Positions 1-64,000 of a stretch of 64,000 bases of DNA are shown here, one piece after another. The stretch is from Flavobacterium sp. MC2016-06. GTDB lineage: Bacteria > Bacteroidota > Bacteroidia > Flavobacteriales > Flavobacteriaceae. Under the pieces are notes generated by a model. The model was not told where the DNA came from. It saw only the letters and a program-made list of their open reading frames with translations, and ran no database searches. A program made the translations under genes and the position numbers. Within the stretch, counting starts at the first letter, position 1; each line of letters opens with the position of its first letter. The stretch covers positions 108,727-172,726 of the forward strand of contig NZ_WMID02000009.1 in the NCBI RefSeq assembly GCF_009711165.2. The letters are read 5' to 3'.

Positions 1-2
1 AA

Positions 3-956
3 AAAAATGCAGCAGTTTCTGTAAAAGTATCTCCAGTAAAAACAGAACAAGTTTCATTAGATTTCGTAGCTAACGGAAACTTTCAGCCAATTCAAGAATT
101 AACTTTTTCTGCAGAGAAATCTGGAAAAGTAATTAGTGTTTTAGTTAAAGAAGGAGATTACGTAAGAGTAGGTCAGGCTTTATTGACTGTAAGAGGAGAT
201 GTAATTAATGTAAATGCGCAGCAAGCACAGGCTGCTTATCAAAATGCACAATCTGATTACAGCAGATACGAAAATGCTTTTAAAACAGGCGGTGTTACAA
301 AACAACAATTAGATCAAGCAAAACTAGCTTTAACAAATGCACAGTCTAATTATACACAAGCTAAAATTAATGTTGGAGATACTAGAGTAAAAGCTCCAAT
401 AAACGGATTCATCAATAAAAAATACATTGAACCGGGATCTATCTTAACAGGTATGCCAGCAACTGCATTGTTTGATATCGTAAATGTTTCTAAATTAAAA
501 TTAGTAGTTACAGTAAACGAAAATCAAGTAGCAAGTTTAAAATTAGGAAACCATATTAATGTAACCGCTAGTGTTTATCCTGATAAAACTTTCCCTGGGA
601 AAATTACTTTTATTGCTGCAAAAGCAGATGAGTCTTTAAACTTTCCTGTTGAAATTGAAATCACAAACAATGCTAACAACGACCTAAAAGCGGGTATGTA
701 CGGAACTGCAAATTTTGCATCAAACCAACAAAAACAAAACTTGATGGTTGTACCTAGAAATGCATTTGTAGGAAGTGTGAGCAGCAACCAGATTTTTGTA
801 GTTCAAAATGGTATTGCAAAATTAAGAAAAGTAACTGCTGGAAGAATTTTGGGTGATCAAGTAGAAATCATCAACGGATTATCTGACGGAGAAACTGTAA
901 TTGTTACAGGTCAAATTAACTTACAAGACGGAAATACAGTAGAAATTATTAAATAA
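3..956 (+). CDS. RND efflux periplasmic adaptor subunit (5' end outside window)
   Basis: Membrane-fusion (HlyD/AcrA-type) adaptor that links an inner-membrane RND pump to an outer-membrane channel. The frame is open from base 3, so the N-terminus and lipoprotein or signal region are missing; the internal ATG at 183 is not the true start. The visible part has a lipoyl-like half motif (GKVISVLVKEGDYVRVGQ), an alpha-hairpin coiled coil rich in Gln and Ala, the second lipoyl half (VKAPINGFI) and the beta-barrel and membrane-proximal domains ending at EIIK. It stops 30 bp before the RND permease on the same strand, the usual operon order. Substrate cannot be read from the sequence. Confidence 0.93.
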   Translation, partial: KNAAVSVKVSPVKTEQVSLDFVANGNFQPIQELTFSAEKSGKVISVLVKEGDYVRVGQALLTVRGDVINVNAQQAQAAYQNAQSDYSRYENAFKTGGVTKQQLDQAKLALTNAQSNYTQAKINVGDTRVKAPINGFINKKYIEPGSILTGMPATALFDIVNVSKLKLVVTVNENQVASLKLGNHINVTASVYPDKTFPGKITFIAAKADESLNFPVEIEITNNANNDLKAGMYGTANFASNQQKQNLMVVPRNAFVGSVSSNQIFVVQNGIAKLRKVTAGRILGDQVEIINGLSDGETVIVTGQINLQDGNTVEIIK

Positions 957-986
957 TTGATTTTTAATAATCAACAATAAAGATAT

Positions 987-3900
987 ATGAAATTAGCCGA
1001 AATATCGATAAAACGTCCGTCGTTAGTAATTGTATTGTTTACAATTCTGACTCTTGGTGGATTGTTCAGCTACAGCCAGTTAGGGTATGAGCTGATCCCG
1101 AAATTTGAACAAAACGTTATTACCATTTCTACTATTTATCCTGGAGCTTCTCCAAGTGAGGTAGAAAATACAGTAACCAAGAAAATTGAAGATGCGATTG
1201 CGTCCTTAGAAAATATCAAGAAAATTGACTCTAAATCGTACGAGAGTTTGTCTATCGTATCGATTACGTTGACTTCTAATGCGAAGGTCGATTTTTCTAT
1301 GAATGATGCACAGCGTAAAATAAACGCAATCATTAGTGATTTACCAGATGATGCTAAAACACCAGCATTAACCAAATTCTCGCTGAGTGATTTACCAATT
1401 ATGACGCTTGGTGCTAATGGAAAAATGGACGAAGCTGCGTTTTACGACTTAATTGATAAAAAAATTGCTCCGGTTTTATCTCGTGTTACGGGTGTGGCGC
1501 AGGTAAATATTATTGGTGGACAAGAACGTGAGATTCAAGTAAATCTTGATGCCTTAAAAATGCAGGGTTACGGACTTTCTATTCCGCAGGTACAGCAGAC
1601 TATTTTAACGTCTAACTTAGATTTCCCTACAGGAAATATTCAAACACGTGATCAAAAAATATTAATTCGTTTAGCGGGTAAATATAAAAGTGTTGCAGAA
1701 TTAAGAAATTTAGTGGTTTCTTCTCAAAACGGAATTCAAATTCGTTTAAGTGATATTGCAGACGTTCAGGATACTCAGAAAATTGCTGAAAAAATATCTC
1801 GTGTCGATCAAAAAAGTGCGATTGTTTTACAAATTATCAAACAATCTGATGCAAATGCGGTTGCAGTAAGTGAGCAATTATTGAAAACAATTAAGACTCT
1901 TGAAACTGATTATAAAACAAATCAATTAAAACTTGAAGTAGCAAAAGACAGTACAATCTTTACTTTAGAAGCGGCAGATTCTGTTGTACACGATTTATTG
2001 ATTGCCGTTGTTTTGGTGGCACTTGTAATGTTGTTCTTCTTGCACAGTATTAGAAACTCATTGATTGTAATGGTCTCTATTCCTGCCTCTTTGATCGCTA
2101 CCTTTATTGGTATTTATTTAATGGGATATACATTAAACTTAATGAGTTTACTTGGATTATCTCTTGTTGTAGGTATTCTGGTCGATGATGCGATTGTGGT
2201 CCTCGAGAATATTTACAGGCACATGGAAATGGGTAAAAGTAAAATTCGTGCTTCGTATGATGGAACTGCTGAAATTGGCGGAACTGTAACGTCTATTACA
2301 TTAGTAATTGTTGTGGTATTCCTGCCTATTGCAATGAGTTCTGGTTTAGTTTCTAATATTATTACACAATTTTGTGTTACCGTAATTATTTCGACTTTAC
2401 TATCACTTTTAGCTTCATTTACAATTATCCCTTGGTTATCATCTCGTTATGGTAAATTAGAGCATATTGAAGGAAAGAATTTATTTGGAAGAATCATTCT
2501 TGGTTTCGAAAGTTATTTAACTCGTTTTACGGACTGGGTTTCAGAATTACTGACTTGGTGTTTAGATCATTATGTTAAAACGATTCTTGTAGTTCTAGTA
2601 TTGTTTTTTGGTTCTACAATGGGATTAGTTGGTGGAGGTTTCATCGGTGGAGAGTTCTTTGCAGCATCTGATAGTGGTGAGTTTTTAGTTCAGATCGAAA
2701 TGCCGAAAGACGCTTCGTTAGAGCAAACTAACTTTATGACACAAAAAGCAGAAGCCTTTTTGAAAACGCAAGAATATGTTCACAGTCAAATTACAACTGT
2801 AGGACAAACTTCTGAAGGACTTGGAGCATCACAGGCAACAGCTTACAAAGCGGAAATTGATGTTAAAATGATCGAACAAAAAGATCGTACTGACGGAGCT
2901 TCTGTATATGCAGCTAAAATTAAACGTAAATTAGAAAAAGTATTAGTTGGAGCCAAAGTAAAAACGGTTCCAGTTGGTATCTTAGGAACTGCTGATAATG
3001 CAACTTTAGGATTAATCGTAACGGGACCTTCTACAGAAAGTGCTATGGCTTTTGCAAAATTAGCTGAAGCTGAATTAAGAACGATTCCTGGTACAACTGA
3101 GATTAAATTAACGGTTGAGGATGGAAATCCTGAGATTAACGTAAAAGTAGATCGTGATAAAATGGCTGCTTTAGGATTAACGCTTCAAACAGTTGGTTTA
3201 ACCATGCAGACTGCTTACAGTGGTAATACAGATGGTAAATTTAGAGCTGGAGAATACGAATACGATATCAACATTAGATACAATTCTTTTGATAGAAAAA
3301 GTATTACCGATGTTAGTAATTTGATTTTTATTAATGCAGCTGGACAACAAATTAAATTGTCACAATTTGCAACGATTACAGAAGGTTCGGGACCTAGCCA
3401 GTTAGAGCGTAGAGATAAAACGGCTTCGGTAACGGTACAAGGACAAAACGTTGGGGTTGCTTCTGGAACAATTGTTACACAATGGCAGGCAAAATTAGAT
3501 AAACTTAAAAAACCAGTAGGTGTAAGTTATATCTGGGGTGGTGATCAAGAAAACCAAAGTGAAGGTTTTGGTACTTTAGGAATCGCTTTATTGGCTGCTA
3601 TTATCTTGGTTTACCTTGTAATGGTAGGACTTTATGATAGTTTCGTTCACCCGTTTGTTGTATTGTTTGCAATTCCGTTATCATTTATTGGAGCGATGTT
3701 AGCATTAGCATTAACAAATAATACATTAAACATCTTTACGATCTTAGGTATCATCATGCTGATTGGTCTGGTGTGTAAGAATGCGATCATGCTTGTCGAT
3801 TATACCAACCAGCGAAGAGCTGCAGGAGAATCGATTAGAACAGCATTGATTCAAGCAAATCACGCACGTTTACGTCCGATCTTGATGACAACAATTGCGA

Positions 3901-4163
3901 TGGTATTTGGTATGTTCCCAATTGCATTAGCATCTGGAGCTGGAGCTGAGTGGAAAAACGGTCTTGCTTGGGTAATTATCGGAGGATTAATTTCTTCTTT
4001 ATTCTTAACCTTGATTGTAGTTCCTGTAATCTATAACATCATGGAGAAAATCATTCATAAATTCTCTAACGGAGAAAAAATCGATTACGAAGCTGAAATG
4101 GTTGCTGATTATGAGCATACAGAATTAAGCGAAGACGGTTTTAATCCGAAACATACACATTAA
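987..4163 (+). CDS. RND efflux transporter permease subunit
   Basis: Inner-membrane proton-driven RND pump of 1058 residues, the normal length for the AcrB/MexB-like HAE family. TM1 is at residues about 10-30. A TM4-type motif with paired aspartates ([13 protein letters not shown]) near residue 400 is the proton relay, and the TM10/11 motif [14 protein letters not shown] lies near residue 930. Two large periplasmic loops separate the TM blocks as expected. It follows the adaptor gene by 30 bp. No outer-membrane TolC-type gene follows, so that part would be upstream of the window or elsewhere. The Asp pair argues for drug or organic export rather than a degenerate homologue; substrate is unknown. 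Confidence 0.95.
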
Positions 4164-4168
4164 AAAAA

Positions 4169-4202
4169 TTAAATTTCAATTTTTTTAAATTCCAAATTCC
4201 AA
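4169..4202. repeat. 34-bp dispersed repeat built on AAATTCCAA, copy 1
   Basis: AT-rich 34-bp unit starting 6 bp after the permease stop. It differs at one position from the copy at 46015-46048. Further copies are at 25412-25445 and 46554-46587, the latter in inverse orientation. Each copy contains three AAATTCCAA-like 9-mers and lies at or very near a gene end. Function unknown. Confidence 0.75.
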
Positions 4203-4240
4203 AAATCCCGAATTCCTTAAATTGGAATTTGGGATTTTTT
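4201..4240 (+). terminator. Rho-independent-type terminator after the RND pump
   Basis: The inverted repeat AAAAATCCC ... GGGATTTTT, with an inner AATTCC/GGAATT stem, is followed by a run of ten T. It would end transcription of the adaptor-permease operon before the MFS gene. Confidence 0.7.
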
Positions 4241-4273
4241 TTTTGTTTATTTGTATCTCATCTAAAAACTACT

Positions 4274-5512
4274 ATGCTACAAAAAAATAAGTCTGCCGCG
4301 ATTGGTTTTATTTTTATAACCATGTTAATTGACATTACCGGATGGGGAATTATCATACCCGTAATTCCAAAATTGATAGAAGAGTTAATTCACGGCGATA
4401 TTAGCGAAGCCGCTAAAATTGGCGGCTGGTTAACTTTCGCGTATGCGATAACTCAGTTTGTTTTTGCACCTGTTATTGGAAATTTAAGTGATAAATATGG
4501 TAGAAGACCTATTATATTAATTTCGCTTTTTGGATTTTCATTAGATTATTTGCTGCTTGCTTTTTCTCCAACAATTGCCTGGCTGTTTATAGGCCGAATT
4601 ATTGCAGGAATCACTGGAGCAAGTATCACAACTGCTTCGGCTTATATTGCAGATGTGAGTACTGCCGAAAATAGAGCTAAGAACTTCGGTTTAATTGGTG
4701 CTGCTTTTGGTTTAGGATTTATTATTGGTCCTGTTATTGGCGGTTTATTAGGTCAATACGGTTCAAGAGTTCCGTTTTATGCTGCAGCCGTTTTGTGTAT
4801 GGTTAACTTTCTGTATGGATTTTTTATTTTACCGGAATCACTTAAAAAAGAACATCGCAGAGAATTTGACTGGAAACGTGCAAACCCTATTGGTGCTATT
4901 TTAGGGTTAAGAAAACACCCAACTTTAATTGGATTAATTTCAGCTATATTTTTATTATATGTCGGCTCACATGCTGTACAAAGTAATTGGAGTTTCTTTA
5001 CCATTTATCAATTCAATTGGGACGAACGAATGATCGGAATTTCTCTTGGAATAATTGGTTTATTAGTTGGGGTTGTACAAGGAGGATTAGTGCGCTGGAT
5101 TAATCCGAAATTAGGAAACGAAAGAAGTATTTATATTGGTTTAGCCTTATACACCATCGGAATGTTGTTATTTGCTTTTGCTACAGAAAGCTGGATGATG
5201 TTTGTCTTTTTAATTCCGTATTGTCTTGGTGGCATTGCTGGCCCAGCATTGCAATCTGTCGTGGCTAGTAAAGTATCACCAAGCGAACAAGGTGAAATTC
5301 AAGGAACATTAACGAGTTTAATGAGTGCGTCTGCAATTATTGGTCCGCCCATGATGGCGAACACATTTTACTTTTTTACGCATAGCGATGCACCTTTCAA
5401 ATTTGCAGGAGCACCTTTTATATTAGGAGGAATTTTGATGTTATTGAGTACAATTGTTGCTTATTTTTCATTAAAGAAACATGTTGCTCCAAAAACAGAA
5501 AACAATCAATAA
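4274..5512 (+). CDS. MFS transporter, TetA/TCR-like
   Basis: Major facilitator with about 12 membrane segments (412 residues from this start). The loop 2-3 motif [14 protein letters not shown] is the classic MFS motif A, and the start ([15 protein letters not shown]) plus [21 protein letters not shown] resemble the tetracycline-resistance (TCR/TetA) subfamily. I chose the ATG at 4274 (MLQKNKSAA). The upstream TTG at 4229 would put codons inside the preceding terminator T-run and add a non-MFS-like extension. Substrate is not determined; TCR-like proteins in environmental Flavobacteria are often general exporters and not proven tetracycline pumps. It converges with the SprB-repeat gene. Confidence 0.88.
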
Positions 5513-5532
5513 CAGCCTATATTTTGATAAAG

Positions 5533-5568
5533 AAAAAGCCTTCATTTTGGTAAATGAAGGCTTTTTTT
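5533..5568. terminator. Bidirectional hairpin terminator
   Basis: AAAAAGCCTTCATTT pairs with AAATGAAGGCTTTTTTT across a short loop, with A and T tracts on the two sides. It sits between the convergent MFS gene and the SprB-repeat gene and can serve both. Confidence 0.85.
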
Positions 5569-5585
5569 ATTGAAAGTTAGAACGC

Positions 5586-8500
5586 TTATTCTTTAATAAT
5601 TTTCATTGATTTTTCTTTTCCGTCAGATTTTACATTTAAGAGGTAAACACCTGTTGAAAGATGTGATAAGTCAATCTCAGAATGAGTACTATTTATCTTT
5701 TTAAATAAAACAGATTCCCCTGAAACAGTAAAGATTTGAACCTCATCAATTACAGAAGTATGATTAACTGTTAATATGTTTTTTACTGGATTAGGATAAA
5801 ATTTGAAACCAGATAAAGCAAAATCAGGTGTAGAAAGTGATCCATTTAATTTGGCTGTCACAGCAAGACGATTTTTACTTTCAATTCCGTTGATAGTTTG
5901 AGAAGCATAATAGGTTGTACCATTGACTAAAATAGTTGATAGAGGTAGAGCAGTTTCTAAAGTTTTATTTGTTGGAGTATTTTGAGAACTATACCATTTT
6001 ATGTTTTCTCCTTCAACCGTAATAGCAGCTAAAGTTTGTCCAAGTTTAAATTCGTAAACAATCGCATTTTCACTTTCGCCTTCTACAATTGGTGCTGGCG
6101 GATCTATTGAAATATAGAACATTACAATACATCCATTTTCATCGCGCGCCATTATTTGATAAACACCAGGTACTAAATCTGAAAAGGTATTGTTATTTGA
6201 AAATTCATATAAACCAGGAGAAATTGCAAACATGATTGTTCCTGTTCCTCCTTGAGCATTTATAGTTGCAGTTTGATTCTGAACATTAATAACTGCGGTT
6301 AGTGGAGATACTGGTTGAGATATTGTATTTGTTACTATTGACATACATCCATTAGCATCCTTTACAGTTGTATTATATGTGCCAGCATTTAAATTACTAA
6401 AAGTATCATTAGACTGAAATGGACTGCCATTAATTGAATAAAGATAAGGTGCCTGTCCTCCCATTGCCATAACTCTAATTACACCAGAGCTATCTCCATA
6501 ACAGCGTATAGTATTTATTATTTGAGCTGTAATTACAGGAGCACTCACTTGATTAATAACTGCCTGCATAGATGTTGTAATATTTTGAGCATCTCGAACC
6601 ATTATCATGTAATTACCTGGATACAAATTAGTAAATACATTTGTACTTCTATATGTAGCCCCATTGTCTAATGAATATTGATATGGAGTTGTACCTCCCG
6701 TTGCATTTATCGTTATCGTTGCTCCAGCATTGCAAGTAGCTGATGTTGCAGTATAAGTTGCAGAAAGTGCAGGTTGTTTTACAATAGTTATAGCGCCTGG
6801 TGAAAATTCACAATTACTAGAATCGATAATTTTTACAATGTAAACACCAGAAGACAGATTGTTAAATACATTTGATGTTTGATAACCAATGATTGGTACT
6901 CCATTGCTATTTCCAAGTGAATAGATATACGGAGCAGTTCCTCCATTTGCATTTACAGTAATAGTATTATTGGTAACCACAGCCGTTGATGTTAATTGAT
7001 TAGGCTGACTTATTCTAACTGATACTATTGACTTACAAGCATAAGAATCCTTTACTGTAATAGTATAATCTCCAGCTTTCAGATTATTAAATACGTTTCC
7101 TTCCTGATAGATCAAATCATCCAGCGAATAGGTAAATGGTGCTTTTCCTCCAGAAGTATTTACTATAACTGAACCATTGTTATTGCCAAAACAAGTTACA
7201 TTCGAAATATACTGCGCAGTAATCGATGGTGGAATTGCAGCTCCAATAGTTAAGGACGCAAATGCTATAGTTCCTTTCGCATCTTTTACACGTGCAACAT
7301 AAGGACCTGGATTTAATACAGCTGTGTTTGAAGTTGTATAAGTTGCTCCATTATCAAATGAATATTGATAAGGGGGGTTACCTCCAACTGCGTATGCAGT
7401 TACTGTTCCTGTAGGAGTGTAACATGTTGCAGGAGTTTCTGATGTTGCCAGGTTAAGTGGTGTTGTCTCGGGAATAATTATGTTCTGTTGTAATGACGTA
7501 CAGTTTCTTGAATCATTAATTATTATATTGTAAACACCCCCAGGGAGATCATTAAAGACATTAGATGTTTGAGGCGATCCTATTGACGTGCCATAATAAT
7601 CTTGAAGTGTATAGGTATAAGGAGCAGTTCCACCTGTTGCATTCACAGTAATTGTTTCGTATTCAACCGCAGCTGTAGATGCGAGTACAGCAGGTTGTGA
7701 TATTGTGTAAGTCATGTTGGAAATACATTCGTTACTGTCTTTTACTCTTATCATGAAAGTACCTGGAAAAAGATTTGTAAAAGTAGCACTAGATTGAAAA
7801 GGACCCAAATTAAATGAATAAAGATATGGTGCTTTTCCTCCTACAGGAATTACTTGTATTACAGCATCATTACTGCCATAACATTTTACAGGAGAAACAA
7901 GAGCAGTGGTAACTGTTATAGGATCTAAAGGAGCCAAAACGGTTGAAAGACTAAAAATACGTCCCTGTGCATCTCTAACCTTCATTGCGTAATTTCCAGG
8001 AATTATACCTGTGACAACATTTGAAGAAGAATAATTAGCTCCATTATTAAAAGAATAAGAGTATGGTTTACTGCCTCCAACAGCATTTATAGTAATTGAT
8101 GGCGCTACGCTAGTACAGGTAATAGGTATTGTGACAGCAGTAGCAAAAAGGGCTGTTGAAGAAACTGTTATTCCAGTTTTAGTTGCTGTGCATCCTCTTG
8201 AGTCGGTGATAATTGCGCTGTAAGTTCCCATTGGTAAACCTGCAAAAACATTAGAATTTTTTGGAGGACTTAGTAATACGTCATTTTGATCTTTAATAGC
8301 AAAAAGATAAGGAAGAACCCCGCCAGAAGGAGTAATTGTTATTTTACCGTCAGTGATGAACGGTGTTGTACTATTTACAACAGTTGTATTCAATACTAAT
8401 ACAGCAGGCTGTGTTACTGAAAGTTTTATTGAACTTATGCACCCTGCCGCATCTTTTACGCTTGCAGTATATTGTCCAATTGATAAATTTGTAAAAATAT

Positions 8501-11500
8501 TAGTTGTGCTATATCCATTTCCTAGAGAATAAGTATAAGGTGCAGTTCCTCCGCTATTCACAGATATTTCTATCATTCCATTTTGAGCGCCATTACAGCT
8601 TATATGGGTAGTAACTGTTTTCATGCTTACGTTCGTATATGGTTTTAGATCATAACTAATCCAGCCTATGTTACCAAGAGCGTCTTTTACATAAAAATTA
8701 GTATTTCCAGCGGCTAAATTGACAGTATTATTGGTAGAATAAGTTTTCCCTGAATCATACGAATATTGATACGGAGCAGTTCCTCCAGAAGCATTAATAG
8801 TCATCGTGGCAGTACTATTTGTACAGCTTAAAGGTGTACTATTAACTGCATTTATTAAAATAGGAGTAGGTAATACAATTGCCACGTCTACATTTTCAGA
8901 TTTACACCCATTAGCATCTTTAACAGTTATAGAATAATTACCTGTGGGCAATCCATTATAGATTATTGCGGTGAGATCTTCAAACATTATCTCACCTGTA
9001 GCGCTTTTTTTTAAGGTATAATAATAAGGAGCAGTTCCTCCAGCTGGATTTACTTTTACGACTCCTCCAATTTGACCATTATTAGTATCGTATGAGACAT
9101 TTGCCGTCATAGTTACAGGAATATATGGTTTTACAATAATATGAGCTTGAGCTTCATTACCAATAGCATCCTCCATAAGTATAGAGTAAGTTCCTGCTGT
9201 TAAATTAGACAAACCAGGATTACTGCTTGTAAAAGTCGAGCCATTGTCATAGGAATAAAGATAAGGAGGTACACCACCAGAAGGATTTATAGTTAAGGAA
9301 GCAGTATTGTTTTGACAAGTTATAGGAGTTTTAACAGTATTCAAAATAATTGGGTTTGCCAGTGACAAGATTAGGTTATTGTTTTCTGCCTTACATCCAT
9401 TAGCATCTGTAACACTCATAGTGTAAGAACCGGCAAGCATGCCTTTAAAAACCTTAACACTAGAGTTATCAGCTATTATACTGCCTGTATCATTATTTCT
9501 TAAAGAATATTTATAAGGCGCAGTACCTCCAGAAGCACCTGCGAATATTGTTCCGCCTATTTGCCCGTCATTGTTTATTGTCTTAATGTCCAGACTCATT
9601 ACTAATGGAGCATCAGGCTGAGAAACTGCTGCCACAAAAGATCTGTCACAATTTGCGGCATCTTTAATAGTGATTATATAATTTCCAGCTTCTAAAGAAG
9701 CGAAAACATTATTTGTTGAAAATGAAGAACCATTTAGCGAATAAAGGTATGGAGCTGTACCGCCAGAAACAGCTGCAGTAATTTTTCCTGAAGCAGAACC
9801 ATAACAGGTTGCGTTGTTCGTATTTATTGTAGCTATTAAAGGCTCTGGTGGAGCAATTTTTTGAGACATACTTATCATACATCCCTGATTATCTGTTACG
9901 GTTATTTGATAATCTCCCGCAAATAAACCGCTAAAGACATTACTTGTTTGATAGCCGTTTCCAATTGAATAGATATAAGGTGGATTTCCTCCTATTGCTG
10001 TAACAGCAGCAATAGCACCATTACCATTGCATTCTAGAGGTTTAGTTATAGCTGTTGTCATTACTAATGGAGTGGCTGGCTCTACAATCAATTGTGTTGT
10101 GTAGATACAGTTGCCTGCATCTCTAATCCTTATAGTATATGATCCTGCATATATGTTAGTAAATAGATTTGAAGATTGGTAAGTTATCCCGTTATTTAAT
10201 GAATATTGATAAGGAGCTATACCGCCTGCAGCATTTACTGTAATTGTTGAGACAGGAGTACTAGAACATTGGCTAATTTTAGTATGAGTTACCGTTGCAG
10301 TTAAATTAATTAATGGAGCAACAACTATAGAATTTGTTACATCACAATTACCAGCATCTCTTGTGTTAATAATGTAGACTCCTGCTGTCAAATTAGAAAA
10401 AACATTAGCGGCCTGATAGGGGCTGCCATTTATTGAATATACATAAGGAGCTATTCCTCCCGATGACATAACACGTAATGTAGCATTACTTACACAATCT
10501 AATGGTTTTGTAATTACTGCTGATGTAACTAAAGCAGACGGAGTATTTATAGCAATTTGAGTTGGCGCCTCAAAATTCTGAGCATCCTTAACTTTTATTG
10601 CATAAGTTCCAGCAGGAAGATAATTAAAAACATTTGAAGACGTATAATTAACTCCGTTATTGATTGAATAACTGTATGGAGGTGTTCCTCCTGTTGCAGT
10701 AACTGTTATAGTTGACGTAGCCCCAAAACAATTTATAGCACTAGCTGTGGCAATTACAGCAAGAGGGGCTGGTGCCGAAATAACTATGTCGTTTTGTGTT
10801 GCGAAACATTCGTTAGTATCTTTAACATAAACTGTATAACTTCCTGGAGCTAAATTTGAAAAAATATAGCTAGCCTGATAATTAATTCCATCCAAAGAGT
10901 ATTGGTAAGGATAAGTCCCTCCATTCGCAATAATAGTTATGTTTTTATCTTCGATAAGAGGAATTATTGATATCGGTGTTGGCTGACTAAGAAAAGTATC
11001 AACCATTGCCGTACATCCAAGAGCATCAGTAACGCTGACATTGTAATATCCTGCAACTAAATTATTGTAGGAGTTAGTACCGGGTAGTGACTGTCCATTT
11101 AAGCTATAAACAAAAGGAGCTTTTCCTCCAGATGCGGTTGCATTTATAGATCCTGTTTCATCTTTACAAGTAATTGTCTTAGTTTCTATTGAAACTGCTA
11201 AAGGTGCATATAGAACCAAATTAAAATAATTTGTTGTAATAGTTCCGTTATTGTCTATTCTGGCATAAATAGTTTTAGAACCAGTAGAACTAGCATATTG
11301 ATTTGGCGCAGCAATTGCATTAGCATTATTATTTGCATCATCAAGACTTAAATGATAGCTGATAGTGGTTTCTGCAGGATTTAAATTCCCTAGTAAAAGA
11401 GGCTTATTAAGGTTTAAATTAAAATTAGTGTCACCTGCACAATGCTCAATATCATTAACTTGGGCATAAAATAAATTTGAAAGAAGAAAAAGAAAACAAA

Positions 11501-11516
11501 GTAGAGTTTTTTTCAT
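5586..11516 (-). CDS. Giant SprB-repeat surface protein with T9SS type A sorting domain
   Basis: Secreted or surface-attached protein of 1976 residues. It has an N-terminal signal peptide (MKKTLLCFLFLLSNLFYAQ), then about 22 consecutive repeats of 75-90 residues with the SprB-repeat signature GG-x-PY-x-YS ... AG-x-Y-x-x-x-x-x-D-x-x-GC. The C-terminal 80 residues form a T9SS type A sorting domain (FYPNPVKNILTV ... STGVYLLNVKSDGKEKSMKIIKE), so export by the type IX system is expected. SprB itself (about 6500 residues in F. johnsoniae) is the mobile gliding adhesin; this shorter relative is more likely an auxiliary adhesin or matrix protein. It is the last gene of the minus-strand CHAT/retropepsin group, 106 bp after the protease gene, with a possible own promoter at 11543-11550. 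Confidence 0.93.
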   Translation of the reverse strand: MKKTLLCFLFLLSNLFYAQVNDIEHCAGDTNFNLNLNKPLLLGNLNPAETTISYHLSLDDANNNANAIAAPNQYASSTGSKTIYARIDNNGTITTNYFNLVLYAPLAVSIETKTITCKDETGSINATASGGKAPFVYSLNGQSLPGTNSYNNLVAGYYNVSVTDALGCTAMVDTFLSQPTPISIIPLIEDKNITIIANGGTYPYQYSLDGINYQASYIFSNLAPGSYTVYVKDTNECFATQNDIVISAPAPLAVIATASAINCFGATSTITVTATGGTPPYSYSINNGVNYTSSNVFNYLPAGTYAIKVKDAQNFEAPTQIAINTPSALVTSAVITKPLDCVSNATLRVMSSGGIAPYVYSINGSPYQAANVFSNLTAGVYIINTRDAGNCDVTNSIVVAPLINLTATVTHTKISQCSSTPVSTITVNAAGGIAPYQYSLNNGITYQSSNLFTNIYAGSYTIRIRDAGNCIYTTQLIVEPATPLVMTTAITKPLECNGNGAIAAVTAIGGNPPYIYSIGNGYQTSNVFSGLFAGDYQITVTDNQGCMISMSQKIAPPEPLIATINTNNATCYGSASGKITAAVSGGTAPYLYSLNGSSFSTNNVFASLEAGNYIITIKDAANCDRSFVAAVSQPDAPLVMSLDIKTINNDGQIGGTIFAGASGGTAPYKYSLRNNDTGSIIADNSSVKVFKGMLAGSYTMSVTDANGCKAENNNLILSLANPIILNTVKTPITCQNNTASLTINPSGGVPPYLYSYDNGSTFTSSNPGLSNLTAGTYSILMEDAIGNEAQAHIIVKPYIPVTMTANVSYDTNNGQIGGVVKVNPAGGTAPYYYTLKKSATGEIMFEDLTAIIYNGLPTGNYSITVKDANGCKSENVDVAIVLPTPILINAVNSTPLSCTNSTATMTINASGGTAPYQYSYDSGKTYSTNNTVNLAAGNTNFYVKDALGNIGWISYDLKPYTNVSMKTVTTHISCNGAQNGMIEISVNSGGTAPYTYSLGNGYSTTNIFTNLSIGQYTASVKDAAGCISSIKLSVTQPAVLVLNTTVVNSTTPFITDGKITITPSGGVLPYLFAIKDQNDVLLSPPKNSNVFAGLPMGTYSAIITDSRGCTATKTGITVSSTALFATAVTIPITCTSVAPSITINAVGGSKPYSYSFNNGANYSSSNVVTGIIPGNYAMKVRDAQGRIFSLSTVLAPLDPITVTTALVSPVKCYGSNDAVIQVIPVGGKAPYLYSFNLGPFQSSATFTNLFPGTFMIRVKDSNECISNMTYTISQPAVLASTAAVEYETITVNATGGTAPYTYTLQDYYGTSIGSPQTSNVFNDLPGGVYNIIINDSRNCTSLQQNIIIPETTPLNLATSETPATCYTPTGTVTAYAVGGNPPYQYSFDNGATYTTSNTAVLNPGPYVARVKDAKGTIAFASLTIGAAIPPSITAQYISNVTCFGNNNGSVIVNTSGGKAPFTYSLDDLIYQEGNVFNNLKAGDYTITVKDSYACKSIVSVRISQPNQLTSTAVVTNNTITVNANGGTAPYIYSLGNSNGVPIIGYQTSNVFNNLSSGVYIVKIIDSSNCEFSPGAITIVKQPALSATYTATSATCNAGATITINATGGTTPYQYSLDNGATYRSTNVFTNLYPGNYMIMVRDAQNITTSMQAVINQVSAPVITAQIINTIRCYGDSSGVIRVMAMGGQAPYLYSINGSPFQSNDTFSNLNAGTYNTTVKDANGCMSIVTNTISQPVSPLTAVINVQNQTATINAQGGTGTIMFAISPGLYEFSNNNTFSDLVPGVYQIMARDENGCIVMFYISIDPPAPIVEGESENAIVYEFKLGQTLAAITVEGENIKWYSSQNTPTNKTLETALPLSTILVNGTTYYASQTINGIESKNRLAVTAKLNGSLSTPDFALSGFKFYPNPVKNILTVNHTSVIDEVQIFTVSGESVLFKKINSTHSEIDLSHLSTGVYLLNVKSDGKEKSMKIIKE

Positions 11517-11542
11517 AAAAATATATTTGTTAAATAGCCTAA

Positions 11543-11550
11543 CAAATATA
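11543..11550 (-). promoter_or_regulatory. Candidate -7 box for the SprB-repeat gene
   Basis: On the minus strand this reads TATATTTG, matching the Bacteroidota TAnnTTTG consensus, 27 bp ahead of the start codon. No good TTG -33 element is seen at the usual spacing, so support is weak. Confidence 0.35.
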
Positions 11551-11622
11551 ACAGAATAAATATTGTTAAAATTAAGGTTTCCCGTAAAAGCGTAAAAAAA
11601 TTGAAAGCCAAAGTGAAAACTT

Positions 11623-12060
11623 CTACTTCAAGTACAAATAATGATTATAATAATCAATAATCGCCTTTCCTTCCAGCAAAACATCCGCGCCAATAATGCC
11701 ATGAACAGGCTTAGTTTTGTACGATGCCAGAGCTTCATTAACATGCGAAAGATCAAAAATAACAATACTAAAATCTTTGTTTTTCCAGCTGCCAACCTGT
11801 AATTTGTTATGAGAAGAAATTTGAGTTTCCATTCCCGTTGCGCCAGCGCCAGAAGCCTTGGTTTTAGATTGCTTTGCCTGCAATTCAAAATGTTCAATAC
11901 TTTCAAACCCGATGCAGGAATTAGAAGCACCGGTATCTAAAATGAAACTTCCAGAAATACCATTGATTTTTGCCTTAATCGCTAAATGCTGTGTTTTGGT
12001 AATTTTGAATTTTATTTTTTGGTATTTTTCTTTTTTGAGAAGTTTTTGAAGATTTTCCAT
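11623..12060 (-). CDS. Retropepsin-like aspartic protease
   Basis: Small clan-AA aspartic protease domain (145 residues). The catalytic DTGAS motif with preceding FIL lies at about residues 42-46, and the C-terminal GIIGADVLLEGKAIID strand matches the second hydrophobic-hydrophobic-Gly motif of single-lobe retropepsins, which act as homodimers. No signal peptide or membrane segment is visible. The ATG overlaps the 3' end of the CHAT gene by 49 bp in another frame and no later in-frame ATG precedes the catalytic motif, so translational coupling to the CHAT gene is likely. Such proteases are common in Bacteroidota, but the fixed overlap with a CHAT gene is notable. The substrate is unknown; the CHAT or SprB neighbours are candidates by context only. 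Confidence 0.85.
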   Translation of the reverse strand: MENLQKLLKKEKYQKIKFKITKTQHLAIKAKINGISGSFILDTGASNSCIGFESIEHFELQAKQSKTKASGAGATGMETQISSHNKLQVGSWKNKDFSIVIFDLSHVNEALASYKTKPVHGIIGADVLLEGKAIIDYYNHYLYLK

Positions 12061-14663
12061 TTTTTATAGGGATTGAAAACCAAAAATAAACCAATTAGCG
12101 TCAATAAACTAATGATGTAGACGATATAATTTGAAGAATTTTCAGACTCAGAAATAGTTCCATAATACACAAAAGCACTCCAATAATAAGGTGATTTTTT
12201 AGCATTTGGAATATTCGGATCGTTTAGGAAATCTCTTTTAGCGTTAGCATTTGCTTCAAAATAAGGCTGTTTGTTTTTGATGTTTTTGTAGAAATCATCC
12301 ATAAAAACAGAAGTCGTATAATCATTTACTTTCCATAAAGAAAAAAGTAAATTCTGTGCGCCGGCAAACTGAAAACCTCTTGCAACGCTCATTGCACCTT
12401 CTGCTTTATACATTTTTCCAATTCCAGTTTCGCAGGCACTTAAAACCACTAAATCGGGATTTATATTAAGATTGTACAACTCCGAATATAATATTTCCTG
12501 ATCGTAGAATTTAATACTTGCAGGAGTTTCTAAATCGCCAGAAGAAGCGTGCGTGCTCAAATGTAGAATAGAATAATGAGAAGCATTCTTTTTGAAAGCA
12601 GCAAAACCAGCATCTGAATTTTCTAAATATTTTCCTTTAAAATTATTTCGAATGGATTCTAATTCTTTCTTCGAATAACTTAATTCAAAAGCGGTTTTCT
12701 CGAAAACTGGGAAAATCCCTAAAACAGTCTTTTCTGATTTTGAGATTGGTTTTGAATTTAGATAAATGTTTGCAGAAGTATTATATGCGATTTTGAAATC
12801 ATTCAATAAATAATGCATTTTTGCAAAATTGGTTGTGTTTGATTTGTTAGTAATTAAAGCTTCAAACGGCAGGAAATTTAAAATTCCGTCAGGAACAATA
12901 ACGAGATTTTGATAAAGATAATTGGTTGGTAAATTTAATAAATCATAAGCTGCTTTTCCAGCACTGTTGTAACCCGAAATGTCATTTGTAATCGAATTTG
13001 CATCGTTGAAGTAATCTATGAATCGCACAATTGTATACATTTTCCCATCACCTATAGGAACTCGATTTAGAAAAATTCGATTATTTTCTAAAATGAAATA
13101 ATACAATTTTTCAGCACCCATAAAATAATAAACCATAATCGCTTTATCATTTTTTAATTTTGAAAACAATGCTTTCAAATCGCAGTCTTCGGGAATATAA
13201 TCTGCCTTTTTAGATTGTGTTTCTTTCAGCGAAAGCATCAATTCACTTTGTTTCTTTATGAGTTGATTTATTTCTGAAATATTAGCTAAATCGCCCTTTT
13301 GCTGTTCTTTTAAAATGGAGTTATTTAAATTTTGGAGTTGAAATAATAACTGTTTTTCTTCTATTGAAGCATTTTTGATATTAGAACGATAACTTTTTAA
13401 AATTCCAGATTTTGTTCTTTCAGACAATTGAAAGGCTTTTTTTAAATAGTCAGCTTTGTTTTCCTTCTGGTATAAATCATTATAAATAGAAATACACTTT
13501 TCTGTTCGATTTCTTGCTCGCAGTTGTGCAATGATTTTTGAGTTTTCGTAAATCAAAGAATTCATTACTAAATCTTCAATATAAAAAGAAAGTTCAAATG
13601 CTTGTAATGCTTTTTTGGGTTGCTTAAATTGCAAGATTTCTGCCTGCAAATCGAGCGCATCAATTAAAACCGTTTCAGCATATAGCTGGTTCTGATTTGG
13701 GAGCGTATTTTTTGTATTATAATTAGGAATTAGAGTTCTAAAAACAATAGAAATTTGCTTTGTACTTTCATCGTATTTACTTTCATCAAAAAGCAATAAC
13801 GCTTTCTCGTAATACAATTTTGCAAGTTTTCTAGGCTGTTGATTTTTTGTTTCTAAAAACAGTTTTTCAGCTTTGTCTAAATAAAAATGCGCTATTTCGA
13901 AGTTTCTTCTTTGGCGGTTAAAAGAGGCGAGACTTCTATAAGAATTGGATAAAGTCTCCGATTGTTCTTTTTCATTTTTCAAATATTTTATGGAAGATTC
14001 AAATGCATTTTCAGCTTTTCTGCTTATTTCGGGAATTAATAGATTTCCACCTGAACTTAGTAAATAATTATTTCCTAGATTATTCAACAAAACGCCTTTT
14101 TGAGAATTTGATAATTTCTCTGTTTTCAAAGTATTTTCTAATAATTCAATTGCTAGAGAAGTTTTTCCAGAACTCTGATAAACATTAGACAAATTCAGAA
14201 TTGCGGCCACTTTCTGCGATTCATTTTTCTGTAGATTGGCAATAAAGTAATATTGTTTTATGGTGTTTTCAGCATTATCACAATCGCCCAAAATAGTATA
14301 TAAATTCCCCAAAGGTTTCAGACAATATTCAATTATATCGTAATTCTTAAGTTTGTTTATCTGATAAAGCTGCCAAGCCTTCTCGTAGCTTTTTATAGCA
14401 TTTCCAGATTGCCCAAATTGATTTTCGTAATAGGCTTTATTGCAGTTTAAAACCACAATTGCCAGAAGTTCAGCTGTAGATTTTGATTTAGAACTTTTCC
14501 AGAAATCAGCTTCAGTATTCGTTAAATTTTGTAACGCTTCCGCGGAAGGAGCAGCGACGAAACTATCAACAGCATTATATATTTTATCCTCTTGAGAAAC
14601 AGATTGCTGTCCGAATAAAATCAGAGTTGAAAAGAACAATATAAAGCAGTACAATTTTGTCAT
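12012..14663 (-). CDS. Exported TPR-CHAT (caspase-like) protein with C-terminal membrane anchor
   Basis: Protein of 883 residues. It opens with a signal peptide (MTKLYCFILFFSTLILFGQQ), followed by tetratricopeptide-type helical repeats to about residue 480 and a coiled-coil stretch. A CHAT (caspase HetF-associated with TPRs) domain fills residues about 550-840. The catalytic His lies in ILHLSTHASSGD and the Cys in VVLSACETGIG, both intact. Near the C-terminus one membrane segment (YIVYIISLLTLIGLFLVF) is followed by a Lys-rich tail. The predicted arrangement is a periplasmic TPR-CHAT body anchored in the inner membrane. It is flanked by a PKD/barrel gene upstream and overlaps the retropepsin gene downstream. 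CHAT proteins are cysteine proteases in several bacterial systems; the partner here is not known. Confidence 0.9.
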   Translation of the reverse strand: MTKLYCFILFFSTLILFGQQSVSQEDKIYNAVDSFVAAPSAEALQNLTNTEADFWKSSKSKSTAELLAIVVLNCNKAYYENQFGQSGNAIKSYEKAWQLYQINKLKNYDIIEYCLKPLGNLYTILGDCDNAENTIKQYYFIANLQKNESQKVAAILNLSNVYQSSGKTSLAIELLENTLKTEKLSNSQKGVLLNNLGNNYLLSSGGNLLIPEISRKAENAFESSIKYLKNEKEQSETLSNSYRSLASFNRQRRNFEIAHFYLDKAEKLFLETKNQQPRKLAKLYYEKALLLFDESKYDESTKQISIVFRTLIPNYNTKNTLPNQNQLYAETVLIDALDLQAEILQFKQPKKALQAFELSFYIEDLVMNSLIYENSKIIAQLRARNRTEKCISIYNDLYQKENKADYLKKAFQLSERTKSGILKSYRSNIKNASIEEKQLLFQLQNLNNSILKEQQKGDLANISEINQLIKKQSELMLSLKETQSKKADYIPEDCDLKALFSKLKNDKAIMVYYFMGAEKLYYFILENNRIFLNRVPIGDGKMYTIVRFIDYFNDANSITNDISGYNSAGKAAYDLLNLPTNYLYQNLVIVPDGILNFLPFEALITNKSNTTNFAKMHYLLNDFKIAYNTSANIYLNSKPISKSEKTVLGIFPVFEKTAFELSYSKKELESIRNNFKGKYLENSDAGFAAFKKNASHYSILHLSTHASSGDLETPASIKFYDQEILYSELYNLNINPDLVVLSACETGIGKMYKAEGAMSVARGFQFAGAQNLLFSLWKVNDYTTSVFMDDFYKNIKNKQPYFEANANAKRDFLNDPNIPNAKKSPYYWSAFVYYGTISESENSSNYIVYIISLLTLIGLFLVFNPYKKWKIFKNFSKKKNTKK

Positions 14664-14681
14664 TTAAAAGAGGTGATTTTT

Positions 14682-14771
14682 TTTGCCACGAATTTCACGA
14701 ATTTCCACAAATTTTTTGAGCCACTATTTTAAACTTTTTAATTCGTGAAAATTCGTGAAATTCGTGGCAAA
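14682..14771. repeat. Palindromic intergenic element, CACGAATT family
   Basis: Perfect 23-bp inverted arms (14682-14704 and 14749-14771, beginning TTTGCCACGAATTTC) enclose a 44-bp centre between the CHAT gene and the upstream PKD gene. Half-elements of the same family recur at 63791-64000. The next 50 bp (ctttcttcgtgtatctctgc...) is the kind of low-information filler typical of such elements in Flavobacterium. It separates two genes otherwise expected in one operon. Confidence 0.75.
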
Positions 14772-14823
14772 CTTTCTTCGTGTATCTCTGCGAAAACTTT
14801 GTGCATCTCTGTGTAATATACTA

Positions 14824-16776
14824 TTAAAACTTCCAGATTCCATAAAACTGAAAATAATTAAAATTCTGCTCAAAGTTAATGACGTACCTCGCGCCCAAAC
14901 TCGGGCCAATTCTTACCGCTCCAATAGTCAAGTCTAATAACAATCCAGTTTTTAAATTAGTAAACGAATTTTTTACAGCATTTGAATTGTTTACCGTTTC
15001 CAACACAATTTTATCCGAATCGCCTTCAAAAGTTTCAATTTTGATACTTTGATTTTCTTCTTGCGAAACATTGAAATTAGCCTGCAAACCCGCGCCAACG
15101 CCAATATAATTATTAATGTTGTAGCGAATAAGAACAGGAATTTCCCAATTCACGCTTTTATTTTCAGTGCTTGTAGTCGTTCGCTGTCTTTGTTTTACAC
15201 CATTTGCATTAGTAATAACGGCATCAACTACACTTTCGGCACTGTCGTATTTATTGATGCTGTTGAGCCATTCTGCCTGCCAATAAAAACGATAGGATTT
15301 AAAAGGAGAAATTGTCGCTCCAACAAAATAACTCGTCGAATTGTCTAAATCAGGATATAAATTGTAACCTGCTTTTGCACCAATCGATATTCCTGGAGAA
15401 AATCGGGTAGTGGCATAGTTGGTAATGATAGGTTCGTTTTTATCAAAAATAATGGCTGTTCTGCTTTTGGTTTTTACTTTATGAAAGTCTTTGTTAAACT
15501 TCATCGAATATTTTACAAAACCCTTTGTACTGTCTTTTTCCTGTACATTTTTCTGCTCACTTCCAGGCAGATAAATATTTTTGAAAGTAAAAAAGATTTG
15601 TTTTTGTTTAATAATCGTATCGAGGCAGCTTGTGGTTGGTTCTTCGCCTTTTGGACAAATTGGACATTCTGGATACATGCTTTCGATCTGAAATGTTTTC
15701 TTGTCAAACATGTCTGGAATATCCGTTTCCAGTCGAATCATTCTTGCTGGACCTTCGCCGTTGTTTTGAAAGCGGGTTTTAAAATTCACTCTTTTAAAAC
15801 GCACCAATCTATAACTCATAAAACTCCCATTAGAACCCATTTTATTTGGATCGTGAGACGTTACAATTTCCATTTCGAGGTTTTTTACTTTGTGGTTTTT
15901 AAAACTTCTATTTGGCACAAAAATCCCGCGCATGGTAACCGTAGCGCTGGTATCTTTAATCATTTCTGGAGTAGTTTTAAACGTATAAAAAATATTCCGA
16001 GTTTCACTTGGGTTTGCATCATCAAATTCTAAAACAGAAACATTATGATACGTTTTATGCGCATCGGCCAATGAAGCGTCGAGATCTTCTTCCGTCGTTG
16101 TGTTTCTGTATTTTTTGATTTTAAAAGTGTTTTCGGCAGAAGCCAAATACGACTTTGTATCATCAAGATCCTCAACCGAAGCGATAGTATTTTCTTTTAC
16201 CTCGCGTTCGTTAGCATAAGTTCTAAAATCGACTAATTCAAAATTATTGCTTTTAAACTGTTTCTCATTATAAAATAAATACAGTTTGCCGCTGGCAACA
16301 TAATTTTCTAAATTTTGATAACTCACAACAACTACCATTTCTTGTTCTGGAATTGGGTCACAGTTTTTTAAAATCGCAAAACCGTTTTGATCTGCTATTG
16401 ATGCGATGTCTTTGTAATTAGTATCGGTAATATCATTTACTGCAACTTTTTTAGGACGCGTTGCCGGAGGTTTTCCGTTGTCGTAATTGTTAGTTACGGC
16501 AAGTCTTGCGGTATAAGTTCCTTTGTTTTTATACACATGTTTTGGCTGTGCTTCTTTGCTGTAATGTCCGTCGCCAAGTTCCCATAAATAAGAATAACTT
16601 GGTTTTGGCGCACCAGCAATCGGAATTAAAGGCGGTGTTTCGGGTTTAAAAGTAACCTGATTTCCGTTTTGATTGTAAATGATATTGGCTCTTCGGGTGA
16701 TGGTGTCTTTTGCTTTGGTCTGCGAAAACGCCATTGTCGATAAAAGAAAAATTAAATAATAAAAATGTCTTTTCAT
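14824..16776 (-). CDS. PKD-domain protein with C-terminal outer-membrane beta-barrel
   Basis: Protein of 650 residues with a signal peptide (MKRHFYYLIFLLSTMAFSQ). A PKD domain follows at about residues 35-110 (YLWELGDGHYSKEAQPKHVY is the diagnostic stretch). The middle region has a Cys cluster (YPECPICPKGEEPTTSC) and is not recognised. The last 200 residues alternate hydrophobic and polar residues, with GAKAGYNLYPD, YFVGATISPF and a terminal Phe, as in small outer-membrane barrels. The protein probably sits in the outer membrane with its PKD part exposed. It is the first of the group PKD-barrel, TPR-CHAT, retropepsin, SprB-repeat, all on this strand. A plus-strand 183-codon frame inside it is treated as antisense noise. 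Confidence 0.8.
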   Translation of the reverse strand: MKRHFYYLIFLLSTMAFSQTKAKDTITRRANIIYNQNGNQVTFKPETPPLIPIAGAPKPSYSYLWELGDGHYSKEAQPKHVYKNKGTYTARLAVTNNYDNGKPPATRPKKVAVNDITDTNYKDIASIADQNGFAILKNCDPIPEQEMVVVVSYQNLENYVASGKLYLFYNEKQFKSNNFELVDFRTYANEREVKENTIASVEDLDDTKSYLASAENTFKIKKYRNTTTEEDLDASLADAHKTYHNVSVLEFDDANPSETRNIFYTFKTTPEMIKDTSATVTMRGIFVPNRSFKNHKVKNLEMEIVTSHDPNKMGSNGSFMSYRLVRFKRVNFKTRFQNNGEGPARMIRLETDIPDMFDKKTFQIESMYPECPICPKGEEPTTSCLDTIIKQKQIFFTFKNIYLPGSEQKNVQEKDSTKGFVKYSMKFNKDFHKVKTKSRTAIIFDKNEPIITNYATTRFSPGISIGAKAGYNLYPDLDNSTSYFVGATISPFKSYRFYWQAEWLNSINKYDSAESVVDAVITNANGVKQRQRTTTSTENKSVNWEIPVLIRYNINNYIGVGAGLQANFNVSQEENQSIKIETFEGDSDKIVLETVNNSNAVKNSFTNLKTGLLLDLTIGAVRIGPSLGARYVINFEQNFNYFQFYGIWKF

Positions 16777-16807
16777 ATCGAGGAGGTTTTTTTAGCCCTG
16801 ATGGGAG

Positions 16808-16852
16808 CGGCATCCTTTTTCTGGCTTCTTTAGACAGAAAAAGATACAGCGG
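16808..16852. repeat. Imperfect hairpin element upstream of the PKD/barrel gene
   Basis: The stem TCTTTTTCTG/CAGAAAAAGA forms within a GC-richer block (about 16797-16872, gccctgatgggagcggcatcc ... agcggacagcaggatt) that contrasts with the AT-rich surroundings. I recognise similar blocks downstream of many Flavobacterium genes, but only one copy is in this window. It lies between the PKD gene start and the lipoprotein terminator. Confidence 0.45.
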
Positions 16853-16909
16853 ACAGCAGGATTAGCTTCTGAAAATTATCAGAACTGATTGTAAAACAGA
16901 TTAAATGTA

Positions 16910-16942
16910 AAAAAAAGTGATGAGCAAATCACCACTTTTTCT
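16910..16942 (-). terminator. Terminator after the lipoprotein gene
   Basis: The hairpin AAAAAGTG ... CACTTTTT, with an inner GTGAT/ATCAC pairing, ends in a T-tract on the minus strand, 18 bp beyond the stop codon of the lipoprotein gene. It would separate that gene from the PKD/CHAT group. Confidence 0.7.
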
Positions 16943-16960
16943 TAAAAAGTATTTTGTAAG

Positions 16961-17944
16961 TTACTGAATAGCATTGATTGCTGCTACCAGTTGTGCTTCT
17001 GTACCGACTGTTGTTTCGGCAAGAGTGAAAGTGTAAACATCGCCCGCAGCTACTGTCACGCCTTTGATTGCGTAACGCCATTGACCATTATCTTCGGTTG
17101 CAAAAATCACGTGACAAGCTAAACCAATCGGAATTTGTCCGTAGTGTTCGCTAAACAATCCTGCAGCAGTATAAGTGTCTAATTTTGCCAATGCATTTGT
17201 TCCTTCGCCATCGTAAGACAAATAAATTGCACTGTTCGTATTATCATAACCATCAGGAGCATCTGCCAGAATAGTAGTTTTAGGTCTCGGATCACTGTAA
17301 AAACGGTCAACATTTGTCCATCCAAAGTTTCCAAAAGTCACATAGTAATTTGTTCCTTCACCTTGTACGCCGCCTTTTCCGTTTGTACCATCAGCATTTG
17401 CTTTAGCTTCTCTCCATACTAAATCCTCTTTTTCGTCAAGAGTACCATTCCATAAAGTCATAGTATTGTCTACGCCATCTGTTAAAGCAGCAGGAACAAT
17501 CATATTCATTGTACAAGAAGTTTGAAGCGCAACGCCGCCCTGAGTAGCTTTGATGTAGAATTCTCCTCCTGAGATTAACAGATTTTTATTTCCGTCTGCC
17601 ATAACTCCCATTGTAGGTTTGTTGGTAATCAACATATTTCCTTTGTCAAAAAGTTCGATATATTCAATATCTACCGCTCCCGTAACAGCTACACCATTTT
17701 TGGTTAAACAGCTTGCATTGATGTTTACTTTTACACCTTTGGCAGAAGTAAATGTGATTATGCCACTCACCGGAGTTACCGTAAAGTTTTGAGTGTTTTT
17801 CTTGATTCCTTTTTCGGTAATACCTTTAAAAGCAGCTGCCGTTGGAGGTAAGATCAAGTTGTCGTCGCCGTCGCTGTTATCGCAGCTTACTAATGTCGTT
17901 ATAGCGAATAATAAAAGTCCGATTGATTTAAAATTTGTTTTCAT
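16961..17944 (-). CDS. Predicted lipoprotein of the sigma/CHAT locus
   Basis: Protein of 327 residues with a lipoprotein signal (MKTNFKSIGLLLFAITTLVSC, lipid-bearing Cys at about 21) followed by an acidic tether (DNSDGDD). Acidic residues after the Cys are compatible with a Bacteroidota surface-export signal. The body is beta-rich and not recognised; it includes a GVKVNINASCLTKNG stretch like those of ZU5-like or carbohydrate-binding surface proteins, but I do not assign a family. Two copies of the ECF-type promoter motif lie directly upstream (17972-18005 and 18034-18067), making it the best candidate target of the divergent sigma factor. It ends at its own terminator. Confidence 0.75.
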   Translation of the reverse strand: MKTNFKSIGLLLFAITTLVSCDNSDGDDNLILPPTAAAFKGITEKGIKKNTQNFTVTPVSGIITFTSAKGVKVNINASCLTKNGVAVTGAVDIEYIELFDKGNMLITNKPTMGVMADGNKNLLISGGEFYIKATQGGVALQTSCTMNMIVPAALTDGVDNTMTLWNGTLDEKEDLVWREAKANADGTNGKGGVQGEGTNYYVTFGNFGWTNVDRFYSDPRPKTTILADAPDGYDNTNSAIYLSYDGEGTNALAKLDTYTAAGLFSEHYGQIPIGLACHVIFATEDNGQWRYAIKGVTVAAGDVYTFTLAETTVGTEAQLVAAINAIQ

Positions 17945-17971
17945 GATATTCAGTTTTAATAGTTAATTTTT

Positions 17972-18005
17972 AATAGATGTTAATTGCGGGGAAATTGTTA
18001 CCCCT
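17972..18005 (-). promoter_or_regulatory. Putative ECF sigma promoter P3
   Basis: The minus strand reads AGGGGTAACAAT, then at fixed spacing ATCTATT. There are 16 bp between AGGGGTAACAA and ATCTAT, a normal ECF -35/-10 spacer. The predicted transcription start is about 20 bp before the lipoprotein ATG at 17944. Confidence 0.65.
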
Positions 18006-18033
18006 GTTTTTACTTTAATTTTAGTTTTATATA

Positions 18034-18067
18034 AGTAGATCAACTGCGGTTAAAATTTGTTACCCCT
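18034..18067 (-). promoter_or_regulatory. Putative ECF sigma promoter P2
   Basis: The minus strand reads AGGGGTAACAAA, then ATCTACT at the same 16-bp spacing as P1, P3 and P4. It also shares the block AGTTGATMTACT with P1. It lies about 90 bp ahead of the lipoprotein gene, so that gene appears to have two tandem promoters. Confidence 0.65.
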
Positions 18068-18087
18068 CTTTTTGTTTTTTTTCGAAT

Positions 18088-18387
18088 TTATTTTGAAAGG
18101 CATTTATCTTCAAATAAATTCCCGTCTTCGTCTACTGCAACCAGAATGTTTTTTTTCTGTGAATGTGCTGCGATAAAATAAATCCAGACGATAGACCAAA
18201 GACCCAATGTCATAAAAGTGATACAGAGATGAAGAGGATGATTGATGGCTTTTTTTTCTTTAGATAAAACCACGTAAGGAAGTTTTTCGCTATGCTCAAC
18301 AATTACAAAACCATTTCTAATTTTGGTAGAAAGCATTTTCTGAAATTGATCTAGATTTTTGTCGTTTATAAATTGATAACTTTCCAT
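18088..18387 (-). CDS. Small single-domain membrane protein of the sigma locus
   Basis: Protein of 99 residues. The first half is soluble (residues 1-50). A hydrophobic segment then carries a HPLHLCITFMTLGLWSIVWI motif, resembling the short membrane domain seen in superinfection-immunity-like and related small bacterial proteins, followed by a charged tail. I do not assign a function. It starts about 34 bp downstream of the predicted start site of promoter P1 and stands head-to-head with the sigma gene, so it is probably co-regulated. A link to the sigma system is inferred only from the motif and position. Confidence 0.65.
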   Translation of the reverse strand: MESYQFINDKNLDQFQKMLSTKIRNGFVIVEHSEKLPYVVLSKEKKAINHPLHLCITFMTLGLWSIVWIYFIAAHSQKKNILVAVDEDGNLFEDKCLSK

Positions 18388-18427
18388 TTCTCTTAATTTT
18401 TTAATTGTTTTAAAAGATTGTTCTTTC

Positions 18428-18461
18428 AGTATATCAACTTGATTGTATAATTGTTACCCCT
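18428..18461 (-). promoter_or_regulatory. Putative ECF sigma promoter P1
   Basis: The minus strand reads AGGGGTAACAATT, then AGTTGATATACT. The 12 bases of the second block match P2 except for one, at identical spacing. It sits in the 129-bp space between the small membrane protein gene and the sigma gene. Confidence 0.7.
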
Positions 18462-18516
18462 TATTTTGAGATTTATTTAAGATTCTTTTCTACATTAGCT
18501 ATAAAAAGTTTTTTTT

Positions 18517-19098
18517 ATGGGCCAAAGTAAAATTCATCCAGACCAAATGTATATAGAAGGACTTGCTGCAAATGATTCGGCAATAATTCAGTCTATCTAT
18601 AAAAAGTTTGTTCCCAAAGTCGTTTTTTTTATCATGAACAATTCTGGAGATAAAGAACAAGCGCAGGATGTGGTGCAAGAAGTGATGATTTTACTGTTTA
18701 ATCAGGCTAAAGCCAAATCGCTTGAATTGACTTGCCCGTTTGATGCCTACTTTTTTTTATTATGTAAAAGAAAATGGCTCAACGAATTCAAAAAATCTTC
18801 TAACAAAGGGGTAACAATTACAGAAGACATTGTATCTATGAATGAATCTGCAATTGAATTGATTGGACATACAGAAGAGTTTGACGAAAAACAACAGCTT
18901 TTTGACACCATGTTTCAGAAATTAGGAGACAAATGCCAGGAATTATTAAAGCTGAGCTTTACCATTAAATCGATGGAAGAAGTTGCCGAAAAATTAAACG
19001 TTACTTACGGATATGTTCGTAAAAAGAAATCGTTATGTATTGGCCAGTTGACACAATGGATTCAGGAAACGAAAAACTTTAAATCATTAAAAAAATAA
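18517..19098 (+). CDS. ECF-type RNA polymerase sigma factor
   Basis: Sigma-70 family protein of 193 residues. Region 2 covers residues about 10-85 (AIIQSIYKKFVPKVVFFIM, then GDKEQAQDVVQEVMILLF, the core-binding and -10 recognition helices). Region 4 is at about 130-180 with a helix-turn-helix (MEEVAEKLNVTYGYVRKKKS). Region 3 is absent, as in group IV factors. It is followed after 6 bp by a membrane TPR protein with an anti-sigma-like N-terminus. Its coding sequence contains one in-phase copy of the promoter motif (18807-18840). The nearby repeated motif suggests it controls the divergent surface genes. Confidence 0.9.
   Translation: MGQSKIHPDQMYIEGLAANDSAIIQSIYKKFVPKVVFFIMNNSGDKEQAQDVVQEVMILLFNQAKAKSLELTCPFDAYFFLLCKRKWLNEFKKSSNKGVTITEDIVSMNESAIELIGHTEEFDEKQQLFDTMFQKLGDKCQELLKLSFTIKSMEEVAEKLNVTYGYVRKKKSLCIGQLTQWIQETKNFKSLKK
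18807..18840 (+). promoter_or_regulatory. Putative ECF sigma promoter P4, inside the sigma gene
   Basis: The plus strand reads AGGGGTAACAATT, then ATCTAT after the same 16-bp spacing seen in P1-P3, within codons for NKGVTITEDIVSMNE. It could drive the downstream membrane TPR gene separately, giving feedback by the anti-sigma partner. The reverse possibility is that coding sequence matches by chance, but agreement in both halves makes that less likely. Confidence 0.5.
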
Positions 19099-19104
19099 TT
19101 AGTC

Positions 19105-19833
19105 ATGAACGAAGAACGCTATATATTATTCGATCAATATCTTCAGGGCGAAATGAATGTTGAGGAAAGAACTAATTTTGAAAAACAACTGGCTGAAGAT
19201 GCTGCATTGGCTTCGGAATTGGAAACTTTTAAGGAAATGCATTTTCAATTAGAAAATAAATTTAAACATGAAGCCGAAAGAGAAGCGTTTACAGCAAATC
19301 TGACTAAAATATCAGACAAACATTTTAATAATAATACAAAACCAAAAGTTTTAGTGCTCAAGCCGTGGTATTACGCCGTGGCATCTTCTGTAGCCGTTTT
19401 GTTTGGATTGTTCTTTTTTAACTACGATCAGAATCCTAGTTTCGCAGATTTTAATCATCCAGAGAAAGCTTATTTTACAGAAAGAGGAGCGACAATTGGT
19501 CTTTTGAAAGTTGCAGAAACAGCTTATAATACTAAAAACTACGGAAAGGCAGTTAATGCCTTTGAGCAGATTTTGAAAGTAGAAAAAACACCCGAAATTC
19601 AATATTTTTACGGCGTTTCGTTATTAGAAGAAAATCAATTTAAGAAAGCCGAAACTATTTTTATAGATTTAAAAGCAGGAACGTCTGTTTATAAAGAAAA
19701 AGCAACTTGGAATCTGGCCTTATCAAAACTGAAACAAAAAGATTATAAAGGCTGTAAAGAAATCTTGCAGACTATTTCGCAAGATTATGAAAATTACGAT
19801 GACGTAGAAGAATTATTAGATGCATTAAACTAA
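19105..19833 (+). CDS. Membrane-anchored TPR protein, probable anti-sigma partner
   Basis: Protein of 242 residues. The N-terminal 80 residues (MNEERYILFDQYLQGEMNVEE...) match the short helical cytoplasmic domain of Bacteroidota anti-sigma-like proteins without a zinc motif. One membrane segment follows at about 90-110 (YYAVASSVAVLFGLFFF). The periplasmic part holds TPR-type repeats (AFEQILKVEKTPEIQYFYGVS and relatives). It starts 6 bp after the sigma stop codon, so co-translation is expected. Role is inferred: it holds the sigma factor at the membrane and senses through the TPR part, possibly through the TPR-CHAT protein. Confidence 0.78.
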   Translation: MNEERYILFDQYLQGEMNVEERTNFEKQLAEDAALASELETFKEMHFQLENKFKHEAEREAFTANLTKISDKHFNNNTKPKVLVLKPWYYAVASSVAVLFGLFFFNYDQNPSFADFNHPEKAYFTERGATIGLLKVAETAYNTKNYGKAVNAFEQILKVEKTPEIQYFYGVSLLEENQFKKAETIFIDLKAGTSVYKEKATWNLALSKLKQKDYKGCKEILQTISQDYENYDDVEELLDALN

Positions 19834-19852
19834 GCTTATTTTAACATTTAAG

Positions 19853-19892
19853 AAAAACGAGGAATTTCTGCAAAGAGGTTCCTCGTTTTTTT
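19853..19892 (+). terminator. Terminator of the sigma/anti-sigma operon
   Basis: AAAAACGAGGAA pairs with TTCCTCGTTTTTTT around a loop, 20 bp after the stop codon of the TPR protein gene. Confidence 0.85.
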
Positions 19893-19904
19893 GTTTATCT
19901 AGTC

Positions 19905-19934
19905 ATTGCAAGGACGAGGAACGAAGCAATCACA
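19905..19934. repeat. Half copy of the GAGGAACGAAGCAATC repeat
   Basis: The segment GTCATTGCAAGGACGAGGAA, continuing CGAAGCAATCACAT, is one arm of the palindromic element found complete at 62635-62723. It has a small internal duplication and no second arm. The rest of the gap to 20042 shows nothing. Confidence 0.65.
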
Positions 19935-20042
19935 TTGAGTAGACAAGTGCAATAATTTTTATCCTTTTTTTGTCCTAAAATACATCAAATTCAACTTTTA
20001 ATTTTTACATTCGGTCAACCAAAAAACAAACCCTAAACCTGA

Positions 20043-21707
20043 ATGAAAAAAATTACCCTATTACTATTTATAGTGGTTTCTCAAACCCTTTTCTCCAATA
20101 CCAAAATCACCGAAAACGAAAAACTTACTGCCACTTGCAAGGTTTGGGGTTTTCTGAAATACTATCATCCAAAAGTCGCCAATGGAGATTTTAACTGGGA
20201 TCAGCAATTACTCGATGTTTTACCCAAAATCGATAAAGCACAGACAAAAGAAGAGTTTTCATTAATACTTGTCAATTGGATAGATTCTTTAGGCGAAGTG
20301 CCGGCAATTGCGCCAATTATTACAGAAAAAGAGGCAGACTATTTTGATAAAAACTTTGATTTGTCTTGGATCAGCACAAACAAACTGTTCTCGAAAAATC
20401 TTTCTAAGAAATTGAAATTTATAGAAGAAAATAGATTTCAAGGAAAACAGTATTACGTAGAAGGAGCGGAACATGTTGGAAATATTTTTTTAAAAAATGA
20501 AAGTTCTGGACGTCCAGATTTTAACAATAGAGATTCGAAACTGCGAATGATTTTTATGTATTGGAATTTAATTGAATATTTTTTTCCAGATAAATACCAA
20601 ATGGATCAGAAATGGGATGCAACTTTAGAAAAAATAATACCTCAGGCTATTGGTTCTAAAGACCAAATGGAATTTTATGTTACAATGAGAAAATTAGTGT
20701 CTCGATTAGATGACAGTCATACAGAGTTTTTTATATACCCTATGGCTTCAGCTCCAAGAAAGCCTAGAACATATTTTCCAGCTGATGGTAAAATAATAGA
20801 TGAAAAGTTAGTTGTTACAGAAATTTTAGGAGACAGTCTTGCACAGGCTGATGATATAAAAATAGGAGATGTAATTACCAAAATAAATGATAAAACAATA
20901 AAAGAGCTTATTCAAGAAAATAGAGATATGATTTCTGCTTCAAATGAGCCAAAGTATTTAGAAAAATTGGTAAAAATAATATTGGAGAGCCGTTTAGATA
21001 CAATTAGAGTCGAGTTTCTAAAAGACGGAAAGTATAGTACAAAAACAATGACTTGGTTAGATTATCATGAGTCTCATAGAAATGAATTTAAAAAAGGGGC
21101 TCAGAAAAAAAGAGAGAAATTTAAACTTTTAGATAACAATATTGGTTATGTAGATATGGGAATTTTAAAAGTGAGACATATTCCGGATATGATTGAGATG
21201 CTAAAATCGACTAAAGCAATTGTTTTCGATATGAGAAATTATCCAAACGGAACTTTTGAAGGAATAGCCAATTTTATAAACCCTCATGAAAAGAAATTTG
21301 CCATTTACACACATCCAGATTTAACCTATCCAGGAAGATTTAAATGGAGTGAAGGAACTTCTATTGGTTTTGAAAATAAGGATAATTATAAAGGAAAGGT
21401 AATTGTACTGCTTAACGAGAAATCTGTGAGCCAATCTGAATGGACAGCTATGTGTTTTCAATCGTCTGGTAACGCTACAATTATAGGAAGCCAAACAGCT
21501 GGAGCAGATGGTAATGTCTCTGAAATTGATTTTGAAGGATTTCACACACTATTTTCAGGAATTGGCGTATTTTATCCAGACAGAAAAGAAACACAAAGAA
21601 TAGGAATTGTACCCGATATTGAAGTAAAACCAACCATAAAAGGCATTCAAGAAGGAAAAGATGAGGTTTTAGATCGTGCTTTAGTATTTATTGAATCTGG
21701 GAAATAA
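20043..21707 (+). CDS. S41 family (C-terminal processing-like) peptidase
   Basis: Exported serine protease of 554 residues with a signal peptide (MKKITLLLFIVVSQTLFS). An N-terminal helical segment (TCKVWGFLKYYHPKVANGDFNW) is typical of Bacteroidota S41 proteins. A PDZ-like domain sits around residues 250-330 (AQADDIKIGDVITKINDKT). The protease core carries the nucleophile Ser in EKSVSQSEWTAM (about residue 465) and the substrate-shaping GSQTAGADGN stretch. It ends GIVPDIEVKPT as in tail-specific proteases. It stands alone between repeat-filled gaps; the natural substrate is unknown. Unlike the CHAT locus upstream it has no ECF-type motif in front. Confidence 0.88.
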   Translation: MKKITLLLFIVVSQTLFSNTKITENEKLTATCKVWGFLKYYHPKVANGDFNWDQQLLDVLPKIDKAQTKEEFSLILVNWIDSLGEVPAIAPIITEKEADYFDKNFDLSWISTNKLFSKNLSKKLKFIEENRFQGKQYYVEGAEHVGNIFLKNESSGRPDFNNRDSKLRMIFMYWNLIEYFFPDKYQMDQKWDATLEKIIPQAIGSKDQMEFYVTMRKLVSRLDDSHTEFFIYPMASAPRKPRTYFPADGKIIDEKLVVTEILGDSLAQADDIKIGDVITKINDKTIKELIQENRDMISASNEPKYLEKLVKIILESRLDTIRVEFLKDGKYSTKTMTWLDYHESHRNEFKKGAQKKREKFKLLDNNIGYVDMGILKVRHIPDMIEMLKSTKAIVFDMRNYPNGTFEGIANFINPHEKKFAIYTHPDLTYPGRFKWSEGTSIGFENKDNYKGKVIVLLNEKSVSQSEWTAMCFQSSGNATIIGSQTAGADGNVSEIDFEGFHTLFSGIGVFYPDRKETQRIGIVPDIEVKPTIKGIQEGKDEVLDRALVFIESGK

Positions 21708-21718
21708 ATAGTTTAGTT

Positions 21719-21954
21719 TTTGTCATTTCGAGCGAAGTCGAGAAATCACAGCCCATTTTCTGCAATCTTGTCATCCTGACGAAGGAAGGATCTTCGTTGA
21801 TTACTCACGTGCAGTACTTCTTTTAATTTGTTTATAATGATGGAGTTACTTGCGAAGATCCTTCCTTCGTCAGGATGACAAGATTGTGGGTAAAAACCTA
21901 AATAGAGTAAATTATACAAACCTTTGTCAAAGTTTTAAACTTTGACAAAGGTTT
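21719..21954. repeat. Cluster of three palindromic repeat families
   Basis: First, one arm of the TCATTTCGAGCGAAGTCGAG family (21719-21747). Second, a complete palindromic element with perfect 34-bp arms (21763-21796 and 21853-21886, containing TCATCCTGACGAAGGAAGG). Third, the near-perfect palindrome starting CCTTTGTCAAAG (21918-21954), repeated at 25270-25300. All three fill the gap between the S41 peptidase and tatD-like genes. They look like non-autonomous REP/REPIN-type or terminator-like elements; no mobile enzyme is nearby. Confidence 0.8.
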
Positions 21955-22048
21955 CATTTTTCGCCACATTTCAAAAAGAAAAAAAATCCGTAAAAATCCG
22001 CGTTTTCACAAAGTGAATCAGTATAATCCGTGTGCCAATCTCAGAGAA

Positions 22049-22079
22049 TTGCTATTCTTTTAATATTGTCGTAATTTTG
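22049..22079 (+). promoter_or_regulatory. Promoter of the TatD-like gene
   Basis: TTG (22049-22051), 20 bp, then TAATTTTG (22072-22079) agrees with the Bacteroidota -33/-7 consensus. The predicted start site is about 15 bp before the TTG start codon. Confidence 0.6.
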
Positions 22080-22100
22080 ACTTTTTTAAAATTATAACAA

Positions 22101-22877
22101 TTGAGCACAACTATAATTACCGATACACACACCCATTTATATTCTGAAGAATTTGATCAGGATCGTGACGAAATGATGCAGAGAGCTATAAACGCTGGAG
22201 TAACTCGTTTTTTTATTCCAGCGATAGATGCAGCTGCAACACAATCGATGTACGATTTGGAGAAAAACTATCCCGAAAATGTATTTTTGATGATGGGTTT
22301 GCATCCTACTTACGTGAAAGATAACTATCTAGACGAGCTAAAACATGTAGAAACCGAATTGGCCAAAAGAAAGTTTTATGCAGTTGGCGAAATCGGAATT
22401 GATTTGTATTGGGATAAAACACATCTTGCCGAACAGCAAATTGCTTTTAAAAGACAAATTCAATTAGCAAAGCAATACAAACTACCAATCGTAATTCACT
22501 GTCGTGAAGCCTTTGATGAGATTTTCGAAATTCTAGAAGAAGAAAAATCAGAAGAATTATTTGGAATTTTTCACTGCTTTTCTGGAACGCACGAGCAGGC
22601 ACTTCAGGCAATTTCCTATAATATGAAATTGGGGATTGGCGGTGTAGTAACTTTCAAAAACGGAAAAATCGATCAATTTTTAAATCAAATCGATTTAAAG
22701 CATATTGTTTTAGAAACCGATTCACCTTATTTAGCACCAATTCCGTATCGCGGAAAAAGAAATGAAAGTAGTTATTTGGTAAATGTAATCGCTAAATTGG
22801 CCGATTTATACGATGTTTCTGAAGAAGAAATAGCTACCAGAACCACCCAGAATTCCAAGGATGTTTTTGGGATTTAA
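22101..22877 (+). CDS. TatD family metal-dependent hydrolase (DNase-like)
   Basis: TIM-barrel amidohydrolase-type nuclease of 258 residues. Metal ligands visible are the THTH pair near residues 9-12, Glu in AVGEIGID, His in IVIHCREA and IFHCFSG, and Asp in LETDSPYLAP. The start is TTG at 22101: a stop codon lies two codons upstream and no ATG precedes the THTH motif. TatD proteins are 3'-5' DNases implicated in DNA repair and fragmentation. The acyltransferase gene follows after 62 bp on the same strand. Confidence 0.92.
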   Translation: MSTTIITDTHTHLYSEEFDQDRDEMMQRAINAGVTRFFIPAIDAAATQSMYDLEKNYPENVFLMMGLHPTYVKDNYLDELKHVETELAKRKFYAVGEIGIDLYWDKTHLAEQQIAFKRQIQLAKQYKLPIVIHCREAFDEIFEILEEEKSEELFGIFHCFSGTHEQALQAISYNMKLGIGGVVTFKNGKIDQFLNQIDLKHIVLETDSPYLAPIPYRGKRNESSYLVNVIAKLADLYDVSEEEIATRTTQNSKDVFGI

Positions 22878-22939
22878 CCAAGACCTTACAATACTTTAGT
22901 TTTTTTTTTGTTCTTTTGCCCTTTAAAATAGATATGTAA

Positions 22940-24076
22940 ATGCAGAAATTTGATGCCATTCGACCGTTTTATGATTCAGAAATAAATGAAGCACTTCATG
23001 GTGTAGTCAATCATCCGATGATGAAAGCCATGATGAATTTTACTTTTCCAGAATTAGAAGATGATGCTTGGAAAGATCAATTAAAGAAAACACATTCTAT
23101 ACGTGATTTTCAATGTAATTTTATCTATAACACGATTCAAAAAGTACTAGAAAAAAGTTCTGAAGGACTTACAACATCTGGCTTTGAGAAATTAGAAAAA
23201 AACACTTCTTATTTATTTATCTCTAATCACAGAGATATTTTATTAGATACTACACTGCTAAATGTTTGTTTATTCGAACATGGTTTGGTAATGACAGCTT
23301 CTGCAATTGGAGACAATCTAGTTAAGAAAGCGTTCTTAAGTACTTTAGCAAAATTGAATAGAAACTTTTTGGTTTTAAGAGGTTTAACGCCAAGAGAAAT
23401 GCTGCAGAGTTCTAAATTACTGGCCGAATATATGGGGCAGTTATTACTTCGCGAAAACCGTTCGGTTTGGATTGCTCAAAGAGAAGGACGTACAAAAGAC
23501 GGAAATGATGAAACCAATCCTGGAGTTTTAAAAATGATTGGAATGGGTTCTGATGAAGCCAATTTGATGGATTATTTTAAGAAAATAAAAATTGTTCCTG
23601 TTTCTATTTCATACGAATACGACCCGACTGATGTGTTGAAAATGCCACAATTAATGGCAGAAGCAAACAACGAAGTTTATATTAAAGAGAAAAACGAAGA
23701 TTTCATGACCATTTTGAGTGGTATCATGGGAACTAAAAAAAGAATACACATTTCTGTAGGCGATGTTTTAGACACAGAAATTGACCAGATTGTGGCAGAA
23801 AATGATAATGCCAACAAACAAGTTCAGGCTTTAGCACAAGTAATTGACGATTCTATTTTGAAAAACTATCAATTATGGCCGACAAATTTTATTGCGTACG
23901 ATATCTTAAACGGAACCAATAAATTTGCTCACTTGTATAAGGAAAACGAAAAGTCTCTTTTTGAGCGTCGTTTAGAAATGAGAATTGGCAGTGATAATCC
24001 AGTTACAAGGCAAGGATTTTTGTCAATGTACGCCAATCCTGTTGTCAATAAATTAAAATATCAGGATGTCATCTAA
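22940..24076 (+). CDS. Glycerolipid acyltransferase-like protein (PlsC family)
   Basis: Acyltransferase of 378 residues, probably acting in phospholipid synthesis at the inner membrane. The catalytic block is SNHRDILLDTTLL near residue 97; it has one more residue between His and the final Asp than the standard NHx4D, a variant I believe is seen in Bacteroidota homologues. A second motif is AQREGRTKDGND, matching the glycerol-phosphate-binding block (EGR). No long membrane segment is obvious. The asparaginase gene overlaps its 3' end by 11 bp, so the two are co-transcribed. Confidence 0.8.
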   Translation: MQKFDAIRPFYDSEINEALHGVVNHPMMKAMMNFTFPELEDDAWKDQLKKTHSIRDFQCNFIYNTIQKVLEKSSEGLTTSGFEKLEKNTSYLFISNHRDILLDTTLLNVCLFEHGLVMTASAIGDNLVKKAFLSTLAKLNRNFLVLRGLTPREMLQSSKLLAEYMGQLLLRENRSVWIAQREGRTKDGNDETNPGVLKMIGMGSDEANLMDYFKKIKIVPVSISYEYDPTDVLKMPQLMAEANNEVYIKEKNEDFMTILSGIMGTKKRIHISVGDVLDTEIDQIVAENDNANKQVQALAQVIDDSILKNYQLWPTNFIAYDILNGTNKFAHLYKENEKSLFERRLEMRIGSDNPVTRQGFLSMYANPVVNKLKYQDVI

Positions 24077-25097
24077 AGCCAAAATACTTTTAATTTATAC
24101 CGGAGGAACAATCGGTATGAGTAAAGATTTTGAGACCGGCGCGCTCAAAGCTTTCAACTTTAGTAAACTGTTACAAAAGATTCCTGAGTTAAAACAATTG
24201 GATTGTGAAATCGAAACGGTTTCTTTTGAAAATCCAATAGATTCCTCAAACATGAATCCTGAAATGTGGACTAAAATTGCCACTATCATTGAGGAAAATT
24301 ACATTCAATTTGACGGATTTGTAGTACTGCACGGTTCAGATACGATGTCTTATTCTGCATCGGCATTGAGTTTTATGCTCGAGAATTTAGCAAAACCAGT
24401 GATTTTTACAGGTTCGCAACTGCCAATTGGTGATTTGCGTACAGATGCTAAAGAAAACCTTATTACAGCCATTCAGATTGCTTCACTTCAAGAAAACGGA
24501 AAACCTGTAATTCATGAAGTTTGCTTGTATTTTGAATACAAATTATACCGTGGTAATAGAACTTCTAAAGTAAATGCAGAACATTTTAGAGCTTTTACAG
24601 CACCAAATTATCCTGAATTGGTAGAATCTGGTGTGCATTTAACTTTAAATTCGCATTTATTTCTTCCCATAAAAACAGACGCAAATTTAATTGTTCACAA
24701 GAATTTAGACCATCATGTAGCAATCGTAAAAATGTTTCCTGGAATGAGTGAAACTGTTTTAGGTTCTATTTTGGCGATTCCAGACTTAAAAGGAATTGTG
24801 CTGGAAACTTACGGATCTGGAAATGCCCCAACGGAAGATTGGTTTTTAAAACTAATTGAAAAAGCAATTCAAGCAGGTCTGCATATCGTAAACGTAACAC
24901 AATGTTCTGGCGGAAGTGTAAACATGGGACAATACGAAACCAGTACGGCTCTAAAAGAACTAGGAGTTATCTCAGGAAAAGACATTACAACCGAAGCTGC
25001 AATTACAAAACTAATGTATTTGTTAGGTCATAATATCGAAGCACAAAACTTTAAAACGATTTTTGAAACTGCTTTACGCGGTGAGATTTCTCTTTAA
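24066..25097 (+). CDS. ansA: Type I asparaginase
   Basis: L-asparagine amidohydrolase of 343 residues, cytoplasmic (no signal peptide, as for type I). The first catalytic Thr is in LLIYTGGTIGMS (about residue 13). The second catalytic block is VLHGSDTMSYSASALSF with Thr near 90, and GSQLPIGDLRTDAKENL carries the Asp/Lys pair. It starts inside the acyltransferase 3' end (11-bp overlap). The stop codon coincides with the first bases of a 31-bp inverted-repeat arm. Confidence 0.92.
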   Translation: MSSKAKILLIYTGGTIGMSKDFETGALKAFNFSKLLQKIPELKQLDCEIETVSFENPIDSSNMNPEMWTKIATIIEENYIQFDGFVVLHGSDTMSYSASALSFMLENLAKPVIFTGSQLPIGDLRTDAKENLITAIQIASLQENGKPVIHEVCLYFEYKLYRGNRTSKVNAEHFRAFTAPNYPELVESGVHLTLNSHLFLPIKTDANLIVHKNLDHHVAIVKMFPGMSETVLGSILAIPDLKGIVLETYGSGNAPTEDWFLKLIEKAIQAGLHIVNVTQCSGGSVNMGQYETSTALKELGVISGKDITTEAAITKLMYLLGHNIEAQNFKTIFETALRGEISL

Positions 25098-25395
25098 ACC
25101 ATATAAGTTATATAAGTTCATTTTAGAAGAAGTAAAGTGTGACTTGAAGTTTGTCATTTCGAGCGAAGTCGAGAAATCGCACTCGTAAATCGACAAAGAT
25201 TGGCGAATTACTGTATGGAATTTCTAGTGCGATTTCTCCTTACGTCGAAATGACAAACTATGCGTATTACCTTTGTCAAAGTTTTAAACTTTGACAAAGG
25301 CTCTAAGATAAAAATGTATGTTTCATGTTTTAAAAAAAATAGGTTCAAAGAAAAACAAAACCAATCTAAAATGAACTTATATAACTTATATGGTT
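25097..25395. repeat. 299-bp MITE-like element with perfect 31-bp terminal inverted repeats
   Basis: Outer arms at 25097-25127 and 25365-25395 are perfect inverse copies (31 of 31, beginning AACCATATAAGTTATATAAG). Inside lie an imperfect palindrome of the TCATTTCGAGCGAAGTCGAG family (arms 25148-25183 and 25226-25259) and the CCTTTGTCAAAG palindrome (25270-25300). No open frame and no clear target duplication are seen. It fills the gap between the convergent asparaginase and MFS genes, and could also act as a terminator. Confidence 0.75.
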
Positions 25396-25411
25396 CAGAA
25401 AACGTCCCACA

Positions 25412-25445
25412 TTGGAATTTGGAATTTTAAAATATTGGAATTTAA
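25412..25445. repeat. 34-bp AAATTCCAA repeat, copy 2
   Basis: Inverse orientation relative to the copy at 4169, with three mismatches to the copy at 46554-46587. It overlaps the stop codon of the MFS gene. Confidence 0.7.
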
Positions 25446-26680
25446 TTATTAGAATTTCTATACGGTACCGGACAAGTATCCAATTCTGTAGTTTTAGAGT
25501 TTTTGTAATAAACATAAACAATCACAGAAATAATACAGATAATTCCCTCAATCGCAACGGTAGTTCTCACGCCAAGTGAATGCGAAACATAACCAATAAT
25601 TAAACTTCCCACAGGAATCATTCCTTGATATGCCATCATATAATAGCTAATACTTCTCGAACGCATATTTACAGCACTTTGTGTCTGAATGTAAATATTG
25701 ATAGATGAGGTTTGTCCCATCATCCCGACACCGCTCAAAGTCATGCAAAGAAGCGTTACCGTTAAACTGCTTGAAACTGCCAAAATAATAATACTAAAAC
25801 CCAGTAATAAACTAGTAGTAATCATTATTTTATTCATGTTTTTAGAGTCTTTCAAATTAGCAAGATAAACTGCACTCAAAACACATCCAATTCCGGCAGC
25901 GCTTTCAAACCAGCTGAAAGTCTGCGCATTTCCATTAAAAATATCTTTGGCAAAAACAGGCATCAGCGTATTAAAAGAAATCACAAACAAACTGCTGCAC
26001 ATTAACATTAAGAGCATTTTTGCCATTTCGGTTTCTTTTTTAACGTACTCTAAACCTTCAATAAGATCATCTAGCATTTTAAGTTTGTTTTCGGCTTTAA
26101 CATGCGGTGTGATTTTCATCATCATCAGCGAAATCAAAACGGGAATGTAGCTAACAAAATTTCCAATAAAACAAATGTCTTCACCATATTGGTGCAAAAT
26201 AATTCCGGCTAAAGCAGGGCCGATAATTCGGGCAGAATTGTTTAAAGTAGAGTTTAGAGCGACCGCATTAGCCAAATCTTCTTTATCGTTTACAATGTCA
26301 ATCATCATGGTTTGACGACACGTCATATCAAAAGCATTGATAATACCTTGTATTAAACTCAGCGCCAGAATAAAGTTGATATTGTATATTTTGAGATAAA
26401 TAAGCAAAGCCAATGCACCAGCCTGCAACATTGCCAAAGACTGCAGAATCATCATAGAACGGTGTCTATCGTAACGACCAATAATACTTCCGGCAATTGG
26501 TGCTAAAAAAAGTGACGGAATCATACTTAAAAAAGTCGCTAATCCTAGTAAAAATACAGAACCTGTTATACTGTAAACCATCCAGCTCACAGCCGTTTTC
26601 TGCATCCAGGTACCAATAACCGACACAGATTGACCGTAAAAGAATAACTTGAAATTTTTTGATTTTAACGCTTTAAACAT
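25442..26680 (-). CDS. MFS transporter (EntS-like)
   Basis: Twelve-segment major facilitator of 412 residues. The N-terminus (FKALKSKNFKLFFYGQSVSV) and the loop GSIIGRYDRHRSMM are typical of the MFS_3/EntS-like branch found near siderophore or small-molecule exporters. It is divergent from a LysR regulator with a 90-bp spacer, the usual layout for regulator-controlled exporters. Substrate unknown. No signature beyond the family is seen. Confidence 0.85.
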   Translation of the reverse strand: MFKALKSKNFKLFFYGQSVSVIGTWMQKTAVSWMVYSITGSVFLLGLATFLSMIPSLFLAPIAGSIIGRYDRHRSMMILQSLAMLQAGALALLIYLKIYNINFILALSLIQGIINAFDMTCRQTMMIDIVNDKEDLANAVALNSTLNNSARIIGPALAGIILHQYGEDICFIGNFVSYIPVLISLMMMKITPHVKAENKLKMLDDLIEGLEYVKKETEMAKMLLMLMCSSLFVISFNTLMPVFAKDIFNGNAQTFSWFESAAGIGCVLSAVYLANLKDSKNMNKIMITTSLLLGFSIIILAVSSSLTVTLLCMTLSGVGMMGQTSSINIYIQTQSAVNMRSRSISYYMMAYQGMIPVGSLIIGYVSHSLGVRTTVAIEGIICIISVIVYVYYKNSKTTELDTCPVPYRNSNN

Positions 26681-26770
26681 GATCTTAAATATTTAATACA
26701 AAGGTCGGGATTATGATTTCATTAGAAAAATTAATAATTTTACTGATAATGAGTAGTAAAACTTATCAAT

Positions 26771-27640
26771 ATGGAAATCTATCAACTGCAGTATTTTATT
26801 AAAACGGCTGAAGTATTGCATTTTACAAAAGCAGCTGAATTGTGTTTTGTAACGCAATCTGGATTATCACAGCAGATTAAAAAACTCGAGGAAGAACTCG
26901 GAATGCCTTTGTTTATAAGGATTGGAAAAAAAGTACAACTTACAGAAGCCGGTTCGGTTTTCTTAATTCACGCTAAAAAGGTGATCGAAAATGTAGAAAA
27001 CGGAAAGCAGGCAATTGAAGATTTAAACGAAATGATTGGCGGCGAACTGCGAATTGGTGTAACGTATATTTTCGGACTTTTGATTTTACCTGTCATTAAT
27101 ACATTTGCAAAAAGATACCCAAATCTCAAAATTGTGGTAGAATATGGCACAACCGAGGCTTTAGAACAAAAATTAATGAACAGCGAATTAGATTTAGTTT
27201 TGGTTATTTCGTCTCACGAAATTGATCTACCCGTTCAGAAAGTGCCTTTGTTTACTTCACAAATGGTTATGGCGGTTTCAAAATCGCATTCGCTGGCGGT
27301 TTTAGATAAAATTGCCTTTAAGAAAATAGAAGAAATTCCGCTTGTTTTACCCGGAAAAGGATCTAATTCGCGAGAATTTGTAGAAGAATTATTTGCAAAA
27401 AACAACATGAGACCTAAAATTTCGATAGAGTTAAACTCCATTCACGCTTTATTGCAAATGGTACAAGACAGCGATTGGGCGACGATCGTTGCCGAAAAAG
27501 CCCTAAAAGGCTGGGACGACCTCATAGCCATTCAGATTACGGGAGTTCCCACAAGAAGAGATTCGTTTATGCTTACGATTGACGGTTACCAGAAAAAAGC
27601 CGTAAAATTGTTTATGGAAGAGTTTAGACAAAGCATTTAA
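26771..27640 (+). CDS. LysR family transcriptional regulator
   Basis: Regulator of 289 residues. The N-terminal winged HTH (residues 1-60) is standard (LQYFIKTAEVLHFTKAAELCFVTQSGLSQQIKKLEEELG). The remaining two-lobed effector domain runs from GELRIGVTYIF to the end. It is divergently placed from the MFS gene and probably controls it; LysR proteins usually bind T-N11-A boxes in such spacers, but I cannot pick one with confidence. Resembles CynR/CbbR-type regulators in overall form. Confidence 0.9.
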   Translation: MEIYQLQYFIKTAEVLHFTKAAELCFVTQSGLSQQIKKLEEELGMPLFIRIGKKVQLTEAGSVFLIHAKKVIENVENGKQAIEDLNEMIGGELRIGVTYIFGLLILPVINTFAKRYPNLKIVVEYGTTEALEQKLMNSELDLVLVISSHEIDLPVQKVPLFTSQMVMAVSKSHSLAVLDKIAFKKIEEIPLVLPGKGSNSREFVEELFAKNNMRPKISIELNSIHALLQMVQDSDWATIVAEKALKGWDDLIAIQITGVPTRRDSFMLTIDGYQKKAVKLFMEEFRQSI

Positions 27641-27657
27641 AAAGGATTGTTAGTTTT

Positions 27658-27665
27658 TACTTTTG
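27658..27665 (+). promoter_or_regulatory. Candidate -7 box for the tRNA gene
   Basis: TACTTTTG matches TAnnTTTG, 37 bp ahead of the tRNA. A -33 TTG at standard spacing is absent. Confidence 0.4.
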
Positions 27666-27702
27666 TAAGTCACTTTTTTTTGTGTTATTTGCAAACCAAA
27701 AT

Positions 27703-27789
27703 AGAGAGGTGTCCGAGTGGTTGAAGGAGCTAGCCTGGAAAGCTAGTATATGGGTAACTGTATCGTGGGTTCGAATCCCATCCTCTCTG
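27703..27789 (+). tRNA. tRNA-Ser (anticodon GGA)
   Basis: 87-nt tRNA. The acceptor stem AGAGAGG/CCTCTCT has discriminator G. The anticodon stem is CTAGC/GCTAG with loop CTGGAAA, giving anticodon GGA (27737-27739), which reads TCC and TCT. The long variable arm (tatatgggtaactgtat) is the class II mark of tRNA-Ser, and GGTTCGAATCCCA is the T-loop. CCA is not encoded. Confidence 0.97.
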
Positions 27790-27796
27790 CAAAATA

Positions 27797-27835
27797 AAAC
27801 CCTAAGTTTCATTTAATGAAGCTGCGGGTTTTTTG
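27797..27835 (+). terminator. Terminator after tRNA-Ser
   Basis: AAACCC ... GGGTTTTTT with an inner TTCATT/AATGAA stem, directly downstream of the tRNA. Confidence 0.7.
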
Positions 27836-27876
27836 TTTTTTATTTAATAGATTGCAGTCTCAATTTTTAATTAAAA

Positions 27877-28719
27877 ATGATAAATACAGGAGTTGTTGGT
27901 TTTATAATAATTGCCGCAAATGTTTTATTGTCTTATAAGGGTTTTAATGACAGAACCTTTTATGATAAATATAAGTTTGAAGTCGATAAAATTTTAATTA
28001 ATAAAGAATATTATAGACTCTTTACTTCTTCATTTCTCCATGTCGATTGGCAGCATTTAATTTTTAATATGTTGAGTTTATACTTCTTTTTTGAGCTTGT
28101 TGAATTGCAATTAGGAAGTGTAAATTTTTTAATACTCTACTCTGCCAGTTTGGTTGGAGGTGATTTGCTCGCCTTATTTATTCATCGAAATCATGGAGAT
28201 TATAGTGCAGTTGGGGCTTCGGGTGCGGTGTGTGGAATTATATTTGCAGCAATTGCTTTGTTTCCAGGATTAGGAATTGGGATATTTTTATTACCATTTT
28301 CTATTCCGAGCTGGCTTTATGGAATTTTATACGTTGCATTTACTATTTATGGCATAAAATCTAAACGAGATAATATTGGTCACGAAGCGCATTTGGGAGG
28401 TGCGTTAATAGGAATGCTGGTGGCAATTGTACTTTTTCCAGCATGTTTAAGAGAGAATTATATTCCAATTATAATTGTATTTGTGCCAAGTGTATTATTT
28501 ATATATTTTATTATAACAAAACCTCACATGCTTTTAATAGATAATAATTTTTTTAAATCGCAAAAAAAGTATTTTTCGATAGAAGATAGATATAATGAAG
28601 AGAAGAGGAACAGACAGTTAGAATTAGACAGACTTTTAGACAAGATTAGTCAAAAAGGAATTAATAGTTTGAGTAAAAAAGAAAAACAAAAGCTTGAAGA
28701 ACTTTCTAATAAAAGATAA
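27877..28719 (+). CDS. Rhomboid family intramembrane serine protease
   Basis: Protein of 280 residues with six predicted membrane segments in the first 210 residues. The rhomboid signature is complete: HVDWQHLIFNMLSLYFF (HxxxN), catalytic Ser in GASGAVCG near residue 114, and catalytic His in HEAHLGGALIG near 172. The C-terminal 65 residues are charged and probably cytosolic, with a helical tail (KKEKQKLEELSNKR). It follows the tRNA; no co-operonic partner and no clear substrate. Confidence 0.92.
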   Translation: MINTGVVGFIIIAANVLLSYKGFNDRTFYDKYKFEVDKILINKEYYRLFTSSFLHVDWQHLIFNMLSLYFFFELVELQLGSVNFLILYSASLVGGDLLALFIHRNHGDYSAVGASGAVCGIIFAAIALFPGLGIGIFLLPFSIPSWLYGILYVAFTIYGIKSKRDNIGHEAHLGGALIGMLVAIVLFPACLRENYIPIIIVFVPSVLFIYFIITKPHMLLIDNNFFKSQKKYFSIEDRYNEEKRNRQLELDRLLDKISQKGINSLSKKEKQKLEELSNKR

Positions 28720-28932
28720 TACTATTTTCTATTAAACTCTGCTCTCATGTCTCGTCCTAAAATAAGTTTACATATTTAAATCATTGCTTCAAAAAAATAA
28801 TCACGAGCATACTATACTGCTCATGAACGAATCTTTATAATCATTTTTAATTTCCCATTTCAAGACTTATATCATAAATTCATAAGATAAATTTTATAAA
28901 TTTTGAGGTATTAATTTATAAAGTAAAAAAAT

Positions 28933-29109
28933 ATGGAAATCAAGGATCAAGTATTAGATGCTATGAAAAAAGCAAATGAACCTGTAAATGCTGGAAAAGT
29001 AGTTGAATTAACCAAATTGGAGCGTAAGGAAGTAGATAAAGCAATGAAAAAATTAAAAGATGAGGGATTAATTGTTTCTCCTAAACATTGCTTTTGGGAG
29101 CCAAAATAA
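28933..29109 (+). CDS. Small winged-helix DNA-binding-like protein
   Basis: A 58-residue protein read directly: it starts MEIKDQVLDAMKKANEPV and ends CFWEPK. It forms a three-helix plus wing pattern: MKKANEPVNAGKVVEL, then TKLERKEVDKAMKKLKDE, then the wing GLIVSPKHCFW. This matches the compact winged helix of MarR-like or SelB-like small regulators (LERKEVDKAMKKLKDEGLI is the recognition helix region). A terminator-like hairpin lies 80 bp downstream. The target is unknown. Confidence 0.75.
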   Translation: MEIKDQVLDAMKKANEPVNAGKVVELTKLERKEVDKAMKKLKDEGLIVSPKHCFWEPK

Positions 29110-29186
29110 TTTTTATGTTGAAAATTTAAGCAAGAATATTAAAAACTCATAACTGATATAAATATAAGTTTGGTATGCATGAAAAT

Positions 29187-29216
29187 AAAGAGAGATCTTA
29201 ACAAGATCTCTCTTTT
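29187..29216. terminator. Bidirectional hairpin between convergent regulators
   Basis: AAGAGAGATCTT pairs perfectly with AAGATCTCTCTT over a three-base loop and is followed by TTT. It lies between the small winged-helix gene and the XRE gene. Confidence 0.8.
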
Positions 29217-29243
29217 ACAATAAATTATATTTCATTAAAAGGA

Positions 29244-29627
29244 TTATTTCCCTTTCAATAATTTCTCCAAATATTCATTTTTATCTTTTTCAGATTGTAC
29301 CAAACGTTCGTAAAGTTCAACAACTTTATCAAGAGCATTAAAGTTACAATGATTTCCCGTGCTGAAGATTCCATGATCGTAAATATTATTAAAATAATTG
29401 ATTACGGCTTCTTCTGAAAAATTTTTAATTGCTTCAACAGTCATTCCAAGAGCTTTTGCTACTTCTTTAAGTTTTTCTTCGTCTAGGTTTTCGCTATTTT
29501 CCATAGCAGAAACACTCTGTTGACTCATTCCTAAAGCTTGTGCTAGTGCTTCTTGTTTCATGTCTTTCAGTTCACGAATACGGCTTATTTTTCGCCCTAT
29601 ATGATATGGTTTTGTTGTTGTGCTCAT
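29244..29627 (-). CDS. XRE-type helix-turn-helix regulator
   Basis: 127 residues. The HTH at about 10-65 has the usual pattern (ISRIRELKDMKQEALAQAL, then GMSQQSVSAMENSE), followed by DEEKLKEVAKALGMTVEAIKNF. The C-terminal half is coiled and ends in KNEYLEKLLKGK. A candidate -7 box (TACCTTTG on the minus strand, 29632-29639) ends only 5 bp before the start, implying a very short leader. The target is unknown. Confidence 0.85.
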   Translation of the reverse strand: MSTTTKPYHIGRKISRIRELKDMKQEALAQALGMSQQSVSAMENSENLDEEKLKEVAKALGMTVEAIKNFSEEAVINYFNNIYDHGIFSTGNHCNFNALDKVVELYERLVQSEKDKNEYLEKLLKGK

Positions 29628-29854
29628 GAATCAAAGGTATTTAAAATTCTTAAAGAAAATAAATTTTGGTAAAAAACAAGCTCACTTTTGTAAGATACGC
29701 TTTTCATTATAGAGACAAAAGTACCATTTTTGGGTGAGTATTAATTAAAATAGTTCATATCTGAGATAAGTTGGCTTCTTAGAAAACAAAAAGGTTCTAA
29801 TTATAATTTTAAGTGTTTAATATTGTGTAGTCAATTAAAATAAATACTATAAAA

Positions 29855-30190
29855 ATGTACAAATATTATTTTCGACCAGCATATCATTCACAAGAGCTTT
29901 TGATTGATATTTTTTATGGCGCTGAATCCGAAACCTTTCTTTCAGATTTTATGAGCGCAATCGACGAAATAAAGCCAAAAATGACTGATATTGACGATTT
30001 ATGGATGAATGATGAGATTTTGATGACTATAGATTCTGAGATAGGTAAATTTATAATCTCAAAAGATATTTGGGGATTTGCTTTTGTAATGGCTGATAAT
30101 AATCAGGAAGGTTTAGTTAGAATGAATTCAATTTTGGAGAATGCAGCACTGTTTGAAAAAGTTGAGGTTAATTTTGATAATTATAAATAA
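29855..30190 (+). CDS. Hypothetical protein
   Basis: 111 residues, soluble, acidic, not recognised. The opening MYKYYFRPAYHSQELLIDIF and WGFAFVMADNNQEGLVRMN suggest an alpha/beta fold of the size common among immunity-type or effector-inhibitor proteins, but nothing in the neighbourhood confirms that: no toxin domain is adjacent. Followed after 50 bp by a small membrane protein on the same strand. Confidence 0.6.
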   Translation: MYKYYFRPAYHSQELLIDIFYGAESETFLSDFMSAIDEIKPKMTDIDDLWMNDEILMTIDSEIGKFIISKDIWGFAFVMADNNQEGLVRMNSILENAALFEKVEVNFDNYK

Positions 30191-30240
30191 AAGTAAAATA
30201 ATCGAAGGGTTTTTCTTATTTTTATAAAAACTCAAAATCT

Positions 30241-30444
30241 ATGATTAAGATAAATTATAAAATTCAATTTTGTTTATTTGTTATTTGCTTGTTCTTTATT
30301 GGTCTAGGTATATTCGAGACATTAAATGAAGGATTAAAAACAGGAACAGATCTTTTTTGGCAAATTTCTCATTTTGTTCCCTTTGTAATAGGAGCCATTA
30401 TTTTTGGTAATAATATATATCTTAGTTTTAAAGAACAGTTATAA
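30241..30444 (+). CDS. Small two-segment membrane protein
   Basis: 67 residues with two hydrophobic segments (IQFCLFVICLFFIGLGIFE and HFVPFVIGAIIFGNNIYL). Not recognised. It ends 7 bp before the next hypothetical gene, so the two may be translated together. Confidence 0.55.
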   Translation: MIKINYKIQFCLFVICLFFIGLGIFETLNEGLKTGTDLFWQISHFVPFVIGAIIFGNNIYLSFKEQL

Positions 30445-30451
30445 AAATTTT

Positions 30452-30889
30452 ATGAATAACAATGCGAATCAGGAAGAAATAGAAAATTGGCTAAAAATAG
30501 GATTAAGTCAATCTCCCGAAAGGTTTTCGGAGATGTTTTATTTTGATAAACAAGACAATCAATTTTTCTCAATCTTAATTACAGATTATTTTCTTTTTGA
30601 TGACGAATTTGAAATCAATAAAAAGACATCATCTAATTATTCAGAAACTAATTTGAAACTGTTAATTGATAAAATGAAACGAATAGAAAATGAAGATAAT
30701 TCTATGCTTTCAATTCCAAGATTTGGAGAATTATCAGAAGAAGAACTATTTTCAAACATAGATTCGTTTCTTAATCTTAATGCTATTAATTTAGAAAATA
30801 CTTCTATTTGGGAAATTGAAGAAACCGGAGATGTAGTTATAGATTTAAGAGATGAAAAACCAAAACTATGGTGGCAGTTCTGGAAATAA
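30452..30889 (+). CDS. Hypothetical protein
   Basis: 145 residues from the ATG at 30452 (MNNNANQEEIENWLKIG). The upstream ATG at 30404 would overlap the preceding membrane gene by 41 bp and adds an unlikely hydrophobic extension. It is acidic, with a C-terminal Trp-rich tail (KLWWQFWK). Not recognised; soluble by composition. Confidence 0.6.
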   Translation: MNNNANQEEIENWLKIGLSQSPERFSEMFYFDKQDNQFFSILITDYFLFDDEFEINKKTSSNYSETNLKLLIDKMKRIENEDNSMLSIPRFGELSEEELFSNIDSFLNLNAINLENTSIWEIEETGDVVIDLRDEKPKLWWQFWK

Positions 30890-31040
30890 AAATTTCCTGC
30901 TCTGCAAAGTTATAAAACACCATTTATTATTGTCGCAAACGCTCCGCAAATGTCTCTTTGCTTTACTTTGTTTCATCCTAAAAAAGAGAATCTTGAGGAT
31001 ATTCAATGCATTAGAAAGCACAAATCCTTAATTTTAGCAG

Positions 31041-31445
31041 TTAATCCTTAATTTTACTAAACTTATAAGAACAGCCTTCATCACATAATAAGTAAGTAGG
31101 AGAAAGATACATATAGCCTTTTTCTAATTTATAATTTTCTAGAAAAGTACCAGCAGGAGATTCTATTTTGGTAGTAAAACCTTCGCAGTCAAAATCTAAA
31201 GTCAATACGTTTGAAGAAATAGCATAATTTCCGGTCTGGCATTCTGCAAATCGAGTAGATTTAAAAGTTCCATCTGCATTAAAAGTATACGTGTAACCGT
31301 CTTTTACGGTATTAAAATTAGATGCTCCAACATTAGCTTGATAGAGTTTCCAGGTTCCAATAATATTTGTGGAGTGAACTTTATCGTCATTATTGCAGCT
31401 AAGAATGAGAAATAACAGCGCTAAAAGTGAAATCAATTTTTTCAT
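31041..31445 (-). CDS. Lipocalin-like lipoprotein
   Basis: 134 residues with a lipoprotein signal (MKKLISLLALLFLILSC, then NNDDKVHS). The body begins with IIGTWKLYQANVG, continues YTFNADGTFKS and has a compact beta pattern typical of the Bacteroidota lipocalin-like domain. Probably outer-membrane or surface anchored. It is followed downstream by nothing on this strand, and upstream (42 bp) by the PrcB-like lipoprotein gene, so the two may form an operon. Ligand unknown. Confidence 0.8.
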   Translation of the reverse strand: MKKLISLLALLFLILSCNNDDKVHSTNIIGTWKLYQANVGASNFNTVKDGYTYTFNADGTFKSTRFAECQTGNYAISSNVLTLDFDCEGFTTKIESPAGTFLENYKLEKGYMYLSPTYLLCDEGCSYKFSKIKD

Positions 31446-31487
31446 AAATCTAGGTTTTAAATGGTTTGGTTTTTTGGTATAATGATT

Positions 31488-31925
31488 TTATTGAAACACA
31501 ACAGATTTAGACGATTTAGGAATTTTTACAATATGAAAAGGCTGTGCAACATCTTGAGTAATTCCCAATTTTAAGTTTTCTACTTTTACGGTAATATGAG
31601 TAGCGTTTTCGACTATTTTGGTAATATCTATTGAAGAGGAACTATTACTTTGTTTTTGGTAAAACACAGCAATAACCTGAAATTTAGTAAAATCAATCTC
31701 TGTTTCTTTTATAACATTGACAATAGTATAGGCGTCAAAGTTTTGCAGCAAATTATTCCAATCGGTCTGACTTTTAATTACAAAATTTTGCGGTGAAATC
31801 ATGTTTGGATAATTAGAATTACTTCCTTGTGCAATTAATATTGGCGTAATAGTTTTTCCATTTTCACTGTCATTACTACAGCCCAAAGCCAAAAATAAAG
31901 CGATTAATACAATTAGTTTTTTCAT
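31488..31925 (-). CDS. PrcB-like (protease-complex subunit-like) lipoprotein
   Basis: 145 residues with a lipoprotein signal ending LALGC, then SNDSEN. The remaining segment has FTKFQVIAVFYQKQSNSSSS, a central SSSSIDITKIVENATHITVKVE, and the ending QPFHIVKIPKSSKSVVF. This is the pattern of the PrcB C-terminal domain, first named from the Treponema dentilisin protease complex. A protease partner is not adjacent. Function inferred only from the domain. Confidence 0.65.
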   Translation of the reverse strand: MKKLIVLIALFLALGCSNDSENGKTITPILIAQGSNSNYPNMISPQNFVIKSQTDWNNLLQNFDAYTIVNVIKETEIDFTKFQVIAVFYQKQSNSSSSIDITKIVENATHITVKVENLKLGITQDVAQPFHIVKIPKSSKSVVFQ

Positions 31926-32120
31926 AGATGAAATTTTAAGGTTTCTAATTTTTAGTATTTACTAACACAAAAAGACATAATTATATCTTGGTTGTTATTG
32001 CTTGTTATTTGGTTTTTTAAAATTGAGTATTTGTTTTATATGTAGATAGCTAACTTTAAAAAAGGTTGCGCGTTTTTTTAAGAGTTTTAAAATTAAGAAC
32101 TCGTAAAGTATAAAATGACA

Positions 32121-32150
32121 AAACCCTTGTGGAAATTTCCACAAGGGTTT
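32121..32150. terminator. 30-bp perfect palindrome
   Basis: AAACCCTTGTGGAAA pairs perfectly with TTTCCACAAGGGTTT. It sits between the SGNH lipoprotein gene and the PrcB-like gene, and probably folds as a terminator for the SGNH transcript. The form resembles the CCTTTGTCAAAG palindromes elsewhere in the window. Confidence 0.6.
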
Positions 32151-32211
32151 AAGGTCTAATTTGGTATAAATGCTCTGTTTATGTTTTAAAATGCAATTTG
32201 AGCTTAAAAAA

Positions 32212-32976
32212 TCAATCTAGAAGCGCGATTTTTGCTTTAGGCAGCATTCTCTCCACAAATAAATTATAAGCGCTCTCTGAGGGGTGTAAACCATCTGTAG
32301 CGACCAAAGAAGGAGTGCTGAGACCTCGTCTTGTAATGTCTGTTATAGAGACAAATACAATATTGTTTTTAATGCAGTAATTCTCAGCAAATGAATTGTA
32401 TTGGTCTATTTCTGAACTGATCTTTTCACTGCTTCCATTCATTTGTGTGGCACCAAAGGGCGTATAAGCATAATCTGGAATAGAAACTACGATTACATTT
32501 TTTTTATCGCCTTTGGCTAAAGCAATTGCTTTGGTAACTAATTCGGGAAATTCTTTTTCGTAAATTGAAAAATCTCGTCCACGATATTGATTGTTAACAC
32601 CTATTAGCAATGTAACTAAATCATAATTTGGATCAGGATTTTGTGTGTTTATGGCTTCTATTAGATTTGTAGTGGTCCAGCCTGTTGTTGCTATTATATC
32701 TAATGAAAAATTGATGGATGGATAAACTGCTTTTAAACTCGCTTTTAGCTGTTCTGGAAATCTGCAGGTTGTGCAGACACTTTGCCCAATAGTATAGCTG
32801 TCGCCTAACGCGAGATACTTTATGTTGCTTGAAGTAGGAATTGCAGGTATTGTTTCCGGAGGTGTTACAACTGGCGGAGTTGTACTGTTGGGTTCTGCAG
32901 CCATATCGTCGGAACTGCAGCTTAAAAGGAAAATAGAAAGTAGAACAGTAACTATTTGTTTGAAATGCGTTGCCAT
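32212..32976 (-). CDS. SGNH/GDSL hydrolase lipoprotein
   Basis: 254 residues with a lipoprotein signal (ending FLLSC, then SSDDMAAEP) and a Pro/Thr-rich linker. SGNH blocks are complete: catalytic Ser in YLALGDSYTIGQS (block I), Gly in IATTGWTTTN (block II), Asn in LLIGVNNQYRG (block III), and Asp/His in DGLHPSESAYN (block V). Likely an esterase or carbohydrate-ester hydrolase at the cell surface. It stands separately, with a 67-bp gap to the DUF3050 gene upstream. Confidence 0.88.
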   Translation of the reverse strand: MATHFKQIVTVLLSIFLLSCSSDDMAAEPNSTTPPVVTPPETIPAIPTSSNIKYLALGDSYTIGQSVCTTCRFPEQLKASLKAVYPSINFSLDIIATTGWTTTNLIEAINTQNPDPNYDLVTLLIGVNNQYRGRDFSIYEKEFPELVTKAIALAKGDKKNVIVVSIPDYAYTPFGATQMNGSSEKISSEIDQYNSFAENYCIKNNIVFVSITDITRRGLSTPSLVATDGLHPSESAYNLFVERMLPKAKIALLD

Positions 32977-33043
32977 AATTTTGGTTAATTAAGTTTCGGG
33001 TCATTTTAAACAAATAGTTACGTTAAATAACTAGATTTGGTTT

Positions 33044-33826
33044 TTACACCATTTCTGTTTTCATCAGAATTTCTTCTTCGATGGCGTTCCAGAGTCCGAT
33101 TCTTTTTTCTAATGCCAGAATCGAAATTTCTTCAACTTCTTTCCATTTTTGAGCATCATCTTCACATAAATCATTAATCATTTGCATTGCCATTGGGCCA
33201 TGCTCGTCTGCATCTAACTCTATATGTCTTTCAAAATAATAAAGAAGCTTGCTTAGATTGGCTTCTGGTAAATTTTTCTGGAAGTTTTTTAAGATCTCGG
33301 TAAACATACTCGGAATTAAATCTTCTCTTCCAAAAGTAAAGGCCGCTGCAATTTCGTGCGGTTTTCCTTGTTCGATAACTCTAAAAGTAAAATCTAAAAA
33401 TGCTTTTACATCTGTATGAAGTGAACTTTGTTTAATTGCAACAAAAATATTATGAAGAGAATTTACTTCAGATAAAAATTTGTTGATTCCAGTTGTATCG
33501 GCGCCACAATCTTCCATAGCTTCAAGATACATTTCGTAATGACTTTGTCTTCTTCCGTCGATCGTTAAATCTGTTTCTTCAGCAAGAACAATTTCGTTGA
33601 TTAAATATCTAGTTTCAGGATTTTTGGTTGCAAACCAAGGCGTTGTTGTACAGGTAAGTTTGGCTTGTAGAGCTTTTAACAAAGACATAAAATCCCAAAC
33701 AGCAAAAACATGGTTTTCTAAGAAACTATGTAAATCATCAATATTCTGAATTTTATTGTATAAAGAATGTTGTAGAAGCTGCTCTTTTTGAGGTTGAATG
33801 CTATTGTTTATAGTTTCAATATTCAT
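33044..33826 (-). CDS. DUF3050 domain protein (heme-oxygenase-like fold)
   Basis: 260 residues of all-helical sequence matching DUF3050: HSLYNKIQNIDDLHSFLENHVF, VWDFMSLLKALQ, then TPWFATKNPETRYLINEIVLAEETD, HYEMYLEAMEDCG, and late YFERHIELDADEHGPMA. The repeated His/Glu residues (H in ENHVF, E/D in EIVLAEETD, H in ERHIELDADEHG) are arranged as in heme-oxygenase-like or di-iron proteins, but no cofactor can be deduced. A -7 box (TATCTTTG on the minus strand, 33843-33850) lies about 17 bp ahead. Confidence 0.75.
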   Translation of the reverse strand: MNIETINNSIQPQKEQLLQHSLYNKIQNIDDLHSFLENHVFAVWDFMSLLKALQAKLTCTTTPWFATKNPETRYLINEIVLAEETDLTIDGRRQSHYEMYLEAMEDCGADTTGINKFLSEVNSLHNIFVAIKQSSLHTDVKAFLDFTFRVIEQGKPHEIAAAFTFGREDLIPSMFTEILKNFQKNLPEANLSKLLYYFERHIELDADEHGPMAMQMINDLCEDDAQKWKEVEEISILALEKRIGLWNAIEEEILMKTEMV

Positions 33827-33842
33827 TTTTGTAAATTTTGTG

Positions 33843-33850
33843 CAAAGATA
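33843..33850 (-). promoter_or_regulatory. Candidate -7 box for the DUF3050 gene
   Basis: The minus strand reads TATCTTTG, about 17 bp before the ATG. The -33 position would fall in the adjacent terminator hairpin and shows no TTG. Confidence 0.45.
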
Positions 33851-33879
33851 AAAAGCTTCTCGTTAAGAAGAAGCTTTTT
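33850..33879 (-). terminator. Terminator after glutaryl-CoA dehydrogenase gene
   Basis: AAAAAGCTTCT pairs with AGAAGCTTTTT, 35 bp past the dehydrogenase stop codon, with T-tracts. It directly precedes the DUF3050 promoter box. Confidence 0.75.
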
Positions 33880-33913
33880 ATATAGTTTTTGTATATTTTT
33901 TTATAGTTGTCTG

Positions 33914-35092
33914 CTATTTAAATGCTGGAATTCCAGTAACATCCATACCAGTTATCAATAAATGTATATCATGTGTACCCTCATATGTAATTACACTTTC
34001 TAAATTCATCATGTGTCGCATGATAGAATATTCGCCTGTGATTCCCATACCGCCCAGCATTTGTCTGGCTTCACGTGCAATATGAATTGCCATGTCGACA
34101 TTATTTCTTTTTGCCATCGATATTTGTGCAGTAGTTGCTTTTCCTTCGTTTCTTAAAACACCTAAACGCCAGGTTAATAATTGTGCCTTTGTGATTTCGG
34201 TAATCATTTCTGCCAATTTCTTTTGCTGCAATTGTGTTCCTCCAATTGGTTTTCCAAACTGAATTCTTTCTTTAGCATAACGTAAAGCAGTATCGTAACA
34301 ATCCATTGCGGCACCAATAGCTCCCCAGGCAATTCCGTAACGAGCAGAATCTAAACAGCCAAGCGGCGCACCTAAACCTGATTTGTTTGGTAAAAGATTT
34401 TCTTTAGGAACTTTTACATTATCAAAAATCAATTCACCAGTTGATGATGCACGAAGCGACCATTTATTATGCGTTTCGGGAGTTGTAAAACCTTTCATTC
34501 CTCTTTCTACGATTAAACCGTGTATTCTTCCGGCTTCATCTTTAGCCCAAACTACAGCGATATCTGCAAAAGGTGCATTAGAAATCCACATTTTAGCACC
34601 ATTTAAAAGATAATGATCTCCCATATCTTTAAAATTGGTAATCATACTTCCAGGATCAGAACCATGATCAGGTTCTGTTAATCCAAAACAGCCCATAAAC
34701 TCGCCTGTTGCTAATTTTGGTAAGTATTTCATTCTTTGCTCTTCATTTCCGTATTTCCAAATAGGATACATTACCAGAGAAGACTGCACAGACGATGTAG
34801 ATCGTACACCAGAATCACCGCGTTCTATTTCCTGCATGATTAAACCATACGAAATTTGATCTAAACCAGCACCGCCATACTCTACTGGAATATAGGGGCC
34901 GAAACCGCCAATTTCTCCAAGTCCTTTTATAATTTGCTTAGGAAATTCAGCTTTTTGAGCGTATTCTTCTATAATAGGAGAAACTTCTCTTTTGACCCAA
35001 GCACGAGCAGATTCGCGAACTAATTTGTGTTCGTCTGTCAATAAATCGTCAAGGTTATAATAATCGGGAGCTTGAAATAAATCTGGTTTCAT
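33914..35092 (-). CDS. Glutaryl-CoA dehydrogenase-type acyl-CoA dehydrogenase
   Basis: FAD enzyme of 392 residues from the ATG at 35092 (MKPDLFQAPDYYNLDD). The earlier ATG at 35149 adds a non-family hydrophobic stretch and lies upstream of the promoter box. Family marks are QEIERGDSGVRSTSSVQSSL, GCFGLTEPDHGSDPG, HNKWSLRASSTGE, and near the C-terminus TYEGTHDIH with the catalytic Glu. These match the glutaryl-CoA dehydrogenase subgroup, which oxidises and decarboxylates glutaryl-CoA in lysine and tryptophan breakdown. A -7 box (TAAATTTG on the minus strand, 35113-35120) precedes it. Confidence 0.88.
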   Translation of the reverse strand: MKPDLFQAPDYYNLDDLLTDEHKLVRESARAWVKREVSPIIEEYAQKAEFPKQIIKGLGEIGGFGPYIPVEYGGAGLDQISYGLIMQEIERGDSGVRSTSSVQSSLVMYPIWKYGNEEQRMKYLPKLATGEFMGCFGLTEPDHGSDPGSMITNFKDMGDHYLLNGAKMWISNAPFADIAVVWAKDEAGRIHGLIVERGMKGFTTPETHNKWSLRASSTGELIFDNVKVPKENLLPNKSGLGAPLGCLDSARYGIAWGAIGAAMDCYDTALRYAKERIQFGKPIGGTQLQQKKLAEMITEITKAQLLTWRLGVLRNEGKATTAQISMAKRNNVDMAIHIAREARQMLGGMGITGEYSIMRHMMNLESVITYEGTHDIHLLITGMDVTGIPAFK

Positions 35093-35112
35093 CTTTAAGT
35101 GTTTTAACAAAA

Positions 35113-35120
35113 CAAATTTA
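35113..35120 (-). promoter_or_regulatory. Candidate -7 box for the dehydrogenase gene
   Basis: The minus strand reads TAAATTTG, 20 bp before the chosen start. A TTG -33 lies 21 bp further upstream, within the known spacing range. The box also argues against the longer start at 35149. Confidence 0.5.
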
Positions 35121-35257
35121 CGTAATAAAAATATAACAAAACAAGGCAATTTTGTTATATTTTTAAATGACCAAAAGAAAATTAATAGGATTTTGGCAAA
35201 TTAAATGTAGTTTATTGATAATTTATGAACTATTTTTGAATTCCAAAAACTAATTAA

Positions 35258-37021
35258 ATGAGGCTGATCATCTCTTTTTTATTTTTACTGGTGTTAAATA
35301 CTTCTGTTGCTCAGCAAAAAAAGGAGCTTACGGAACAAGAGTATGTAGCATTACAGAATAAAATTCGATTTAGCATAAATAATGATTTTAACCTAGGTCT
35401 AAAATATGTAGGCGAAATGCTACAATCGACCAATGATAAACACCTGGCTTTTGCAAATGGTGCGGCTTCCTATTTATATCAATTAAAGAATGATATTCCA
35501 AAATCAGATCAGAAATATGCATTGGCACTTTCATATTTAAAAAAAATACCTGAATCTGGTGAAAAAACAAAAGTACACTCTTATCTGTATAATTATAGAG
35601 GTTTAACAGAATGGCAGAGAGGTAATTTTAGCAAGGCTTTAGAAAGTTATCAAGAAGGGATAAAATTGTCTACTAAAATAGGAGATGTTATTCAGATTGT
35701 AAAGTTTAAAAGTAATATTGCTTTGCTTAATGAAGTAATTGGAAACTACCAGCTGTCAATTAAAATTCTGAGACAAAATGCTAATTTTCTAGATGAAAAT
35801 GAAAACATCTATGATAAGGAACAATTTGAGAATAGTAAAAGTAATATGTATACCAATTTAGGGAATTCATATGAAGGTTACTATATGAAAAACCAAACGA
35901 AAACATACCTATTAGATTCGGCGGAATTCTTTTATAAAAAAGCAATCACTTATTCAGAAAAATACATAATCAATAAAATGACATCTAAACTAAGTTTGGG
36001 TAATGTTTACTTGATGAAAAAAGACACCAAGAGTGCCGAAAAAGTATATTATGATGTTATTTATTATTCGATACAAAATAATAATAAAGGATATTTTTTG
36101 ACTGCAAATTATAACTTGGGAGATTTATATTATTCGATGAAAAAATATGATAAAGCTCTTATTTTCTTAAAGAGGGTCGATTCTATTTCTTTGAAAAATA
36201 AAACATTAGACAATAGCTTTTTCAAATCAAATTATATTCAGGCAAAAATTTATAATTTGAAGGATGAACCTGAATTGGCTTATAAACATTCTAAAATTTA
36301 TCTAGACGAGTACGAAAAATATGAAAATAAGTTAAGAGACGAAGCCGTTGAAATAAATTACAAGTTAGGTGTAGAGAATTTAGGAGACGAAATGCTTGCA
36401 ATTCAGGAGAAATATAAATATGAAGTTTTCTGGAACAAAGCCTTAAAAGTATTTTATGTTTTACTAGTCATTGGAATCGTGTTTTTATTGGTAAAAAACA
36501 TACGAGATAAAAATAAAGCACACAAAAAAATGAATGCTCTTATAGAGGAATTTAAAGCTAATCTTGAGAAAAAAGAGCAGGCACCTGCACCACAAATAAT
36601 TGCAGAAATAGAAGTTGAGGCTCCTGAACTGGAAGATGTAACTTTTAAGAAAGAAAATGCTAATTTGACTATTGACGAAGCCAAAGAAAATAAAATTGTT
36701 GAGAAACTGCTGGCTTTAGAAGAAAAATTAGAATATTTAAATGCCGATTTTACGTTGTCTTATGTTGCCAAAAAGGTAAAAACAAATACAACTTATTTAT
36801 CTTACATCGTAAACAAACGATTTGGTAAATCTTTTGGAGAATATTCTAATGAACTTAAAATTAATTATGTAATTAATCAAATGATTACCAATCATTTGTA
36901 TAGAAAATATTCAACACAGGCTATTGCAGAAAGTGTAGGTTTTAAAAATGCGGTATCATTTGCAAAATCATTTCGCAAAAGAACTGGAGTGTCTCCAGCT
37001 CAGTTTGCGAATAATATTTAA
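35258..37021 (+). CDS. TPR-transmembrane-AraC-type regulator
   Basis: 587 residues. A signal-type N-terminus (MRLIISFLFLLVLNTSVAQ) is followed by tetratricopeptide repeats from about residue 60 to 380 (for example TANYNLGDLYYSMKKYDKALI). A membrane segment lies at about 395-412 (FYVLLVIGIVFLLV), then a coiled, Glu-rich linker and a C-terminal AraC-type HTH (SYVAKKVKTNTTYLSYIVNK; YSTQAIAESVGFKNAVSFAK). This TPR-membrane-AraC layout is common in Bacteroidota. It ends 45 bp from the convergent precursor peptide genes and may regulate the peptide locus; that is inferred from position only. Confidence 0.88.
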   Translation: MRLIISFLFLLVLNTSVAQQKKELTEQEYVALQNKIRFSINNDFNLGLKYVGEMLQSTNDKHLAFANGAASYLYQLKNDIPKSDQKYALALSYLKKIPESGEKTKVHSYLYNYRGLTEWQRGNFSKALESYQEGIKLSTKIGDVIQIVKFKSNIALLNEVIGNYQLSIKILRQNANFLDENENIYDKEQFENSKSNMYTNLGNSYEGYYMKNQTKTYLLDSAEFFYKKAITYSEKYIINKMTSKLSLGNVYLMKKDTKSAEKVYYDVIYYSIQNNNKGYFLTANYNLGDLYYSMKKYDKALIFLKRVDSISLKNKTLDNSFFKSNYIQAKIYNLKDEPELAYKHSKIYLDEYEKYENKLRDEAVEINYKLGVENLGDEMLAIQEKYKYEVFWNKALKVFYVLLVIGIVFLLVKNIRDKNKAHKKMNALIEEFKANLEKKEQAPAPQIIAEIEVEAPELEDVTFKKENANLTIDEAKENKIVEKLLALEEKLEYLNADFTLSYVAKKVKTNTTYLSYIVNKRFGKSFGEYSNELKINYVINQMITNHLYRKYSTQAIAESVGFKNAVSFAKSFRKRTGVSPAQFANNI

Positions 37022-37066
37022 TAGTATGAGTTATAATAATAATGGTTATTTATTATATAGAAAATT

Positions 37067-37207
37067 TTAGCCGTTTCCAGTTCCTGTTTTTTTCCCTGGA
37101 TCATTTGTTGGATCAGTTCCATCATCACCACCTCGAACTGTTTTTTGTTGTTTTTTAGATAGTTCTTGATTTTTAAAATCTTCGAATTTTAGGGTTGTGC
37201 TTTTCAT
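37067..37207 (-). CDS. GG-leader precursor peptide A1
   Basis: 46 residues, below normal gene-finding size, read directly. The leader MKSTTLKFEDFKNQELSK, then KQQKTVRGG, ends in a Gly-Gly processing site. The predicted core is DDGTDPTNDPGKKTGTGNG with no Cys. It differs from A2 by only a few leader residues (STT/NTV and Q/E) and has an identical core. It belongs to the Bacteroidota GG-leader (natural product precursor) group. No modification enzyme is in the window. Confidence 0.75.
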   Translation of the reverse strand: MKSTTLKFEDFKNQELSKKQQKTVRGGDDGTDPTNDPGKKTGTGNG

Positions 37208-37259
37208 ATCTTAAGTTTTTAAAGTTGTTGTTTATATTTTATTATGTTGAATTAAAATT

Positions 37260-37400
37260 TTAGCCGTTTCCAGTTCCTGTTTTTTTCCCTGGATCATTTG
37301 TTGGATCAGTTCCATCATCACCGCCTCGAACTGTTTTTTGTTGTTTTTTAGATAGCTCTTCGTTTTTGAAATCTTCGAATTTTAGGACTGTATTTTTCAT
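37260..37400 (-). CDS. GG-leader precursor peptide A2
   Basis: 46 residues starting MKNTVLKFEDFKNEELSK, with the same Gly-Gly site and the same core (DDGTDPTNDPGKKTGTGNG) as A1. Nucleotide identity with A1 is very high and the copies are tandem, so this is a recent duplication. Confidence 0.75.
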   Translation of the reverse strand: MKNTVLKFEDFKNEELSKKQQKTVRGGDDGTDPTNDPGKKTGTGNG

Positions 37401-37404
37401 ATTG

Positions 37405-37590
37405 TTAATTTTTTAAAGATGTTGCTGTTCTTAAATATTGAATTAAATCGAAACCATTACCTGTTCCAGTTTTTTTACCTGGATCGTTTGGATCGGTGTT
37501 ATCCCCATCTCCTCCTCGAACTGTTTTTTGTTGGTCTTTAGATAATTCTTTGCTTTCAAAATCTTTAAATGTTAATTCCTTTTTCTTCAT
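37405..37590 (-). CDS. GG-leader precursor peptide A3 (longer core)
   Basis: 61 residues from the ATG at 37590 (MKKKELTFKDFESKELSKDQ). The frame continues upstream to 37683, but the family start is clearly at 37590. The leader ends TVRGG. The core is GDNTDPNDPGKKTGTGNGF plus DLIQYLRTATSLKN, so it shares the middle with A1 and A2 and adds a helical-looking C-terminal extension. Tandem with A2 (4 bp apart). Confidence 0.75.
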   Translation of the reverse strand: MKKKELTFKDFESKELSKDQQKTVRGGDGDNTDPNDPGKKTGTGNGFDLIQYLRTATSLKN

Positions 37591-37998
37591 GTTCTGTGTA
37601 TTAGGGTTAGTCTTGATAAAAGATAAATTATGCGCAATTTTTGTATCCTTTGACTCTATTTTTTGGGGAGATTTAGAGATCAATTTTTACTTTCTTTTTG
37701 TTGATTTTTGGATCATTTTCAGATCTTAAAATCGTTAGGATTAAAGTCTCTTTTTTTAATGATTGTTCATATTGAGGCTTTTACTATGTCAAAACTAGAT
37801 AAAAAGAGAAACCATTGATCGGAAATGCCTTTTTGAAGAGTTTGTAGAAAGGATTTGCTAATTAAATATCTGTTAGTCAGATGTTTGAATGCTTATCTAT
37901 GGCTGGTATAATTTATAAATTGTATGTGGTATAATTGATAAAAAGTGTGCCATTGCATGTTTTTTTTCAATAAAAACACCAATATTTGCATCATAATT
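37591..37998. other. 408-bp non-coding spacer between divergent peptide-locus arms
   Basis: AT-rich spacer between precursor A3 (minus) and the C39-like/VKOR gene (plus). It should carry the promoters of both arms. No TAnnTTTG box with good -33 spacing can be assigned. A short inverted repeat, ATCTGTTAGTCAGAT, lies near 37868. Otherwise I see nothing. Confidence 0.5.
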
Positions 37999-39564
37999 AT
38001 GTCAATAAAGATGTTAAAACTAGTCCAAAAATTTCTTCAAATAAATAGATACTCGGAGATCAAAAATGAGTTTAAAGATTTGTTTCTTTCTCATCCAAAT
38101 TATCCAAGCTTATTTGCTATTACAGATTCATTTGATTTGCTTTCAATAGACAATGCTGCGGTAAGAGTTTCGAAAGAACAAATAGTAGATCTGCCTTCAA
38201 ATTTTCTAGCCTATTTTAAAGAAGAACTTATATTGGTAGAAAAGGCAAAAAGTTTTGTTCGTATTAATACAGTTAAAAAAGCAAATCAGAAAATGTCTTA
38301 CGAGAATTTTCTTTTAGACTGGAATGGAGTAATTGTAGCAATAGAACCTAATAATGTAGTAGCAAGAGAAAATTTAAAAGTTGAGTTTAACTGGCTTAAA
38401 TATTTTTTACCTCTTTTGCTTTTAGTCGGGTTGTCATTTTTTTATAACACATATAGTTTATTTAGTCTTGTTTTTTTGATTACATCAATTATAGGACTTG
38501 TGGTAAGCTTTTTTATAGTGCAGGAAAAATTAGGAGTTAAAAACAGTATCATAAACAAATTCTGTAATCTAAGTACTAATTCCTCTTGCAACTCAGTAAT
38601 CAATTTTGATGAAAATGACAATAAATGGGTTAATTTTTCAGATTTACCATTATTGTTTTTCAGCTCAAGTATTATTGCATTATTAGTACAGCCTTTTACA
38701 TCGGCTATATTTATAGGGTTCTTAAGTTTATTGTCAATTCCAATTATTGTTTCATCAATCTGGATTCAAAAGTTTGAGATTCAAAAATGGTGTGTAATGT
38801 GTCTAGTAGTTTCATTTTTGATTTTTGCACAAAGCGTTATCTGGTTTTCATCAGATTTATTTACACTAGATTTTGAATTCAATACTGTTTTTCCTTTTCT
38901 GTTTTCTTTCATTCTGTTTATACCAATTTGGACTGTAATCAAAACAATGTTAAAAAATGTTTTAGAGAGCGAGAATAGTTTAAAAGAGCTTAAAAAGTTT
39001 AAAAGAAATTACTCATTGCTGAATTTCTTGTCAAAAAAAGTAATTCATACAAATGGATTTGAAGACTTAAGAGGTTTGGCATTTGGAAACAAAAGCGCCG
39101 TAATTAAGCTTTCTGTAATTATAAGTCCAAGTTGCGGGCATTGTTATAAAACATTTCAAGAAGCATTTGATTTGGTTCTGAAATATCCAGACAGAATATA
39201 TTTAAATGTTTTATTTAATATAAATCCTGAGAATAATGATAATCCTTATAAAGTTGTGGTCGAGAGATTATTAACAATAAACAGATCTTCACCAGGAAAA
39301 ACAGTTGAAGCAATTTCAGATTGGTATATTAAAAAAATGGGTCTCAAAAAATGGTTAAAAAAATGGCATGTAGATGCTGTGAGTATGATGATAAACCAAG
39401 AGATACAGAAACAATATGAGTGGTGTTCTAAAAATAATTTTAATTACACGCCAGTTAAAATTGTAAACGAAAGGTTATTTCCAAGTGAATATGAACTTAA
39501 CGAGCTGAAATATTTCCTAAATGATTTTATGGAAGATGTTGAAGTTTTAGAAAAAACAGCATAA
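37999..39564 (+). CDS. C39-like / VKOR / DsbA-like thiol-oxidase fusion
   Basis: 521 residues from the ATG at 37999 (MSIKMLKLVQ); GTG at 37945 and ATG at 38011 are alternatives. Residues 1-125 resemble a C39 peptidase-like domain (FLSHPNYPSLFAITDSFDLL) but have no catalytic Cys. About five membrane segments with VKOR features follow: the loop FCNLSTNSSCNSV (near 188) and active-site WCVMC (near 264). A thioredoxin/DsbA-like domain has SPSCGHCYKTF near 376. This is the known VKOR oxidase fusion type of Bacteroidota, making disulfides outside the cytoplasm. It precedes the Cys-containing precursors by 39 bp, so those are plausible substrates. Confidence 0.88.
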   Translation: MSIKMLKLVQKFLQINRYSEIKNEFKDLFLSHPNYPSLFAITDSFDLLSIDNAAVRVSKEQIVDLPSNFLAYFKEELILVEKAKSFVRINTVKKANQKMSYENFLLDWNGVIVAIEPNNVVARENLKVEFNWLKYFLPLLLLVGLSFFYNTYSLFSLVFLITSIIGLVVSFFIVQEKLGVKNSIINKFCNLSTNSSCNSVINFDENDNKWVNFSDLPLLFFSSSIIALLVQPFTSAIFIGFLSLLSIPIIVSSIWIQKFEIQKWCVMCLVVSFLIFAQSVIWFSSDLFTLDFEFNTVFPFLFSFILFIPIWTVIKTMLKNVLESENSLKELKKFKRNYSLLNFLSKKVIHTNGFEDLRGLAFGNKSAVIKLSVIISPSCGHCYKTFQEAFDLVLKYPDRIYLNVLFNINPENNDNPYKVVVERLLTINRSSPGKTVEAISDWYIKKMGLKKWLKKWHVDAVSMMINQEIQKQYEWCSKNNFNYTPVKIVNERLFPSEYELNELKYFLNDFMEDVEVLEKTA

Positions 39565-39603
39565 AGAAGAGTAAATAGAGTTCCCAACTTAAATCCTGTA
39601 ATC

Positions 39604-39786
39604 ATGTTAAAAAATATTTTAAAATTAAGAGGAGCAGTTGAATTAACTGCAAGTGAGCAAAAAACAATTAGTGGTGTTAATGGCTCAATTTGTGAAGATG
39701 GATTTAAAGCTAAAAAATGTACAGAGTTTGGAACTGTGCCAGCTTATTGGAGTTGCGTACCAAATAATTATGTAAGCGGCTGCTAA
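39604..39786 (+). CDS. Cys-containing precursor peptide B1
   Basis: 60 residues. The leader MLKNILKLRGAVELTASEQK, then TISG, resembles that of B3 (LKKILNLENAQSISKNEQK) but the processing site is Gly-Val (SGV) instead of Gly-Gly. The core has four Cys (in SICED, KKCTE, WSCVP, SGC), enough for two disulfides. It follows the VKOR fusion gene by 39 bp. Confidence 0.7.
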   Translation: MLKNILKLRGAVELTASEQKTISGVNGSICEDGFKAKKCTEFGTVPAYWSCVPNNYVSGC

Positions 39787-39834
39787 AAAAAGATGATCTA
39801 TTGAAGAATTGTTAAAATATAAAAGTGGAATAAT

Positions 39835-39969
39835 ATGTTAGAAAAATTCTTAAAAAATCAAGATACTAAAGAGATTACAAAAGCAGAACAAAAAAATATT
39901 AATGAAGGAGATTCTCCATCAGATTTTAATTGTTATAATGCTACTGCAGATAAATTTTATGCTTGCTAA
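39835..39969 (+). CDS. Cys-containing precursor peptide B2
   Basis: 44 residues, too short for ordinary gene calling, read directly. The leader MLEKFLKNQDTKEITKAEQK aligns with B1 and B3; the site is Glu-Gly (NEGD), weaker than Gly-Gly. The core SPSDFNCYNATADKFYAC has two Cys. It is followed by a terminator-type hairpin. Confidence 0.6.
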   Translation: MLEKFLKNQDTKEITKAEQKNINEGDSPSDFNCYNATADKFYAC

Positions 39970-39983
39970 TTTGAATAATTAAG

Positions 39984-40019
39984 ATAATAACAGAGAGATC
40001 AATTTTCTCTGTTATTATT
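39984..40019 (+). terminator. Hairpin after precursor B2
   Basis: ATAATAACAGAGA pairs with TCTCTGTTATTAT. A closely similar AACAGAG...CTCTGTT hairpin recurs at 40464-40498, suggesting duplicated peptide-plus-hairpin cassettes. Confidence 0.7.
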
Positions 40020-40034
40020 AAAATGGTATCATTT

Positions 40035-40226
40035 ATGTTAAAGAAGATCTTGAATCTAGAAAATGCTCAAAGCATTAGCAAAAATGAGCAGAAAACAATT
40101 AGGGGAGGAATTCCTGAATGTTGGATTTACGCTATTGAAGCGGGATGTGTTTTGATACCAATTGGCGGAATTTGCCCCATAAATACTTCATCAGGTATTT
40201 GTGATTCGAGCCGTCTTTGTTGTTGA
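40035..40226 (+). CDS. Cys-rich GG-leader precursor peptide B3
   Basis: 63 residues from the ATG at 40035 (MLKKILNLENAQSISKNEQK); the ATG at 40023 gives a four-residue longer start. The leader ends KTIRGG, a canonical double-Gly site for C39-type processing. The core starts IPECWIYAIEAGC and has six Cys including a terminal CC. Up to three disulfides are possible. It is the best-formed substrate candidate for the ABC exporter downstream. Confidence 0.75.
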   Translation: MLKKILNLENAQSISKNEQKTIRGGIPECWIYAIEAGCVLIPIGGICPINTSSGICDSSRLCC

Positions 40227-40263
40227 TTTTTATAACTTTTTTTTAAAAAGTAGTACGATATAG

Positions 40264-40443
40264 CCTTATTTAGAATTTAGTCATGTTTTTTTTGAATGTA
40301 TAGGCGCTCGATCGTGGAACATTGAGCAAATTCCCCGCATTGATGATTGGTGCTGGGATTCTAAGGAGTTTGGGTGCTGTGTTAATTTTATTTGGTTAGG
40401 GTTAACCAGTGCCATGTCCTTCAGAAATTGTGTTACTATTTAA
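40264..40443 (+). pseudogene. Possible decayed precursor peptide (B4)
   Basis: An open stretch without a start codon (FECIGARSWNIEQIPR, then IDDWCWDSKEFGCCVNF, ending SFRNCVTI). A DNA alignment by eye with the B3 leader shows shared blocks (TTGAAT-TA, GCTC, CATT-GCAAA) across small shifts. The stretch has five Cys, including GCC, and a hairpin like that after B2. Interpretation as a frameshifted paralogue is tentative. It lies in the 322-bp gap before the ABC gene, where nothing else is seen. Confidence 0.35.
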
Positions 40444-40463
40444 TTACAGTTTTTTAAATACTG

Positions 40464-40498
40464 AACAGAGGAGATATTATGTCTTCTCTGTTTTTTTA
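40464..40498 (+). terminator. Hairpin after the decayed precursor
   Basis: AACAGAG ... CTCTGTT followed by seven T, 50 bp ahead of the ABC exporter gene. It may limit read-through from the precursor cassettes into the transport genes. Confidence 0.65.
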
Positions 40499-40548
40499 TT
40501 ATAACAAGAAAATTTATTCTTAAATTGCTCTTGAATAAATTAAATAAA

Positions 40549-42741
40549 TTGAAAAAATTCACGCATTATAAGCAGGCAGATCATAAAGATTGCGGTCCGA
40601 CATGTTTAAAAATAATAGCTAAGCATTACGGTAAAACAATCCATATTCAGGAGTTGAGAGATTATAGCGAAACAACTCGTGAAGGAAGTAATCTGCTTTT
40701 TTTAAGTGATGCTGCCGAAAAAATCGGCTTTAGAACTTTAGGAGTAAAACTATCCGTAAAAAGGCTAGAAGAAGCGCCTCTTCCATGTATTCTGCACTGG
40801 AATAAATATCATTATGTTGTATTATATAAAATCAAAAAAAATGTGTTTTATATTTCTGATCCTGCTTTTGGATTGATTGAATACAATAAAGAAGATTTTA
40901 CTAAATTTTGGATAGGAAATAATGCCGATGAATCTACCGAGGAAGGAATTGCATTATTGATTGAAGCGACACCAAAATTTTTTCAATCCGATTTTGATAA
41001 AGAAGATAACAAAGGATTAGGATTTAGACTGCTGGCACAATATGTACTGCGATATAAATCTTTTTTGGCACAATTAGGAATTGGATTGCTTGCGAGCAGT
41101 TTACTACAGTTGATTTTCCCATTTTTGACTCAAAGTATTGTTGATGTCGGAATACAAAATCAAAATATCCATTTTATTTATTTAATTCTTTTTGCACAGT
41201 TATTTCTATTTGCAGGAAGAATAGGTTTAGAACTCATTAGAAGCTGGATACTGCTGCATCTTTCCACTCGGATTAATATTTCATTAATTTCAGATTTTTT
41301 CATTAAATTAATGAATCTGCCCATTTCATTTTTTGATGTTCGAATGACAGGCGATATTATGCAGCGCATTAACGATCATCGAAGGATAGAAAAAATACTT
41401 ACCACATCGTCTTTAAATGTTCTGTTCTCTGTCATAAACATGTTTGTGATGGGAGCTGTTCTTGCCTATTTTAATTTCCAGATCTTTTTTGTGTTTTTTG
41501 CAGGAAGCATTCTTTATTTTGGATGGATTACATTATTCTTAAAACGAAGAGAAGTTTTAGATTACAAGCGTTTTGCCGAGGTTTCTCAAGAACAAAGCAA
41601 AGTGATGGAACTTATAAACGGCATGCAGGAAATCAAGCTTCATAATGCCGAAAAACAAAAACGCTGGGGCTGGGAATATGTACAAGCAAGACTTTTTAGA
41701 GTTTCTATAAAAGGTTTGGTATTAGAGCAGACTCAAACCATTGGTTCATCGGTTATAAACGAATTAAAAAATATTTTTATCATATTTCTCTCGGCAAAAT
41801 TAGTAATTGACGGTTCTATAACCTTAGGGATGATGCTGGCAATCAGTTCTATCGTTGGAACTTTAAACGGCCCAATTACACAGCTTATTGAGTTTGTGCG
41901 AGAATTACAAGATGCTAAAATATCTTTAGCCAGGTTATCTGAAATACACGAAAAAGAAGATGAAACACAGCAGGAGGCTCATCAAACTAGTGAAGTTCCA
42001 TATAATTCAGATATAGAGATCAAAAATCTTTCTTACCGTTATTTAGGATCTGATGTTCCGGTTTTAGACAATCTGAGTTTAATAATTCCGGCCAATAAAG
42101 TAACGGCGATAGTAGGCGTAAGCGGAAGCGGAAAAACAACACTGATGAAACTGCTTCTTAAGTTTTATGATCCCGAAAAAGGAGAAGTAATAATTGAAAA
42201 TACGAATCTAAAAAACATTTCGCAAAAAGCCTGGCGGGCTAACATTGGAGCTGTGATGCAGGAAGGATTTATTTTTAGTGATACCATTGCAAACAATATT
42301 GGTTTTGGCGCAGACAGAATAGACAAGGAACGTTTGGTGTATGCAGCAGATGTGGCCAATATAAAAGATTATATAAGTGAACTGCCTTTGGGCTATAATA
42401 CAAAAATTGGTGCCGAAGGAACAGGAATGAGTACAGGACAAAAGCAGCGTCTGCTAATTGCAAGAGCAGTCTACAAAAATCCGGAAATATTGTTTTTTGA
42501 TGAAGCAACTTCTGCCTTAGATGCCAATAATGAGAAAGAAATTATGCGAAAGCTCGATATTTTCTTTAAAGATAAAACCGTTGTCGTTATTGCCCATAGA
42601 TTGAGTACTGTTATGAATGCAGACCAGATTGTGGTTTTAGATAAAGGAAGAATCATCGAAATAGGAAACCACTCGGCACTTGTAGAGCAGAAAGGGAATT
42701 ATTTTGAACTGGTTAAGAATCAATTACAATTAGGAAATTAA
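40549..42741 (+). CDS. C39-peptidase ABC transporter (PCAT) for GG-leader peptides
   Basis: 730 residues from the TTG at 40549 (read LKKFTHYKQADHKDCG); there is no ATG and TTG at 40525 or 40531 are alternatives. The N-terminal C39 peptidase has the catalytic Cys in DHKDCGPTCLKI (near 15) and His in KYHYVVLYK, followed by SDPAFG carrying the Asp. Six TM segments then precede the NBD: Walker A VSGSGKTTLM, signature MSTGQKQR, Walker B ILFFDEATSALD. Such proteins cut the leader after Gly-Gly and export the peptide. The adaptor gene begins 3 bp later. Confidence 0.93.
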   Translation: MKKFTHYKQADHKDCGPTCLKIIAKHYGKTIHIQELRDYSETTREGSNLLFLSDAAEKIGFRTLGVKLSVKRLEEAPLPCILHWNKYHYVVLYKIKKNVFYISDPAFGLIEYNKEDFTKFWIGNNADESTEEGIALLIEATPKFFQSDFDKEDNKGLGFRLLAQYVLRYKSFLAQLGIGLLASSLLQLIFPFLTQSIVDVGIQNQNIHFIYLILFAQLFLFAGRIGLELIRSWILLHLSTRINISLISDFFIKLMNLPISFFDVRMTGDIMQRINDHRRIEKILTTSSLNVLFSVINMFVMGAVLAYFNFQIFFVFFAGSILYFGWITLFLKRREVLDYKRFAEVSQEQSKVMELINGMQEIKLHNAEKQKRWGWEYVQARLFRVSIKGLVLEQTQTIGSSVINELKNIFIIFLSAKLVIDGSITLGMMLAISSIVGTLNGPITQLIEFVRELQDAKISLARLSEIHEKEDETQQEAHQTSEVPYNSDIEIKNLSYRYLGSDVPVLDNLSLIIPANKVTAIVGVSGSGKTTLMKLLLKFYDPEKGEVIIENTNLKNISQKAWRANIGAVMQEGFIFSDTIANNIGFGADRIDKERLVYAADVANIKDYISELPLGYNTKIGAEGTGMSTGQKQRLLIARAVYKNPEILFFDEATSALDANNEKEIMRKLDIFFKDKTVVVIAHRLSTVMNADQIVVLDKGRIIEIGNHSALVEQKGNYFELVKNQLQLGN

Positions 42742-42744
42742 ATC

Positions 42745-44034
42745 ATGACTGAAGAATCATTTGAATTAAGAAGTGAAGAAGTACAGGACATTCTTACAAA
42801 AGTACCGCATTGGATGATACGCTGGGGAACTGTTTTGATATTTGTCATTATCCTGATGCTGTTTTTTGTGTCTTGGTTTATAAAGTATCCAGACGTTGTA
42901 AATACTGAAATTGTAATTACAACCAACATTCCGCCAGAGAAAATAGTTTCTAAATCATCGGGACGTATTGAAGCCATTTTGGTGCATAATAAATCTGTTG
43001 TGGCCAAAAACAGCACACTTGCCATTATTGAAAATACGGCCAACTATAAAGATGTTTTTTTATTGAAAAGTATTGTTGATAATTATGATATTAATGATCC
43101 TAAAAAAACATTTCCCTTTGAAAAACTTAAAAACAAACAATTAGGCGAAATAGAAAGTGCCTTTGCTGTTTTTCAAAAAGATTATCAGGCACAGGAATTA
43201 AATGAAGACCTGCATCCTTTTGAAATCGAAAATAGAGCACAGTTATCTGAAAAAGTCCAGATTAAGGAAAGATTGGATATTCTGCAGCAGCAAAAAACGA
43301 TCAATGAAAGCGAATTACAGCTTCAGAAAAACGAAATTGCCCGTTTTGAAACCTTATTCAACAAAGGTATTATTTCGGCACAGGAAATGGAAGCTAAAAA
43401 ACTGAGTTATCTTCAAGCACAAAAGAGCTATAAAAGCCTTTTAACGTCGATTTCTCAATTAAGGTCCTCTTTGATTGATAACGCAAAATCGAGCCAGAAT
43501 TCTCATGTAAACAGCACTAAAGAAGAAGTTAACCTCGGCCGCAATATGGCGCAGTCATTTTATCAGCTCAAAAAAGTGATAAAAGACTGGGAATTAGCCT
43601 ATACTTTAAAATCATCGGTAAGCGGTGTAGTTACTTTTCTGCAGGTTTGGACAGAAAATCAAACCATAAATGTCGGAGATAATGTTTTCTCTATTATTCC
43701 AAATGCAAAAAATAGTTTTGTAGGCAAAGTAAAAGCACCAGCACTAAATTCTGGGAAAATAAAAGTTGGACAGCGGGTAAATATCAGATTGGCAAATTTT
43801 CCCGATAGAGAATTCGGAGTTTTGAATGGGAAAATTCAAAACATTTCATTAGTTCCAGATAAAGATGGAAATTTACTTCTTGATGTTGCTCTGCCAAATG
43901 GACTGCAGACTTCTTATAAAAAGCAGATTGTTTTTCAGCAGGAAATGAAAGGAAGTGCAGAAATTGTAACCGAAGATCTTCGATTAATAGAAAGGATTCT
44001 ATATCAATTTAAAAATGTTTTCGAACAGGTTTGA
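42745..44034 (+). CDS. HlyD family secretion adaptor
   Basis: 429 residues. One membrane segment near the N-terminus (about 32-52: LIFVIILMLFFVSWFI) is followed by a split lipoyl domain (SSGRIEAILVHNKSVVAKNS; SSVSGVVTFLQVW) around a long coiled coil (residues about 150-260). The C-terminal beta-barrel is RVNIRLANFPDREFGVL. It joins the PCAT exporter to the outer membrane. Spacing of 3 bp from the ABC gene implies translational coupling. No TolC gene is in the locus. Confidence 0.9.
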   Translation: MTEESFELRSEEVQDILTKVPHWMIRWGTVLIFVIILMLFFVSWFIKYPDVVNTEIVITTNIPPEKIVSKSSGRIEAILVHNKSVVAKNSTLAIIENTANYKDVFLLKSIVDNYDINDPKKTFPFEKLKNKQLGEIESAFAVFQKDYQAQELNEDLHPFEIENRAQLSEKVQIKERLDILQQQKTINESELQLQKNEIARFETLFNKGIISAQEMEAKKLSYLQAQKSYKSLLTSISQLRSSLIDNAKSSQNSHVNSTKEEVNLGRNMAQSFYQLKKVIKDWELAYTLKSSVSGVVTFLQVWTENQTINVGDNVFSIIPNAKNSFVGKVKAPALNSGKIKVGQRVNIRLANFPDREFGVLNGKIQNISLVPDKDGNLLLDVALPNGLQTSYKKQIVFQQEMKGSAEIVTEDLRLIERILYQFKNVFEQV

Positions 44035-44060
44035 TGTCTAACCGATTGATATAAAGCACA

Positions 44061-45296
44061 ATGCAGAAACTCTTTGTTTTTATTTTATTATTTATTAGTG
44101 GGATAATTTCTTCTCAAGTAAAATCAGCTGAATTTTTTACAATTAAAGGAGATGTCAGAGATTTAAAATCAGGTATTGCAATTGCAAACGCTGATATATA
44201 TCTTTTGAATTCTAACAAAAGTGTCATCGCAAATAGTGATGGTGTCTTTCAATTTGTCATTCCTAGAAGTAGTTTTAATGACAGAATGATTATTGCAGCA
44301 ATAGGCCATTCTTCAGATACAATTTCAGTTTCGGAGCTTGAAAAAAACGAAAAGAATCAGATTTTTATTAAGCTAAAACCTCAAGAAGAAGCAGATGTAA
44401 ACTTAGATGAAACGACTGTTTTTTCTTCAAAAAGAAAAATAAAGGCATTAACAGCACAAGCGATTTTACGTAAAGCAAAAGATCAAATTAAGGATAATTA
44501 TTATCAGAAGCCTTTTAACCAAAAAATCTTTTTTCGAGCTCAAACGAGTAAAGATAAAGTTTTTACTATAAATGAAGAGGCTCTAATTAATACTTACAGT
44601 CCAAATGGTATTAAGGTGTCAGAGGATGCTGCTGAAAATTTTTTTGGCGAGATTTTGCAATTTAGAACCAAGGATGTTTTAGAATCAGAAGAAAATTGGA
44701 AAGGAATTGGTTATTTAGGAGTTGTTATTTTTAGAAACATAATGTTGAGCAATCAAAATGTGTTATACGAAACAAAACCTTATGAGCTTAAAAAAGAAGG
44801 AATAACGATGTATAATGGTAAAAAAGTTTATGTAATTAGTTTTACTAATTTAGAGCCTGATTTGTTTTCTACTGGTTTTGGAAACCCAGCGCCTAGTTCT
44901 GCAACAGGATTTATTTACATCGAGAAAGATTCTTTTGCAGTAGTTAAGTTTGAGCAATATATAATTTTAAAACCAGAAAGATCAAATGATAATGATGATA
45001 TCAAAATTGATTCTACATTGAAAATTACACAAACCTATAAGAATATAGGCGGAAAATATTTTATTAATTATTGTAATGAAAAAGTAGAAAGTAATTATTT
45101 TTCAATAGGAGATAAAACATTAATGTATACCATAAATTCAAATTATGATTTGATGTCTGAAGATATAAATTTAGAAAACGTATCGATTATTAAAAGAAAA
45201 ATAGATAAACTTAAATTAGGCGTAAAACCAACTCAAAATCCGGAGTATTGGAATAATTCTAATAGTATTGTAAATAATAAAAAGTTTGAATTTTAG
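44061..45296 (+). CDS. CarboxypepD_reg-like domain protein of the peptide locus
   Basis: 411 residues with a signal peptide (MQKLFVFILLFISGIISSQV). The first 90 residues form a carboxypeptidase-regulatory-like beta domain (FTIKGDVRDLKSGIAIANAD, IYLLNSNKSVIANSDG). The rest resembles DUF5686-type outer-membrane-associated proteins without the long barrel. It follows the adaptor gene by 26 bp on the same strand. Proteins of this type are often found beside Bacteroidota peptide exporters; role unknown. Confidence 0.75.
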   Translation: MQKLFVFILLFISGIISSQVKSAEFFTIKGDVRDLKSGIAIANADIYLLNSNKSVIANSDGVFQFVIPRSSFNDRMIIAAIGHSSDTISVSELEKNEKNQIFIKLKPQEEADVNLDETTVFSSKRKIKALTAQAILRKAKDQIKDNYYQKPFNQKIFFRAQTSKDKVFTINEEALINTYSPNGIKVSEDAAENFFGEILQFRTKDVLESEENWKGIGYLGVVIFRNIMLSNQNVLYETKPYELKKEGITMYNGKKVYVISFTNLEPDLFSTGFGNPAPSSATGFIYIEKDSFAVVKFEQYIILKPERSNDNDDIKIDSTLKITQTYKNIGGKYFINYCNEKVESNYFSIGDKTLMYTINSNYDLMSEDINLENVSIIKRKIDKLKLGVKPTQNPEYWNNSNSIVNNKKFEF

Positions 45297-45301
45297 TAAA
45301 A

Positions 45302-46009
45302 TTACATTTTTAAATAAAACGCTTTAGTTAACTCAATATATTCAGGCGTATAAACATGTCGATCAATCTCGATAGTCAATTCATCGATTTCGATTTGTGG
45401 TGTTTCATTTCGGCTAAAAGCAAGTAAAGTACGTTTTACAGCTGAGGTTGGAGTGCCCTTTACACGCGTAATTTTGGTTGGATATAGTTCAGATTCTTTA
45501 GCTAATGCAATAAAATTTTCTTCTTCTTTGTACGGAAGAATAACAGCAAATATCCCGTTTTCAGAAAGTAATAAATCTGCAGCTTCAATTAACTCTTCAA
45601 AAGGCATTGCATCTTGAAAACGAGCCAAATCGCGCTGTTCATTCTCGGTTTTGTAATCTTCGCTGTAAAATGGTGGATTGGAAACAATTAAATCGTATTC
45701 GTCTTCAGGTTCGTCAATAAATTCATCTAAACCAGCATGAAAACAAAATAAACGATCTCCCCAAGGTGAGTTTTCAAAATTACCTACAGCTTGTTCGTAA
45801 GCATCTTCGTCAATTTCTAAAGCATCAATTTGTTCCGCATGAGTTCGCTGAGCCAGCATCAAAGCAATAATTCCAGTTCCTGCGCCAATATCTAAAATAC
45901 TAAAAGGATTATGGTTTACAGGTGCCCAAGCGCCTAATAAAACACCATCAGTTCCCACTTTCATAGCGGTTTTGTCTTGTTGAATAGAGAATTGTTTAAA
46001 TGCAAACAT
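45302..46009 (-). CDS. trmN6: tRNA1(Val) (adenine(37)-N6)-methyltransferase-like enzyme
   Basis: 235-residue SAM-dependent methyltransferase. The cofactor loop is ILDIGAGTGIIALMLAQR (residues about 38-55), and the N6-adenine motif NPPFYS lies near residue 115. The start FAFKQFSIQQDKTAMKVGTDG, VLLGAW is the standard N-terminus of TrmN6 (YfiC). Converges with the peptide locus; its 3' end is only 5 bp from the CarboxypepD_reg-like gene, so there is no visible terminator between them. Confidence 0.9.
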   Translation of the reverse strand: MFAFKQFSIQQDKTAMKVGTDGVLLGAWAPVNHNPFSILDIGAGTGIIALMLAQRTHAEQIDALEIDEDAYEQAVGNFENSPWGDRLFCFHAGLDEFIDEPEDEYDLIVSNPPFYSEDYKTENEQRDLARFQDAMPFEELIEAADLLLSENGIFAVILPYKEEENFIALAKESELYPTKITRVKGTPTSAVKRTLLAFSRNETPQIEIDELTIEIDRHVYTPEYIELTKAFYLKM

Positions 46010-46014
46010 AAATA

Positions 46015-46048
46015 TTAAATTCCAATTTTTTTAAATTCCAAATTCCAA
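46015..46048. repeat. 34-bp AAATTCCAA repeat, copy 3 (left arm)
   Basis: Perfect inverse copy of 46554-46587 (34 of 34). Together the two flank the four-helix-bundle gene as a 573-bp segment. Confidence 0.85.
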
Positions 46049-46128
46049 TTGAAAACGTGAAGTTTTAATTAGAAATGAAATCGTAAAAATGCTTTATGCT
46101 GCAAAAGTAAGATTAAAATCTTGATTAG

Positions 46129-46479
46129 TTATTTTGTAGTTTTGGTAATTATAGCAGACATAATTTTTCGTAATTCTTCGATTTCAAATAATAAAGATTC
46201 AGAAAATGTTTTTTGATCAGGATTTAGTTCATGTAGCAATCGAAGCCAAAATTTAGATTCTTTAGCTTCTTTTCGTGAAATCTTAAGTCTAAAAACCAAA
46301 TCTTTATCGCCTAATTTTTCATTTGCCTCAATATAATTAGCTCCAACAGAACCTGAGGAACGTATTAATTGTTTTCCATCTTCAATATTTGAAATGGTCT
46401 TAGGTAAAGTTTTAAGATAGTGACGACATTCTAGAGCAAATAATAATGTTCGTTCCTCCAAATCATAAGGTTTATTCAT
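46129..46479 (-). CDS. Four-helix-bundle protein (23S rRNA intervening-sequence protein family)
   Basis: 116 residues, all-helical. The family signature includes SGSVGANYIEANE and RLKISRKEAKESKFWLRLL. Members form pentameric four-helix bundles and are named from ORFs in 23S rRNA intervening sequences, though most are stand-alone genes of unknown function. This copy is flanked by perfect 34-bp inverted repeats, suggesting that it is a mobile or inserted unit. It interrupts the region between trmN6 and rimM. Confidence 0.88.
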   Translation of the reverse strand: MNKPYDLEERTLLFALECRHYLKTLPKTISNIEDGKQLIRSSGSVGANYIEANEKLGDKDLVFRLKISRKEAKESKFWLRLLHELNPDQKTFSESLLFEIEELRKIMSAIITKTTK

Positions 46480-46553
46480 GAGAAAGTAAATTGAAAATCT
46501 ATAAAATTAAGATTTTTCTCTCAAAATAAAAAACAATCGCAAGATTGCAAAGC

Positions 46554-46587
46554 TTGGAATTTGGAATTTAAAAAAATTGGAATTTAA
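46554..46587. repeat. 34-bp AAATTCCAA repeat, copy 4 (right arm)
   Basis: Inverse of the arm at 46015-46048, identical over 34 bases, ending 3 bp before the rimM stop codon. Confidence 0.85.
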
Positions 46588-46589
46588 AA

Positions 46590-47114
46590 TTATAGGTACA
46601 TCTCAACCAAACCTTCCGGCAGGTTCATGATGACTTTTTTATTTTCACGATCAATTTTTACAAGGAAATGATCGATCATCGGAATTAACATTTCGACTTC
46701 GCCATTTAATACTTCAAAAAGAGGTTGAGCAGTAGTGTCGTTTACGGCTGCAATTTTACCGAAAACACCTAAACGCTGATCTTCTATTTCGAAACCAATA
46801 ACTTCGTGAAAATAAAATTTGTTACCTGTAAGTTTTGGTAACATATTTAAAGGAAGATAAATAGCATTTCCCATAATGGCATCTGCATCTTCTTCGGTAT
46901 TCATATCTTCAAAACGAATTCTAAGAAAATCGTTTTTGTGTAAAGAACTTTTTTCAATAAAAAAAGGAACCAAGTGTTTGTTGCATTCAACAAACACTGA
47001 TTCCAAGTTTTCGTATAACTCAGGTTCGTCTGTGTCTAAATAAGCCAAGACTTCTCCTTTGAAACTAAATTTTTTAGCGATTTTACCTAAATAAAAACAT
47101 TCTTCTTTACGCAT
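46590..47114 (-). CDS. rimM: Ribosome maturation factor RimM
   Basis: 174 residues. The N-terminal RimM domain (YLGKIAKKFSFKGEVLAYLD) and C-terminal PRC-barrel (HEVIGFEIEDQRLGVFGKI, LIPMIDHFLVKIDRENKKV) are in order. It acts in 16S rRNA processing near the head of the 30S subunit. It follows rpsP by 15 bp on the same strand, the usual pairing. Confidence 0.95.
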   Translation of the reverse strand: MRKEECFYLGKIAKKFSFKGEVLAYLDTDEPELYENLESVFVECNKHLVPFFIEKSSLHKNDFLRIRFEDMNTEEDADAIMGNAIYLPLNMLPKLTGNKFYFHEVIGFEIEDQRLGVFGKIAAVNDTTAQPLFEVLNGEVEMLIPMIDHFLVKIDRENKKVIMNLPEGLVEMYL

Positions 47115-47129
47115 TATCGCTAACTAAAA

Positions 47130-47696
47130 TTATGCCTCAGTTGTTTCGTTATTTTCTTCAGCAGCAGGAGCTTCTTCAGTTGATGCTTCAACTTCAGTAA
47201 CTTCTTCTTCAACTGCAGGAGTTGCAGCAGCGATAGCATCAGCTTCAGCTTGAGCTGCAGCAGCTAAACGTTTAGCGTTAACTTCTTGTTCTGCTTTAAA
47301 AGCTTTAGCTTTAACATCAGCTTGCGCTTTTGATAAACCATCTTTTTTAGCATCAACTTTTCCAGATTTAGCTTCGATCCAAGCAGCTAATTTAGCATCA
47401 GCTTGTTCTTGAGTTAAAGCACCTTTACGAATACCTCCATCAAGGTGGTGTTTCAATAAAGCTCCTTTGTAAGAAAGAATTGCTCTAGCAGTATCAGTTG
47501 GTTGTGCACCATTGTGTAACCATTTAACTGCACTATCAAGGTTTAAGTCGATAGTTGCTGGGTTTGTGTTTGGATTGTAAGTACCGATTTTCTCTAAGTA
47601 TTTACCATCTCTTTTTGAGCGTGCATCTGCAGCTACAACCCAGTAAAAAGGTTTTCCTTTTTTACCGTGTCTTTGTAATCTAATTTTTACTGACAT
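47130..47696 (-). CDS. rpsP: 30S ribosomal protein S16
   Basis: 188 residues. The first 85 are the S16 fold (VKIRLQRHGKKGKPFYWVVA, KYLEKIGTYNPNTNPATI, DTARAILSYKGALLKHHL). The following 100 residues are a Lys/Ala-rich then acidic Ala/Glu tail, much longer than the 80-residue enterobacterial S16; long tails are usual in Bacteroidota. First gene of the rpsP-rimM operon with a -7 box at 47746-47753. Confidence 0.95.
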   Translation of the reverse strand: MSVKIRLQRHGKKGKPFYWVVAADARSKRDGKYLEKIGTYNPNTNPATIDLNLDSAVKWLHNGAQPTDTARAILSYKGALLKHHLDGGIRKGALTQEQADAKLAAWIEAKSGKVDAKKDGLSKAQADVKAKAFKAEQEVNAKRLAAAAQAEADAIAAATPAVEEEVTEVEASTEEAPAAEENNETTEA

Positions 47697-47745
47697 AATC
47701 GTGTGATTAAATTTTGAGGTACTCGACCTCTATTAATTAAGGGCG

Positions 47746-47753
47746 CAAAGATA
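47746..47753 (-). promoter_or_regulatory. Candidate -7 box of the rpsP-rimM operon
   Basis: The minus strand reads TATCTTTG, 50 bp before the rpsP ATG. A TTG lies 24 bp further upstream, longer than the optimal 19. Confidence 0.5.
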
Positions 47754-47866
47754 TAATTTTTTTCTGAATTGCACGTTCAAAACAATATTAAATAGATAAA
47801 GTTGGTTTTTTGTTTAAAAAAAGATCTTTTTCGAAGTTAAATTTTATTTATTTCTCTTAAATACGG

Positions 47867-47874
47867 TACTTTTG
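47867..47874 (+). promoter_or_regulatory. Candidate -7 box of the DUF6252 gene
   Basis: TACTTTTG matches TAnnTTTG, 30 bp before the ATG at 47905. It also supports that start over the alternative at 47872, which would fall within the box. Confidence 0.5.
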
Positions 47875-47904
47875 CCTAGAATTTTTTTCAAAATACTACA
47901 ATCT

Positions 47905-48378
47905 ATGAAAAAATTAATGTTTGCATTGTCGTTGATTTTATTATTGTCTTCATGTACAGAAGATGTAAGGTTTAATAATCCGGCATTTCAAGGTTTAAAA
48001 GACAATGTTTTTTGGAGGGCTCAAGTCTCGAATGCCTATATAGCTTCAAACGGAAATGTGATAGTTGAGGGATATTTAGGACTTGAAAAAGTGACTTTAC
48101 AAACGGCTTCTCCAGATGTAAGAACCTATATTCTTGGAGTTGATGATATCTCTAAAGCAGTATGCGCTAGTTCAGAAACTTTAGTGTTTTCTACAGGTAA
48201 AAACATTGGAAGCGGGCAAATTACGATCACCGAATTTGACAGCGGAAATAAAACTATTTCAGGCACATTTAAGTTTAATGCAATAAATTCAAATACATCA
48301 GATACTGAAAATCCGAAAGTTAACTTCACAGAAGGTGTTTTTTATAAAGTGCATATAACTTCGGGATTAGAGTACTAA
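47905..48378 (+). CDS. DUF6252-like lipoprotein
   Basis: 157 residues from the ATG at 47905 (MKKLMFALSLILLLSSC, lipid Cys at residue 17). The body WRAQVSNAYIASNGNVIVEG, then ITITEFDSGNKTISGTFKFN, matches the small beta-sandwich of DUF6252 lipoproteins (known from Bacteroidota, function unknown). It stands alone between the rpsP operon and the RRM gene. Confidence 0.75.
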   Translation: MKKLMFALSLILLLSSCTEDVRFNNPAFQGLKDNVFWRAQVSNAYIASNGNVIVEGYLGLEKVTLQTASPDVRTYILGVDDISKAVCASSETLVFSTGKNIGSGQITITEFDSGNKTISGTFKFNAINSNTSDTENPKVNFTEGVFYKVHITSGLEY

Positions 48379-48480
48379 GTTTTTCTTTTGTAAGGGATTG
48401 TTTTTATCATCATATGTTTTTTTAAAACAAAATAAAAACATAAATAAGCTAATATATAGTAGATTAGAGAAAAATAAGAT

Positions 48481-48488
48481 TACATTTG
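48481..48488 (+). promoter_or_regulatory. Candidate -7 box of the RRM gene
   Basis: TACATTTG matches TAnnTTTG, 25 bp ahead of the ATG; no TTG at -33. Confidence 0.45.
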
Positions 48489-48512
48489 CTACATTATTAT
48501 AAATAAGTACAT

Positions 48513-48872
48513 ATGAACATTTTTGTTGGAAGCCTTCCATTCAGTATTGAGGAAGCAGATTTAAGAGAGTCTTTCGAGGCTTACGGAGCAGTAGATTCAG
48601 TTAAAATCATTACTGATAAATTCACTGGAAGAAGCAAAGGTTTTGGTTTCGTAGAGATGCCAAACGATGCGGAAGCTCAAAAAGCAATTGATGAATTGAA
48701 CGGAGCTACTGTTCAAGGTCGTGCAATTGTTGTTAATAAATCTGAACCGAAACCTGAAGGTGAAAGAAGAAGCTTCAATAATAACAGCCGTGGTGGAGAT
48801 TCACGCGGAGGTTATGGTGGAGGAAACAGCCGTGGTGGAAATGACCGTGGTGGTAACAGAGGAGGATATTAA
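48513..48872 (+). CDS. RRM-domain RNA-binding protein with Gly/Arg-rich tail
   Basis: 119 residues. One RNA-recognition motif (residues 1-78) carries RNP2 (MNIFVGSLPF) and RNP1 (RSKGFGFVEM). The C-terminal 40 residues are a Gly/Arg/Asn-rich tail (GGDSRGGYGGGNSRGG) as in eukaryotic and cyanobacterial glycine-rich RNA-binding proteins. Such proteins are abundant in Bacteroidota, where they bind RNA globally. It is followed at once by a strong terminator. Confidence 0.95.
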   Translation: MNIFVGSLPFSIEEADLRESFEAYGAVDSVKIITDKFTGRSKGFGFVEMPNDAEAQKAIDELNGATVQGRAIVVNKSEPKPEGERRSFNNNSRGGDSRGGYGGGNSRGGNDRGGNRGGY

Positions 48873-48891
48873 TATTTTTTTCTAAATATAT

Positions 48892-48924
48892 AAAAGGGAT
48901 CAACTTTCGTTGATCCCTTTTTTT
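48892..48924 (+). terminator. Terminator of the RRM gene
   Basis: AAAAGGGATCAAC pairs with GTTGATCCCTTTT over TTTC, followed by T-run. Confidence 0.9.
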
Positions 48925-48937
48925 ATTTCATGTTTTA

Positions 48938-48983
48938 TTTGTTTCAGATTTCAAGTCGTTGGAACTTGAAACCTGAAACAAAA
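48938..48983. terminator. Hairpin after leuB
   Basis: TTTGTTTCAG-ATTTCAAGT pairs with ACTTGAAAC-CTGAAACAAA (mismatches near the middle). It lies 10 bp from the leuB stop codon and would end the leu operon on the minus strand. Confidence 0.65.
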
Positions 48984-48992
48984 ATTAACTAA

Positions 48993-50048
48993 TTATACAT
49001 TCGCAGCTAACCAGTCACCAACTTCTTTAGTGCCGTATGCTTTGCCTCCGTCAGCTAAATCTTCAGTAACTATTCCAGCTTCTAAAGCCTTGTTTACAGC
49101 ATCTCTCATTGCTTTTCCTTCTTCCATTAATCCGAAGTTTTCGAACATCATAGCGGCAGATAAAATAGTAGCCATTGGATTTGCTATGTTTAATCCTGTA
49201 GCTTGTGGGTAAGAACCATGAATAGGTTCAAACAAAGAAACTTCAGCTCCCATAGATGCAGAAGGCATTAATCCCATTGAACCAGAAATTACAGAAGCTT
49301 CATCTGTTAAAATATCTCCAAATAAGTTTTCGGTAATTAATACATCATAAGAGTTTGGCCATTGTACTAAACGCATTGCTACAGCATCAACAAATTCGTA
49401 AGAAACTGTAACTTCTGGATAATCTTTTTCCATTGCCTGAACCGTTTCTCTCCATAAACGTGAAGTTTCCAAAACGTTTGCTTTGTCTACGCAGCACAAT
49501 TTTTTGCTTCTTGTCATTGCTAACTCAAAACCTTTTTTAGCCAAACGCTGTACTTCAGCTCTTGTGTAAACACAGTTGTCAAAAGCAGTATCTCCGTTAT
49601 CTCTTCTTCCTTTTTCTCCGAAGTAAATTCCACCTGTCAATTCTCTTAAGAAAACTAAGTCAGTTCCTTCTATTCTTTCTCTTTTTAATGGAGATTTATC
49701 TAATAATGATGGGAATGTAAAAGTTGGTCTTACGTTTGCGAACAGGCCTAATGCTTTACGCATTTTTAACAAACCTTGTTCTGGTCTTACTGGTGCAGAA
49801 GGATCGTTATCGTATTTTGGGTGGCCAATCGCTCCAAAAAGAACTGCATCAGCATTTTTACAAACTTCGTGTGTTGAATCTGGATAAGGTTCGCCTACTG
49901 CATCAATTGCAGCAGCGCCAGTTAAAGCTGGTTTCCAAGTGATTTCATGTCCAAATTTTTTTGCAATAGCATCAGATACTTTTACAGCTTCATTAATTAC
50001 CTCAGGACCAATTCCGTCTCCTGCTAAAAGGGCTATGTTAAATTTCAT
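48993..50048 (-). CDS. leuB: 3-isopropylmalate dehydrogenase
   Basis: 351 residues. NAD-dependent oxidative decarboxylase of leucine synthesis. Motifs: [20 protein letters not shown] at the start, [12 protein letters not shown], and the metal/substrate region [19 protein letters not shown]. It is the last gene of the leuC-leuD-leuA-leuB run, 62 bp after leuA, ended by a hairpin. Confidence 0.97.
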
Positions 50049-50110
50049 TTTATTGGTATTTTTTATAATAGTGTTATTTTTTTAGGTTCTTTGATTCTTA
50101 TTCGCTTAGT

Positions 50111-51634
50111 TTAATTTGCAATTACATTCAGCATTTTTTGAGTTGCAATAATAGCAGCAACCGTTTGATCAGAATCTAAACCTCTTGTTTTAAATTCTTT
50201 TCCGTTGTTTACCCAAGTAATAATTGTTTCGCATAAGGCGTCAGAACTACTTCCTGGTGGAATTCTAACAGCATAATCAATTAATTTAGGCAGTGTTAAT
50301 TTCTTTTGTTTGTAAATTTTAGACAAAGCATTCATAAAAGCATCAAACTGACCATCACCTTGTGCATTTTCTTCAATGATTTCGCCATTCAAATTTAGAG
50401 ATAAAGTCGTAGACGGTCTCATTCCTTTAGAATGAACAAGCATATAAGAATCTATTGTGATTTTTTCTTGATACGTATGACTGTCTAAAACATCAGAAAT
50501 AATATAAGGAAGATCTTCTTTGGTAACCGTTTCTTTTTTGTCTCCCAATTCGATAATTCTTTGGGTAACCAATTTTAAATCTTCTTGATTTAGTTTTAAA
50601 CCTAATTCCTGAAGATTTTTTTCGATGTTCGCTTTTCCAGAAGTTTTTCCAAGCGCGTATTTTCTTTTTCTTCCAAAACGTTCAGGAAGTAAATCATTAA
50701 AATACAAATTGTTTTTGTTGTCACCATCGGCATGAATTCCAGCAGTCTGTGTAAAAACATTATCGCCTACAATTGGTTTGTTGGCAGGAATTCTGTAACC
50801 TGTAAAAGTTTCAACCAGCTTGCTTACAGAATACAAAGAGGTTTCTTTTGTATTGATGCTGATGTTAGGCATAAAATCATTTATAACGGCAACAGTACTT
50901 TCTAGAGGAGCATTTCCAGCGCGTTCTCCCATTCCGTTTACCGTAACATGTAAGCCGTTAATGCCAGCTTTTATGGCTTCCATAACATTGGCAACGCTTA
51001 AATCGTAATCATTGTGTGCGTGAAAATCAAAATGAATAGTTGGATATTTCGTAGTGATTTTCGAAATAAATTCAAAAGCCTGTGACGGAATTAAAACGCC
51101 AAGCGTGTCTGGAAGTAAAATTCTTTTTACAGGCTGCTGCGTTAAAAAATCTAAATATTGAAAAACATATTCAGGAGAATTACGCATTCCATTACTCCAA
51201 TCTTCTAAGTAAACATTGGTTTCTATATTGTTTTCTTTTGCTAATGCAATAGTTTGAGCAATTTCAGAAAAATGCTGCTCAGGTGTTTTTTTTAGTTGAT
51301 GCGTCAGGTGGTTTAAAGAACCTTTAGTTAGTAAATTCTGAACTTTAGCACCCGATTTTTTCATCCATTCAATAGAAAGACCGCCGTCAACAAAAGTCAA
51401 AACTTCAATTCGGTTCGTATATCCTTTTTCTTCAGCCCAAGACATAATGCCTTTTACACCTTGAAATTCTCCTTCACTTACGCGTGCCGAAGCAATTTCG
51501 ATTCGATCAATATTTAATTCTTCCAACAATAATTGTGCAATGGTCAATTTTTCTGCAGCAGAAAAAGATACTCCCGAGGTTTGTTCACCATCACGGAGCG
51601 TTGTATCCATTATTTCAATTTTTCTTTTTTCCAT
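50111..51634 (-). CDS. leuA: 2-isopropylmalate synthase family protein (citramalate/IPM synthase-like)
   Basis: 507 residues. HMGL-like TIM barrel with MDTTLRDGEQTSGVSFSAAE (metal Asp and catalytic Arg), LPDTLGVLIPSQAFEF, HAHNDYDLSVAN (His ligands) and NGMGERAGNAPLES. The C-terminal part (from about residue 380) is a LeuA dimer or allosteric regulatory domain. Sequence alone does not decide between acetyl-CoA + 2-oxoisovalerate (LeuA) and acetyl-CoA + pyruvate (citramalate synthase); the position between leuD and leuB supports leucine synthesis but does not exclude citramalate. Confidence 0.85.
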   Translation of the reverse strand: MEKRKIEIMDTTLRDGEQTSGVSFSAAEKLTIAQLLLEELNIDRIEIASARVSEGEFQGVKGIMSWAEEKGYTNRIEVLTFVDGGLSIEWMKKSGAKVQNLLTKGSLNHLTHQLKKTPEQHFSEIAQTIALAKENNIETNVYLEDWSNGMRNSPEYVFQYLDFLTQQPVKRILLPDTLGVLIPSQAFEFISKITTKYPTIHFDFHAHNDYDLSVANVMEAIKAGINGLHVTVNGMGERAGNAPLESTVAVINDFMPNISINTKETSLYSVSKLVETFTGYRIPANKPIVGDNVFTQTAGIHADGDNKNNLYFNDLLPERFGRKRKYALGKTSGKANIEKNLQELGLKLNQEDLKLVTQRIIELGDKKETVTKEDLPYIISDVLDSHTYQEKITIDSYMLVHSKGMRPSTTLSLNLNGEIIEENAQGDGQFDAFMNALSKIYKQKKLTLPKLIDYAVRIPPGSSSDALCETIITWVNNGKEFKTRGLDSDQTVAAIIATQKMLNVIAN

Positions 51635-51649
51635 ATTGATATTCTATTC

Positions 51650-51806
51650 TGATGTAATTTGACGCTGATTTTACGGATTTGCTATCGCAAAGACGCAGAT
51701 TATCACAGATTTTTGATTTAGCTAAATAATAAAAATCCGATTTTATCTGCGTTCCATTTTTTCTAATTTAGAAAGACCCGACTAGTTTTTGAAACCTGTC
51801 GGGTCT
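51650..51806. repeat. Repeat block in the leuD-leuA gap
   Basis: A segment of the GCTATCGCAAAGACGCAG family (about 51657-51755; a relative is at about 54540-54680), then the palindrome AGACCCGAC ... GTCGGGTCT (51774-51806). Both are inside the operon gap downstream of leuD, so they may cause partial termination. Confidence 0.65.
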
Positions 51807-51828
51807 AATAGACTGAGTGAGATTTCTT

Positions 51829-52425
51829 TTAATAAGGAAGTTTCTCGGCAAAAGCCACAATGTCTTTTTTAATATTTTGTAAATAATCAATGTCATCAAA
51901 GCCATTAATCATATTGTTCTTTTTGTATCCATTAATAGCAAAAGATTCTTTTTGACCTGTAGCCAATAAAGTAATCGTTTGTTCAGGTAAATTAATTTCT
52001 AATTCTGTTTTAGGATCAGCTTCGATTGCTTTAAAGATAACATCAGCAAATTCTGGACTAACTTGTACTGGTAAAACACCAATATTTAAACAGTTTCCTT
52101 TGAAGATATCCGCAAAGAAAGAAGAAACTACAGCGCGGAATCCGTAATCGTAAACTGCCCAAGCAGCGTGCTCACGAGAAGAACCTGAACCAAAGTTTTT
52201 TCCTCCAACAAGAATTTTTCCAGAGTAAGTTGAATCGTTTAAAACGAAATCTGCTTTTGGAGTATCGTCTCCGTTATATCTCCAGTCTCTAAAAAGATTG
52301 TCTCCAAAACCTTCACGTTTTGTAGCTTTCAAGAAACGAGCTGGAATGATTTGATCTGTATCTACGTTCTCAATTGGCAGTGGCACTGCACTGCTCGTAA
52401 GTATATTAAATTTATCGTATGCCAT
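51829..52425 (-). CDS. leuD: 3-isopropylmalate dehydratase small subunit
   Basis: 198 residues. The swivelling domain has VDTDQIIPARFLK, then GGKNFGSGSSREHAAWAVYD, then NCLNIGVLPV. It pairs with LeuC to isomerise 2- to 3-isopropylmalate. An inverted-repeat spacer lies between it and leuC. Confidence 0.97.
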   Translation of the reverse strand: MAYDKFNILTSSAVPLPIENVDTDQIIPARFLKATKREGFGDNLFRDWRYNGDDTPKADFVLNDSTYSGKILVGGKNFGSGSSREHAAWAVYDYGFRAVVSSFFADIFKGNCLNIGVLPVQVSPEFADVIFKAIEADPKTELEINLPEQTITLLATGQKESFAINGYKKNNMINGFDDIDYLQNIKKDIVAFAEKLPY

Positions 52426-52441
52426 TTTGATTTTTGATTTT

Positions 52442-52575
52442 AGATTAACGATTTCTGATTTTAGATTTATTCGAATGTAAAATAGTAGGCGTTAATTTTT
52501 TTTAAATGTAAATTGAAATTTTTAGAAGATTTTTTAATGAAGATTACCGAAATCTGAAATCAAAAATCGTTAATC
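52442..52575. repeat. Inverted repeat in the leuC-leuD gap
   Basis: Arms 52442-52465 and 52552-52575 (starting GATTAACGATTT) match 22 of 24 in inverse orientation. This is unusually long for a gap inside an operon encoding two subunits of one enzyme. Confidence 0.7.
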
Positions 52576-52592
52576 ATCATTCTGAAATCTTT

Positions 52593-53987
52593 TTAAAAAA
52601 GCTCTCTCGGATCTGTTAGTTTTCCAGTAACAGCCGCTGCAGCAGCCATAATTGGACTAGCTAAAAGCGTTCTTGAACCTGGACCTTGACGACCTTCGAA
52701 GTTTCTGTTTGAAGTACTTACTGCATATTTTCCAGCAGGAACTTTATCATCGTTCATCGCTAAACAAGCAGAACAACCCGGTTGACGTAATACGAAACCA
52801 GCTTCTGTCAAAATATCCAAAATACCTTCTTCTTTAATCTGAGCTTCAACAACGTGAGAACCCGGAACCAACCAAGCTGTAACATTATCTGCTTTTTTTC
52901 TTCCTTTTACAATTTCAGCGAAAGCTCTAAAATCTTCAATACGACCGTTTGTACAACTTCCTAAGAAAACGTAGTCAATTGGTTTTCCAATCATAACATC
53001 GTCTTCGTGGAAGCCCATGTAAGCAAGTGATTTTTTGTACGTTTCCTCACCGCCTTCAACTTGGTCAGCGCTCGGAATATGTTTAGAGATACCAATTCCC
53101 ATTCCAGGGTTAGTACCGTAAGTAATCATAGGTTCGATATCTGAAGCTTTGATGTTTAATTCAGCATCAAAAATAGCATCAGCATCTGTTTTTAGTGTTT
53201 TCCAATATTCCACTGCTTTTGTCCAAGCTTCACCTTTTGGAGCGTATAATCTTCCTTCAAGGAAATCAAAAGTTTTTTGGTCAGGCGCAATCATACCACC
53301 ACGAGCACCCATTTCGATACTTAGGTTACAAACTGTCATACGACCTTCCATCGTCATGTTTTCGAAAACATCACCAGCATATTCCACAAAATATCCTGTA
53401 CCTCCAGAAGTAGTTAATTGAGCAATAATATAAAGAGCAACATCTTTTGGTCCAACACCTTTGCTTAATTCACCATTTACGTTAATACGCATTTTCTTTG
53501 GTTTAGGCTGCATAATACATTGTGTAGAAAGCACCATTTCAACCTCAGAAGTTCCGATACCAAAAGCAATCGCTCCAAAAGCACCGTGAGTAGACGTATG
53601 AGAATCTCCACAAACAATAGTTGCACCCGGTAAAGTAATTCCGTTTTCAGGACCAACTACGTGTACAATTCCATTTTTAATGTGACCTAATCCCCAGTGC
53701 GAAATACCGTATTCGGCAGCATTATCTTCAAGTGCTTTAAGCTGATTTGCAGATAAAGCATCTTCAACAGGTAAATGTTGGTTTATAGTTGGTGTATTGT
53801 GATCTGCAGTTGCAAAAGTACGTTCTGGGTATAAAACCTTCACGTCTCTAGCTTTTAATCCTAAGAAAGCAACAGGACTCGTAACTTCGTGAATGAAATG
53901 ACGGTCAATAAAAAACACATCCGGTCCATCCTCAATTTTACGTACAACGTGTGAATCCCATACTTTGTCAAATAATGTCTTACTCAT
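52593..53987 (-). CDS. leuC: 3-isopropylmalate dehydratase large subunit
   Basis: 464 residues, aconitase-type. The [4Fe-4S] ligand Cys residues are in [12 protein letters not shown] and [30 protein letters not shown] near the start and [13 protein letters not shown] (substrate pocket) are standard. First gene of the leu operon with a clear promoter upstream. Confidence 0.97.
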
Positions 53988-54053
53988 TTTTATTTTTTTT
54001 TAATTGTAATTTCTATAACCACAGCAGTTTCCTGATAAATTATAATAGGAAAA

Positions 54054-54083
54054 CAAAGTTAAAAAAAGATATAAAGCAGTCAA
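54054..54083 (-). promoter_or_regulatory. Promoter of the leu operon
   Basis: The minus strand reads TTG, exactly 19 bp, then TAACTTTG: a textbook Bacteroidota -33/-7 pair. The predicted start site is about 60 bp ahead of leuC. Confidence 0.75.
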
Positions 54084-54539
54084 TTTCAATATTTCATTAT
54101 ATACGATACCCAAACTAAAATACAAATTAAGAATGGCTTTTATTCCACAAAATTTGACTTCAAAATAGAGTTAGAAAATGATTTTATTTTTCTTTTGCAG
54201 ATTATTTCTTTTCTAATTGCTGTTGTTTTTAATAGTTGGCGAAATTATCTTAAAATCGGCACAAAATGATGGTTTTTTACTAAAAAAATGTAACAAAACG
54301 AATAAAAATAGTAATAATTGATGTTTTTGATTTTGTTTTGAAGTAGATGTTTTGTTGGTTCTTGAATGCTTTTAGATCGTTTTTTTGCTCATTATTTAGA
54401 TTCAATAAAATGTCTAAATACTACGACATCCAAGAAGTGTATTTTTTTGAAATTTCATGTATTTTTAACCATTGCCGTTCAATAAAACTTTTCTAAGAAT
54501 ATGCTAATCGCTATTTAGACTAGGTTTTGGAATGATTCT

Positions 54540-54680
54540 AAAAATAATCCGTTTTTATCTGCGTCTTTACGAAGTAAATCTGTTTTATCGGTGTCTCAAT
54601 TCAAATGTATATAGTACACGGATGAGACTGATTCGCTATCGCGAAGACGCAGATTTACACAGATTTTATTTTAAACGAAC
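54540..54680. repeat. Dispersed repeat, ATCTGCGTCTT / AAGACGCAGAT family
   Basis: Inverse arms ATCTGCGTCTTTACGAAGTA... and ...CGCGAAGACGCAGAT bracket the centre. Related to the block at 51657-51755. Confidence 0.55.
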
Positions 54681-54756
54681 ATTAGTGATTTTTAAGAGAA
54701 AAACTGTTTTTTTGAAGAAGAAAATTATAATTGTTTTTATTAAATAATTTAGAAGA

Positions 54757-55677
54757 CTAATTCAGTGAGTTTTTAAACTCTAATGGAGTGAGGCTGGTTT
54801 TCTTTTTGAAGAGTTTGCTGAAGGATTGAGGATATTCAAAACCCAATTGATACGCTATTTCTGCTACCGAAAGATTGGTGGAAATCAAGAAGTCTTTTGA
54901 TTTTTCAATTAGTTTTGAATGAATGTGCTGTTGTGCATTCAGTCCAGTTAAATTTCGAAGCATATCGCTCAAATAATGACTGGAAACATTAATTTGTGAA
55001 GCAAGAAAATCTACTGTAGGTAGACCTTTTTTTAAAGTTTCGGCATTATTGAGATAATTATCAAGCGTTTCTTCTACTTTGATTAATAAATCATGGCTGA
55101 TCGTTTTTCTTGTAATAAATTGGCGTTTGTAAAAACGATTACTATAATTGAGCAAAACATCAATATAAGAAACAATTACATCTTGACTCATTTCGTCTAT
55201 AGCAGTATGAAGCTCATTGTCAATGCTGGTTAATAATCCTACAATGACTGTTTTTTCTTTATCAGAAAGATGCAGCGCTTCATTAGTATCGTAGGAGAAG
55301 AAGCCATATTTTTTGATGTTTTTTCCTAAAGGATAATTTCGAATAAAATCCGGATGAAAAAGCAGTGTATAACCAAAATATTCAATTCCTTCCTGATTAT
55401 CGGTAAAAATCAATTGATTTGGGGAAGCAAACATTAATCCACCTTCATTAAAATCATAATAACCCTGACCGTAACCCATTTTTCCGTTGGTAGAAAATTT
55501 ATAAGATATTTTATAGAAATCGAGCAAAAATGAGGTATTCGTTAAATCGGCATTTATAACAAGCTGAGTATTATCAACCAAGCTTATCATAGGGTGAAGA
55601 GGTTTTGGCAGCTTCAATAAACTATGAAATTGTGATATAGAGGAAATTTTTGCAGGATTGTTGTTTTTCTTTTCCAT
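54757..55677 (-). CDS. AraC family transcriptional regulator
   Basis: 306 residues. The C-terminal HTH pair includes PTVDFLASQINVSSHYLSDM and VAEIAYQLGFEYPQSFSKLF. The N-terminal cupin-like half is the usual effector domain (MYGQGYYDF-like). Divergence is absent: it follows the SDR gene on the same strand (77-bp gap with a hairpin) and may control it. Effector unknown. Confidence 0.88.
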   Translation of the reverse strand: MEKKNNNPAKISSISQFHSLLKLPKPLHPMISLVDNTQLVINADLTNTSFLLDFYKISYKFSTNGKMGYGQGYYDFNEGGLMFASPNQLIFTDNQEGIEYFGYTLLFHPDFIRNYPLGKNIKKYGFFSYDTNEALHLSDKEKTVIVGLLTSIDNELHTAIDEMSQDVIVSYIDVLLNYSNRFYKRQFITRKTISHDLLIKVEETLDNYLNNAETLKKGLPTVDFLASQINVSSHYLSDMLRNLTGLNAQQHIHSKLIEKSKDFLISTNLSVAEIAYQLGFEYPQSFSKLFKKKTSLTPLEFKNSLN

Positions 55678-55703
55678 AATATAAATGTATAAAAATTAAA
55701 AGA

Positions 55704-55742
55704 CTAATACCGTTTCGATTTTGATAATCGGAACGGTATTAG
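55704..55742 (-). terminator. Hairpin between the SDR and AraC genes
   Basis: CTAATACCGTTTCGATT pairs with AATCGGAACGGTATTAG. Followed on the minus strand by TCTTTTAATTTTT, so it may end the SDR transcript. Confidence 0.65.
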
Positions 55743-55753
55743 AATTAGGTAAA

Positions 55754-56557
55754 TTATGCGCCAAGAAATTGCTTTCCAAGCTGTGTACGAAAAACTTCGT
55801 CTCCTTGTTCTAGTCTTTGTTTGTAAAGTGCTTTAGCATCTTCACCAGCTACATATCTCAATTTGGTTTTCCCGTCTGTAGCAGCTTCGTATACTACGTC
55901 GGCAATTTGTTCTGGAGTCGATGCCATTGCAAACATAGTATCAACATTGGCAAACATGGTATTTGTCATAGCTTCGTACTCAGGCTGCGCTCCCGTGTCA
56001 AGAGAACCGTGCAGAAATTCTGTTTTGATGCCGCCTGGAGAAACCGTTTTAATATTGATTCCAAACTGATTTAATTCAAAAGCCATGCTTTCGCTCCAGC
56101 CTTCCAAAGCCCATTTGGTTGCGTGATAAACAGAACCTAAAGGAAAAGCAATCAAGCCGCCTATAGAAGTAGTTGAGATAAATAAGCCGCTTTTTCTTTC
56201 TCTGAAATACGGAATAAAAGCATTTGTAACACGAATTACGCCTAGTAAATTAGTGTCGAGTTGTTTTGTAATCTGGCTGTCTGTAAGACTTTCCAAAGGA
56301 CCGATTAAACCATAACCAGCGTTGTTGTAAACGATATCAATATCGCTTAATTCAAGCGCTTTTTTAACGGTGCTTTGTATTTGATCGTAATTCGTAACAT
56401 CCAATGGAAGCAGAGTTACATTTTTTAAAGTAGAAAGTTCGGTTTCCTTTTCAGGATTTCTCATTGTTGCGATTACATTCCATCCTTTTTCCTGAAATAA
56501 TTTTGCTGTAGCTTTTCCTAATCCTGATGAAGCGCCTGTGATAAAAATAGTTTTCAT
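55754..56557 (-). CDS. SDR family oxidoreductase
   Basis: 267 residues. The Rossmann loop is TGASSGLGKATAKLF (residues about 6-20), NNAGYG near 90, and the catalytic pair YHATKWALEGW (Tyr-x-x-x-Lys near 155-159). A classical short-chain dehydrogenase/reductase with NAD(P) preference not evident. Same strand and adjacent to the AraC gene. Substrate unknown. Confidence 0.9.
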   Translation of the reverse strand: MKTIFITGASSGLGKATAKLFQEKGWNVIATMRNPEKETELSTLKNVTLLPLDVTNYDQIQSTVKKALELSDIDIVYNNAGYGLIGPLESLTDSQITKQLDTNLLGVIRVTNAFIPYFRERKSGLFISTTSIGGLIAFPLGSVYHATKWALEGWSESMAFELNQFGINIKTVSPGGIKTEFLHGSLDTGAQPEYEAMTNTMFANVDTMFAMASTPEQIADVVYEAATDGKTKLRYVAGEDAKALYKQRLEQGDEVFRTQLGKQFLGA

Positions 56558-56883
56558 AATTAATTGTTTTAAATTGATGAGGCAAAGTTCAGGATAGCAT
56601 ACAGCTTAAAAGTGTTCATTTTGGAGCAATGAGTGTTCAAAATGAATAATCGAAGTTTTGAATGTCATTGTAATCGAATTTTTATCATTTTTATTGCTTT
56701 TTAACAGTTTCTAATAATGATTTTGATTAATGCTTTTTGTTTAATTCTTTATTTCTTGAAGCCAAAAAAAAGCGTAAATTTGAACTTCCTCCATTTTTTA
56801 CATATCGTTTTTCATAGTCCATATAATCAATGATTTACAATGGTGAGATTTGGAATTTATAAAATTGTCTTTTTACAAAACTT
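56558..56883. other. 326-bp gap between the SDR gene and dnaE
   Basis: AT-rich. It contains the likely dnaE -7 box (TAAATTTG, 56775-56782) with a TTG 16 bp upstream. Nothing else is recognised; the SDR promoter should also be here. Confidence 0.5.
56775..56782 (+). promoter_or_regulatory. Candidate -7 box of dnaE
   Basis: TAAATTTG fits TAnnTTTG; spacing to TTG is 16, shorter than the 19 norm. The implied leader is about 95 bp. Confidence 0.4.
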
Positions 56884-59800
56884 ATGTATTTAATATTCGA
56901 TACCGAAACAACCGGATTACCCAAAAACTGGAATGCTCCAATAACCGATTCTGATAACTGGCCTCGCTGTATTCAGATTGCGTGGCAGCTTCATGACGAA
57001 ATGGGGCAGCTTATAGAACATCAGGATTATTTGGTGAAACCTGACGGATTTAATATTCCGTTTGACGCGGAACGTATTCACGGAATATCTACTGAATTGG
57101 CTGAAGCCGATGGAATTACGCTGGCCGAAGTTTTGGAGAAATTTAATATCGCCTTAAGTAAAACCAAATTTATTGTAGGTCAGAACTTAGGTTTCGACGT
57201 TAATATTATGGGGGCTGAGTTTCATAGAATGGGAGTAGACTCTCCAATGAGTACTATGCCAGTTTTAGATACGTGTACTGAAGTTACGGCTTCGTTATTA
57301 CAACTTCCCGGAGGTCGTGGTGGAAAATTTAAATTACCAACCTTAACAGAATTACACAGCTATCTTTTTGATAAACCATTCGCGGAAGCGCACAACGCAA
57401 CTGCCGATGTTGAGGCAACTACGCGTTGTTTCTTAGAATTAATTAGAAGAGAAGTTTTTACCAAAGAAGAACTAGATGTTCCTAAAGATTACTTTAAGGA
57501 ATTTCAAGAAAGAAACCCGCAGGAGTTTCCGTTAATTGGTTTAAAACACATCAACTTAAAAGCAGCTTCTGATAAAATCAGAGAGCAATTAAAAGCTTTA
57601 GAATCGGTTGGTAAAGAACCTGCAGTTTCGCATTCTGATAGAGCAGATTTTAAAGCAGCAAAATATTCGCATTTACATAATCATACGCAATTTTCGGTTT
57701 TACAATCTACAATAGGAATTGGTAATATTGTTTCGGCTACAGCCAAAAACGGAATGCCGGCTGTTGCCATGACCGATACTGGAAACATGATGGGAGCTTT
57801 TCACTTTGTGAGTGCCGTTATGAATCATAATAAAGCAGCATCTGGAAAAAATAAAGCTTTGGTTGAAGCTGGCGAAGAACCAACAGAAACCGAGATAAAG
57901 CCAATTGTAGGCTGTGAATTTAATGTTTGCGACAATCACTTAGATAAAAGTAAAAAAGACAACGGAAATCAGGTTGTATTATTAGCCAAAAACAAAAAAG
58001 GTTATCACAATTTGGCAAAAATGTCATCTATCGCGTTTACAGACGGATTTTATTATGTTCCTAGAATTGACCGAAAAATTGTCGAGAAATACAAGGAAGA
58101 CATTATGGTCTTGTCTGGAAATTTATACGGCGAGATTCAGAGTAAAATTCTAAACGTTGGTGAAAATCAAGCCGAAGAAGCTTTGATTTGGTGGAAGGCA
58201 CAATTTGGCGATGATTTTTATCTTGAAGTGATGCGTCACAATCAAGAAGATGAAAATCGTGTAAACAAAACCCTGATTGAATTTTCTCAGAAACACAATG
58301 TTAAATTAATTGCTACAAATAATACCTATTATTTAAATAAAGAAGACGCCAATGCGCACGATATTTTATTGTGTGTAAAAGATGGTGAAAAACAAGCTAC
58401 GCCAATTGGTCGTGGTCGTGGTTATCGTTACGGATTACCCAATCAGGAATATTATTATAAGTCGCAAGAGGAAATGAAAAAGCTCTTTGCCGATTTGCCT
58501 GATGCGATTATCAATATTCAAGAAATTGTCGATAAAGTAGAAGGCTATTCTCTTTATCGTGATGTATTACTTCCAAAATTTGATATTCCAGAAGAGTTTG
58601 TAGTCGTAGAAGATGAAGCTGACGGTGGTGTAAGAGGAGAGAATAAATACCTGCGTCACTTAACCATGGTAGGAGCAGCAAAAAGATATGGAGAAATTAC
58701 AGAATCGATTCAAGAACGTTTAGATTTTGAATTACTGACAATTTCCAATTCTGGATATCCGGGTTATTTCTTGATTGTACAGGATTTCATTGCCGAAGCC
58801 AGAAATATGGACGTTTCCGTTGGTCCCGGTCGTGGATCTGCGGCAGGTTCTGCCGTTGCATACTGTTTAGGAATCACGAATATTGACCCGATTAAGTACG
58901 ATTTGCTTTTTGAGCGTTTCCTAAATCCTGACCGTGTGTCGATGCCCGATATTGATATCGATTTTGATGACGAGGGTCGTGGTCGTGTAATGGAGTATGT
59001 AATTAATAAATACGGTAAAAATCAGGTTGCACAAATTATTACTTATGGTAAAATGGCAACCAAATCTGCGATTCGTGATACGGCTCGTGTGCTAGATTTA
59101 CCGCTGTTTGAAGCCGATAGAATTGCAAAACTGATTCCGGGAATGATGCCGTCAAAATGGAATTTGGCGCGTTTTATTTCAGAGAGTGAAGATGAGGTTA
59201 AAAAAGCACTTCGTTCTGATGAATTTGACAATGTAAAAGAATTAATCGCCATTGCCAATGAAGATGATTTGGCTGGAGAAACGATTCAACAGGCAAAAAT
59301 CCTTGAAGGATCAATGCGAAATACCGGAATTCACGCCTGCGGAGTTATTATTACGCCATCGGATATTACGAATTTCGTTCCCGTTACAACGGCAAAAGAT
59401 TCTGATTTATACGTAACCCAGTTTGATAACTCGGTTGCAGAAAGTGCAGGATTGCTGAAGATGGACTTCTTGGGTCTAAAGACCCTTACACTTATAAAAG
59501 ATACCGTTAAACTGGTAAAATACAGAACAAATATTGATCTCGATCCGGATACTTTTCCGATTGATGATGTCGAAACATATGCACTTTTCCAAAGAGGAGA
59601 AACGGTTGGAATCTTCCAATACGAGTCACCCGGAATGCAGAAATATATGAAGGATCTGAAACCGACAGTTTTTGGAGATTTAATTGCCATGAATGCTTTG
59701 TATCGTCCGGGACCATTAGAATATATTCCGTCTTTCGTAAGAAGAAAAAACGGCGAAGAGGAAATCAAATACGATTTAGATGCCTGCGAAGAATATTTAG

Positions 59801-61422
59801 GAGAAACCTACGGAATTACGGTTTACCAAGAGCAGGTAATGCTTTTGTCGCAATCGCTGGCTGACTTTACAAAAGGTGAGGCCGACGTTTTGCGTAAAGC
59901 GATGGGTAAGAAACAAAAGGATGTTCTAGATAAAATGAAACCGAAGTTTGTAGAACAAGCTGCAAAAAAAGGTCATGATGCAAAGGTTTTAGAGAAAATC
60001 TGGAAAGACTGGGAAGCTTTTGCGAGTTATGCCTTCAACAAATCGCACTCTACTTGTTATGCTTGGATTGCCTATCAAACGGCGTATTTAAAAGCGCATT
60101 ATCCTGCAGAATATATGGCTGCGGTACTTTCTAATAATATGAATGATATTAAACAAGTATCATTTTTTATGGAAGAATGTAAACGTATGGGATTAGCCGT
60201 TTTGGGTCCAGATGTAAATGAGTCGTTTTATAAATTTACGGTAAATGATGATTATGCCGTTCGTTTTGGAATGGGAGCGATTAAAGGTGTGGGTTCTGGA
60301 GCCGTAGCAACTATTGTAGAATGCAGAAAAGATGGTAGATACAAGTCGATTTTTGATTTAGCAAAACGAATTGATTTGCGCGCTGCGAATAAAAAAGCAA
60401 TTGAAAATTTAGCGCTTGCAGGTGGTTTTGATTCCTTTGAAGGAACTACAAGAGCACAGTATTTTCATGATGACGGCGATGGAATTACATTTTACGAAAA
60501 AGCAATGCGTTACGGATCGAAGTTTCAAGAAAATGAAAATTCATCTCAGGTAAGTTTGTTTGGAGAAACGAGTGAAGTGCAGATTGCAGAACCTGTTGTG
60601 CCTCCTTGTGAAGACTGGAGCACAATGGAAAAGCTGGCCAAAGAAAAAGAAGTTGTTGGGATCTATATTTCCGGACATCCGCTGGACGATTTTAAATTTG
60701 AAATGAAATACTTCTGTAATTCCCGATTGGAATCACTGAAAAGTATGAACGAATATGTTGGTAAAAATCTAAATTTTGCCGGAATCATTAATAACGTACA
60801 GCACCGTGTGGCAAAAAACGGAAAGGGCTGGGCAGTTTTTAATCTTGAAGGATATGATGAGAGTTATGAGTTTAAGATTTTTGGTGAAGAATATTTAAAA
60901 TTCCGCCATTTCTTGATTCAGAATAATTTTGCTTTCTTGAAAATTCTAATAAAAGACGGCTGGGTAAATCATGATACAGGTAAAAAGTCAGATCCAAGAA
61001 TGCAGTTTGTTGAGATAAGACAATTGCAGGATATTTTAGAAGCTTTTGCGAAGAAATTAATTTTATTGCTGAATATCAAAGATTTGCAGACAGAATTTAT
61101 TCATAAGCTGAATTATTTATTTAATGAAAATAAAGGAGACAATTCTGTGACTTTTGAAATCATGGAATTAGAAAAAATAAAACGTTTGGTTGAGGTAGAA
61201 ACACCAACTGATTTTGAGGAAACTGAAGATGCTGTTTTTGAACAAGAAAATGATAGTGAAGATGGAGCAATTGCCGAAACTAAAATTCAAGAGGTAAACG
61301 AGGTTGAAGAGATAAAAGTTGTCACCAAATTAACGATGCCAAGTCGAAGATTAAAGGTCAAAATTTCGACTGAATTATTACACGAATTAGAGAAAATGCA
61401 GATCAATTTTAAATTGAACTAA
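56884..61422 (+). CDS. dnaE: DNA polymerase III alpha subunit with N-terminal DEDDh exonuclease
   Basis: 1512 residues, longer than the 1160 of E. coli DnaE. Residues 1-190 form a DnaQ-like DEDDh exonuclease: FDTETTGLPKNW (DxE), VGQNLGFDVN, AHNATADVEATTRCF. A linker precedes the PHP domain (YSHLHNHTQFSVLQSTIGIG, AMTDTGNMMGAFHF). The polymerase domain shows GPGRGSAAGSAVAYCLGITN and PDIDIDFDDEGRGR (catalytic Asp). The fingers end in the helix-hairpin-helix region with AVRFGMGAIKGVGSG, followed by an OB fold. The fusion puts the proofreading activity in the same chain; such fusions are known in Bacteroidota. Confidence 0.95.
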   Translation: MYLIFDTETTGLPKNWNAPITDSDNWPRCIQIAWQLHDEMGQLIEHQDYLVKPDGFNIPFDAERIHGISTELAEADGITLAEVLEKFNIALSKTKFIVGQNLGFDVNIMGAEFHRMGVDSPMSTMPVLDTCTEVTASLLQLPGGRGGKFKLPTLTELHSYLFDKPFAEAHNATADVEATTRCFLELIRREVFTKEELDVPKDYFKEFQERNPQEFPLIGLKHINLKAASDKIREQLKALESVGKEPAVSHSDRADFKAAKYSHLHNHTQFSVLQSTIGIGNIVSATAKNGMPAVAMTDTGNMMGAFHFVSAVMNHNKAASGKNKALVEAGEEPTETEIKPIVGCEFNVCDNHLDKSKKDNGNQVVLLAKNKKGYHNLAKMSSIAFTDGFYYVPRIDRKIVEKYKEDIMVLSGNLYGEIQSKILNVGENQAEEALIWWKAQFGDDFYLEVMRHNQEDENRVNKTLIEFSQKHNVKLIATNNTYYLNKEDANAHDILLCVKDGEKQATPIGRGRGYRYGLPNQEYYYKSQEEMKKLFADLPDAIINIQEIVDKVEGYSLYRDVLLPKFDIPEEFVVVEDEADGGVRGENKYLRHLTMVGAAKRYGEITESIQERLDFELLTISNSGYPGYFLIVQDFIAEARNMDVSVGPGRGSAAGSAVAYCLGITNIDPIKYDLLFERFLNPDRVSMPDIDIDFDDEGRGRVMEYVINKYGKNQVAQIITYGKMATKSAIRDTARVLDLPLFEADRIAKLIPGMMPSKWNLARFISESEDEVKKALRSDEFDNVKELIAIANEDDLAGETIQQAKILEGSMRNTGIHACGVIITPSDITNFVPVTTAKDSDLYVTQFDNSVAESAGLLKMDFLGLKTLTLIKDTVKLVKYRTNIDLDPDTFPIDDVETYALFQRGETVGIFQYESPGMQKYMKDLKPTVFGDLIAMNALYRPGPLEYIPSFVRRKNGEEEIKYDLDACEEYLGETYGITVYQEQVMLLSQSLADFTKGEADVLRKAMGKKQKDVLDKMKPKFVEQAAKKGHDAKVLEKIWKDWEAFASYAFNKSHSTCYAWIAYQTAYLKAHYPAEYMAAVLSNNMNDIKQVSFFMEECKRMGLAVLGPDVNESFYKFTVNDDYAVRFGMGAIKGVGSGAVATIVECRKDGRYKSIFDLAKRIDLRAANKKAIENLALAGGFDSFEGTTRAQYFHDDGDGITFYEKAMRYGSKFQENENSSQVSLFGETSEVQIAEPVVPPCEDWSTMEKLAKEKEVVGIYISGHPLDDFKFEMKYFCNSRLESLKSMNEYVGKNLNFAGIINNVQHRVAKNGKGWAVFNLEGYDESYEFKIFGEEYLKFRHFLIQNNFAFLKILIKDGWVNHDTGKKSDPRMQFVEIRQLQDILEAFAKKLILLLNIKDLQTEFIHKLNYLFNENKGDNSVTFEIMELEKIKRLVEVETPTDFEETEDAVFEQENDSEDGAIAETKIQEVNEVEEIKVVTKLTMPSRRLKVKISTELLHELEKMQINFKLN

Positions 61423-61570
61423 AAATTTAACAGTTAAAATTTAAACGAATGTTAAAATTTTTAGTTAAAAATATGCGTGCATAATAGATTTTTAGTAATA
61501 TTGCCAGAAATTACAACGTTTTCGTTCCAAGTCTAACAACACAAGCTATAAGGATATGTTAAAAATACTC

Positions 61571-61578
61571 TAAGTTTG
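61571..61578 (+). promoter_or_regulatory. Candidate -7 box of the OMP gene
   Basis: TAAGTTTG, 24 bp before the ATG at 61602. No TTG at the -33 position. Confidence 0.45.
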
Positions 61579-61601
61579 TATAAATTAATTAAATCAAAAT
61601 T

Positions 61602-62570
61602 ATGAAAAAGAACCTGTTTTTATTAGGATTAATGGTTTGCTCTATGGCTACTATGGCGCAGACAGAAAAAGCAGACAAACCAGAAAGCTGGTATTTTAAA
61701 TTAGGTGGATCTTATTTTAATCAAACTGCTTCAACAGAATTTCCAGAAGTAGGTGGACAACTGCCAAACAGAGATGTTTATACAGGTACTTTAGCAGCTA
61801 ATAAATTAGCTTCAAGAGAAAGTGTAACAGGTTCTTTTGGACAAGGTTTTAGAAGTGGTATTACTGGCGGTTACCGTTTTTCTACTCGTTTAGGAGTAGA
61901 GTTGTCTGCAAACTATTACATAAGTAATAGCAAAACAATGGCACAAACTACAAATAGACTTATTTCTTATAATCCAGCGACTAGTCCAGCTGCTACATAT
62001 GTAAGTTTTACTGCTGAAGGACAAATTAAAGCTTTTGAATTAACTCCAGCGCTTGTAATGTTCTTAGGAGAAGCTCATGGTTTTGAGCCTTACACTAAAG
62101 TTGGTGTAATCGTTCCAGTTCATGGTACTTTAGATATTAAAACAGACAGACAGTATACTACTTTTGTAAATGGTGCTCAAGTTGCTGCTACTGATGCTTA
62201 CTCAAAAGACGTTGTAAAACCAAATGCAACTATCGGATTTACTGCTGCTGTAGGTACATCTTATAAATTAGGAAAACATATTTCTGCTTTTGCTGAGATA
62301 GAGTACCGTAACTTTACTGTACACGGGAAAACTAAAGAAACAGAAATTTATACTGAAAACGGTGTAGATAAATTAAACACTACTACATCATTTAGAGCAG
62401 CTTCATATGCTGCTAATCATACTAATTACCACAGTTCAATTAATGGTACTTCTAATAGTACTGTAACAAATGCTGCTGGTTTTGATAATACTAAAGCTAC
62501 TGATGATATCAGCTCTTATGTTGGAATCTCTGGTGTAGGTTTAACAGTAGGTCTTAAATACAGCCTATAA
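61602..62570 (+). CDS. Outer-membrane beta-barrel protein
   Basis: 322 residues. Signal peptide MKKNLFLLGLMVCSMATMAQ. The mature part begins SWYFKLGGSYFNQTAS and alternates strands with long Ser/Thr/Asn loops, ending VGLTVGLKYSL as in OmpW/OmpA-like barrels of Bacteroidota. Ordinary barrel porin or structural OMP; the ligand is not evident. It has its own promoter box and a strong terminator, so it is a single-gene unit. Confidence 0.85.
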   Translation: MKKNLFLLGLMVCSMATMAQTEKADKPESWYFKLGGSYFNQTASTEFPEVGGQLPNRDVYTGTLAANKLASRESVTGSFGQGFRSGITGGYRFSTRLGVELSANYYISNSKTMAQTTNRLISYNPATSPAATYVSFTAEGQIKAFELTPALVMFLGEAHGFEPYTKVGVIVPVHGTLDIKTDRQYTTFVNGAQVAATDAYSKDVVKPNATIGFTAAVGTSYKLGKHISAFAEIEYRNFTVHGKTKETEIYTENGVDKLNTTTSFRAASYAANHTNYHSSINGTSNSTVTNAAGFDNTKATDDISSYVGISGVGLTVGLKYSL

Positions 62571-62590
62571 TTTTATACAGTTTATAGTTT

Positions 62591-62628
62591 AAAAAAAGAG
62601 GATATTCATTTGAATATCCTCTTTTTTT
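62591..62628 (+). terminator. Terminator of the OMP gene
   Basis: AAAAAAAGAGGATATTCA pairs with TGAATATCCTCTTTTTTT over two bases: a symmetric, bidirectional terminator. Confidence 0.9.
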
Positions 62629-62634
62629 GTTTTT

Positions 62635-62723
62635 TGTCATTGCGAGGAACGAAGCAATCACATTTGGTAAATCAAACTTTATATATTTTTATTAGTGCAG
62701 TTGCTTCGTTCCTCGCAATGACA
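62635..62723. repeat. Complete palindromic element, GAGGAACGAAGCAA family
   Basis: Perfect 23-bp inverse arms (62635-62657 and 62701-62723, TGTCATTGCGAGGAACGAAG...) enclose 43 bp. Related half copy at 19905-19934. The arrangement of two inverted short repeats around a short centre is the REPIN form. Confidence 0.8.
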
Positions 62724-62740
62724 ATATTGTGGTAAAAAAA

Positions 62741-63733
62741 CTATTTCAGATTCCTAAATTCTTTTAAAACTTCATCAATAACCCAAGTAGTTCTCGCTGC
62801 AGAATTTCCTTTTGATGGAGAAGCTCCTTCTTCACCTAGAATTTCGGCTACTACAGTTTCTATAAACGGCTGCTGAATGTGAAGCGGATTTTCGATTGTA
62901 ATGCTTTCTTTTTCTCCGTTTATATATTGAATATGAATTGGATCATTTCCAAATGTAGAGAAGGAAATTTTACCTTTATCGCCTACAATTTCGGTATTGT
63001 CGTAACGCTCAAAACTAGCAAAATTCCATAAACCAGAACCGTGAATTCCATTTTCGAATAAAAAAGACATCGAAACGGTATCTTCTGCAGGATAAGCCAG
63101 AAGCTGTGAACTCGCATGTCCGCGAACAGACTTAATTGGTCCTAAAACAAAATCTAGAAAATCTAACGTATGACAAGCCAAATCTACAAAGATACCGCCG
63201 CCAGAAATATGAGGCATAACCGTCCAAGGTAAGTTGATTTCGTCATCGTAACGCTCTTCAAACGGATGATATAAAACACAATTTACATGTCTTACCGTTC
63301 CTATTTTACCTTCATCAATTAATTTTTTTATTTTTAGAAATCTTGGTAGACTTCTTCTGTAATAAGCAACAAATAAAGGTACATTATGTGCTTTGCAGGC
63401 GCTTATCATTTCGTTGCATTCTTCAAAAGTCAGTGCCATGGGTTTTTCTACATACACTGGTTTTCCAGCCTTAGCGCACAAAAGAGTATATTCTTTATGA
63501 GAAGAAGGTGGTGTCGCAATATAAACGGCATCAACTTCGGGATCATTAATTAAATCAATCGCGTTCGAATACCATTTTGGAACATTATGACGTTTGGCAT
63601 AATCTTCGGCAAGTGTCGCATCTCTGCGCATTACGGCAACTAAAGCAGAGTTAGGAGCTTTCTGAAAACCTGGTCCGCTTTTAACTTCAGTTACATTTCC
63701 ACAGCCAATGATTCCCCATTTTACAATTTTCAT
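62741..63733 (-). CDS. Gfo/Idh/MocA family oxidoreductase
   Basis: 330 residues. NAD(P)-binding N-terminus WGIIGCGNVTEVKSGPGF, then AVYIATPPSSHKEYTLLCAK, and EKPMALTFEECNEM with the family EKP catalytic Lys. The second half is the C-terminal alpha/beta domain with DLACHTLDFLDFVLGPIK (catalytic His region). Acts on an unidentified sugar or polyol. Stands alone at the window end. Confidence 0.9.
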   Translation of the reverse strand: MKIVKWGIIGCGNVTEVKSGPGFQKAPNSALVAVMRRDATLAEDYAKRHNVPKWYSNAIDLINDPEVDAVYIATPPSSHKEYTLLCAKAGKPVYVEKPMALTFEECNEMISACKAHNVPLFVAYYRRSLPRFLKIKKLIDEGKIGTVRHVNCVLYHPFEERYDDEINLPWTVMPHISGGGIFVDLACHTLDFLDFVLGPIKSVRGHASSQLLAYPAEDTVSMSFLFENGIHGSGLWNFASFERYDNTEIVGDKGKISFSTFGNDPIHIQYINGEKESITIENPLHIQQPFIETVVAEILGEEGASPSKGNSAARTTWVIDEVLKEFRNLK

Positions 63734-63780
63734 TTCTTGGTTTTTTTAGTTGTATCAAATTTAAGGGAAAAACGATTGTT

Positions 63781-64000
63781 AAAAAAGGGTTGCCACTAAT
63801 TACACGAATTTCCGCGAATTTATTTTTGAAAAGGCTTAAAAGTTTTAGCCACAGATTAAAAGGATTCTCACTGATTTTTTAATTTTAGTAAAAAGGGTTT
63901 GCCACGAATTACACTAATTTCCACGAATTTATTTTTGAAAAGGCTTAAAAAGTTTTAGCCACAGATTAAAAGGATTCTCACTGATTTTTTAATTTTAGTA
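63781..64000. repeat. Two tandem copies of a ~110-bp intergenic repeat
   Basis: Units of about 109-110 bp starting at about 63781 and 63890, and continuing beyond the window edge. They differ at a handful of positions and contain the CACGAATT motif of the element at 14682-14771 (GCCACGAATTACACTAATTT) plus a CACAGATTAAAAGGATTCTC segment. The region upstream of the oxidoreductase is otherwise without genes. Confidence 0.75.

Follow-up and report, generated by a model that had tools for sequence, protein, structure and literature searches.

Peptide quorum sensing is best known in Gram-positive bacteria. In the Com- and Blp-type loci of streptococci, the pheromone and the bacteriocins have double-glycine (GG) leaders and one PCAT exporter in common, the pheromone induces the locus, and the receptor is a histidine kinase acting with a response regulator. 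The receptors of RRNPP quorum sensing (Rap, NprR and PlcR) are intracellular and belong to Firmicutes and their mobile elements (PMC10075063). Within Bacteroidota, the class IIf bacteroidetocins have a double-glycine leader and at least two cysteines, and their peptide gene is adjoined by genes for a peptidase-ABC exporter and a thiol oxidoreductase (PMC6671954). Two precursor-containing RiPP clusters of Bacteroidales hold TPR genes, for which pheromone binding was raised as a possibility (PMC10352776). Among the literature matches listed, there was no described peptide pheromone–receptor pair of Bacteroidota.

Here we analyze a locus in a 64,000-nt window of Flavobacterium sp. MC2016-06 (contig NZ_WMID02000009.1; all coordinates are positions within this window). 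It consists of the regulator gene tprAraC, three Cys-less precursors (A) read from the other strand, a fusion of C39-like, VKOR and DsbA-like parts, three precursors with cysteines (B), a structured RNA, a PCAT and a HlyD-family adaptor. We propose, with a probability of about 60%, a bacteriocin-type locus that induces itself under peptide control, in which A is the pheromone sensed by tprAraC and B is a disulfide bacteriocin.

The B half of the locus matches the bacteroidetocin features named above, including the two or more cysteines, though the leaders are about 25 aa long here versus 15 aa there (PMC6671954). This likeness is one of gene content and of the double-glycine leader. The bacteroidetocin account, as far as its available text goes, describes a TM-protein gene but makes no mention of A-type peptides or of TPR-AraC genes (PMC6671954), and the oxidoreductase here is the C39-like/VKOR/DsbA fusion. 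Unlike in Com/Blp-type loci, the host is Gram-negative and the candidate receptor a membrane-bound, one-component TPR-AraC protein, and no histidine kinase/response regulator pair was found among the ten locus proteins scanned. A TPR protein gene adjoining a small propeptide gene is shared with RRNPP systems, but in place of a soluble intracellular receptor hydropathy predicts a signal/anchor helix and a TM helix at about residue 395, and the locus combines a predicted periplasmic TPR domain with GG leaders and a PCAT (PMC10075063). For the Bacteroidales RiPP clusters, the available part of the source reports no AraC fusion, pairing test or dedicated peptide (PMC10352776).

Gene content and conservation of the export locus

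The PCAT gene (40549–42741, + strand) encodes 730 aa from a TTG start, with a C39 domain (Peptidase_C39, 119.6 bits), ABC_membrane and ABC_tran domains, and matches over its full length to ComA (8hf4) and to 4ry2, which is named an ABC-type bacteriocin transporter. Cys15, His88 and Asp104 are located in the C39 domain and are presumably the catalytic residues. The HlyD-family adaptor gene (42745–44034, +) starts 3 bp behind. An earlier, sequence-only reading of this DNA had claimed this exporter and adaptor, a VKOR/thioredoxin-like fusion and six small ORFs (three tandem and Cys-less, three with cysteines), all of which we find. The locus it outlined is real and conserved but larger than it had supposed: it made no use of tprAraC (35258–37021, +), the predicted membrane regulator central to the locus, and missed the conserved structured RNA between B3 and PCAT. 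Comparing neighborhoods, as that reading had suggested, we found A ORFs on the opposite strand and VKOR in 76/76 named loci whose sequence extends 3 kb or more downstream of tprAraC, far above chance. The accessory gene behind the adaptor (44061–45296, +), for a carboxypeptidase-regulatory-like protein with sub-threshold Pfam matches, is not a conserved member, being matched in just one of 29 other fetched loci (L052, partially).

The start of the fusion gene (38011–39564, +) was set at 38011, with an alternative in-frame ATG at 37999. Its product is identified as a VKOR/DsbA-like oxidase by a VKOR match of 42.1 bits, cysteine pairs 185/193, 261/264 and 375/378, which together supply a VKOR CxxC, a loop Cys pair and a thioredoxin CxxC, and its folds, with Pfam Thioredoxin_4 below cut-off at 15.2 bits. 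The N-terminus aligns collinearly but weakly with the C39 domain of PCAT in a profile–profile comparison (E 0.02, probability 2%); the C39-like assignment is better supported by the Pfam C39 domain found in 40 of 56 homologs. No C39 structure was listed when the VKOR model was used for fold searches, and since the C39-like part has low pLDDT, this missing match is uninformative. Residues 1–130 contain no Cys, and a C39-like domain lacking the catalytic Cys may hold precursor leaders, while the VKOR-DsbA part would oxidize the B cores.

The three B precursors differ at the leader end. B1 (39604–39786, +; four Cys in the core) has Gly-Val and B2 (39835–39969, +; two Cys) has Glu-Gly in place of GG, whereas B3 (40023–40226, +; six Cys) has the canonical GG, such that the double-glycine leaders previously ascribed to the whole class hold in this strain for B3 alone. 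Among the orthologues matched by motif in 80 named loci, GG is kept in 7/23 for B1 versus 51/54 for B3. Disulfide formation in the B cores is plausible, and B3 co-varies with VKOR. Compared by eye, the A leaders have L(−12), Q(−7), V/I(−4) and the GG spacing in common with those of B, and for that reason export of both classes via the locus PCAT, as earlier suggested, is plausible.

The A peptides and the adjoining regulator

Precursors A1 (37067–37207, − strand; leader end VRGG) and A2 (37260–37400, −) have the core DDGTDPTNDPGKKTGTGNG, and A3 (37405–37590, −), whose ATG lies within a longer TTG ORF, has a C-terminally extended core. The single core formerly given for all three therefore applies to A1 and A2, while the end of A3 differs. 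In all three, GG stands at −2/−1 with the hydrophobic spacing of such leaders, and the A family is present in all 76 named loci with room for it. The leaders resemble the NCBIfam profile TIGR04149 for rSAM-modified RiPPs: A2 scores 25.0 bits at a cut-off of 25, or 23.0 bits with the start Met removed, A1 scores 22.3 and A3 20.2, and the profile picks up 19 of 32 A members at E ≤ 1. NCBI names some A homologs ‘rSAM-modified’. In contrast to what such a family calls for, a cognate radical SAM/SPASM maturase, SPASM (PF13186) gave no match at E ≤ 0.01 in the MC2016-06 genome, which is 99.97% complete, while 8 of 14 control genomes were positive. SPASM radical-SAM modification of A is thus rejected for this genome, where the name is unsupported, and the earlier remark that no radical SAM enzyme is visible now extends, for the SPASM type, to the whole genome. 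The locus calls this automatic annotation into question. Weak matches to the A profile occur in six other genera.

The tprAraC protein comprises a signal/anchor helix, a TPR superhelix (∼25–392), a TM helix (∼395–413) and an AraC-type HTH (∼471–587), with Pfam TPR matches, HTH_18 at 49.2 bits against a cut-off of 33.6, and hydropathy peaks at residues 1 and 395. Its AF2 model has a mean pLDDT of 76.5, rising to about 90 in the TPR part, which is similar to various TPR proteins, pheromone receptors of the Rap/NprR kind included; Rap/NprR proteins make up 15 of the 50 structural matches listed. We propose that tprAraC senses a peptide in the periplasm and acts as a one-component regulator. Flavobacterium genomes may contain many TPR-AraC-like candidates: a first look gave 67 in the MC2016-06 genome, of which eight were scored. 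In the search outside the genus, with four candidates scored per genome, MC2016-06 itself was the one genome with tprAraC among 299 of the family.

An A-type peptide is encoded convergently with tprAraC at all 38 places where tprAraC occurs in 150 Flavobacterium genomes and at 76/76 named loci with enough sequence. A is absent from 17/17 VKOR loci without tprAraC and is kept beside two tprAraC genes without VKOR or PCAT in the fetched stretch. (L071 was left out of the 17 because it belongs to the distal part of the G077 locus, L044, with tprAraC and A just outside the stretch; L067 and L087 are loci ending at contig ends.) A thus tracks tprAraC, not the exporter or oxidase, which points to A as the signal for tprAraC. 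The idea of A as a general PCAT cargo is weakened by the 17 absences, and they leave unsupported the sequence-only view in which A is just another class of exported product.

The sequences of the two partners are also linked. Across 76, then 71 loci (one truncated protein was left out), the co-variation of A cores with the TPR domain withstands controls and exceeds both third-position divergence and the leader's share. The cores diverge in step with the TPR domain, and not with B3 or VKOR. The A leaders co-vary with the TPR domain too, more weakly, which lowers our confidence in the pheromone reading.

Between the divergent A and VKOR-B operons lies a candidate tprAraC operator (37907–37946), a direct repeat of two AATTTATAAATT-like half-sites 23 bp apart. 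It adjoins the candidate A-operon promoter TAGTTTTG (37790–37797, −), which fits TAnnTTTG, the Bacteroidetes −7 consensus. Evidence for this promoter comes from the block CAAAACTAGA, where every base is kept by 85% or more of the 25 sequences aligned. A conserved block before VKOR holds CAATATTTG (37980–37988, +), a −7-like element. Half-site 1 is found in 25/25 close loci, with half-site 2 more variable; by scan the pair is present in 75/76 named loci, and half-site 1 in the 76th as well. In the MC2016-06 genome the operator was found once. Several distant sites escaped a stringent matrix and were picked up by a half-site scan or by eye.

Proposed signaling and alternative roles for A

In the proposed mechanism, PCAT would cut the leaders from A and B precursors, and the cores would be exported by PCAT, HlyD and an outer-membrane channel encoded elsewhere. 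Mature A, a Cys-less, acidic, Gly-rich peptide of about 20 aa, would reach the TPR superhelix that membrane-anchored tprAraC would expose in the periplasm, and the AraC domain on the cytoplasmic side would then act at the 23-bp-spaced repeat between the A and VKOR-B-PCAT-HlyD operons. A would thereby induce both its own operon and that of B. With somewhat less assurance, we lean towards regarding this as a new class of cell–cell signaling, in which a PCAT-exported, Cys-less linear peptide is sensed directly by a membrane one-component receptor (a periplasmic Rap/NprR-like TPR domain, one TM helix and AraC), widespread in Flavobacterium and linked both to arrays of disulfide bacteriocins and to a new structured RNA specific to the locus. 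As the candidate pair is adjoining, co-varying, present in dozens of named Flavobacterium strains and accompanied by a likely operator, it is directly testable with synthetic 20-residue peptides. If tprAraC senses a peptide, this would give a concrete lead to the ligands of other TPR-AraC proteins.

Bacteriocin loci often include a regulator, and A could instead be antimicrobial itself, a further class that lacks Cys and is produced and exported together with B, while tprAraC serves just as the local regulator; the sequence-only reading comes close to this. The GG leader and the tandem, locus-specific, fast-changing copies (one to eight per locus) would suit a bacteriocin array; we nevertheless consider this unlikely, since A is missing from all 17 VKOR loci without tprAraC and is kept at two tprAraC genes that have no exporter in the fetched stretch, its cores are acidic and 12% hydrophobic, unlike membrane-active peptides, and core divergence follows the TPR domain.

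It seems quite unlikely, too, that A is another secreted product under tprAraC control, serving adhesion, matrix or as a decoy and not sensed, with the pairing due to co-regulation and the co-variation to co-inheritance of neighbors. The operator beside the A promoter, the leader's own co-variation with TPR, and hydrophilic, Gly-rich cores that need not be signals are all consistent with such a product, yet it would not by itself predict core–TPR co-variation above third-position divergence and the leader's share, nor the retention of A at tprAraC genes without the rest of the locus. That the main role of A transcripts is antisense action on tprAraC, with the peptide a by-product, would suit the convergent placement across the examined loci but is very improbable given the conserved leader and GG, the composition kept across 222 cores, co-variation at the protein level beyond third-position divergence, and a series of complete ORFs that antisense action does not need.

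A structured RNA between B3 and the exporter gene

The locus also adds a new structured RNA element (40262–40438, +), with a fold z of −5.1 (−2.7 on the reverse strand) and compensatory changes at 7 of 34 pairs of a structure derived from the same alignment. One of five covariation measures, further pair types, was not above shuffles (17 vs 18.6). Rfam gave nothing above cut-off on this stretch. We rejected the idea that the interval from B3 to PCAT hides a fourth B gene, as its reading frames lack conservation and the interval holds the structured RNA instead. The element occurs in 25 of 150 genomes, each time at this locus, and in 74/80 named loci. Between it and PCAT, the sequence and MFE fold show a terminator-like hairpin with a T run (40459–40498, +).

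Locus layout and conservation

Our overall reading of the locus is that the A peptides would act as a pheromone sensed by tprAraC, the predicted membrane TPR-TM-AraC regulator, and thereby control an operon for disulfide bacteriocins, the B peptides. The whole locus extends from 35258 to about 44034, beginning with tprAraC (35258–37021, + strand), which is convergent with the three A precursors (37067–37590, − strand). Divergent from A is a + strand operon whose first gene is the C39-like/VKOR/DsbA fusion (VKOR; 38011–39564), with B1, B2 and B3 (39604–40226) in the same operon. These are followed on the + strand by a structured RNA (40262–40438, through 40498 with its terminator-like hairpin), the PCAT exporter (40549–42741) and the HlyD adaptor (42745–44034). 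The VKOR and PCAT start codons were chosen by comparison with relatives: since an upstream VKOR ATG reaches a stop in several of them (L032, L039, L045, L049), the start was placed at 38011, and since the PCAT ORF is 2193 bp in most, in agreement with a TTG start at 40549, that codon was adopted. The sequence-only reading had extended the locus to include a gene at 44061, an assignment we withdraw; this gene has only a partial match in 1 of 29 other loci, and is accessory.

That reading had also proposed comparing neighbourhoods across Flavobacterium genomes. A search with A2 gave matches in 30 of 150 genomes, and the other 29 loci were fetched as stretches of up to 18 kb. The order cons33-ACAD-tprAraC-A(n)-VKOR-B(m) recurs in 27 of these 29, while L058 and L059 are without the locus. 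PCAT falls within the stretch of 26 and HlyD within that of 25, with PCAT lying elsewhere in the fetched stretch of L034. A copies number 1 to 8 per locus and B genes up to 19 (L054), L057 consists of two modules, and three fetched loci have a tandem second tprAraC. In L054 the 19 B-type precursors, mostly Cys-rich, are arrayed between VKOR and PCAT (10648–15113). In L064, L065 and L079, tprAraC and VKOR modules are repeated within one locus, every tprAraC with its own A; L064 has two VKOR and one tprAraC. A named-genome scan with the regulator alignment, from which the best 80 of 216 relatives were taken, gave loci that were all Flavobacterium or labelled just Flavobacteriaceae or [Flexibacter]. 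In the 76 of these 80 with at least 3 kb downstream of the regulator, opposite-strand A (1–7 copies) and VKOR are present in all 76 and PCAT within the stretch in 70.

Two descriptions of the precursors held only in part. Double-glycine leaders had been assigned to the B class, which is correct for B3 (Gly-Gly) but not for B1 (Gly-Val) or B2 (Glu-Gly); among motif-matched orthologues in the 80 named loci, GG is kept in 51 of 54 B3 and 7 of 23 B1. One core had been assigned to all three A precursors, and this is true of A1 and A2, but the C-terminal end of A3 differs.

Association of A with the regulator

Of the 150 genomes, 44 have VKOR relatives (E ≤ 1e-40) and 34 have tprAraC, for which at most 8 candidates per genome were scored; distant tprAraC loci and VKOR loci without tprAraC were fetched in addition. 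All 13 distant tprAraC places (33–48% regulator identity) keep an opposite-strand GG peptide. When an A profile trained on close loci only was scored on 12 distant gaps versus 2,400 random gaps, 11 of the 12 peptides exceeded the random-gap maximum of 9.3 bits, and the L062 peptide, at 6.4 bits, was inside the random-gap range; the peptide at the 13th place, L094, scored 11.8 bits. Because the profile also picks up B leaders (up to 23.8 bits), A was distinguished from B by strand and absence of Cys. With tandem doubles counted once, A is present at 38 of 38 tprAraC places found and at none of 17 VKOR loci whose stretch has no tprAraC, where the GG peptides, if any, have Cys; L071 was left out of the 17 because it covers the distal end of the G077 locus. 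The two tprAraC genes of genome G061 (L076, L094) keep A with no VKOR or PCAT within the fetched stretch. Judged by gene content, A belongs with tprAraC.

At L078 (8866–10780), a still more divergent TPR-AraC gene is adjoined by an opposite-strand leader peptide, and since this peptide has Cys, pairing of the tprAraC type may reach other peptide types. The tprAraC search also gave 67 first-look candidates in the window's own genome, 8 of them scored, and as many as 95 in other genomes of the genus, which suggests that TPR-AraC-like regulators are a large family there.

Between the A and VKOR operons lies TATAATTTATAAATTGTATG, with a second half-site 23 bp further. Of 25 aligned loci, 24 share the first 20 bases of this site exactly and one departs from them at a single base; the second half-site is less constant, L034 being the most deviant. 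The 23-bp pair scored in 75 of the 76 named loci with at least 3 kb downstream, and in the 76th, L187, whose site the fixed scan window did not reach, the first half-site at least is present. For distant tprAraC loci, the scan found the 23-bp arrangement in L057/L079, L061–L064 and L065, a 22–23 bp spacing or variant was seen by eye in L056, L057's first pair, L065's second and L094, and only single half-sites occur in L054, L060 and L076. No such pair lies near VKOR in VKOR loci without tprAraC, except for weak pairs in L066 (6 mismatches) and L072 (5 mismatches) and, in L067, one half-site ahead of VKOR that is perfect. The pair pattern occurs once in the window's own genome, and we infer a candidate operator that tprAraC would bind.

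Co-variation of A with the TPR domain

The 222 A cores of 71 loci have a median length of 20, a mean net charge of −1.95, 12% hydrophobic residues and 24% Gly, with Cys in 5; similarity is 0.68 within a locus versus 0.26 between loci. Co-variation was measured across 35 non-overlapping closest locus pairs, chosen by VKOR or by ACAD. In VKOR-chosen pairs, core divergence follows that of the TPR part (rho 0.75; partial given VKOR 0.66, p 0.0003), and core versus VKOR given TPR is 0.00; ACAD-chosen pairs give rho 0.68, partial 0.52 (p 0.002) and 0.06, respectively. When VKOR third positions were used to choose the pairs, the core–TPR partial is 0.72 given VKOR third positions, 0.53 given HTH third positions and 0.46 given TPR's own third positions (each p ≤ 0.002). 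Choosing pairs by HTH third positions gives core–TPR partials of 0.48–0.60 (p ≤ 0.0025), with a raw core–VKOR correlation (0.80) almost as high as core–TPR (0.85). In the 51 loci with B3 (25 pairs), A tracks TPR (partial 0.65) and B3 tracks VKOR (0.70), not TPR (0.25, p 0.13).

What counts against the simplest reading of the core–TPR link is that the A leader tracks TPR too (rho 0.70; partial given VKOR 0.55), with partials of 0.35 (p 0.02) given TPR third positions and 0.33 (p 0.03) given the core. For that reason, part of the A–TPR co-variation is co-inheritance of neighbouring genes, and linkage is still a confounder; the core–TPR link persists given the leader (0.47, p 0.002). A first, smaller set of 25 loci had the same outcome for core and leader.

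Known and new components

Some A homologues (P0246, P0247, P0249, P0261) are named rSAM-modified peptide at NCBI, apparently after the leader profile TIGR04149; SPASM had no match in the window's own genome. For each of the RRNPP, Com/Blp and rSAM-RiPP families, membership fails on at least one tested feature, and no description of the A–tprAraC pair was found in the open-licence PMC literature among the matches listed. The PCAT, the B half with its likeness to bacteroidetocins, and the concept of TPR peptide receptors are already known; what looks new is the receptor type, the overall arrangement and the RNA. Bacteroidetocins are like B in gene company (PMC6671954), but B leaders are longer.

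The N-terminus of the VKOR fusion looks C39-like, matching PF03412 at E ≤ 0.01 in 40 of 56 homologues, the lowest E being 4.5e-7; the fusion in the window itself scores 17.8 bits, below the cut-off of 22, and its N-terminus is without Cys. This domain may hold the precursor leaders. Both the VKOR part and the DsbA part match solved folds.

Of the 150 genomes, 25 carry the conserved RNA block, which always sits within the locus downstream from a B gene; it is also present in 74 of the 80 named loci, the other six all stopping at a contig end. Its fold beats shuffles (z −5.1; reverse strand −2.7), and 7 of the 34 pairs have compensatory changes (38 cells, against 13 for shuffles), with one of five covariation measures not above shuffles. 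The stretch has no Rfam match above cut-off, and the RNA between B3 and PCAT looks new and is supported by covariation. It may serve in attenuation before PCAT or as a small RNA. Elsewhere in the window, Rfam matches are a Flavo-1 RNA (16790–16867) and an S16-Flavobacteria leader (47706–47737).
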